Positions 1 through 38,063 of a stretch of DNA of 38,063 nucleotides are shown in pieces (the first letter of the stretch is position 1; every line of letters begins with the position of its first letter). The stretch is from Acidobacteriota bacterium. GTDB lineage: Bacteria > Acidobacteriota > Vicinamibacteria > Vicinamibacterales > UBA2999. The notes beneath the pieces were generated by a model. The model did no database searches. It saw nothing but the letters and a program-made list of their open reading frames with translations, and had not been told where the DNA came from. The stretch is taken from NCBI GenBank assembly GCA_016213695.1, contig JACQZV010000175.1, positions 1 through 38,063 on the forward strand, given 5' to 3'. The position numbers and the translations under genes are program-made.

Positions 1-440
1 TGCAGTCCGAAGCGCTCGATCTTCTGACGCTGCGCGCCGGCCGCGCCGTTGGTGACGAGCGCCAGCCGGCACCCGGCCTCGCGCAGCCATTTCAGCGTGC
101 CGATCGCGTCCGGAAACAGGGCCGTCCGCTCGTCGCGACACCGGTCGTACCGCTCGGCAATGCGCGCGGCCAGGCCCTCGTCGGTGCAGCCCACCGCCGC
201 CACGGCCATCTCCGCGATCCGCCGCCGGGCGGCCGGAAGGTCGAGGCGGCCCAGACGATGACGCTCCGGGTCGGACCAGAACCACTCCCGCAGCCTGAGG
301 ATCTCCGCCAGCACGGCCTGCGGATCCGCGGCGGGCGCGCAGCACGCACACGCCACGCCCCAGCAGTCCACCACGGCGCGGCCGTCGACGATCGTGTCAT
401 CGAGGTCCAGGAGCAGGGCGCGCGGCTGTGTGGGAGGCAC
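1..440 (-). CDS. HAD-family hydrolase (partial; C-terminus runs off the window)
   Basis: Minus-strand reading from GTG at 440: MPPTQPRALLLDLDDTIVDGRAVVDCWG...FPDAIGTLKWLREAGCRLALVTNGAAGAQRQKIERFGL. Has HAD motif I (DLDDT) and motif II (VTNG). The supplied 92..724 ORF is in another frame and is not the gene. Confidence 0.85.
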   Translation of the reverse strand, partial: MPPTQPRALLLDLDDTIVDGRAVVDCWGVACACCAPAADPQAVLAEILRLREWFWSDPERHRLGRLDLPAARRRIAEMAVAAVGCTDEGLAARIAERYDRCRDERTALFPDAIGTLKWLREAGCRLALVTNGAAGAQRQKIERFGL

Positions 441-560
441 GGCGTAACAGTAGCGCGGTTCTCGGGTGCACTCGTGCTCAGGTGCTCGGGTTCCGCCAAG
501 CACCACGAACTCAAGCAAGCCGTTGGCATTTCGGCGGGCGTCGTGGCAAAGTGACGCGAC

Positions 561-1535
561 ATGTCTTCGGGAACGGCAGCCGTGCTGCAGGATCGATCGC
601 CGGTGGACTGCGCGTGGAGCCTGCTTCGCGCGGCGAGCGTCCTGGCCGGCGAGCTCGAGCGGAGCGGCCGCGTCGAGCTGTTCGGTGAAGACGAGTCCGG
701 CGGCGTGCGGCCGGTGCCCGACAAGAGCCCGGACGCCGTGCTGGCGTGGCGCCCGGGGACGGGGTGGGAGTCGCGCCTGCCAGCCGACGATGCCCGGGTG
801 GCGCTGGTGACGCTCTATCTGCCGATCTGCAGCGCCACGGCCGCCCGTCCGCTGACCGTCGGACACCTGGGCCAGAGCCTCGACGGCTTCATCGCGACGG
901 CGTCCGGCGACTCGCAGACCGTCACCGGCAGCGACAACATCGTGCATCTGCACCGCATGCGCGCGTTGTGCGACGCCGTCGTGGTCGGCGCGGGGACCGT
1001 CGCCGCCGACGATCCGCAGTTGACGACGCGCCATGTGTCGGGGCGCAACCCGCTGCGGGTGATCTTCGATCCCGGGAGGCGGCTGCTGCCGACCTTCCGC
1101 GTATTCACCGATCGCGCGGCGCCCACGCTGTACATCTGCGCACGTTCCAGGGTCTCCCCTGGCGAGAGCCAGGTCGGCGACGCCGTCATTGCGCCGATCG
1201 AGGGAGGCACGCCCGGCGAAGAGGCGGCGCAGGTGCTCGGTCTGCTGCGCGCGCGCGGCTGCGCGCGCGTGTTCGTCGAAGGCGGGGGGGTCACGGTGTC
1301 GCGGTTTCTCGAGGCCAACCTTCTCGACCGGCTGCAGATCGCCATTGCGCCGGTGCTCATCGGCGAGGGGCGTCCCGCGGTGCGGCTGGCGCCTCCGCTG
1401 CGCCTGCGCGACTGCCGGCGGCCGGGCTACCGGGTGTTCCGCATGGGCGGCGACGTGATGTTCGACTGCGATCTGAGCCGGCAGGCCGATGCGGCGCAGC
1501 CGGATGCGCCCGGCACGGTGAACAGGGTGATCTGA
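561..1535 (+). CDS. RibD C-terminal-type reductase (pyrimidine reductase family), no deaminase domain
   Basis: GHLGQSLDGFIATASGDSQTVTGSDNIVHLHRMRALCDAVVVGAGTVAADDPQLTTR...NPLRVIFDP...VFVEGGGVTVSRFLEANLLDRLQIAIAPVLIGEG is typical of RibD reductase domains. Confidence 0.88.
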   Translation: MSSGTAAVLQDRSPVDCAWSLLRAASVLAGELERSGRVELFGEDESGGVRPVPDKSPDAVLAWRPGTGWESRLPADDARVALVTLYLPICSATAARPLTVGHLGQSLDGFIATASGDSQTVTGSDNIVHLHRMRALCDAVVVGAGTVAADDPQLTTRHVSGRNPLRVIFDPGRRLLPTFRVFTDRAAPTLYICARSRVSPGESQVGDAVIAPIEGGTPGEEAAQVLGLLRARGCARVFVEGGGVTVSRFLEANLLDRLQIAIAPVLIGEGRPAVRLAPPLRLRDCRRPGYRVFRMGGDVMFDCDLSRQADAAQPDAPGTVNRVI

Positions 1536-1568
1536 GGCCGATCTCAGGGTGAGTCAAGGCTGATCTGA

Positions 1569-2447
1569 ATGCGCGCTGTCGGCGTGGCGGCGGTGATCGT
1601 GCTGGCGGTCGTCCTGGCGGCCGGCCAGGGGCGTCGCGCCGCGTCCGCGTGGACCGCCGCGGAGAGCTTTCGCGTCGCGACGTTCAACATCCACAAGGGC
1701 GCCAACCGGAAGGGCCACTACGACCTGGGGCGCACCATCGAAGCCATCCGGCGTCTCGACGCGGATCTCGTCGGCACGCAGGAGGTCATGCGGAATCAAC
1801 CCGACTTCAACTGCGACGATCAGCCGGCGCTCATCGCAGAAGGACTGCGGCGGCGCACCGGACGCCCGTGGACCTACGTGCATCAGAAGGCGTGGGTCAC
1901 CGACGATCGCCGGTGCCGTGACCGCGGCCATGGGTCCGATGTCGCCACCGAAGAGCTCGCGATCTTCTCCGCCAGTCCAATCACCGATTCGCGTGTCGTG
2001 CGGCTGTCCGAGGGACGCGTCGGACTGGCGGTGCGCGTCGCCGCCCTCCCGCAGGTTCCCATCGTCGTGACGCACCTGGCGGCCAACCGCGAGAACCAGC
2101 GCGGCCGGATGGAAGAGCTCGGGGTGCTCCTGCCGTGGGCCGCGCGGCAGGGCCCCGGGCTGCTGATTGGCGACTTCAACGCGCAGCCTGACGCCGTCGA
2201 GCTCGGTCCGGTGATGGCCCGTTACCACGATGCGTGGGCGGACGCCGCCGCGGATGAACACATCACTGGGGTCGTGTCGGGATCGACGCGACCGGGCCGC
2301 CGCTTCTCGCGCATCGACTTCGTCCTCTACGACGAGAAGGCCGGGCTGAGGGTCGAGTCTGCTGAAGTCTTCGACGTGTCGGACCTGCCGGGACTCGGCG
2401 AAGTCTCGGATCATCAGCCGGTCGTGGCCACGTTTCGGGCGCGGTGA
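1569..2447 (+). CDS. Endonuclease/exonuclease/phosphatase (EEP) family hydrolase, probable signal peptide
   Basis: FRVATFNIHKG, GTQEV, LIGDFNAQPDA, RIDFVLY and SDHQPVVATF motifs. Confidence 0.88.
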   Translation: MRAVGVAAVIVLAVVLAAGQGRRAASAWTAAESFRVATFNIHKGANRKGHYDLGRTIEAIRRLDADLVGTQEVMRNQPDFNCDDQPALIAEGLRRRTGRPWTYVHQKAWVTDDRRCRDRGHGSDVATEELAIFSASPITDSRVVRLSEGRVGLAVRVAALPQVPIVVTHLAANRENQRGRMEELGVLLPWAARQGPGLLIGDFNAQPDAVELGPVMARYHDAWADAAADEHITGVVSGSTRPGRRFSRIDFVLYDEKAGLRVESAEVFDVSDLPGLGEVSDHQPVVATFRAR

Positions 2448-3337
2448 GGTCCAGGCCAGGCGGCGAGGTCGTCGTGGCCGACCACGATGCTCGAGCGGCC
2501 GGCGGCGACGTGGGCGAGCCGCCGCGCGTGCCAGCTCGCGATAGCCGAGGCGCGGTCGGGCGCCATCTCTGTCGCCGCCTCGGCCCAGCCGCCTATGAGG
2601 GTCCGCTGCATATCTGCGTCTGCAGGCACTAACCTCCAGTCGCTCGGCTCGCGGCGGACCCGATAGCCCGCGTTCGCAAAACATCGTTCCGCCAGGGCGC
2701 CTGCGTCGGGACCGGCTGCGGGACCGGCTGCGCGACCGCCGCGCTCCCTGTCCCGCCTCTGGTGCCGGTTCAACAGCTCTCGCACCATCTCATCCTCGGG
2801 ATCCGCGGGCGCGCAGGCGGATCGGCCGTCATAGGTGAGGGCGAAGAGCGCCAGGGCATTTTCGGCGGCACAGTGCGCCGCGAGCGCCGCAAGCCATGAC
2901 TCCGAGACGAGGTCGAGCAGCGCAGAGGCGGTGACGAGGCGGCGTCCGTCGAAGATCCGGCGATCGTCGAGGAGGGTGAGATCAATCGCGTGCGTGTCGA
3001 TGACGCACTCGAAACGTGCGCCGCGAATCGTGCATCGCCCGCCCTCGACGGTCGCCGCGTAGCCGCGGGTTGCAGCCCACGACACCATGCGTCGAGGCAG
3101 CTCGGCCAGCAGGGCGGCGCTCCGGTCGAGGGCCAGCCACCGTTGGGGGCCGCGCAGGCGCTCGGCCAGGTAGCGGATGTTCGATCCGGTGCCGGTCCCG
3201 AGATCCAGCATGTGGAGCGGCTCGGCGGATCCGAGGCTCCCGGCGACGTCTCTCGTCAGCGCCTCGGAGCGCGCGGCGGCGTCGGCCGGCTCGCGCAGGA
3301 GCAGCCACTGCGGCAGCGAAGCGTCATCCACGGGCAT
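2414..3337 (-). CDS. Class I SAM-dependent methyltransferase
   Basis: LHMLDLGTGTGSNIRYLAERLRG (SAM-binding motif I). 34-bp convergent overlap with the upstream EEP gene. Confidence 0.82.
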   Translation of the reverse strand: MPVDDASLPQWLLLREPADAAARSEALTRDVAGSLGSAEPLHMLDLGTGTGSNIRYLAERLRGPQRWLALDRSAALLAELPRRMVSWAATRGYAATVEGGRCTIRGARFECVIDTHAIDLTLLDDRRIFDGRRLVTASALLDLVSESWLAALAAHCAAENALALFALTYDGRSACAPADPEDEMVRELLNRHQRRDRERGGRAAGPAAGPDAGALAERCFANAGYRVRREPSDWRLVPADADMQRTLIGGWAEAATEMAPDRASAIASWHARRLAHVAAGRSSIVVGHDDLAAWPGPHRARNVATTG

Positions 3338-4391
3338 TCACGCTGCGGACCGGCTCGATCGCGGCCGCTATGCGCCGGCACGCCTCGTCCCACGTTGGCA
3401 GGCGATCCCGCCGGCGCCGCGCGCCTTCGGCGAGCCGCGCCCGGAGGCCGCCATCGACGATCACGCGTGCCAGCGCCTCGGCGAGCGTCGTCTGGTCTCC
3501 GACGGGAGCCAGCAGGCCGGCGTCATGGCCGACGAGCTCCGGAATCGCGCCGGTTGCCGTGGCCACGACGGGCAGGCCGTGGGCCAGCGCTTCGGCGACG
3601 GCCATGCCGTAGGTCTCCCGCAGCGTGGCGAGCACGAAGACATCCGCCCGGCTGTAGCACTGCTCGAGCTCAGGACGGTCGACGTCGCCGGCGAAGGACA
3701 CCCGGTCCGCCATCCCGAGCCTCGCGACCGTGGCCTGCACGCGACGGGCGGTGGCCGGGTCGCGCTCCAGGCTGCCCGCGCAGGTCAGCCGCCACCGGGA
3801 GTCCGACACGGTGGAGAGAGCGGTCAGCAGCATCTCGTGCCCTTTTCCTGCTGTCACGGCGGCCACGCACAGCAGTTCCACAGAACCATCGTCGGAAGAG
3901 CCGCTCGACAGCGCGGCGCGATCCGTGCCCGGCTCGACGACGACGATGCGATCCGGCGCGACGCGGTACCTCGCGAGGAGCGACAGCGCCGCGTTGCCGG
4001 TGACGACGATCAGTGCCACGGCGTTGAGCGCGCGCCCCTCGCCCTGCTCGAACCGCGCAGCGGCGTCCGGGTCGAGTCCGACCGCGGCGGCCAGCGGCAG
4101 GTGGACGAGCGCGACGACAGGGAGGCGCGACGCTTCGCGCACGATGATCTCCGGCATTGCGCCAAGCGCCAGGCTGTCGATCAGGGTGATGGTCCCGGCA
4201 GGCACGGCGGCCAGCGCGCCGGCGGCGTGCTCGAGCGCGGCCGGAGCGGGATGGGGAAAGCTCGCGTCAAGCGCGACGACGTCAACGCGCCACCCAAGGC
4301 GCGCGAGTCCCTCTGCGATGCGCCGGTTGAAGATGTACCCGCCCGTACGCGCCTCGAGCGGTCCAGGCGCGACGATGACTATTGAGGGCAC
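3324..4391 (-). CDS. Glycosyltransferase family 4-like
   Basis: N-terminal GGYIFNRRIAEGLARLGWRVDVVAL; C-terminal VLATLRETYGMAVAEALAHGLPVVATATGAIPELV. Its 3' end overlaps the start of the methyltransferase by 14 bp. Confidence 0.88.
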   Translation of the reverse strand: MPSIVIVAPGPLEARTGGYIFNRRIAEGLARLGWRVDVVALDASFPHPAPAALEHAAGALAAVPAGTITLIDSLALGAMPEIIVREASRLPVVALVHLPLAAAVGLDPDAAARFEQGEGRALNAVALIVVTGNAALSLLARYRVAPDRIVVVEPGTDRAALSSGSSDDGSVELLCVAAVTAGKGHEMLLTALSTVSDSRWRLTCAGSLERDPATARRVQATVARLGMADRVSFAGDVDRPELEQCYSRADVFVLATLRETYGMAVAEALAHGLPVVATATGAIPELVGHDAGLLAPVGDQTTLAEALARVIVDGGLRARLAEGARRRRDRLPTWDEACRRIAAAIEPVRSVNARG

Positions 4392-4398
4392 GCCGGAA

Positions 4399-4803
4399 TC
4401 ATCCGTTCACGCTGGCCTCGAACGACGCCGACGCCACGGGCGATTCGTGCAGCGTCACGCGGATCCGTTCGAGCGCCGCGGCTCCCGGTCCGAGCTCGCC
4501 TCCTCTGATCGAGGCGACCAGACGTTCGAATATCTCCCGCGCCAGCCGCTCGGTCGTCGTATTCCGGCCCGCGAACGCCGGAATCTCGTCGAGGTTGCGG
4601 TAATTCAGGTCGGCGAGCACGCGTCGCAGCGCGTCGGCGGCGCGCCCGATGTCCACGACGATGCCGTCGGCATCGAGGTCCGGCCGGTGGAGCTCGACCT
4701 GTACCACGTATGTCGCGCCGTGCAGGCGCTGGGCTGGGCCGAACACCTCTCCGCGGAGGCTGTGCGCAATCATGATGTGGTCGCTGACGGTGACGCTGTA
4801 CAT
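4399..4803 (-). CDS. 6-pyruvoyl-tetrahydropterin synthase / 6-carboxytetrahydropterin synthase-like protein, divergent active site
   Basis: MYSVTVSDHIMIAHSLRGEVFGPAQRLHGATYVVQVELHRPDLDADGIVVDIGRAADALRRVLADLNYRNLDEIPAF...NTTTERLAREIFERL. PTPS fold pattern (AHSL, LHG-TY, DxG, LNYRNLDE, TTTERLA). Confidence 0.82.
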   Translation of the reverse strand: MYSVTVSDHIMIAHSLRGEVFGPAQRLHGATYVVQVELHRPDLDADGIVVDIGRAADALRRVLADLNYRNLDEIPAFAGRNTTTERLAREIFERLVASIRGGELGPGAAALERIRVTLHESPVASASFEASVNG

Positions 4804-4829
4804 CGTGCGCTCCTGGTGGTCCCGACTGG

Positions 4830-5801
4830 TCAGTATCTGATCCGGTGACAGAGCGCGTCGCCCGGCGACTCTGCGAGCGTCGCCATCACGTCGGGAAGCG
4901 CCTCGAACTCGCTCTCTCCGGTAATCAGCGCATCGAGCTCCGGCGCGTGCAACAGGTTGAGTGCGAGCGCCATGCGCCGGCGGCTGTCCCATCGCGGCCG
5001 CTGTGACGGGGCCACGTGCCCGACCTGCGAGGAGGCGATCGTCAGCCGGCGGGCGTGGAACGGACCGCCGAGCGGCAGCGGCACCTGCTGCGTGCCGAAC
5101 CAGCTCAATTCGACGATGCGCGCCTCCTCTCCGGCCAGGTCCAGCGCGGTGGCGAGACCTTCCGGGGCACCGCTCGCGTGAATGACGACGTCCGCGTCGC
5201 GGGTGGCGGCCGCCGGCTCCGCGAAGGGCACCTTCAGCGCCTTGGCCACCGACGCCCGGCGGGGATTGATGTCGAGCAATTCGACTTCGCATCCTGGAAT
5301 CCGCGAGGCGAGCCAGGCGGCCAGACACCCCACCGTGCCGGCGCCGACGACCGCGATACGATCGCCCACGTGCGGCCTGGCATCCCAGACGCCGTTGAGC
5401 GCCGTCTCGAGGTTGGCGGCCAGGACGGCCCGAGCGGCGGGAACGCCGCCGGCGAGCACGTGCGCGTCGGCCGCGGGTACGATGAAGCGGCTCTGATGTG
5501 GATGCAGCACGAACACGTTGCGGCCGGCGAGCTCGTCCGGGCCGCGCTCGACGAGGCCGACCATCGAATAGGCGTACTTGACCGGAAAGGAAAACTCACC
5601 CTGCTGAAACGGCGCGCGCATCCGCTGCCACTCGCCCGGCGGGACGCGCCCCGCGAACACGAGCGCCTCGGTGCCGCGGCTGATGCCGCTGTAGAGCGCG
5701 CGCACCACGACCTCGCCCGCGCGGGGCGCCGCCAGCGTTTCGCTGCGGATCTCCCCGCGGCCGGGCGCCGTCACCCAGAACGCTCTGGCCTCCTCGCGCA
5801 T
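4830..5801 (-). CDS. Zinc-binding/medium-chain dehydrogenase-like protein (BchC/ADH-like)
   Basis: ALYSGISRGTEALVFAGRVPPGEW; nucleotide-binding VVGAGTVGCLAAWLA; IHASGAPEGLATALDLAGEEARIVELSW. Confidence 0.8.
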   Translation of the reverse strand: MREEARAFWVTAPGRGEIRSETLAAPRAGEVVVRALYSGISRGTEALVFAGRVPPGEWQRMRAPFQQGEFSFPVKYAYSMVGLVERGPDELAGRNVFVLHPHQSRFIVPAADAHVLAGGVPAARAVLAANLETALNGVWDARPHVGDRIAVVGAGTVGCLAAWLASRIPGCEVELLDINPRRASVAKALKVPFAEPAAATRDADVVIHASGAPEGLATALDLAGEEARIVELSWFGTQQVPLPLGGPFHARRLTIASSQVGHVAPSQRPRWDSRRRMALALNLLHAPELDALITGESEFEALPDVMATLAESPGDALCHRIRY

Positions 5802-5815
5802 ACCTCGTCATTCTG

Positions 5816-6529
5816 ATGCGGTACCCACGCCGTTACAATGTCGTCCTCGCGATCGGGTTCGGGATGACGCTGGCCCTGGCGTCGATCGTCGGCTCGTGGG
5901 CCGGCGCGGGCGCGGCGTATGCGCTCGAGGCCGTGTTGTTTTTTGCCGCGCTGACCATCGGCGTGGTCGTGGTGGCCGGCGGACAGCATCCGTATCCACG
6001 TTTCGGGCCCGCCAACATTGTCACGACGATCCGGGCGATGCTGGCGGCGCTCGCGGCCGGGCTCGTCGGCCATCCCGCGTCTCCGGCGGTGCTCTGGTCG
6101 GTTGTCGGCCTGATCGCGCTTGTCGCCATCCTCGACGGCGTCGACGGCCACCTGGCGCGGGCCACACGCATGGCGAGCGCCTTCGGCGCGCGGTTTGACA
6201 TGGAGACCGACGCGGCGTTCATCTTCGTCCTGGCGATTCTCGTCTGGCAATACGGAAAAGCCGGGGCGTGGGTGTTGCTGTGCGGGCTGATGCGGTACGC
6301 CTTTGTCGCGGCCGGCCGGCTGCTGCCGTGGCTCGCCGCGCCGTTGCGGGCGACGCGGCGCGGTCGGATCGTGGCGGTGGGGCAGTCGATCGGGCTCGGG
6401 GTGGCGCTCGCGCCGATCGTGCCGCCGCCGGCGAGCGCGATGGTCGCCGTCGTGACGCTGGCCGCCCTGACGTGGTCGTTCGCGGTCGACGTGATGTGGC
6501 TGAAGGGGGTCAGACCCCCTGTGGAGTGA
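5816..6529 (+). CDS. CDP-alcohol phosphatidyltransferase family membrane protein
   Basis: Exact signature D-x2-D-G-x2-A-R-x8-G-x3-D-x3-D in DGVDGHLARATRMASAFGARFDMETD; several hydrophobic segments. Confidence 0.9.
   Translation: MRYPRRYNVVLAIGFGMTLALASIVGSWAGAGAAYALEAVLFFAALTIGVVVVAGGQHPYPRFGPANIVTTIRAMLAALAAGLVGHPASPAVLWSVVGLIALVAILDGVDGHLARATRMASAFGARFDMETDAAFIFVLAILVWQYGKAGAWVLLCGLMRYAFVAAGRLLPWLAAPLRATRRGRIVAVGQSIGLGVALAPIVPPPASAMVAVVTLAALTWSFAVDVMWLKGVRPPVE
6504..6520. repeat. 17-bp palindrome AGGGGGTC-A-GACCCCCT at the 3' end of the phosphatidyltransferase CDS
   Basis: Perfect 8-bp arms around one central base, directly readable at 6504-6520. Confidence 0.7.
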
Positions 6530-6533
6530 GACC

Positions 6534-6980
6534 ATGCCTGTTCTGGGACGACTCGGATCACCGGCCGGCGCGCTGCGGATTCTGTCGATGGCCATCGGAA
6601 CGTTTCTGATCTTCATGGCCCTCGACAAGGTCGGGTGGCTGACCGACAGCGGGTTCCTGCTGCGGCGGCTTCAGGAATGGCGCGGCACGGTGCGGCCGCT
6701 GGCGCGGTGGTATCTCGAGACGGTGGCCATTCCCGGCGTCCCGGTGCTCGCGCGCGTTATCCCGATCTCCGAACTGGCGGCGGGGGCGGCCCTGATCCTG
6801 GGCGTGAGGGTGCGGCTCGCGGCGGCCCTGACCTTCCTGATGGTGCTCAACTTCCACCTGGCCGCCGACCTGGTCTTCCGGTACAGCTACCTGATCAACG
6901 CCTACGGCTTGCCGATCCTCGGCGGTCTGCTGGCGCTTGCGGTCAACGGGACGCGGCTGCCGTTCAGCGCGTCCAGGTGA
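6534..6980 (+). CDS. DoxX-like small integral membrane protein
   Basis: Four hydrophobic segments; ...LARVIPISELAAGAALILGVRVRLAAALTFLMVLNFHLAADLVFRYSYLINAYGLPILGGLLAL resembles DoxX/MauE-type proteins. Confidence 0.65.
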   Translation: MPVLGRLGSPAGALRILSMAIGTFLIFMALDKVGWLTDSGFLLRRLQEWRGTVRPLARWYLETVAIPGVPVLARVIPISELAAGAALILGVRVRLAAALTFLMVLNFHLAADLVFRYSYLINAYGLPILGGLLALAVNGTRLPFSASR

Positions 6981-8551
6981 CGCCCCTCCGGCACGCGATC
7001 GAAGGCGTCGAGCAGCAGCGGCGTGAGCTGGTGCATCCGGCCAATCGCCGGCGACTGCGGCTCCAGGCCCTGACGGAACCCTGCCTCGCGCAGACGATCG
7101 AGCACGTGCCGCCTGCCGCCGATGACGTGTACGGGAACGTCCCATGGCGCGCCTTTGCCGCTCACCGCCGCAGGCGGCTGATGGTCGCCGATCACGACGA
7201 GTACCGGGTCGTCCGCCTGCTCGCGCAGGTAGCCGGCGAGCGCGGTGTACTCGTACGCCATGGCCCGAACATAACTCGGCCGCAGATTCGTGAGATCCGG
7301 GCTGACGGCCATCGCGCGCGCGACCTCCGCGTCATCGAAGGCGTGCTCCGTCAGGACGCGCGCCCAGGACGGCTGATACGGCGGCACCGGGCCGAACGGG
7401 GCATGCGTCGTGCTGGTTGGAAAGACGACGAAGAGCGGCGCGCGCGAGCGAGGGCGGCGCTCGACGGCATCGAGCCTGGCGAACGCGTACTGGTCCGGGA
7501 CGGCCCACCAGCCGAATTCCGGCCCGCGGTACGCAAGGTGCTCGCGGTCGGCGATCGCATCGAAGCCATAAAACGCGCCTTCGGGCCACGCCTGCCGCAT
7601 GCCGGGCATGAGCGCCACGGTGCGATAGCCGCGCCTGGCGAAGTTGGTGACGAGCGTCTCCCGCGAGGAGGCCATCAGCGACGAATAGGCATACTGGTCG
7701 CGCACCTCCACGCCCGAGAGCAGGCTGAGGTGCGCCAGCCACGAGGAACCGCCGAACGTCGGTGATTCCACGTAGGCGGACACGACGTCGCGGCCAGTCT
7801 GGTGGACGGCCGCTTCGAGTTCGGCGCGGCTGGCGGCAAGGCCCGCGGAGATCGCCGGCGTCTGGTACGTCACGGCGCCGTACGACTCGACGAAGATGAC
7901 CAGGACGTCGGCGCCGCTGATGCCGCGCAGCCCGGTGTCGAACGCCGGGCTCGGACCGAGCGCGGGGGCTGCCGGTGCCGGGCCCATCATGGCCAGTGCG
8001 AAGCGCACCTGCCGCGCGTAGGCCGGCACCACCGGACTCGCAAACGCGACCCCGGGCACGAGTCCGGCCAGCCGCTGGCCGGCGAAGAGCAGCACGACGG
8101 AGGCGGCGAGGGAGGCAAGCGCAAGCCGGCCGCGGCGATGCTCCACCGAGGTCGCCACCTGGTGGAACGCAAACCGGGCGAGGCCGTACACGACGGCGAC
8201 CATCACGGCGGCGCCGGCCGCGGCGGCGGCCACGAGCCACCATGGCGCCGCGCGCGCCAGCATCGCGGCCCCGTTGCCCAGGTGCCGGGAGTCCCAGTAC
8301 AGATTGAACTCCCGCCCGTAGAGGCCGGGAGCCGTGACGTCGAGATAGTGGCCGGCCACCAGCACGACCCAGAGCGGCGCGAGGACGCGGCGGGCGAGTG
8401 CTCGCGCCCGCCGGTGCGCGACCGAGAGCAGCAGGACGCCGGCGGCGAGCTCAATAGACAGCGCGGACGTCCAGCGGATGGCCGGCGTGGGCCATATGTT
8501 TTCGAACGTCAGCAGGGCGTTGAGGAGGATGAGGGCGGCCGTCGTGGCCAC
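6902..8551 (-). CDS. Membrane-anchored sulfatase-like / alkaline-phosphatase-superfamily hydrolase (LTA-synthase-like)
   Basis: N-terminal transmembrane helices; VLVIFVESYGAVTY, ESPTFGGSSWLAHLSLLSGV, FVVFPTSTTHAPFGP and VLVVIGDHQPPA motifs. Confidence 0.8.
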   Translation of the reverse strand: MATTAALILLNALLTFENIWPTPAIRWTSALSIELAAGVLLLSVAHRRARALARRVLAPLWVVLVAGHYLDVTAPGLYGREFNLYWDSRHLGNGAAMLARAAPWWLVAAAAAGAAVMVAVVYGLARFAFHQVATSVEHRRGRLALASLAASVVLLFAGQRLAGLVPGVAFASPVVPAYARQVRFALAMMGPAPAAPALGPSPAFDTGLRGISGADVLVIFVESYGAVTYQTPAISAGLAASRAELEAAVHQTGRDVVSAYVESPTFGGSSWLAHLSLLSGVEVRDQYAYSSLMASSRETLVTNFARRGYRTVALMPGMRQAWPEGAFYGFDAIADREHLAYRGPEFGWWAVPDQYAFARLDAVERRPRSRAPLFVVFPTSTTHAPFGPVPPYQPSWARVLTEHAFDDAEVARAMAVSPDLTNLRPSYVRAMAYEYTALAGYLREQADDPVLVVIGDHQPPAAVSGKGAPWDVPVHVIGGRRHVLDRLREAGFRQGLEPQSPAIGRMHQLTPLLLDAFDRVPEGRHLDALNGSRVPLTASASRPPRIGKP

Positions 8552-8555
8552 GGAT

Positions 8556-9203
8556 TTACACCGACGAGAGCAGGTGGCCGAGCTTGTCTTTCTTCGTCTT
8601 CAAGTAGCGCGCCGTCGAGGGGGTCGGCTCAATTTCGATGGGCAGCCGCTCGCTCACCGACAGCCCCTCGCCGGTGAGGCCCGCCAGCTTCCTGGGGTTG
8701 TTGCTCAGCAGGCGCGTCGAGTTCACGCCGAGAGACCGCAGCATCTCGAAGGCCACGCGGTAGTCGCGGCCGTCGGCAGGGAAACCGAGCCGCTCGTTGG
8801 CCTCGACCGTGTCGTCGCCATGATCCTGGAGCGCGTAGGCCCGAATCTTGTTGGCCAGCCCGATGCCCCGCCCCTCCTGATCGAGGTAGACCACGATCCC
8901 GCGGCCCTCCTCGACGATGCGCTCGAAGGCGGCCTGCAGCTGCTGGCCGCAGTCGCAGCGCGCCGAATGAAAGAGGTCGCCCGTCAGGCACGCCGAATGA
9001 ACCCGCGTGAGCACGTTGTCCCCGTTGCCGATCTCACCGAAGACCAGTGCGACGTGCGCCTTGGTCGAAAAGAGGCCCTTGAAGACGTGGATGTCGCACT
9101 CCCCGTAGTGGGTCGGCAGCTTCGACGACGCCACGCAGCGCACGGCCGGCCGGCGAAAGGGTAGGTGAAGGGAGGCGAGAATGCCGCGAAGCCGTGGATT
9201 CAC
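8556..9203 (-). CDS. ribA: GTP cyclohydrolase II
   Basis: ARVHSACLTGDLFHSARCDCGQQL-type Zn site (RVHSACLTGDLFHSARCDC), YLDQEGRGIGLANKIRAYALQDHGDDTVEANERLGF, STRLLSNNPRKL, YLKTKKDKLGHLL; collinear with E. coli RibA as recalled. Confidence 0.95.
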   Translation of the reverse strand: MNPRLRGILASLHLPFRRPAVRCVASSKLPTHYGECDIHVFKGLFSTKAHVALVFGEIGNGDNVLTRVHSACLTGDLFHSARCDCGQQLQAAFERIVEEGRGIVVYLDQEGRGIGLANKIRAYALQDHGDDTVEANERLGFPADGRDYRVAFEMLRSLGVNSTRLLSNNPRKLAGLTGEGLSVSERLPIEIEPTPSTARYLKTKKDKLGHLLSSV

Positions 9204-9263
9204 AACCAGATGCCTGAATCTGTCAAAGGGGAACTCTAATCGTAGGTGTGGACGCGAGGCCTG

Positions 9264-10298
9264 TCAATGCGCCGGCATCGTCCGCTTTCCGTCCACGACC
9301 GGCGGAAAGTCCCTCACCTCGTCGTACACCTCCGTGATGAAGCGGTCCTTGCTCTGCCGCGAGTCGCCGGCGGTCGTCTCGTCATAGGGCGCGGTCAGAT
9401 CCGCGGCCAGGACGTCCTTCAGCGATGCGCCCTGATTGCGCAGCGCGGCCACCCTGGCCAGCACGTCCACCAGCATGGCCCGATAGGGCAGGAGGTCTTT
9501 CTTCCTGATGAGCGTGCCATGGCCTGGAACCAGCGTCGTATCGGGGCCGGCCACCTTGTCGAAGAGGTCGATCGCGTCGAGCATGCCCCTGATCGACCCG
9601 CCATTGGCCTGATCGGCGAAGGGATAGCCGAAGTTGCGGTAGAAGTCCTCGATGTAGATCACGTTGGCGTTGCGGAAGCGGACGATGGTGTCGCCGGCGG
9701 TGTGGGAGGGCATCATCGGAATGAAGTCCACGGTTTCGCCGTTCATGGTGAGCGTAACGGCGGGCCGGCCCGGCGCGGCCGGGTCGTAGTCATAGGTCAC
9801 CACCGGAACGCCCGGCAGATCGGCCGCCGCGATCGGCTGGCCGTTGGCGCGACGCACCATCTCACGGCGCAGATTCTCCTGGGCGAAGATCAACGCTCCC
9901 TGCGTGCCGAAAAAGGCGTTGGCGCCGGTGTGGTCGCCATGAATGTGTGTGTTGACCACGACTTTGACGGGCGCGTCGGTGAACGACCGGATCGTCGTCA
10001 ACGTCTTGTCGGCCACCTGCCGGTTCTCGGTGTCGACCATGAGGACGCCGTCCGGTCCGAAGAGCACCATGACCCTGCCGCCGGACGCGTCGGGATGTGC
10101 CGGATCGAGGCCTTCCGACCCATGCAGCACGAAGAGATTCGGCGCCAGCCTGGCCGTCACCATGATCTGAATCCTGTCCCAGGGCGTCTGGTAGCCGACA
10201 GGAAACGCGTACGGACCTGCTCCCTGCGCCCGTCCCATCGCGGGGATCGCGGCCATCGCGGCGAGACTCAACAACACTGCGGCGCGCTGCTTCATCAT
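9264..10298 (-). CDS. Secreted MBL-fold metallo-hydrolase
   Basis: Signal peptide; VVNTHIHGDHTGANAFF (intact HxHxDH), PSHTAGDTIVRF, LVPGHG. Confidence 0.9.
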   Translation of the reverse strand: MMKQRAAVLLSLAAMAAIPAMGRAQGAGPYAFPVGYQTPWDRIQIMVTARLAPNLFVLHGSEGLDPAHPDASGGRVMVLFGPDGVLMVDTENRQVADKTLTTIRSFTDAPVKVVVNTHIHGDHTGANAFFGTQGALIFAQENLRREMVRRANGQPIAAADLPGVPVVTYDYDPAAPGRPAVTLTMNGETVDFIPMMPSHTAGDTIVRFRNANVIYIEDFYRNFGYPFADQANGGSIRGMLDAIDLFDKVAGPDTTLVPGHGTLIRKKDLLPYRAMLVDVLARVAALRNQGASLKDVLAADLTAPYDETTAGDSRQSKDRFITEVYDEVRDFPPVVDGKRTMPAH

Positions 10299-10363
10299 CC
10301 CGCTGTCGTATCACATCCCGTCCTGTTTCCCCAACCTGAAGACCCGCGGCCTCCGATCGATCA

Positions 10364-10392
10364 TTGAACCGCCGTCCCGCCTGGTGTAGGCT
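10364..10392 (+). promoter_or_regulatory. Weak candidate sigma70-type promoter TTGAAC-N17-TAGGCT upstream of the PAL-like gene
   Basis: TTGAAC at 10364-10369 and TAGGCT at 10387-10392, 17-bp spacer; poor -10 match. Confidence 0.25.
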
Positions 10393-10410
10393 CCCCCCGT
10401 GAGGAGCTCC

Positions 10411-11457
10411 ATGACACGATTGCCCGCGTTCCTGTGTGCCGCCGCGCTGCTCGTCGCCGGGTCCGCCTTCGCGCAGCAGAAGGCGACGATTACCGGTGTT
10501 CCCGACATTCCGTTCACGTCCGTTCCGAACTTCCTGAAGCTGCCCGCCGGGGAGTATCTGGGCGAATCGGTGGCCGTGGCCACCGACTCGAAGGGCAACA
10601 CGTACGTGTTTCACCGGCGCGACACGACGCGGCTGTTCCAGTTCGACCGGAACGGCACCTTCGTCAGGGAAATCGGCAAGGGCTATTACGGCTTCGAATT
10701 CGCCCACTCGGTCCGCGTGGACAAGGACGACAACATCTGGACGGTGGACGAGGGAACCAATATGGTCACCAAGTTCAGCTCCGAGGGCCGGGTGCTGATG
10801 GTGCTGGGGCGCCGGCCGGCGGCCGTTGACGGCCCGGTTCTGTTCCCGGTCGGCCCGAACCCGCCGGCACAGAAGTACATCTTCTGCCGCCCGACCGACG
10901 TGGGGTGGGACCCGCAGGGCAACATCTTCGTCTCCGACGGCTACTGCAACAATCGCATCGTCAAGTACGACAAGAACGGCCGCTTCCTCGCGCAGGCCGG
11001 CAGCGAAACGGCGGGCAAGGGGCTGGGCGAATCCAACCTGCCGCACGGCATGCAGGTGGACGAGCGCGGCAATGTGTGGGTGGCCGATCGGACCAACTTC
11101 CGGTATCAGGTCCTCGACAACAATCTCAAGCCGATCAGGGAGATCACCAACCTCGGCGTCGGCTGGACGATCTGCATCTCGCCGGGACCGCACCAGTACG
11201 TCTTCCACTCCAACTCGAACCCGAACGGCAATCCGCCCGGGTCGTGGGACATCACCGGCGAGATCTACAAGACGGAGCTGGACGGCACCGTCATCGGCAA
11301 GTTCGGCAAGCCCGGCAAGGTCGCGCCCGGATTCCAGGTGGTCCACATGATGGACTGCCGCAATCCGAATGAGATCGTGCTCGGCGAAATCGAATCGTGG
11401 CGCGTGCAGAAATTCATCCTGCAGTCGGCGCCGGCATCACGTACCGCGGCGCGTTGA
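10411..11457 (+). CDS. Secreted NHL-repeat / peptidyl-alpha-hydroxyglycine alpha-amidating lyase (PAL)-like protein
   Basis: Signal peptide MTRLPAFLCAAALLVAGSAFAQ; FHRRD, FAHSVRVDKDDNIWTVD, FCRPTDVGWDPQGNIFVSDGYCNNRIVKY, NLPHGMQVDERGNVWVADR, VVHMMD. ATG at 10411 follows gaggag. Confidence 0.88.
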   Translation: MTRLPAFLCAAALLVAGSAFAQQKATITGVPDIPFTSVPNFLKLPAGEYLGESVAVATDSKGNTYVFHRRDTTRLFQFDRNGTFVREIGKGYYGFEFAHSVRVDKDDNIWTVDEGTNMVTKFSSEGRVLMVLGRRPAAVDGPVLFPVGPNPPAQKYIFCRPTDVGWDPQGNIFVSDGYCNNRIVKYDKNGRFLAQAGSETAGKGLGESNLPHGMQVDERGNVWVADRTNFRYQVLDNNLKPIREITNLGVGWTICISPGPHQYVFHSNSNPNGNPPGSWDITGEIYKTELDGTVIGKFGKPGKVAPGFQVVHMMDCRNPNEIVLGEIESWRVQKFILQSAPASRTAAR

Positions 11458-11470
11458 CGTGGAGCGAACC

Positions 11471-12550
11471 ATGAGGAGCCTGTCCATGAAACCGTTCGCA
11501 CACGCACTCGCGGCCGCCATCGTCGTGGCGGCGATTCCCGCCTCGGCCCAGAACACCGCGCCGACGATGAACTTCGATTCCTCGCCCAATGTGCTGACGC
11601 TGCCCGCCGATGTGTATCTCGGCGAAGTCGGCGGCGTGGCGACGAACTCGCGCGGCGATATCTTCGTCTACACGCGCACCGGCCATCCGACGATGTCGAT
11701 GGCGACACCGCGTCCGTTCGCACATGGCGGATCGCGGCTCTTCCAGTTCGATCGCAACGGGCGCTTTACCCGCGAGATCGGTCAGGGGCTGTACGGCTTC
11801 CTCTTCGCGGCCCAGGTGCGCGTCGACTCCGAGGACAACATCTGGGTCGTCGATGAGATGTCCGGCATGGTCATCAAGTTCGATTCGCAGGGCCGTGTCG
11901 CGTTCCTTCTGGGACGAAAGCCGGAAGCCCTGCAGAACCCGCCGCGCCCGGCGGCCGGCGGCGGTGAGGGCGGTGGCGGCGGCAGAGGAGGCCCGCCCGG
12001 TGCCGGTGCGAATCAGGATGTCTTCAACCGTCCGACCGACGTGGCGTGGGACGCCCAGGGCAACGTGTTTGTCGCCGACGGCCGCGGCAACGCGCGCGTC
12101 GCCAAGTTCAGCAAGGACGGCGTGTTCGTCAAGTCGTGGGGCCAGAAAGGCGCCACGCCGGGACAGTTCGGCAGCGTCGACAGCATTGCCGTCGATGCGC
12201 AGGGCAATGTCTACGCGGCCGACGGCGGGAACGGGCGCATCCAGGTGTTCGACAACAACGGCGCCTTCAAGACCGAGATCCGGAATGTCGGCAACGCGCA
12301 GGCGATCTGCATCACGCCGGGTCCGAACCAGGTCATGTATGTGTCGAATTCCAACCCCCCGAACGATCTCGATACGGCCGGGGAGATCTACAAGATGCGC
12401 CTCGACGGGACGATGATGGGAAAGTTCGGCCGGGCCGGGAAGCTCCTCAAGGAGTTCGGCAGCGTCAGCGCCATCGATTGCCGGAGCGAGAACACGCTCT
12501 ACGTGGGCGAGGTCGGCAATCTCAGGGTCCAGAAACTCGCGATCCGCTAG
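11471..12550 (+). CDS. NHL/PAL-like beta-propeller paralog with substituted active-site positions
   Basis: Tandem paralog of the preceding gene (YGFLFAAQVRVDSEDNIWVVDE; FNRPTDVAWDAQGNVFVADGRGNARVAKF; RVQKLAIR). ATG at 11471 after ggagcg. Confidence 0.85.
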   Translation: MRSLSMKPFAHALAAAIVVAAIPASAQNTAPTMNFDSSPNVLTLPADVYLGEVGGVATNSRGDIFVYTRTGHPTMSMATPRPFAHGGSRLFQFDRNGRFTREIGQGLYGFLFAAQVRVDSEDNIWVVDEMSGMVIKFDSQGRVAFLLGRKPEALQNPPRPAAGGGEGGGGGRGGPPGAGANQDVFNRPTDVAWDAQGNVFVADGRGNARVAKFSKDGVFVKSWGQKGATPGQFGSVDSIAVDAQGNVYAADGGNGRIQVFDNNGAFKTEIRNVGNAQAICITPGPNQVMYVSNSNPPNDLDTAGEIYKMRLDGTMMGKFGRAGKLLKEFGSVSAIDCRSENTLYVGEVGNLRVQKLAIR

Positions 12551-12562
12551 GAGGATGAGCAC

Positions 12563-13051
12563 ATGGAGCACATCATCGGCAAGATGCTTGGCGAATACGA
12601 ACGCGGCAAGGTGACGCGTCGCGAACTCATTCAGACTCTCGCGCTCGCGGCGACGGCGGCGGGCGCGGCGGGGACCGCGGAGGGCGCCGTGCCGGCCAAC
12701 GCCACCTACATCAACCACGTGTCGATGCAGGTGGCCGATTACAAGAAGTCGCGCGATTTCTATACGGGCCTCTTCGGCATGAAGGTCACGAGCGACGACG
12801 GCAAGCAGTGCCGTCTGGTATTCGGCGACAACATCCTCATCGTCCGCAACGCCTCCGAGCGGCCGGGCGGCAAACCCGGCGTCGATCACGTCGCGTACTC
12901 GCTGGCCAACTGGGACACCGACAAGTCCGTCAGGCCGGCGGTCGAAGCGGAGCTCAAGCGCCGCGGGTTGAAGATTCGAACGACCGAAGGCAGCTTCCAC
13001 GTGATGGATCCGGACGGCTTCGAAGTGCAGATGGGCGGCAAGAACCAGTAG
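12563..13051 (+). CDS. VOC (glyoxalase/bleomycin resistance fold) protein with Tat-like leader
   Basis: TRRELIQTLALAATAAGAAG leader; INHVSMQVADYKKSRDFYTGLFGMKV...VDHVAYSLANWD...HVMDPDGFEVQM. Confidence 0.88.
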   Translation: MEHIIGKMLGEYERGKVTRRELIQTLALAATAAGAAGTAEGAVPANATYINHVSMQVADYKKSRDFYTGLFGMKVTSDDGKQCRLVFGDNILIVRNASERPGGKPGVDHVAYSLANWDTDKSVRPAVEAELKRRGLKIRTTEGSFHVMDPDGFEVQMGGKNQ

Positions 13052-13053
13052 GC

Positions 13054-13491
13054 ATGAACCGCCAATTCTTCGGGAGCGTACTCGCCGGAGTGGGTCTGGC
13101 TGCGGCCGCGGTGGGGCCTGCAGCCGCCCACCATTCGTTCGGCGCCGAATACGATGGGCAGAAGGTCGTCACGCTGACCGGCGTCGTGACGAAGGTGGAG
13201 TGGACCAATCCGCACTGCCACTTCTACATCGACGTGACCGACGAGAAGGGCGGCGTGGTCAACTGGAAGTTCGAGGGGTACGGCATCGGCCCGCTGTACC
13301 GGAACGGCTGGAAGAGAGACGTGACGATCAAGCCGGGCGACCGGGTGACCGCCACGGGCTATCGCGCCCGCGACGGCGGTCCGTGGGCCCATTCGCGCGA
13401 GGTCATTGTCGCCGGGGGGCAGAAGATGCTCTTCGGCCCGCCGCCGGGCACCGGCGACGGCGGCGCGATCCCGGCTGTCGAGGTGCGCTGA
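13054..13491 (+). CDS. DUF6152-like secreted protein (copy 1)
   Basis: AAHHSFGAEYDGQKVVTLTGVVTKVEWTNPHCHFYIDVTDEKGGVVNWKFEG...VTIKPGDRVTATGYRARDGG. Confidence 0.85.
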   Translation: MNRQFFGSVLAGVGLAAAAVGPAAAHHSFGAEYDGQKVVTLTGVVTKVEWTNPHCHFYIDVTDEKGGVVNWKFEGYGIGPLYRNGWKRDVTIKPGDRVTATGYRARDGGPWAHSREVIVAGGQKMLFGPPPGTGDGGAIPAVEVR

Positions 13492-14306
13492 TGCGCCGCC
13501 CGCGCCTCGCCCTTGTCTGTGCGATGGTGCTCGGTGCCGTCCCCGCACTCGCCCAGTCGCGCGCGGTTCCGCGGACGCCCGACGGCAAGCCGGATCTGAC
13601 CGGCGTGTGGCAGGCGGGCAACACTCAGCGCGGCACCTGGCAGGAGGCCAACGGCGGAAGCGGACTCGGCGGCTCGGGGCTCAACGAGAACGCGCCGCGG
13701 GTGCAGTCGTCCAGCGATCGACCCGCCGGCGCCGAACCGGCCCCCTATCAGCCGTGGGCGGCACAGAAGGTGCTCGAAGCGTTCAACCGCAGGGGGATCG
13801 ACGACCCGACCGGGTTGTGCCTGCCTCCCGGCGTACCCCGTGTGTCGATGCTGGGCCTGTACCCACAGCAGTTCATCCAGACGCCGAACGCGATGGTCAT
13901 CCTCTACGAGTACGCGAACTCGCACCGGCTGATTCGGCTCAACGCCGCGCATCCCGACGACGTGCTGCCGGGCTATATGGGCGACTCGGTCGGCCGCTGG
14001 GAGGGAGACACGCTGGTCGTTGATGTCACGGGGTTCAACGACCGGACGTGGATTGCCGGCGCGGGTACGTTTCACACCGAGGCGCTGCACGTCGTCGAGC
14101 GCTACACGCGGGTGGACGCGGATCAGATCAATTACGAGGCGAGGGTCGAAGACCCGAACGTGCTGACCAGGCCCTGGGTCCTGCGCACGACGATGATGCG
14201 GCGCGAGGGCACGCGCATCGAGGAGAACATCTGCGTCGAAAACAACATCGACGTGGACCGCTACGAAAAACTGCTGAAAGAAGGGGTCGACTTCACCCGG
14301 CACTGA
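13491..14306 (+). CDS. Uncharacterised secreted 'PDGKPDLTGVW' family protein (copy 1)
   Basis: RTPDGKPDLTGVWQAGN...GDSVGRWEGDTLVVDVTGFNDRTWI...VERYTRVDADQINYEARVEDPNVLTRPW. ATG overlaps the stop of the DUF6152-like gene. Confidence 0.8.
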   Translation: MRRPRLALVCAMVLGAVPALAQSRAVPRTPDGKPDLTGVWQAGNTQRGTWQEANGGSGLGGSGLNENAPRVQSSSDRPAGAEPAPYQPWAAQKVLEAFNRRGIDDPTGLCLPPGVPRVSMLGLYPQQFIQTPNAMVILYEYANSHRLIRLNAAHPDDVLPGYMGDSVGRWEGDTLVVDVTGFNDRTWIAGAGTFHTEALHVVERYTRVDADQINYEARVEDPNVLTRPWVLRTTMMRREGTRIEENICVENNIDVDRYEKLLKEGVDFTRH

Positions 14307-15357
14307 CACGATTCTTCGTCAGGCGCTCGTCCACCAGCCTGACAATCTCATCCAGCGTGGCCGACTGCATGCCTTTCTGGCGCGCGATCCGCCGCACCAG
14401 GCAGTCGACGCGCTCGATGTGCTCGGCCCCGCCGAACAGCGCGCGTGCCGCGGACGAGGGCTTGCCGAGGCCCTCGGCGGCCTTGGCGTACTTCTCGAAC
14501 GGCACCAGATCCTCATCCTCGGCGCCGAGCGCCTTGCAGAGGGCCGACGCCCAGTCGTAGACCTCCCGCGAGGCGGCGACGTCGCCGTGCACGGCGTCCC
14601 GGATCGGAATCATGTCGTCGCGCCGGATGCAGCGGTAGTTGCCGGCGACGAGCATCGGCCACTTGGCCAGCGGCACGAACACCGACTCGTGCACCTTGAG
14701 CTTCACGGGGACTTCAATCGCGCCGTCGCCCGGGTCGAAGCGCGCGGCGTCGATGTCGGCTTCGAGCCGCCTGAGGATCGCCGTCGCGTCCGCGCCGTCG
14801 AAGCGGGCCGCCTTGAAATTGGTGGGGAGCCCCACCTGCAGCACGTTCTTCGGCTGATCCGGCGGGCGGAACGCCTGCGGGTCCGGGCTGGCCAGGGTCA
14901 CCAGCGCCGGATCGAAATCGGTCCAGACGCCCGGGTCGGCGTAACACGCCTCGAGCGCGTCGGTGGCGAGTCCGGGAATGCGCTTGAGGTAGGGCAGCGG
15001 CGGCATGTTCATGATCGCCAGGCAGGGCGTGCGCGACCGTGCGACCCGCCCCGTCAGCTCCCGGACGCCGGCGGCGCCGTACTGCGCCTCCTGCATGCCC
15101 AGCACGATGAGGTCGAACCTTCCGGGGTCGACCGCATCGGGGGTGGCGGCGAGGAGCGCGCCCGGGAGCGCCTTCGACGAGATGTCGAGCGGCGCCGCGC
15201 GCCCCTTGATCGGCATCCGGACGACGGTCCCCTCGCGGTTGATCAGGTCGGCGGTCGGCTTGGTGCACACGAGGGACACCCGATGCCCCGCCATCAGCAG
15301 CTTGGTGCCGAAGAGCGACCCGTAGGAGGCGCCGAGGATGAGGACGTTGTAGCTCAC
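14293..15357 (-). CDS. Ketopantoate reductase (PanE/ApbA)-like NAD(P)-binding oxidoreductase
   Basis: MSYNVLILGASYGSLFGTKLLMAGHRVSLVC Rossmann start; two-domain PanE-like length. Confidence 0.72.
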   Translation of the reverse strand: MSYNVLILGASYGSLFGTKLLMAGHRVSLVCTKPTADLINREGTVVRMPIKGRAAPLDISSKALPGALLAATPDAVDPGRFDLIVLGMQEAQYGAAGVRELTGRVARSRTPCLAIMNMPPLPYLKRIPGLATDALEACYADPGVWTDFDPALVTLASPDPQAFRPPDQPKNVLQVGLPTNFKAARFDGADATAILRRLEADIDAARFDPGDGAIEVPVKLKVHESVFVPLAKWPMLVAGNYRCIRRDDMIPIRDAVHGDVAASREVYDWASALCKALGAEDEDLVPFEKYAKAAEGLGKPSSAARALFGGAEHIERVDCLVRRIARQKGMQSATLDEIVRLVDERLTKNRVSAG

Positions 15358-15366
15358 GGCACGCTC

Positions 15367-16614
15367 CTAGATGGCGCCCTGCTGGCGTGCGGCTTGAATT
15401 TCCGCGTCGGTGAGGCCCACCAGCGTGCGCATGACCTCTTCGGTGTGCTCTCCGAGCAGCGGCGAGCGCCGCACGTCGGACGGTGAGTCCGACAGCTTAA
15501 TCGGGTTGCCGACCGTCAGATACTTGCCGCGGGTCGGATGATCGACTTCGACGATGGTGCCGGTCTTGCGGAGTGCGGGCTCCTCGGCCAGCTCCTTCAT
15601 GGAGAGGATGGGGCCGCACGGGACGTTCAGCGGGTTGAGCGTCGCCATGACCTCCATCTTGCCGAGCGTCATCGTCCATTTCTCGATTTCGGCAAAGATG
15701 TGCGCCAGCCGGGGCAGACGGGCGTCGGGGGTGTTGTAGTTCGGGTCGTCCAGCCAGTCGGCGTGGCCGATCACTTTGGCAAGCGTGGAGAACGCCTGCA
15801 CCTGCGCGATCACGTAGATGTAGGCGTCGGGGTCGGTCTCCCAGCCTTTGCACTTGACGATCCAGCCCGGGTGGCCTCCGCCCGAGGCATTGCCGGCGCG
15901 CGGGACGGCGTCGCCGAATTTCCCGTTGGGATACTGCGGGTACTCCTTGAGCGGACCGTGGGCCAGCCGCTGCTGATCGCGCAGCTTGACGCGGCAGAGG
16001 TTCAGCACGGTGTCCTGCATGGCGCAGGTCACGCGCTGGCCGCGCCCGCTCTTCTCGCGGTGCAGGAGTGCGGCGAGGATGCCGGCCACCAGATGGATCC
16101 CGGTGCCGGAGTCGCCAATCTGGGAGCCGGTGACCAGCGGGACGCTGTCGATCTCACCAGTGGTGGACGCCGAGCCGCCCGTGCACTGCGCGACGTTCTC
16201 GTAGACCTTACAGTCCTCGAACGGGCCGGCCCCGAAGCCTTTCACGGAGGCGTAGACCATGCGCGGGTTGATCTTCTGGATGGTTTCCCACGGAAACCCC
16301 ATGCGGTCGATCGCGCCCGGCGCGTAGTTTTCCACCATCACGTCGCACAGTTCGATGAGCCTGGTGAAGATCTTCTTGCCGGCCTCGGTCTTCGGATTCA
16401 AGGTGATGCCGCGTTTGTTGCTGTTCAGCATCGTGAAATAGAGGCTGTCGACTCCCGGCTTGTCGCGGAGCTGGCCGCGCGTCGGGTCGCCCTCGCCTGG
16501 TCGCTCCACCTTGATGACGTCGGCGCCGAACCAGGCCAGAATCTGCGTGGCCGTCGGTCCCGACTGCACGTGCGTCATATCCAGAACCCGAACACCCTCC
16601 AAAGCTTTCCCCAT
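15367..16614 (-). CDS. frc: Formyl-CoA:oxalate CoA-transferase-like (CaiB/BaiF class III CoA-transferase)
   Basis: [73 protein letters not shown]...[30 protein letters not shown]...[14 protein letters not shown]...[44 protein letters not shown]; collinear with E. coli Frc/YfdW as recalled. ATG at 16614 follows ggaggaagag. Confidence 0.9.
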
Positions 16615-16704
16615 CGTGACCTCTTCCTCCATTGAACTGTGTCGTACGAGACGAACGCGAATTGTACCTTCCGCCTTCGATGCGCAGCAATGGCTCGCCG
16701 GATT

Positions 16705-16746
16705 GCTGCCCGCTGCCGACTGCCGGCTGCCGGCTACCGACTGGCA
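16705..16746. repeat. Tandem heptamer array, six units of about 7 bp (gctgccc gctgccg actgccg gctgccg gctaccg actggca)
   Basis: Read directly; overlaps the stop codon of the M28-like gene and extends into the gap before frc. Confidence 0.85.
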
Positions 16747-18275
16747 TTGACCGGTCCACCCCGGAGGTCGCGGATTTCCACTCCGTTCACCTGGTCGACG
16801 ATCCGGGCGAAGGCGCGCGCCGACTGCTCGAGCCCGTAGGCGGGTACCGCTGCCAGTGTGTCCATGTCGGTGTGGTACACGGTGTGGTCGATGATGTGAA
16901 AGCTCGGCGCGTCGGTGAACACCTGGCCGAGCTCGCCGCCGGGGCGCCCCTCGGGCCGTGAGTAGAGCGCGATGCCGTAGTCGCGGAACGTCTTCAGGAC
17001 GATGTCGCGCAGCCGGTCGCTGCCGCCCACGTACCAGCGCCGTGCGCTCACCTGGTTGGACGTGATGAACGCGTCGCCCACGAGATAGGTGGCCACCTGC
17101 GCCGTGTGTTCGGCGTTGATGAGCAGCGCCGTCTTCGCGAACATCGCCTGCATGTGGTTGTGCACCCACCGGACGCCGGCCTGCTCGCCAGACGGGGAAT
17201 GATGGGCGGTGGTCGTGAAGAACGTCATCGTCCGGCGGCGCTGCGCCTTCGGGAGCTTCGCGTAGTGCTCGGCCAGCGCGACGACGGTCGCCATGCCGGA
17301 GGCGTTGTCCATCGCGCCTTCGAAGAACGAATCGGCATGGGCCATCACGGCGATGTTCTCGTCGGTGGCTCCGGGGAGCACGCCCCAGACGTTGGCGGTC
17401 TTCAGGCCGGTGCGCGTCTCGACTGCGAGGCGGATGCGCAGCGTCGGCGACTGCCGGCGTTCGATCATCCCGCGAATCGTCCGGCCGTCCTGGTCGCCGA
17501 GCAGAAAGACCGGCACCTTCGCCGGAGCGGCCGTGCCGCCGGCCTGCGGCTCGTTCATCACGTTGCCGGGGAAGCCGAGGATGAGGAGCACGGCCGCCGC
17601 GCCCGCTTCGTCGGCGCGCCGCACGGCGCCGAGCGTCAGCGCCGTGTTGCCCCGGCCGCCCGGATTGGGGAAGCCATAGAGGACGACCGCCTTGCCCGTG
17701 ACGTCGCGGCCGGCAAAGTCGGCCGCCGTGCCCATGCCGATCCAGACCGGCTCGAGGTTCAGCGTGCCGGCCGTGCCGACCGAGTTGAACAGCGGAAACG
17801 CCGTCGCGATTGGCGTCGTCGTGCCGCCGCCGCTCGCCGCGATCTCCCACGACGTGGGAAACCACTGCGGCGGGAGATCGAACTCCTGGATGCGCACCTC
17901 GTCGAGGCCGATGCGTCGGAACTGCGCCGCCGTCCATTCGTTGGTCATGCGCTCGTAGGGCGTGCCGGCAATGCGGCCCCAGTACTGGTTCCCGTCGGCG
18001 CGGCTCCTTCGTGAGATCGCGGTGACCTCGTTGACCAGCGCCTTGATGCGGAAGCCGTCGAGGTCGGTATAGGGCGCGTCGCCGGGCGGGTAGGGCCAGC
18101 GGAGGAACTGGTCGTCCACGAGCCAGTTGGGCGGGAGGTACGCGCCGCGCGGCAGGTCGGGCGCCGGATCGGTCAGGCGTCCCTCCCGGACTGGCGTTGT
18201 TTGCGCGACCGCTCGTGCCAACAGCAGCGTGGCCGCCGCTGCAATCCCTGCGAAGACGGGCATCCAGCGTCTCAT
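16734..18275 (-). CDS. M28-family peptidase-like secreted protein (PA domain plus M28-like)
   Basis: Signal peptide [27 protein letters not shown]-like [39 protein letters not shown]28-like [28 protein letters not shown] and [16 protein letters not shown]-terminal extension in the ORF track (to 18362) judged unlikely. Confidence 0.8.
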
Positions 18276-18389
18276 GGCGAACAGAAGCCTACCACTGCGG
18301 GTCCCGGGGCGGGAGCGGTATACTGCACCCTGCAGATTTCGCGCCGCCGCTCGCGCGGTCACGACGTTTACGGCTACTGGAGGTCACTT

Positions 18390-18977
18390 ATGAGACGCAT
18401 CGTTCCGATCATGCTGGGTGTGCTGGCCCTGTCCATCAGTGCGTTCGCGCAGGGAGGCCGCGGCGCGCCGCCGCCGCCGCCGCCGCTCGAGCCCGGGGCG
18501 TCGCAGGCCGACGTCGACAAAGCCGTCCTTGCCGCGCCGGCCAACCTGCGCGACCAGTCGACGGTCATCAAGTGGAAGGCCGACTTCACGTACGACACGC
18601 TGCGGAAGGGCACCAACCCGCTCGTCTGCTTCGACAAGTCCGGGTTCCCCCGGCAGCCGCCGTTCATGATCGAGTGCACGACGATGGGCAACCTGGCGCG
18701 GGTCGCGCAGAACCTGAAGGTCGAGGCGATGGGCGACAAGGCGCCGGCGGCGTTCGAGGCGATGGAGAAGGACGGCACGCGCGTCAAGCCCGAGTTCGGG
18801 TCGGTCTGGTACCACCTGATGGGCATGAGCCGCGAGCAGTCGCGCACCCACTTCACGATTGCCGTGCCGAACGCGACCGCGCAGACGCTCGGCATCCCGG
18901 ATAAGGCCCGTCAGGACGGCATCTGGCTCATGAACGCGGGCACGACGACCGCCCACATCATGACGCCGGGAGAGTAG
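18390..18977 (+). CDS. Secreted hypothetical protein
   Basis: MRRIVPIMLGVLALSISAFAQGGRGAPPPPPPLEPGASQADVDKAV...; signal peptide, Pro stretch, ggaggt SD before ATG at 18390. Confidence 0.75.
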   Translation: MRRIVPIMLGVLALSISAFAQGGRGAPPPPPPLEPGASQADVDKAVLAAPANLRDQSTVIKWKADFTYDTLRKGTNPLVCFDKSGFPRQPPFMIECTTMGNLARVAQNLKVEAMGDKAPAAFEAMEKDGTRVKPEFGSVWYHLMGMSREQSRTHFTIAVPNATAQTLGIPDKARQDGIWLMNAGTTTAHIMTPGE

Positions 18978-18993
18978 CGGCCGTCTCGAGGTC

Positions 18994-19320
18994 ATGAAAC
19001 CTCTGCTCGCGGGTGTCCTGGCGCTGGCGTCGCTCTCGCCGGCCCAGGGCACCCGGACGTTTGCCGGCACCATCACCGACGACATGTGTCCGAAGGCCGA
19101 TCACGCGGGGATGCGGATGGGGCCGACCGATGCCGAGTGCGTCACGGCGTGCGTGGCGGTGCACGGCGCCGCCTACGTTCTGTACGACGGCGCGACGCTC
19201 TACCAGTTGAGCGATCAGCAGGCGCCGGAAGCGTTCGCCGGGCAGAAGGTCAGGGTTGCCGGCACCCTCGACGCGAAGACGAAGACGATCCACGTGGAGT
19301 CCATCTCGGCCGCACGGTAA
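18994..19320 (+). CDS. Small secreted protein, possible DUF5818-like
   Basis: FAGTITDDMCPKADHAGMRMGPTDAECVTACVAVHGAAYVLYDGATLYQLSDQQAPEAFAGQKVRVAGTLDAKTKTIHVESI. Confidence 0.7.
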   Translation: MKPLLAGVLALASLSPAQGTRTFAGTITDDMCPKADHAGMRMGPTDAECVTACVAVHGAAYVLYDGATLYQLSDQQAPEAFAGQKVRVAGTLDAKTKTIHVESISAAR

Positions 19321-19381
19321 CGCCGCGAACGCCGCGGCGAAGATGCTATCCTTCCTCTCTCACTTGTTCACTTGGAGGCAT

Positions 19382-21331
19382 ATGTTCAAATTGTCGCGAG
19401 CGGTCTTGACCGCTGCAGTCGGAGTGTTTGTCGGGGCCCTCATGGTCCCATCCCTTGCGAGCGCGCACACGGTGCGGATTTGCGTGAAGGACGACGGCCC
19501 CGTCACCACCTTCTACGCCGGGACGTACCACTCCCCGTCAGAGGGTCCGTCGCCAGTGGGCAAGATCATCATTGACGGTTTCGGGTATCCGTTCTCGGGT
19601 TGGATCTCCCCGTCAGCTCTGCCGGCAGGCGTGACGTGCGAGATATCCACTAGCGGCGCTGGCCCGGCCGTGGTCCATTACCAGACCTTCACCAGCAGCT
19701 TCGCCGGTGGCTTGCACACGATTTCGTTCGATACCTCGACTGTCGTTCAGTCCCCCTGGGGACCCTTTCTCCCCATGACCTTCGGCGGCGGCGCGTGCGC
19801 GGACGCCGACTTCGACGGCCTCTGCAACGACGTGGATTCATGTCCCCTGGATGCCGCCAACGACGGTGACCACGACGGCATTTGCGGGAATGTCGACAAC
19901 TGTCCGCTCGATGCGAACCCGAGCCAGATTGACGCGAACCACAATGGGCAGGGCGACGCCTGCGAAGGCGTGGTGTGCGGCAACGGCCTCCTCCAGGGCT
20001 CCGAGCAGTGCGACGACGGCAACAAAGCCGGCGGCGACGGGTGCTCGGCCATCTGCACGCTCGAGGTCGCGGACAGCCCGCCCAACGCGGATGCCGGCCT
20101 GGATTTCAGCGTGAACGAAACGCAGGGCGTCATGCTGGACGGAACCGCGAGCAACGATCCGGACGGCGACGCGCTCACGTTTGCCTGGGTGCAGGTTGGC
20201 GGCACGCCCGTGGCGCTCGTCGGTGACAACGGGAGCCAGCCGACCTTCACCGCTCCCACCGTCCCGTTCGGCGGCGAGACGCTCACGTTCCAGTTGACGG
20301 TCACGGCCAACGGCCTGAGCGACACCGACACGGTCAGCATCAACGTCGTCAACGTCAACCACGAACCCGTGGCGGATGCCGGCGACGATCAGGCGGTGGC
20401 CGAAGGCGCCCCGACGGCGCTTGATGGCACCAACAGCTACGACAACGACGGTGATGCGCTGACGTATGCGTGGACGCAGGTGAGCGGCACGCCCGTGACC
20501 CTCACGGGAGCCAATACCGCCACGCCGAGCTTCACGGCTCCCATCGTCGGTTCGGGTGGTGCGCCCGGCGTGGTCGACACCCTGGTCTTCAAGCTGGCGG
20601 TCAATGACGGCTTCACGACCCCCGACGTCGAGGACACCGTGTCGATCGACATCACCAACGTGAACAACGACCCGGCCGCGGACGCCGGTACGGACAAGAC
20701 GCTGAACGAGCACACGGCCGTTCAGCTGAACGGCAATGGCAGCAGCGATCCGGACGGCGACGTGCTGACGTATGCCTGGGCGCAGGTCGGTGGAACGGTC
20801 GTGACCCTTACGGGCGGCTCGACGGCCACGCCGAGCCTGACAACGCCCTTCGTCAGCGCCGGCGGCGAGGACCTGACGTTCGAGCTGACGGTGGACGACG
20901 GGTACGGCGGCGTGTCGGTGGACACCATGGTCGTGCACGTGCAGAACGCCAACGACCCGCCGCTCGTGTCGGCGGCGCAGCCGACAATCGCGTGCCTCTG
21001 GCCGCCGAACCACAAGCTGGTGTCGGTCGGGATCACGGGGGTCAGCGATCCGGAGAGCAACGCGACGATCACCATTGACGGCGTGACCCAGGATGAGCCG
21101 ACCAACGGCCTGGGTGATGGTGACACGGCGGTCGATGCAATCATCAATGCCGACGGCACGGTGCTCCTGCGCGCCGAGCGGCAGGGTGGCGGCGACGGTC
21201 GCGTCTACCACGTGCACTTCACGGCATCGGACCTCGAGGGCAGCGCCTCGGGTGTCGTGAACGTGTGCGTGCAGCAGGACCGGAAGAAGCCGGCTGTTGA
21301 CGGCGGGGAACTCTTCGACTCGACCAACTAG
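19382..21331 (+). CDS. Secreted multidomain protein: thrombospondin type 3-like Ca-binding repeats, Cys-rich DUF4215-like repeat, three PKD/REJ-like domains, C-terminal 'LWPPNHK' module
   Basis: DADFDGLCNDVDSCPLDAANDGDHDGICGNVDNCPLDANPSQIDANHNGQGDACEG; CGNGLLQGSEQCDDGNKAGGDGCSAICTLE; three copies of (N/P)xADAG...DPDGDxLTxAWxQVxGTxVxL; CLWPPNHKLVSVGI. ATG at 19382 after ggagg. Confidence 0.9.
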   Translation: MFKLSRAVLTAAVGVFVGALMVPSLASAHTVRICVKDDGPVTTFYAGTYHSPSEGPSPVGKIIIDGFGYPFSGWISPSALPAGVTCEISTSGAGPAVVHYQTFTSSFAGGLHTISFDTSTVVQSPWGPFLPMTFGGGACADADFDGLCNDVDSCPLDAANDGDHDGICGNVDNCPLDANPSQIDANHNGQGDACEGVVCGNGLLQGSEQCDDGNKAGGDGCSAICTLEVADSPPNADAGLDFSVNETQGVMLDGTASNDPDGDALTFAWVQVGGTPVALVGDNGSQPTFTAPTVPFGGETLTFQLTVTANGLSDTDTVSINVVNVNHEPVADAGDDQAVAEGAPTALDGTNSYDNDGDALTYAWTQVSGTPVTLTGANTATPSFTAPIVGSGGAPGVVDTLVFKLAVNDGFTTPDVEDTVSIDITNVNNDPAADAGTDKTLNEHTAVQLNGNGSSDPDGDVLTYAWAQVGGTVVTLTGGSTATPSLTTPFVSAGGEDLTFELTVDDGYGGVSVDTMVVHVQNANDPPLVSAAQPTIACLWPPNHKLVSVGITGVSDPESNATITIDGVTQDEPTNGLGDGDTAVDAIINADGTVLLRAERQGGGDGRVYHVHFTASDLEGSASGVVNVCVQQDRKKPAVDGGELFDSTN

Positions 21332-21392
21332 CGCCGCGAACCGGCGCATCCGGCGGACGGGGCACCGGCCCCGTCCGCGTAAGGCAAGAACG

Positions 21393-21429
21393 AAAAGGGG
21401 CGGGACCCGTGAGGGTCCCGCCCCTTTTT
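21393..21429. terminator. Bidirectional rho-independent terminator
   Basis: Perfect 16-bp stem aaaaggggcgggaccc-gtga-gggtcccgcccctttt with T-run on both strands, between convergent genes. Confidence 0.92.
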
Positions 21430-21460
21430 GTCTGGTACTGACAGTGGAGAGTTGCGGCGC

Positions 21461-22402
21461 TCAGCGCCCCGACGCCGACTGCCGCGCCGGCCCGGCCACG
21501 CGCTGCTTCAGCCACGGTCCGAGCAGATCGGTCAGCTGGTGCTCGGACGTGCCCACCGAATAGATCTGCGACATGTGGTTGTGCGTCTTCATGATGTGAA
21601 AGACGTGATCCCTGCCGGCCTCGGTGAGCACGCGGTGGATCATCTCGCCCTGCGCAATCTGCGGCATCTCGGGGTCCCATTCCGCGCGCGTAATAAAGAG
21701 CGGAATCGTCGTCTTCCTGAGGCCGTCCACCGACGACCACGCCTTGACCTTCTCGGGGTCGGTGCCGAAGATGCCGCCGGGACGCGAATCGTAGCCGCCC
21801 GAGGTCATGACCGCGCCGCTGATGCCGCCGCCGCGCGCGTAGTGATAGTCGGGGTGCGACACGTAGAGGCCGACGAGCGTGGCGCCGGCCGAATGGCCCC
21901 ACAGCAGCATGCGGTTCGGGTCGCCGCCGTAGCGCGCGATGTTCCTGGCGGTCCAGGCCAGCGCGTCGCGGGCGTCCTCGATCTGGGCGGGCAGCACGTG
22001 GGCGGGCAGCAGGCGATAGTTGATGTCCACGCCCACCATCCCCTGATCGACCGCCCACTTCATCAGGTTGTCGTTGGTGAACTGCCCCGGCTGGTGCTTG
22101 TCGCCGCCGGTGAAGCCCCCGCCGTGCACGAATACGAGGACCGGCTTGCCCGCGCCCTGCCCGTTCGACACGACGTCGAGCGTCTGCTTGACGTCGGTGC
22201 CGTACGCGATGTCGCGCTCGACCTTGAGCCCGGCTATCGGATCGACGGGCTGCAGCGGATCGAAGATGAGCCGCGTCTTCTGGGCGTCATTGACGTGCCC
22301 CATGGCGGCCACGGCCCTGGCGACGTCGGCCGGGAGATCCGCCCGCACGATGACGGGAACGGACACCGTGGCGAGGGCAAGCAGGACGATCAGTCTCTTC
22401 AT
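21461..22402 (-). CDS. Secreted alpha/beta hydrolase (esterase/lipase-like)
   Basis: VLVFVHGGGFTGGDKHQPG (oxyanion HGGG), LLWGHSAGATLVGLYVSHPDY nucleophile elbow, THNHM near C-terminus. Confidence 0.87.
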   Translation of the reverse strand: MKRLIVLLALATVSVPVIVRADLPADVARAVAAMGHVNDAQKTRLIFDPLQPVDPIAGLKVERDIAYGTDVKQTLDVVSNGQGAGKPVLVFVHGGGFTGGDKHQPGQFTNDNLMKWAVDQGMVGVDINYRLLPAHVLPAQIEDARDALAWTARNIARYGGDPNRMLLWGHSAGATLVGLYVSHPDYHYARGGGISGAVMTSGGYDSRPGGIFGTDPEKVKAWSSVDGLRKTTIPLFITRAEWDPEMPQIAQGEMIHRVLTEAGRDHVFHIMKTHNHMSQIYSVGTSEHQLTDLLGPWLKQRVAGPARQSASGR

Positions 22403-22425
22403 GGTTCACTCTCCGCGCCGGCGGG

Positions 22426-24111
22426 TCAGGGCGCCAGCGGCTCGATATGGATCAGCGTGTTGCCGTGTTGATTGCCCAGCCAGAAGCTCGAGAGCGCGCC
22501 GGATTTCTGCACCTCGACGTGGCGGACGTTCGTTTCGTGCGGGAGCAGGTACTCGGTGAACTCGCCGGTCTGGACGTTCAGCCGCAGGGCCAGGTCGTTG
22601 TCCATCCCCGCCGTCCATGCATACGTCCGGTCGTCAAATTGCGCGTCGTACGGCCGCGTCCACGGCGTGGGGGCGGTCCATTCGGTAATCTTCTCCGTCT
22701 TCGGGTCGAACATCGCCAGACGGTTGCCATGGAAGACGCCGCACCAGAGGCGGTCCTGCGCGTCGATGTGACCGCGGCGGCAGCCCGCGCCCTTGGTGGG
22801 GAAGTCGTACCAGACGGTCTGGAGCGTCTTGCCGTCGGTCTTCCAGAGCTTGTCGTTGGTCATCTGCATCCCGTAGGAGTTGTTCTTCGAGTCGGCCACG
22901 ACGTCGTAGGCGCGCGCCGAGGGACTGCCAGCCGGATAGGTGACGCGCGTCCACGTATTGGTGGCGAGGTCGATGTGCCACGTCCCGCCCGCCTCGCCGG
23001 TATCGAAGGCCACGTTGGCCCAGAGTTTCCCGTCCAGATGCTGGAACGCGGGGTCCACCATCGTCAGGTGGGCGTCGCCGAAGCTCGATTCCTCGAGCGG
23101 CGACCTGAACGTCTCGAGCTTCCCGGTCTTCGGGTCGAGCCTGGCGATCTGCATCTGCGACATGTTGCCGTAGTAGATCCGGCCCTGGCGGTCGATGTCG
23201 ATCTGCAGGCCGCCCTGCGCAATCTGGCCGAGGCGATTCTGCGGAACGGTGTACTCGGTCACCTTGCCGGTCTTCGGATCGAGCTTCCCGAAGAACTGCG
23301 AATTGAAGTCCGAATACCAGACGTTGCCCTGCGCGTCGAAGACCGTGTCGTGCGGCGAGGCATCCGGGCGCGGGAGCTCGTACACGGTGTAGATGACCTG
23401 CGTCGCCTTCCCGTGCGGCCGCGGCAACGTCGTGAGCGGGAAGTCGAACGAGTCCCTCGCGCTCAGGTTGACCGAGGCGAGATACGTGGCGAACGCGCTC
23501 GGCGCGGACGGCGGCGCGGCGCGTATCGGCCCTTCGATCGGCCGCACCCAGGGATGGAGCGGCGACGAGTTGTTGGTGTGCCTCGCCATCCGCTGAATCA
23601 CCGGCATCCACTCCTCGGCGGTAAAGCGGGAGAACAGGACGCGCTGCAGCGTGTGGCAGTTGACGCAGCCGCCGAGCCCCGTTTTCTGCACCGGCGTGCC
23701 GGGGGCGCTCAGGATCAGCTCGGCGTTCGACATCTGCATGGCGAGCGCCGAGGCGCGCGTCACCTTGTCGAGCGGCAGGTCGAGCCGGGCCGGCTGCGCG
23801 GTCACCTCGACCGACGTGCCCCGCAGCTCGTAGCCGACCGCCCGGACGGTCACCGCGTAGCGGCCCGGCTCCATGCGGTCGCGCGGGAAGCGGTACTCGC
23901 CGCGGGCATCGCTGACCACCCAGGTTGCCACCGTCGAGCCGGCTTTCTTCGCGCCCACGAGCACGCCTTCCATGGCGCCTTCGACCGGCGAGGTGACCGT
24001 GCCCGACAGCGCCGCGTCGGACGGGGTGTCGGGTGGTACGCGCCCGATGACCGTCGTGTCTGCCACGGCCAGTCCCACCACGATGGCCGCGAGAAGTGTC
24101 GCCTTACGCAT
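22426..24111 (-). CDS. Carboxypeptidase-regulatory-like domain + c-type heme motif + streptogramin-lyase-like beta-propeller
   Basis: LSGTVTSPVEGAMEGVLVGAKKAGSTVATWVVSDARGEYRFPRDRMEPGRYAVTVRAVGY; CVNCH (23653-23667); repeated DPKTGKVTEYTVPQ / DPKTEKITEWTAP blades. Confidence 0.85.
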   Translation of the reverse strand: MRKATLLAAIVVGLAVADTTVIGRVPPDTPSDAALSGTVTSPVEGAMEGVLVGAKKAGSTVATWVVSDARGEYRFPRDRMEPGRYAVTVRAVGYELRGTSVEVTAQPARLDLPLDKVTRASALAMQMSNAELILSAPGTPVQKTGLGGCVNCHTLQRVLFSRFTAEEWMPVIQRMARHTNNSSPLHPWVRPIEGPIRAAPPSAPSAFATYLASVNLSARDSFDFPLTTLPRPHGKATQVIYTVYELPRPDASPHDTVFDAQGNVWYSDFNSQFFGKLDPKTGKVTEYTVPQNRLGQIAQGGLQIDIDRQGRIYYGNMSQMQIARLDPKTGKLETFRSPLEESSFGDAHLTMVDPAFQHLDGKLWANVAFDTGEAGGTWHIDLATNTWTRVTYPAGSPSARAYDVVADSKNNSYGMQMTNDKLWKTDGKTLQTVWYDFPTKGAGCRRGHIDAQDRLWCGVFHGNRLAMFDPKTEKITEWTAPTPWTRPYDAQFDDRTYAWTAGMDNDLALRLNVQTGEFTEYLLPHETNVRHVEVQKSGALSSFWLGNQHGNTLIHIEPLAP

Positions 24112-24205
24112 GACCTGTTCTCCTCTGGGCGGGCTGCGGCCCGCGCGCTACGTCTGGTGCCATAGGATGCCCCCGCCGGGGCGTTCTGGCAACGGTTTTC
24201 CTCGC

Positions 24206-24234
24206 TTGACGCCTCGTTCTCGCTACCGTATCGT
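24206..24234 (+). promoter_or_regulatory. Candidate promoter TTGACG-N17-TATCGT
   Basis: TTGACG 24206-24211, TATCGT 24229-24234, 17-bp spacer, upstream of the 24258 start; same -10 hexamer as the 34104-34132 candidate. Confidence 0.45.
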
Positions 24235-24257
24235 TCGGGCCGGGTCCAGCAGTCCGG

Positions 24258-26150
24258 ATGAATCGACTGAAGGTCGCGGGTCTCCTGATAGCACTGGCGT
24301 CAGCGGCGTCGCTGCCGACGCGCGCGCAGGAGAACTCGCCGCCCGACCTGACCGGGACGTGGCGGTGGCTCCCGTACGAAGACGAGCGCGACCGCACGCC
24401 GGGCGCCTATCCGGGCGACTACCGCGGCCTGCCCCTGAACGACGCGGCGCGGATGCGCGCCGACACCTACGACGAAGAGGTCAACGCCACCTCGCAGCTC
24501 CTGCAGTGCCGCCCGCGCAGCCCGGCGTACCAGGCGAAGGGACTCGATCCGGCGCGGATCGACCAGGTGGTCGATCCGATCAGCCGTCAGATCGTCGCGC
24601 TGCGCATCGGCTACGAGAAGACACCGGGCGATCGGATGGTCTGGCTCGACGGCCGTCCGCACCCGTCGCCGTACGCGCTGCACTCGTGGGACGGCTTCTC
24701 GACCGGCCGCTTCGTCGGGGACACGCTGGAGATCACGACGACGCACATGAAGGAGAGCTACGCGCGCCGCAACGGCGTGCCCGCCAGCTTTCGCGCGACG
24801 GTCGTGGAGCACGTCTCGCTCGAGGAGCCGTTTCTCGAGTGGACGTTCACGGTCATCGATCCCGACTATCTGACCGAGCCGCTCGTCCGCAGCGCCACGT
24901 ACGTGCGCGCGCCGACGCTGCAGCTGCCGCCGTACCCGTGTCAGCCCGAGGCGTACCAGCCCGGCGAGAAGTATCGGGTGCCGCACTACCTCGTCGGCGA
25001 CAATCCGTACCTCACCGAATCGGCCGTCAAGTACCGGATGCCGCAGGAGGGGACGCGCGGCGGCGCCGAGACGCTCTATCCCGAGTGGCGGGCGAAGGGC
25101 GCGGCGCTGGCTCCGCCCAAAGAACAGTACGCGTACACGCCGGTGTACGCCGACGCCTCGACGCACGTCGCCGAGCGCGCCGATGCCGAACCGGCGCGCC
25201 CGCCCGCCTACGACAGGGTCGAGACGCTGCACGTGGCCGGCAACGTCTACCTCGTCGCCGGCGCGGGCGGGAACATCACGATTTCCGCAGGGGGCGACGG
25301 CGTGGTGATGGTTGATTCGGGTGCCGCCGCGGCCAGCGACCGCGTGCTCGCGGCGATTCGCCGGATCGCCGACATCCCGCGGCCGCCGGAGCCGCCCGAC
25401 GCCGCGTCGTTGACGGCGAGTCCGTGGCTGGCCTCGCACGCGCCGGCGGAGCCGGCCATCCGCTTTATCATCAACACCAGCGGCAACGCGGATCACGTGG
25501 GCGGCAACCCGGCGATTCGGAAGTCGCCGCTCTTCCGCGTCCTCGGATACCGCGATCCGTCGCTGAGCCTGCAGGTGCTGGCGCACGAGGCGGTGCAGGG
25601 CCGGCTCGCCGAGTCGAGCGCCACCGAGGCGCTCGCGCCGACCGACACGTACTCGTCCGACACGTACACCCTGTACCGCTTCTTCAACAATCAGGCGGTG
25701 CAGCTCTTCCACGCGCCGAACGCGGTCACCGACGGCGACACGATGGTCTGGTTCCGCCGGGCGGATGTGATCGCGGCGGGCGACATCTACAACAGCGACA
25801 TCTATCCGCCGATCGACGTCGGGCGCGGCGGCGGCATCGACGGCACGATCGAGGCGCTCAACCGGCTGATCGAGATGTCGGCGACCGAATTCATGTCCCA
25901 GGGAGGCACGCTCGTCGTGCCGGGCCACGGCTGGATCGGCGACGCCGCCGACGTCGGCACCTACCGCGACATGCTGATCGTCGTCCGCGATCGCGTCCAG
26001 AACCTCGTCGGCCGCGGCATGACGCTGGCCCAGGTCAGAGCCGCCAGGCCGACGCTCGATTTCGACCCGTTGTACGGGCGGCAGCGGGGCGCCGCCGCGC
26101 GCTTCGTCGAGGCGGTGTACCGGAGTCTTGCGGAGAAGAAGAAGTCATGA
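24258..26150 (+). CDS. Fusion: N-terminal 'PDLTGTW'-family domain + C-terminal MBL-fold-like domain
   Basis: PPDLTGTWRWLPYEDERDRTPGAYP...GRFVGDTLEITTTHMKESYARRNGVPASFRATVVEHVSLEEPFLEWTFTVIDPDYLTEP; then VYLVAGAGGNITISAGGDGVVMVDSG...FIINTSGNADHVGGN...LVVPGHGWIGD. Confidence 0.85.
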   Translation: MNRLKVAGLLIALASAASLPTRAQENSPPDLTGTWRWLPYEDERDRTPGAYPGDYRGLPLNDAARMRADTYDEEVNATSQLLQCRPRSPAYQAKGLDPARIDQVVDPISRQIVALRIGYEKTPGDRMVWLDGRPHPSPYALHSWDGFSTGRFVGDTLEITTTHMKESYARRNGVPASFRATVVEHVSLEEPFLEWTFTVIDPDYLTEPLVRSATYVRAPTLQLPPYPCQPEAYQPGEKYRVPHYLVGDNPYLTESAVKYRMPQEGTRGGAETLYPEWRAKGAALAPPKEQYAYTPVYADASTHVAERADAEPARPPAYDRVETLHVAGNVYLVAGAGGNITISAGGDGVVMVDSGAAAASDRVLAAIRRIADIPRPPEPPDAASLTASPWLASHAPAEPAIRFIINTSGNADHVGGNPAIRKSPLFRVLGYRDPSLSLQVLAHEAVQGRLAESSATEALAPTDTYSSDTYTLYRFFNNQAVQLFHAPNAVTDGDTMVWFRRADVIAAGDIYNSDIYPPIDVGRGGGIDGTIEALNRLIEMSATEFMSQGGTLVVPGHGWIGDAADVGTYRDMLIVVRDRVQNLVGRGMTLAQVRAARPTLDFDPLYGRQRGAAARFVEAVYRSLAEKKKS

Positions 26151-26548
26151 GCAGACACCTGCGTTTCATCGCCCTGGCGGCCGCCGTCATGCTGTCCGGC
26201 CTCCCGGCGGCGGCGCACCATTCCTTCGGCGGCACCTACAACGTCGACAGGCAGATCACGATCACGGGAACGATCGTGCAGCTCACCCTGCGCGCGCCGC
26301 ATTCGTTCGTCTACGTCGAGGCCCAGGCGGCCGACGGTTCGACCGCGCGCTGGACGGTGGAAGGCGCCTCCGCGCAGCAGTTCGCGCAGCAGGGATTCAG
26401 CAAGGACGCGTTCAAGGTGGGCGATCCGGTCGAGATCGTCGGCAATCCGTCGCGCAGTCCGAACAGCACGCGGGCGCGGCTCATCAGGATCACCCGTACC
26501 AGCGATGGCAAGTCGTGGGGCAGCCGCGCCGGCGAGGCGGTGAACTGA
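26147..26548 (+). CDS. DUF6152-like secreted protein (copy 2)
   Basis: AAHHSFGGTYNVDRQITITGTIVQLTLRAPHSFVYVEAQAADGSTARWTVEGASAQQFAQQGFSKDAFKVGDPVEIVGNPSRS; ATGA overlap with the preceding CDS. Confidence 0.85.
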   Translation: MSRHLRFIALAAAVMLSGLPAAAHHSFGGTYNVDRQITITGTIVQLTLRAPHSFVYVEAQAADGSTARWTVEGASAQQFAQQGFSKDAFKVGDPVEIVGNPSRSPNSTRARLIRITRTSDGKSWGSRAGEAVN

Positions 26549-26550
26549 CA

Positions 26551-27450
26551 ATGAGGCGACGGGATCGGGCCGCGCTCTGCGTCCTGGTGACATGCCTCCT
26601 CGCACCGTCGGCCGTCTCCGCGCAGGGCCGCGGCGGGCGCGGGAGCGCGCCGGCCACCGCGCGCGCGACGGCGCCGATCGACCTGACCGGCTACTGGACG
26701 GCCGTGATCACCGAGGACTGGCACGTGCGCATGCGCACGGCGCCGCGGGGCGACTTCGGCGTGGGCGAGCCGGGCGTCATCGAGAACCCGGGCGTCGGGC
26801 TGCTTGGCGTGGGGCCGAACCCGGCGGCGCGATCGAACATTCCCTACAACACCGCCGGCGCGCAGGCGGCCATGGCATGGGATCCCGCGAAGGACGAGGC
26901 CGAGGGGAATGCCTGCAAGGCGTACGGCGCACCCGGGGTCATGCGGCAGCCGACGCGCCTGCACGTCACCTGGCAGGACGACAACACTCTGAAGATCGAC
27001 GCGGACGCCGGCACGCAGACGCGCCTGTTCCGCTTCGGGCCGCCGCAGAATCCCGGCCGGATGGACTACAGCAACGCCACCTACTTTCCGCCCGAACCGC
27101 GCACGCTGGAGCCGCCTGCCGGCACCGAGCCGAGCTGGCAGGGCTACTCGATGGCGGCCTGGACGATTGCAGGTGGCACGGCGGGAGTCGAGCGCGGCGG
27201 CCATCTGAAGGCCGTGACCAGGCGCCTGAAGCCGGGCTACTACTGGAAGAACGGGATGCCGTATACGGGCAGCGCGGTGCTCACCGAGTATTTCCGCACC
27301 ATGGAGCTGCCCGACCGCAGTTGGTGGATCCGGTTCACCCAGATTGTCGAGGACCCCGACTACCTGACCCAGCCGTGGGTGGTCAATTACGCCTTCAGGA
27401 AGCTGCCGGACGGCTCGGCGTGGAATCCGACCCCGTGTACGGCCAGGTAG
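26551..27450 (+). CDS. Uncharacterised secreted 'IDLTGYW' family protein (copy 2)
   Basis: APIDLTGYWTAVITEDWHVRMRTAPRGDF...VEDPDYLTQPWVVNYAFRKLPDGSAWNPTPC. Confidence 0.8.
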   Translation: MRRRDRAALCVLVTCLLAPSAVSAQGRGGRGSAPATARATAPIDLTGYWTAVITEDWHVRMRTAPRGDFGVGEPGVIENPGVGLLGVGPNPAARSNIPYNTAGAQAAMAWDPAKDEAEGNACKAYGAPGVMRQPTRLHVTWQDDNTLKIDADAGTQTRLFRFGPPQNPGRMDYSNATYFPPEPRTLEPPAGTEPSWQGYSMAAWTIAGGTAGVERGGHLKAVTRRLKPGYYWKNGMPYTGSAVLTEYFRTMELPDRSWWIRFTQIVEDPDYLTQPWVVNYAFRKLPDGSAWNPTPCTAR

Positions 27451-27491
27451 TGGCAGAATATCGTCGTTCGCTTTTGCAGGAGGGACACGTC

Positions 27492-28826
27492 ATGCGGTTC
27501 ATCGTTCCCGCGTCACTGGCGCTCGTCGTCGTCGCCGCCACGGTGCCCCTTCAGGCCGGCCAGTCGGCTGCCGCACAGGCGCCCGTCACGTTCGCGAAAG
27601 ACGTCGCGCCGATTCTCCAGAAGAACTGCCAGACGTGCCACCGGCCGGGCAGCATCGCGCCGATGCCGCTGCTGACCTACGACCAGGCGCGCCCCTGGGC
27701 GCGGTCGATCAAGGAGCAGGTCCTGCTGCGGCAGATGCCGCCGTGGTTCATCGACAAGAACGTCGGCGTCCAGCACTTCAGCAACGACCGGTCGCTGACC
27801 GACCGGGAGATCGACACGATCGCGCGGTGGGTCGACGCCGGCGCGCCGCAGGGCAACCCCGCCGACATGCCGCCGCCCCGCCAGTTCGCCGCCAACGAGA
27901 CCTGGCAGATCGGTGAGCCGGACGTCGTCGTGAGCCTTCCGAAAGACCTCATCGTGAAGGCCAAGCAGCCGGATCAGTGGCCCGATATTCTGGTCGATCC
28001 CCAGCTCACCCAGGATCGCTACATCCAGGGCGTGCAGATTATTCCGATCAAAGGCTACCCGGTCATTCACCACATCCGCACCTCCATCGTCGAGCCGACC
28101 GACGCCAGCCGCGGCAGCGGGCAGACCGATGATGTCGACGATCTCGAGCTGGGCGAGCAGGGCGTATTCCTCAACGAGTACGCGCTCGGCAAGGGGGGCG
28201 ACGTCTTCACGGATGGATCGGGCCGGTTGATCAAGGCGGGAACAAAGATCAACTTCCAGCTCCACCTCCACGCCAACGGCAAGGAGGACATGCCGGCCAA
28301 CGTCAAGCTCGGCCTGAAGTTCTATCCGGCCGGCTACGTGCCGAAGCATGTCATTGCGTCCATGACCGTGAGCTCGCCCCAGGTCGACCTCCGGCCGCAC
28401 GCCGACAACGTCCGGTCCGACGGCTACAAGGTGCTCGTGCGCCCGGCCCGGATCCTGTCGTTCCAGCCGCACATGCACAACCGCGGCAAGGCGGAGTGCC
28501 TTGAAGCCATCCTGCCCACGGGCCGCGTCGAGGTGCTCTCGTGCGCGAAGTTCCGGTTCAACTGGCATCTCAACTACGTGTACGACGATGACGCGGCGCC
28601 GCTGCTGCCGGCCGGCACCGTGCTCCACGCGATCATGTGGCACGACAACTCGGCGAAGAATCCGTTCAACAACGATCCCGACGCCCAGATTACCTACGGT
28701 CAGCGGACCGTTGACGAGATGTCGTCGGCGTGGCTGAGCTGGTACTACATGTCGGACGAGGAGTACAAGCAGGAACTGGCGGAGCGTCGGGCGCGTCGCA
28801 GCGCCGTGACGACCTCGTCAAACTGA
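27492..28826 (+). CDS. Secreted c-type heme domain fused to a copper type II ascorbate-dependent monooxygenase (PHM/DBH)-like domain
   Basis: CQTCH heme motif (27627-27641); IHHIRTS, FQLHLHANG, FQPHMHNRGK and TVDEMSSAWLSWYYM match the expected copper-ligand segments of PHM-family enzymes. Confidence 0.85.
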   Translation: MRFIVPASLALVVVAATVPLQAGQSAAAQAPVTFAKDVAPILQKNCQTCHRPGSIAPMPLLTYDQARPWARSIKEQVLLRQMPPWFIDKNVGVQHFSNDRSLTDREIDTIARWVDAGAPQGNPADMPPPRQFAANETWQIGEPDVVVSLPKDLIVKAKQPDQWPDILVDPQLTQDRYIQGVQIIPIKGYPVIHHIRTSIVEPTDASRGSGQTDDVDDLELGEQGVFLNEYALGKGGDVFTDGSGRLIKAGTKINFQLHLHANGKEDMPANVKLGLKFYPAGYVPKHVIASMTVSSPQVDLRPHADNVRSDGYKVLVRPARILSFQPHMHNRGKAECLEAILPTGRVEVLSCAKFRFNWHLNYVYDDDAAPLLPAGTVLHAIMWHDNSAKNPFNNDPDAQITYGQRTVDEMSSAWLSWYYMSDEEYKQELAERRARRSAVTTSSN

Positions 28827-28840
28827 GTGGGAGGCCGGCG

Positions 28841-29656
28841 GTGAAGCGGTTCGTGGTCCTGGCGCTGGCGTGCTGCGCGCTCCTGGCGCCGGCCCTTCGT
28901 GCGCAGGTCGGCCCGCAGTCGTTCGCTCGCGGCCAGGACATCAGTCCGACCTTCGACGGCTGGGAGCGGAACGCGGACGGCACCTTCACGCTCTGGTTCG
29001 GCTACTACAACCGGAACACCGAGGAAGAGATCGACGTCCCGCTCGGTCCGGACAACACGTTCGATCCGGGCGGCGATCGCGGCCAGCCGACACACTTCTA
29101 CCCGTCGCGGAAGTGGTGGGTCTTCAAGACGATCGTGCCCGCCGACTGGCCCGCCGACCGCAGGGCCGTCTGGACGCTGACGACACACGGCAAGACGAAC
29201 CAGGCCAAGGGCTGGCTCCAGCCGGAATGGGAGGTCGACACCGATCTGATCTCCAAGAACGGCGCGCGTGACCCGTCGCTGATGACCAACGGCACCAACG
29301 CGCTCGACCAGGATCACGAGAACCGCCCGCCGGTGATGGCCGGCAGCGCCGCGCAGACGATCGGGGTCTCGGACACGCTGGCCCTCACGGTGACTGCCAC
29401 CGACGATGGACGACCGAAGCCGGTGCCCGATCCGGAGGGCCGCCTGCAGCAGGGCGTGCGCGTGCGCTGGATCGTGTACCGGGGGGCCGGCGCGGTCCGG
29501 TTCGACCCGGACATCATGAGCGGCCGTATCTACGGCAAGCCGGCGACGCTGGCGACCAGGGTGCGCTTTGCGGCCGCCGGCGCCTACCGGCTGCGCGCGA
29601 TTGCGAGCGACGGCCAGGCCTTCTCCACCTACGACGTGGATGTGACGGTCAAATGA
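28841..29656 (+). CDS. Secreted hypothetical protein (GTG start)
   Basis: MKRFVVLALACCALLAPALRAQ signal peptide; FDGWERNADGTFTLWFGYYNRNTEEEIDVPLGPDNTFDPGGDRGQPTHFYPSRKWWVF; GGAGG SD upstream. Confidence 0.75.
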   Translation: MKRFVVLALACCALLAPALRAQVGPQSFARGQDISPTFDGWERNADGTFTLWFGYYNRNTEEEIDVPLGPDNTFDPGGDRGQPTHFYPSRKWWVFKTIVPADWPADRRAVWTLTTHGKTNQAKGWLQPEWEVDTDLISKNGARDPSLMTNGTNALDQDHENRPPVMAGSAAQTIGVSDTLALTVTATDDGRPKPVPDPEGRLQQGVRVRWIVYRGAGAVRFDPDIMSGRIYGKPATLATRVRFAAAGAYRLRAIASDGQAFSTYDVDVTVK

Positions 29657-31284
29657 ACAGACGCAGGTTTCTGAAGGACGGCGTGCTCGGCGTCGGCGCC
29701 AGCGCGCTGGCGGGCGCCGCGGCGCAGGAGGCGGAGCTCTCGGCTCAGCGCGTCACGAAGTGGGACCGCGTCGCCGACGTGGTCATTGCCGGCGCGGGCG
29801 CCTCGGGGCTGTGCGCCGCGATCATGGCCCGGGACGAGGGTGCGTCGGTGCTCGTGATCGATCAGAACCACGACATCGGCGGGCACGCCATGGTGAGCGG
29901 CGGGCGGATCCCGCTCGGCGGCGGCACGCGCCTGCAGAAGAAGTTCGGCGTCGAGGATTCGGCCGACAAGGTCTATCTGGATCACACGAACGCTCGCAAT
30001 CAGGAGCTCCGGTTCAGCGATCGCGATCTCGTGCGTGTGTGGGCCGACGAGAACGCGCCGACGTTCGATTTCCTGCTGGACAACGGCGTGAAGTTCGACG
30101 AGGTCATGCCGACCCTCGTCAACGAAGGCACGGTACCGCGCCTGTTCCGCACGGTGCCGTACTCCGACGATCTCAACGTCACGATCAACGGCAGTCCGGG
30201 ATCGGGTCTGGTGCGGGCGCTCGAGAAGAGCGCGCGCGCCAAGGGCGTCGAGATTCTCCTCAGCCACCGCCTGACGCGCATCGTCCGCGAGAGCGCGGCG
30301 TCTGGGCGCGTGCAGGGCATCACCGCGGAATTCCAGGGCAAGCCGGTCGCCATCCAGGCGCGCAAGGGCTTCATCATCGCCACCGGCGGCTTCACGAGCA
30401 ACGTGGCGTTCCGGCGGATGTTCGACCCGCGGCTCACCGAGGAGTACCAGGTGGCGGGGGAGCCGTGGAGCAGGCAGCCGGCCGAAGGGGAGATGCTCGC
30501 GATGGCGCTCGGCGCCGCGCTCTGGGGCACGTCGAACGTGGCAAGCGAGCACGGGCGCACGATCACCAAGACGCGCCACATCGGCGCCCGCTACGGATAC
30601 GAGAATCTGAGATGGAACCCCGGCAGCCCGATGTTCAAGCAGGCGGGCGGCTCCGGCCTGACCGTGCGCACCTATCAGGATGTCGTCTGCGTGAACCAGT
30701 TCGGGCGGCGCTTCTGGAACGAGCTGGACGACACCTACGGGTACCTCAACGCGTGCGTCGGTCGCCAGGACGACAGCGAGACGCGCGGCAAGCTGAACGG
30801 CGGCGGTCCGATCTGGGCCGTCTTCGACGCCGACGGGGTCGCGCGCGAGAAGTGGGACCCGAAGCCTCCCAACGTCGATCCGAACGGCTGGTTCTTCACG
30901 GCGGGCACGGTGGCGGAGCTGGCGCGAAAGATTGCCAACCCGTATCAGTCCAAGCCGATGCCGCCGCGCGCCCTCGAAGAGACGGTCGCGAAGTACAACT
31001 CGTATGTCGATGCGGGGAAGGACCCGGAGTTCGGCAGGCCCGGCCTGATGTTCAAGATCCAGAAGCCGCCGTTCTATGCCGCGTGGGCCACGCCCATCCT
31101 CCACGATGCGCTGGCGGGCCTCCGGACCAGCGCGCGCAGCGAGGTGCTCGACATTCGCGGCCAGGTCATTCCCGGCCTGTACGCCTGCGGCGAGTCGGCG
31201 GGCGGTTTTGCGCTGCACGGTCTCCCTCGGGTCACCGTCTTCGGCCGCATTGCCGGGCGCGAGGCGGCCCGTGTCAGGACCTGA
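29653..31284 (+). CDS. Tat-exported FAD-dependent oxidoreductase (fumarate-reductase/3-ketosteroid-dehydrogenase-like flavoprotein)
   Basis: NRRRFLKDGVLGVGASALAG Tat leader; DVVIAGAGASGLCAAIMARDEGASVLVIDQ; GFIIATGGFTSN; GLYACGESAGGFALHGLPRVTVFGRIAGREAA. Confidence 0.88.
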   Translation: MNRRRFLKDGVLGVGASALAGAAAQEAELSAQRVTKWDRVADVVIAGAGASGLCAAIMARDEGASVLVIDQNHDIGGHAMVSGGRIPLGGGTRLQKKFGVEDSADKVYLDHTNARNQELRFSDRDLVRVWADENAPTFDFLLDNGVKFDEVMPTLVNEGTVPRLFRTVPYSDDLNVTINGSPGSGLVRALEKSARAKGVEILLSHRLTRIVRESAASGRVQGITAEFQGKPVAIQARKGFIIATGGFTSNVAFRRMFDPRLTEEYQVAGEPWSRQPAEGEMLAMALGAALWGTSNVASEHGRTITKTRHIGARYGYENLRWNPGSPMFKQAGGSGLTVRTYQDVVCVNQFGRRFWNELDDTYGYLNACVGRQDDSETRGKLNGGGPIWAVFDADGVAREKWDPKPPNVDPNGWFFTAGTVAELARKIANPYQSKPMPPRALEETVAKYNSYVDAGKDPEFGRPGLMFKIQKPPFYAAWATPILHDALAGLRTSARSEVLDIRGQVIPGLYACGESAGGFALHGLPRVTVFGRIAGREAARVRT

Positions 31285-31891
31285 GCAGACGGCGCCGGAT
31301 CTGCCGCACGACACCAGCCTTGCCGTCTGGGATCTCCCCTCACCCGCGATTGCCGGCCGGCGTGCGACTGTGAAGGCGGGGATCGCGTGCTCGAGCGGCT
31401 GCAATCTGTCGGGCGCGCGGATCGACGTTCACAACGAAACGGGACAACGGACCGGCAGCGGAGAGGCGGGTTCCGCACCGTGGCCGGGTACGACCTCGCT
31501 CTACTGGGTGGAGCTCGACGTTGCCGCGCCCGACATGCCGGGCGAGTGCGCGTGGACGCTTCGGGCGACCGCGTCCGGCCCTCACGCTCCAGCCACGTCG
31601 ATGGTGCGCGTGGTCGTCGCCGCCGCGCCGCAGCATCGCGTGACGATCGCGGTGACGGAAAAAGGGAGCGGCGGTCCGGTGCCGGGCGTCGACGTGCGCG
31701 TGGGGATGTTCAGGGGCGCCACCGGCGAGGCGGGCATCGCGCAGATCGACGTGCCCGCCGGCCGCTTTGACGTCGTCGCCTGCAAGATCGGCTACGAGAC
31801 CCTCTCGAGCACGATCGAGGTCGCGGGAGACATCGCCGTTCATCTGAAGGCTGCCCCGGCATCCGAGCCGGAGCAGCCCTACTGGATGTAG
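31271..31891 (+). CDS. Hypothetical protein with carboxypeptidase-regulatory-like (Ig-fold) region
   Basis: GTG at 31271 overlaps the preceding CDS; VTIAVTEKGSGGPVPGVDVRVGMFRGATGEAGIAQIDVPAGRFDVVACKIGYETLSSTIEVAGD. Confidence 0.65.
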   Translation: MSGPEQTAPDLPHDTSLAVWDLPSPAIAGRRATVKAGIACSSGCNLSGARIDVHNETGQRTGSGEAGSAPWPGTTSLYWVELDVAAPDMPGECAWTLRATASGPHAPATSMVRVVVAAAPQHRVTIAVTEKGSGGPVPGVDVRVGMFRGATGEAGIAQIDVPAGRFDVVACKIGYETLSSTIEVAGDIAVHLKAAPASEPEQPYWM

Positions 31892-31899
31892 TCCTCGCG

Positions 31900-34071
31900 C
31901 TACTTGGCGAGCGGGTCGGGACGAAGCTGGAACCTGACCACCTTGCTCGTCGTGCCCGGGCCGGTCTCCATGTGGAACGGCGTTCGAGTGCTGACGGTCG
32001 TCCAGAGCCCCTTGCCCTTCCATCCCGCGTTCGGATCGTCGATCCGGCCGTCCATCCACTTGGTGTAGTACCCGGTGGGATACGGGACGCGCAGCACGAC
32101 CCATTTCCCGTCCTTGAGCACGAGCAGCCCCTCGGAGGCGTTGCCCGTGTCGATCGGCACGTTCCTGCCCAGGCCCAGGGTGTCGAACTGGTCGACCCAG
32201 GTGAAATAGCTGGCCTCGACGCTACCCGAATCGGTCACACCCTTGAACTGGGGCAGCGGTTCCGGATAGAGCGTCCAGCCCTCGGGACAATGCTGTCCGG
32301 TTGCGGTGGGTCCGTTCAGCGGGCCCTGGCACTTGCGACGATCGAAGCTGGCCAGGTGTCCGCTGGCGAGTGCCAGCCACGCGACGCCGTTGCGGTCGAT
32401 GTCGAACCCACGCGGCGAGAACCCCTGCACTGGTGCTTTCGCGTTGTTGAACGGCGGTTCGTACACTTCCGCCAGTGCGGTCGCCGGCGGATTTGCGCCG
32501 GGATTCAGCCGGACAACGGCGCCCGGCAGACCGAGGAGCGATCCCCACACCGTCCCGTCCGGCGCCGGAGACACGCCGTAGAAGGCGCCGCCGAGCCGCT
32601 TGTCCTTCCCGGGGTCGAGCGGCTGATCGGGCTCGACATAGGCGTCGCGCTTTCCGTTGCCGTTGGTATCCAGAATCAGCGCCGTCCAGCCCTGGGACTT
32701 CGCTTCGTCCCCCGTCTCCTCGAACATCTTCCGGTTCAGCCACCCGACGACCTGGCCGCCGCCGCTCGTCCAGAGCGTCTGGTTGGCATCCTCGGCGAAC
32801 ATCAGGTGGTGCGTGCTGAAGCAGGTGCCGATGTGGGTGAGTTTCTGCGTCTTCGGGTCGTACATGGCGAGGTGCCGCTCCGCGTTGGCAATCGGAAACA
32901 GCTTCGCTGACGGATGGCTCGATCCCTCCTTGCAGTAGTCCGGGTTGGCGGCAGGGCGGATCGCCGACGTGATCCAGACGCGGCCCTTCTCGTCCATCAT
33001 CGGATTGTGCACGTTGTTCCTGCTGCTCCAGATCACTTCTTCGCCCCAGTACGGCGACGGTTGTGGCATGGCCGGCGTCGAGGCGGGCGGCGTCTTCGGA
33101 TCGCGGACCGTCAGCTTCACCTGGCTGGTCGTATGGCGCGTCGGATCCAGCACGGGGAGATAGTCCGCGCTGAGCTCGAGCGAACCGTACATCAGTCCGT
33201 TGGCATTGACCCGCGGATTGCGCCTGTCGGTCGAGACGACGTCGTGGAGGTACGCCTTCGGATCCGCCCAGTCCCACTGGGTGATGACGACATTCCGCTC
33301 GACGCCCTGCGGCCGCTGGGGCGCCGGCGGCACTTCGCCTGCGGCAATTCGATCGGTCCAGTCGGCGAACATCGCCAGCGCACGAGGGCGGCCCATCTGG
33401 TTGAGACCGGTGCTCATCTGACCGCCCGCCTGTCCGGATTGCACGCGGCGGTCCCACGCCGCCACCGAGGAGGCGAACGCACCAAGCGCCTTGGGGATCT
33501 CGCGCGTCCCTTTCGTGCCGATCTGGTGGCAGGTCGTGCAGTTGCCCGACTTCATCCTTCTGATCCAGTCGGCCTGGCTCGTCACGACCGGCGAGATGCC
33601 GTTGCCCCCAGGCCCGGTGCCGGGAAACTCCTTCTTGTCCGGCACGCGGACGAGCGAATACCAGTAGCCGGCCGGATAGTACTGCGCGGCGGCGCGCGGA
33701 TTGGGCGCCGCCACGGCGGTGAGGTTCAGTACTCTGCCCGGCGCCGCCTGCACCTTGGGCGAATCCACGAGCCCGTAGCCGCGGACCCAGACGCTGTAGT
33801 TCGCTTTCGGCAGGTCGGGCATCACGTACCGTCCCTGGTCGTCGGTCACCACCGTTCGGCTGAATTTCGTGGGAAGGTCACTCGTTTCCGCGATGACCCA
33901 GACCCCGGCCTCCGGTCCGCGCGGGCCCCTGACCACTCCGCCGATGTCATCGTTATCGATGCGCACGGCGTCGCCGGCGACCTGGAGGGCGCTCGTGTTC
34001 ATTGGCGCCGCCGCCCACAGCACAGCGAGGCCGACGGCCACGATGCCCACAGTCAGCGTTCTGCTTGTCAT
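31900..34071 (-). CDS. Carboxypeptidase-regulatory-like domain + c-type heme motif + beta-propeller (second copy of the architecture)
   Basis: IGGVVRGPRGPEAGVWVIAETSDLPTKFSRTVVTDDQGRYVMPDLPKANYSVWVRGYGL; CTTCH (33526-33540); propeller-like LAMYDPKTQKLTHIGTCFSTHHLMFAEDANQTLWTSGGGQVVGWLN. ATG at 34071 after gaggag. Confidence 0.83.
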   Translation of the reverse strand: MTSRTLTVGIVAVGLAVLWAAAPMNTSALQVAGDAVRIDNDDIGGVVRGPRGPEAGVWVIAETSDLPTKFSRTVVTDDQGRYVMPDLPKANYSVWVRGYGLVDSPKVQAAPGRVLNLTAVAAPNPRAAAQYYPAGYWYSLVRVPDKKEFPGTGPGGNGISPVVTSQADWIRRMKSGNCTTCHQIGTKGTREIPKALGAFASSVAAWDRRVQSGQAGGQMSTGLNQMGRPRALAMFADWTDRIAAGEVPPAPQRPQGVERNVVITQWDWADPKAYLHDVVSTDRRNPRVNANGLMYGSLELSADYLPVLDPTRHTTSQVKLTVRDPKTPPASTPAMPQPSPYWGEEVIWSSRNNVHNPMMDEKGRVWITSAIRPAANPDYCKEGSSHPSAKLFPIANAERHLAMYDPKTQKLTHIGTCFSTHHLMFAEDANQTLWTSGGGQVVGWLNRKMFEETGDEAKSQGWTALILDTNGNGKRDAYVEPDQPLDPGKDKRLGGAFYGVSPAPDGTVWGSLLGLPGAVVRLNPGANPPATALAEVYEPPFNNAKAPVQGFSPRGFDIDRNGVAWLALASGHLASFDRRKCQGPLNGPTATGQHCPEGWTLYPEPLPQFKGVTDSGSVEASYFTWVDQFDTLGLGRNVPIDTGNASEGLLVLKDGKWVVLRVPYPTGYYTKWMDGRIDDPNAGWKGKGLWTTVSTRTPFHMETGPGTTSKVVRFQLRPDPLAK

Positions 34072-34103
34072 AGTCTCTGCCTCCTCGCGGAATGATGGGT
34101 GGA

Positions 34104-34132
34104 CGATACGTCCGCAAGGGGAATTGGTCAAT
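34104..34132 (-). promoter_or_regulatory. Candidate promoter TTGACC-N17-TATCGT
   Basis: Minus strand: TTGACC (34132-34127), TATCGT (34109-34104), 17-bp spacer, upstream of the 34071 start. Confidence 0.5.
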
Positions 34133-34182
34133 CGGAAACGCCGTGGCGCCAGGCAGCGCCACGATCGCCGCCGCGGCCGATA

Positions 34183-34884
34183 CTACCGTGTGCCTGGAAG
34201 CAGTCCTGACAGGTGAGGCTGAGCAGCTGTACTGGATGTCGCGACGTCGGAGAGCAGGACCGGGCGCGACCGGCGCACGACTTCGCTGCCGAGCTTCCGT
34301 GCGAATTGCCTGAAGTGGTGGCTCGACGCCGACTCGATTTCGCAGATCCGTCGAAGGCAGTCGTCCACCGAGCCCATCGCCGTGGATGCTGCGGCGTCGC
34401 CCTCCGGTTCACCCGCGGCGTCAACGCCGTCGAGCACGCGGTTGACGGGACTGTCGATGACGACGTCGAGCTCGAGCGCCTCGACGATTGCCGCGAGCGG
34501 CCGGCTGACGACCGACACCACCGGCCGCTCGAAGCCCCTGGCCACCAGCCACTCCTGCGATTGGCGCTGCGGCGTCGACCCCGCGGTGTCCATCCGTCTC
34601 GGGAGGAAGATGACCTCCCATTGCCGCTCGTTGGCGATGGCCGCCAGCCTCGCGACGGCACCCGGTTCGATCTCGTCGAGGCCCTGCCAGAAGTTGTCGG
34701 AGGCGCACACGACACGCACCAGCAGGCGACACTGTGCCGGCGTGAGGCGGCCGAGCGCACGCCCGGCCGATTCAGGCGCCGTGTCAGGGCCTGCCGAATC
34801 CACATCGAACAGTTTGCCGGCCAGATCGCTGAGCGCCCGGTCGGCATCTGCCAGTACGCCGTCGAGGCCGAAGGCTATTCGCAC
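34183..34884 (-). CDS. HAD-like protein with substituted catalytic motifs
   Basis: GTG start: MRIAFGLDGVLADADRALSDLAGKLF...WEVIFLPRRMDTAGSTPQRQSQEWLVARGFERPVVSVVSRPLAAIVEALELDVVIDSPVNRVLDGVDA; HAD-type spacing but degenerate motifs. Confidence 0.65.
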   Translation of the reverse strand: MRIAFGLDGVLADADRALSDLAGKLFDVDSAGPDTAPESAGRALGRLTPAQCRLLVRVVCASDNFWQGLDEIEPGAVARLAAIANERQWEVIFLPRRMDTAGSTPQRQSQEWLVARGFERPVVSVVSRPLAAIVEALELDVVIDSPVNRVLDGVDAAGEPEGDAAASTAMGSVDDCLRRICEIESASSHHFRQFARKLGSEVVRRSRPVLLSDVATSSTAAQPHLSGLLPGTR

Positions 34885-34984
34885 AACTCAGAAGGTCTAC
34901 TGGTAATCGTACGGGTCCCGTGGACTCCGAGCCATGGCCCAAAGGTGGCTGGTGGGGGGCACCCTCCTGGGAGGGGCCGGTCTC

Positions 34985-35014
34985 TTGACTTCCCTGGACC
35001 CCTGCGTCTATACA
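34985..35014 (+). promoter_or_regulatory. Candidate sigma70-type promoter TTGACT-N18-TATACA
   Basis: TTGACT 34985-34990, TATACA 35009-35014; about 37-nt leader with aaggag before ATG 35058. Confidence 0.5.
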
Positions 35015-35057
35015 AGGCGTGCGTGTTGGCGTGAAATTGTTCACAAGGAGACCGTTC

Positions 35058-35483
35058 ATGAGCATGCGACGTCCACTGGGTGCGGTGCTGGCTGCCGCGG
35101 CCGGGCTGCTCGCCGGAAGTCCGGCGCTGGCGCACCACAGCGTGCCCGGCACCTTCCACACCGACAAGACCGTCGCCATCAAGGGAACCATCTCGCGGAT
35201 CGACTGGATTAATCCGCACATCTACATTTACGTCGATGTGAAGGACAAGGCGGGCGTCGCGACCACGTGGAAGGTGGAGACGCTGCCGACCAATCACATG
35301 CGGCGCGCCGGAGTGTCGAAGGCGCTCATCATGGACGAGGCCAAGGGCGGAGAGGTGACCGTGTACATGTATCCCGCCATCAAGAACCCCGCGGCCGGCT
35401 TCCTCCTGCGGATCGTGTATCCGGAGGGCCATTTCTACCATCTGTACGGCGAAGAGAGCGAAATCGCCCGCGCGTCCAACTAG
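35058..35483 (+). CDS. DUF6152-like secreted protein (copy 3)
   Basis: LAHHSVPGTFHTDKTVAIKGTISRIDWINPHIYIYVDVKDKAGVATTWKVETLPTNHMRRAGVSKALI. Confidence 0.87.
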   Translation: MSMRRPLGAVLAAAAGLLAGSPALAHHSVPGTFHTDKTVAIKGTISRIDWINPHIYIYVDVKDKAGVATTWKVETLPTNHMRRAGVSKALIMDEAKGGEVTVYMYPAIKNPAAGFLLRIVYPEGHFYHLYGEESEIARASN

Positions 35484-35504
35484 GCGCGCCTGAAGGGAGT
35501 GTTC

Positions 35505-36341
35505 ATGATGAAGCGGCACCAATCAGGTCTCCTCGTGGCCGCGCTCTGCGCCGCGGTGGCGGTCGCCGCCGGTGCGCTGTACGCGGCGCCTCAGGCCGGA
35601 ACGGCCGCTGCGACCGCGGCTGTCGCCAGGCCGACGCCCCGGACGGCCGACGGACATCCCGATCTGTCGGGCATGTGGTACCGGCGCGTGGCCGGACCCC
35701 TCACCCGGCGCGTCGGAAAGTCGATCGTCCTGGCGCCGCGCGGCGGGGAAGGCGCCGCGGCCCGCATTCCCACCTACAACCCCGGTACGCCGAAGTACAA
35801 GCCGCAGTTCCTGGCCACGGTGAAGGAATTGAAGGACGACCAGATCAATGCCGATCCGTCGTTTCACTGCGGCCCGCCGGGATTGCCCCGGATCGGCGCG
35901 CCGCAGCGCATCGTGCAGACGGCCCGCGAGGTCGTGATCCTGTACGACGACCTCAACGGCAACTACTTCCGCGTGATCCCGACCGACGGCCGGAAGCACC
36001 GCACCGGGGTCGAGCCGTCGTCGCTCGGCGACTCGGTCGGCCGCTGGGAGGGCGAGACGCTCGTCATCGAGGCGACGAACCTGCTCGACGACACCTGGCT
36101 CGGCGACAACGGCCTGCTGCACTCGGCCGATGTCAGGGTGACCGAGCGCCTCACGCGACAGGGCGACACGCTGAAGTGGGAGGCGACGGTCGAGGATCCG
36201 GAGTTCCTCGTGGAGCCGTGGAAGGTCACGCCGCGGACGCTGACGCTGATGGCGAATGCGGAGATCGATGAAGCCGCGTTCTGCGAGGATCGCGGGGTCG
36301 CCGATCGCGCCACGAAGGACTACCACGGCAACGTGCGGTAG
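35505..36341 (+). CDS. Uncharacterised secreted 'PDLSGMW' family protein (copy 3)
   Basis: RTADGHPDLSGMWYRRVAGPL...LGDSVGRWEGETLVIEATNLLDDTWLGDNGLLHSADVRVTERLTRQGDTLKWEATVEDPEFLVEPWKV. Confidence 0.82.
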   Translation: MMKRHQSGLLVAALCAAVAVAAGALYAAPQAGTAAATAAVARPTPRTADGHPDLSGMWYRRVAGPLTRRVGKSIVLAPRGGEGAAARIPTYNPGTPKYKPQFLATVKELKDDQINADPSFHCGPPGLPRIGAPQRIVQTAREVVILYDDLNGNYFRVIPTDGRKHRTGVEPSSLGDSVGRWEGETLVIEATNLLDDTWLGDNGLLHSADVRVTERLTRQGDTLKWEATVEDPEFLVEPWKVTPRTLTLMANAEIDEAAFCEDRGVADRATKDYHGNVR

Positions 36342-36381
36342 CTCCTTCGGCGGGTCCGCCGCGCCCTGATTCCCCGCCGCC

Positions 36382-36903
36382 TCAGGGCCCGGTCGTGGTC
36401 GCGCGTCCCTTGAAGACCTCGTCGATCGCGGACTGCGCGCACTTTTCGCCGTCGCCGCTCGACACGCCCATGGCGCCGATCACCTGGCCGTCGAGCACGA
36501 TCGGCAGCGCGCCGGGCTGCGGGAAGTCGTTCATGAACGTCGGCGCCAGGTTCTCGCCGCTTCGCACGACCCGGTTGGTCTCCGAGGTGGGCCGCCGCCA
36601 GCGCAGCGCCGACCGGGCTTTGAGCAGCGCCGTGTCGATCGCGTTGCCCGCCGCGCCCTCCATCGCGTGGGAGTCGATCTGGTTCCCACCCCAGTCGAGA
36701 ACCGTCATCGCGACGATCGTCTTGTTGCGTTCGGCCCATGCCGTGCACGCGTCGACCAGCGCCCGCGCGCCGGCGCTCGAGATCAGCTTGATGTCCCGGG
36801 TCAGCTTGGTCTCGCTGCGGGCCTGGGCCGCGGCGGGGCCGCCGGCCGCGAGCAGCATCACCGGCAGGACGACGACGAGGCGGCGAAAGCGGACGCGCAT
36901 CAT
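36382..36903 (-). CDS. Secreted GlcG/HbpS-family heme-binding-like protein
   Basis: ISSAGARALVDACTAWAERNKTIVAMTVLDWGGNQIDSHAMEGAAGNAIDTALLKARSALRWRRPT...GALPIVLDGQVIGAMGVSSGDGEKCAQSAIDEV. Confidence 0.82.
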   Translation of the reverse strand: MMRVRFRRLVVVLPVMLLAAGGPAAAQARSETKLTRDIKLISSAGARALVDACTAWAERNKTIVAMTVLDWGGNQIDSHAMEGAAGNAIDTALLKARSALRWRRPTSETNRVVRSGENLAPTFMNDFPQPGALPIVLDGQVIGAMGVSSGDGEKCAQSAIDEVFKGRATTTGP

Positions 36904-36918
36904 GAGCACTCCTCTTCT

Positions 36919-38040
36919 CTAACGGGTTCCCGACATCCCCTTGAACGCGAGCTTCTGCAGGCCCATGGTCGTCTGCGCGATGTAGAGGTTGCCCTTCGAG
37001 TCGCTGGCGAGATGGTGACCGCCGCCAATCATCCCGGGCACCTTGATCGCCCCCACGATCTCGAGCGACTTGCGGTCGACGACCACGATATCCGGGCCGT
37101 TGCCGACGTACAGAAACTGCTGATCGGGATCGGCCGAGAAGGCGAGGTCGCGCGCGAACTGCGTGTCGGTCTTCACCAGCTGCTTCACCAACTTGCCCTC
37201 GCGGGAGAACGCCTGGACGCGGCGGTTCTCGCGGTCGGCGACGTAGACCGTGCCGTCCTTCGACACCCTGATGGCGTGCACGATGCTGAAATTCTGCGGA
37301 CCGGGGCCGGGAGGAAAGCTCGACGGCGTGACCACCTCGCAGTGGTCGTCGTCTCTCGGCGTGTTGCCGAACGCGCCCCACATGCGCTTGAACGCGCCGG
37401 TGTCGGGATTGAACACGGCCACGCGATGGTTGCCGTAGCCGTCGGCGACGAACAGCTCGTTGGCCGGCGCGTAGAGCCAGACGTCGGCCGCGCGGTGCAC
37501 GTTCTGCGTGTCGGTGTTCCCCTTGCTCTGGTTGCTGTGGCCGATCTGCAGGACGAACGTGCCCTCCGGGGTGAACTTCAGGATCTGGTCGTCGGCGACG
37601 TGCTTCAGGTAGGCGATGCCGTTGGTCGGGCAGTTGTTGCCGGTGATCCAGACGAAGCCTTTGGCATCGACGTGGATCCCGTGCTCGCGCTGCGGCCACT
37701 CGTAGCCGGCGCCGTCACCGCCCCAGCCGCGGATGAAAGCGCCGGCAGAGTCGAACACCAGCACCGCCGGCGCCCGCATGGCTGCCTCCTCCGGCTTAAC
37801 GAGCGTGCGGGGCCGATGGAGGAGCCAGACGTTGTCGCGCGCGTCGATCGCGAAGCTGGAGGCGTCGCCGATCTTCCATTTGGGCGGCAGCTTCGGCCAG
37901 GCGCGGTCGACCTCGAACACGGGAAGCGCGCGTGCGCCGGATTGCGCGAAGGCGACGCTCCCGCGCAACGATGAAGACAGCCAGGCGCCGGCCAGCACCA
38001 GGCCAAGGACGACGGCAGTACGGGCGGATGCGCGCTTCAC
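36919..38040 (-). CDS. Secreted NHL/PAL-like beta-propeller protein (GTG start)
   Basis: EHGIHVDAKGFVWITG, LFVADGYGNHRVAVFN, SIVHAIRVSKDGTVYVADRENRRVQAFS, GGGHHLASDSKGNLYIAQ; aaggaggt SD upstream of GTG 38040. Confidence 0.85.
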   Translation of the reverse strand: MKRASARTAVVLGLVLAGAWLSSSLRGSVAFAQSGARALPVFEVDRAWPKLPPKWKIGDASSFAIDARDNVWLLHRPRTLVKPEEAAMRAPAVLVFDSAGAFIRGWGGDGAGYEWPQREHGIHVDAKGFVWITGNNCPTNGIAYLKHVADDQILKFTPEGTFVLQIGHSNQSKGNTDTQNVHRAADVWLYAPANELFVADGYGNHRVAVFNPDTGAFKRMWGAFGNTPRDDDHCEVVTPSSFPPGPGPQNFSIVHAIRVSKDGTVYVADRENRRVQAFSREGKLVKQLVKTDTQFARDLAFSADPDQQFLYVGNGPDIVVVDRKSLEIVGAIKVPGMIGGGHHLASDSKGNLYIAQTTMGLQKLAFKGMSGTR

Positions 38041-38063
38041 GGTGACCTCCTTACGAGTGGGCA

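Follow-up and report, generated by a model that had tools for sequence, protein, structure and literature searches.

A c-type cytochrome fused to a PHM/DBH-like copper core in Acidobacteriota: a candidate heme-fed monooxygenase

Introduction

Can the two-copper chemistry of PHM and DBH draw its electrons from a heme built into the same polypeptide, instead of from ascorbate? Both are textbook two-copper enzymes of animals and some protists, and animals use this core for making peptide hormones and noradrenaline. In the animal proteins, electron transfer is ascribed to CuH, and O2 binding and hydroxylation to CuM, with two electrons supplied by ascorbate (PMC4846438); how electrons enter, and how they cross the distance of about 11 Å between the coppers, is still debated (PMC4846438, PMC6123673). 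The question is raised by a gene from a soil acidobacterium, located in a window of 38,063 nucleotides (the whole stretch of DNA that was analysed), in which a c-type heme motif and a full set of PHM-type copper ligands had been predicted within a single open reading frame.

Results

The N-terminal cytochrome

The fusion gene (27492-28826, +) comprises 444 codons uninterrupted by a stop, and translation of this frame (protein P0001) places the heme attachment motif CQTCH, residues 46-50, at 27627-27641 (+), both exactly where the original prediction had put them. Residues 1-29 (27492-27578, +), which end in AAAQA, read as a probable Sec signal peptide, and residues 1-20 are of low confidence in the AlphaFold (AF2) model. 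The heme motif thus follows a signal-like N-terminus, as in mono-heme c-type cytochromes. Among 94 aligned relatives, gathered from GTDB genomes and from the same phylum, C49 and H50 are present in every row and C46 in 93; M82 (27735-27737, +), the first residue of an invariant MPPW (residues 82-85), is likewise conserved in 94/94 and is likely the distal axial ligand of the heme. The Pfam model Cytochrome_CBB3 (PF13442) scores the fusion protein below its cut-off (20.6 bits vs 27; E = 5.6e-4) and matches 88 of the 94 relatives at E ≤0.1.

The copper core

Downstream of the heme lies a PHM/DBH-like two-domain core (residues 138-422; 27903-28757, +), in which the profile alignment assigns each predicted copper ligand a counterpart in PHM: H193 and H194 (28068-28073, +) correspond to the CuH ligands H107 and H108, and H258 (28263-28265, +), the first His of LHLH, to the CuH ligand H172, while H327 and H329 of HMH (28470-28478, +) correspond to the CuM ligands H242 and H244, and M410 (28719-28721, +), the last residue of DEM (28713-28721), to the CuM ligand M314. 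In the printed alignments with PHM, its HH, QVH, HTH and DEM each fall on a predicted ligand. The HH, H, HxH and M positions named beforehand agree, apart from the label IHH, as 28068-28073 covers HH only, and the proposed order of PHM/DBH ligands is borne out, with six columns that are conserved in 94/94 and align one-to-one with those of PHM.

This conservation holds down to about 26% identity. The alignment has 16 invariant columns, including C49, H50, M82 and the six ligand positions (H193, H194, H258, H327, H329 and M410), and the only Cys, His or Met columns above 80% are those of CxxCH, M82, the six predicted copper ligands and M328 within HMH. When the protein was shuffled 20,000 times, HH/H/HxH/M with native spacings arose 40 times, and the same pattern preceded by CxxCH once. 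A chance motif match was rejected on the strength of ligand conservation and of profile homology to PHM/DBH: searched against the PDB, the family profile found PHM at E = 1.2e-8 and DBH at E = 2.8e-8, and a profile of the core only improved on the full-length profile, reaching 4.4e-11 for PHM.

Two further features mark the core. C336 (28497-28499, +) is the probable disulfide partner of C351 (28542-28544), and Cys occurs in each of these columns in 31/94 rows. Just ahead of the Met ligand, residues 385-396 (28644-28679, +) form the family motif DNSAxNxxNPDP, in which N386, N390 and N393 are kept in 93, 92 and 90 of the 94 rows; it falls opposite a gap in PHM in the profile alignment and is perhaps a loop that binds substrate or metal.

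Searches with the single sequence were far less telling. A PDB search with the fusion protein returned nothing convincing, a Pfam scan of it matched neither of the copper-monooxygenase models PF01082 and PF03712, and an NCBIfam scan had no match. PF03712 also found nothing in the source genome; because it misses even the fusion protein, absence by this model is uninformative. The missing matches reflect the limited reach of the models, not absent homology: PF03712 matches 50/94 relatives and PF01082 14/94 at E ≤0.1, and two relatives from Poribacteria (L104 and L107) are among those above the PF03712 cut-off. In these two and in L021, L025 and L028, the same fusion is extended either by an N-terminal AhpC/TSA thioredoxin-like (redoxin) domain, the form found in Poribacteria, or by C-terminal TPR repeats.

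The AF2 model of the fusion protein has a pLDDT of 89, and its 31 best Foldseek matches in the PDB are all DBH or PHM chains (lowest E 3.7e-12; highest TM by target 0.66). The superposition on PHM is not tight, with an rmsd of 5-6 Å across some 300 columns and a TM by target near 0.6, perhaps because the two domains are opened to a different degree; both open and closed forms are described for DBH (PMC4846438). On its modelled fold and aligned ligands, the fusion protein is a member of the PHM/DBH superfamily, with both sites predicted to be loaded with copper. The conserved CxxCH, the profile matches and the Foldseek ranking thus uphold the prediction of a c-type heme fused to a PHM-like domain.

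Generality of the fusion and a ligand-less clade

A census of PHM-like domains combined a core-only query, the 40 regions around its matches and the loci collected earlier into 178 distinct domains, a set that leans to fused members in the part gathered with a full-length query, the core-only search being the fairer. CxxCH lies in the same open reading frame in 171 of the 178, and the other seven are accounted for by cut ends (L165, L186, L053 and L054), a run of Ns (L057), an in-frame stop (L017) and a frameshift (L198); QTCH is still visible in L057, and CxxCH is readable upstream in L017 and L198. In all 12 printed examples, 89 residues separate CxxCH from the domain. No demonstrably heme-free PHM-like domain was found among the 178, and fusion of the heme to the copper domain looks obligate. 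We rejected a rare fusion or an assembly oddity, given the number of distinct domains and the explanation of every exception.

In a phylum sample searched with the core only, 29/149 genomes contain the fusion family, several of them with 13-18 matches. The collection is mostly from Acidobacteriota, with members in Poribacteria and Hydrogenedentes and a few loci labelled Acidimicrobiia, Gemmatimonadaceae and Dehalococcoidia. Our literature searches found no functional or experimental study of a bacterial cytochrome c–PHM-like fusion; the domain pair is likely already in public domain-architecture listings. Bacteria thus appear to possess a large family of copper enzymes wired to heme that has gone unstudied.

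In four of the 178 domains none of the six copper ligands is present, yet CxxCH and MP(P/V)W are retained (L127:2697-4739, from the source genome at G000:C19; L092:11523-12752; L125:3219-4586; L043:2579-3868). The four group together in the tree as a single sister clade (98% SH-aLRT). Because all six ligands were lost together, they presumably make up one functional unit or site. The copy in the source genome adjoins an intact copy and a partner gene, and bears a heavy-metal binding domain (PF19335). Given this clade, heme and fold may be useful without copper, which counts against the reading that we prefer below.

Partner gene and neighborhood

Fourteen bases past the stop of the fusion gene begins a gene (28841-29656, +) for a secreted protein of 271 residues from no known family, modelled by AF2 as two Ig-like beta domains (pLDDT 87.6). 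Almost all members of the fusion protein's subfamily have a homologue of it as immediate neighbor: in a tree of 161 members, a single 46-row branch (support 100) contains all 42 partner-bearing members, and the partner label changes 5 times on this tree vs 37.3 times for shuffled labels. The partner gene marks the subfamily. A family search of the partner protein and a search of the PDB with its profile had no match, and a fold search gave generic Ig-like matches only; its homologues share no conserved Cys, His or Met, the invariant residues being G/N/R/Q/T/W. We take the protein to be a dedicated companion of the subfamily, perhaps for substrate presentation or docking. Elsewhere, a 4580-aa open frame (G009:C7, ~3200-12600) contains many repeats that resemble Ig-like domain 2 of the partner protein.

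The next gene (29653-31284, +), which shares 4 bases with the partner gene, encodes an FAD-binding flavoprotein with a Tat-like start, resembling flavocytochrome c and 3-ketosteroid dehydrogenase (PF00890, FAD_binding_2, 8.9e-41; TIGR01813, 4.5e-57, below cut-off). Since only three relatives (L036, L041 and L043) have a homologue close to the fusion gene, this optional neighbor is a candidate donor at most. Exported c-type heme proteins abound in the cluster around the fusion gene: flanking genes at 22426-24111 (-) and 31900-34131 (-) encode secreted proteins with a carboxypeptidase-regulatory domain and a CxxCH motif, the former also with a Vgb-lyase/SMP-30-like propeller. The gene at 24258-26150 (+), which keeps its synteny with the fusion gene in L036, encodes a protein with a C-terminal metallo-beta-lactamase fold domain. 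Genes for cytochrome c assembly and for two heme-copper oxidases occur in the source genome, which therefore has the means both to attach heme and to respire aerobically. No denitrification gene was found among the scanned genes of the window.

Discussion

The reading that we favor, with a probability of about 0.6, is that the fusion protein is an exported (periplasmic) copper monooxygenase of the PHM/DBH fold, reduced via its own N-terminal c-type cytochrome instead of by ascorbate. An outside periplasmic donor, such as a respiratory cytochrome or a flavoprotein, would reduce the heme, one electron per step, and the heme would pass electrons to CuH (H193, H194 and H258). CuM (H327, H329 and M410) would bind O2 and hydroxylate a C-H bond of a substrate other than a peptidylglycine, taking the second electron from CuH, as in PHM. 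What the computation shows is the fusion, the fold, the complete ligand set, how nearly universal the fusion is and the linkage to the partner gene; for the fusion protein, we infer copper loading, activity, the direction of electrons, their flow from heme to CuH and the O2 chemistry. Because the heme is fixed N-terminal to the CuH domain in every member, a built-in electron supply is the simplest reading of it, and the near-universal fusion makes it plausible that the heme supplies the electrons that ascorbate supplies in animals, as had been proposed. The same proposal went too far in calling the enzyme self-contained: one heme holds one electron and each turnover needs two, so that an outside donor must refill it.

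Electrons could also run the other way, with copper sites that oxidise the substrate in the style of an oxidase or dehydrogenase and a heme that passes electrons to the respiratory chain. Direction is not readable from sequence, a Tat-type FAD-binding flavoprotein is encoded next door, and where a c-type cytochrome is fused to a periplasmic dehydrogenase it usually accepts the electrons. We nevertheless consider this unlikely, as the characterised proteins with His3 and His2Met sites, PHM and DBH, are monooxygenases that use O2 and accept two electrons (PMC4846438). It is more doubtful that a small reductant (ascorbate-like or a quinol) feeds the coppers directly and leaves the heme a structural, sensory or regulatory role. 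Such a role has a parallel in animal DBH, whose N-terminal DOMON, a heme-domain fold without heme, may be regulatory (PMC4846438), but an invariant CxxCH, an invariant candidate axial Met and a near-universal fusion are unlike a dispensable regulator.

To both of the remaining explanations we assign a very low probability. A non-catalytic protein that binds or delivers copper, with an electron-transfer heme, would suit the ligand-less paralogue with PF19335 in the same genome; it sits poorly with 94/94 rows that retain both catalytic-type sites and with them the CuM Met, and with paralogue counts above 12 in several genomes, which suit enzymes with diverse substrates better. Lower again we place a heme-fed copper enzyme that reduces nitrite, NO or peroxide. 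Heme-fused copper nitrite reductases do occur in bacteria, and nitrite or azide is present in solved PHM structures (entries among the Foldseek matches), yet the ligands make up PHM-type sites, not the type 1 plus type 2 pair of a nitrite reductase, and the scanned window genes include none for denitrification.

Should heme-fed monooxygenation prove correct, ascorbate would not be essential to PHM/DBH-type chemistry, and the covalent heme donor of the bacterial form would allow electron delivery to be followed optically in single turnovers. Abundant soil bacteria would then hold an unrecognised set of enzymes for C-H oxidation that for the most part escape present family models. Tentatively, and at somewhat less than even odds, we extend this to a large ascorbate-independent family of cytochrome c-wired dicopper monooxygenases, with an obligate heme, at least a dozen paralogues per genome, diverse extracellular substrates and a derived copper-less clade that uses heme and fold alone.

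With PHM, the first half of PAM, the fusion protein shares the two-domain beta fold, the His3 (CuH) and His2Met (CuM) sites in the same order, and the QxH, HxH..GK and DEM contexts. It differs in its N-terminal cytochrome c, in the extra DNSAxNxxNPDP loop of its family, in having no conserved disulfides (C336/C351 occur in a third only) and in having no PAL lyase domain within its open reading frame, and identity over the structural alignment is about 14%. R240, N316 and Y318 of PHM, which we take to bind the peptide carboxylate, are replaced by Q325, S412 and W414, positions that vary across the family, so a peptide with a C-terminal glycine is an unlikely substrate. We rejected a peptide amidase (PHM proper) on the same grounds, and the description PHM-like accordingly applies to fold and copper sites but not to substrate. 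Q170 of PHM, part of a substrate/water network with H108 (PMC6123673), has its counterpart in Q256, which is Gln in about half of the 94 rows.

DBH, like tyramine beta-hydroxylase and MOXD1, resembles the fusion protein in joining the catalytic core to an N-terminal accessory module, and it is the best Foldseek match by E-value. The modules themselves are unrelated: DOMON is folded like the cytochrome domain of cellobiose dehydrogenase and in DBH is without heme ligands (PMC4846438), whereas that of the fusion protein is a helical c-type cytochrome; a DBH-type dimerisation domain was not seen in the fusion protein. Compared with bacterial proteins recognised by PF03712 and PF01082, some relatives match these models but the fusion protein itself matches neither. 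What is known here is the fold and ligand set of the PHM/DBH superfamily; what is new is its heme-fused, PHM-like form.
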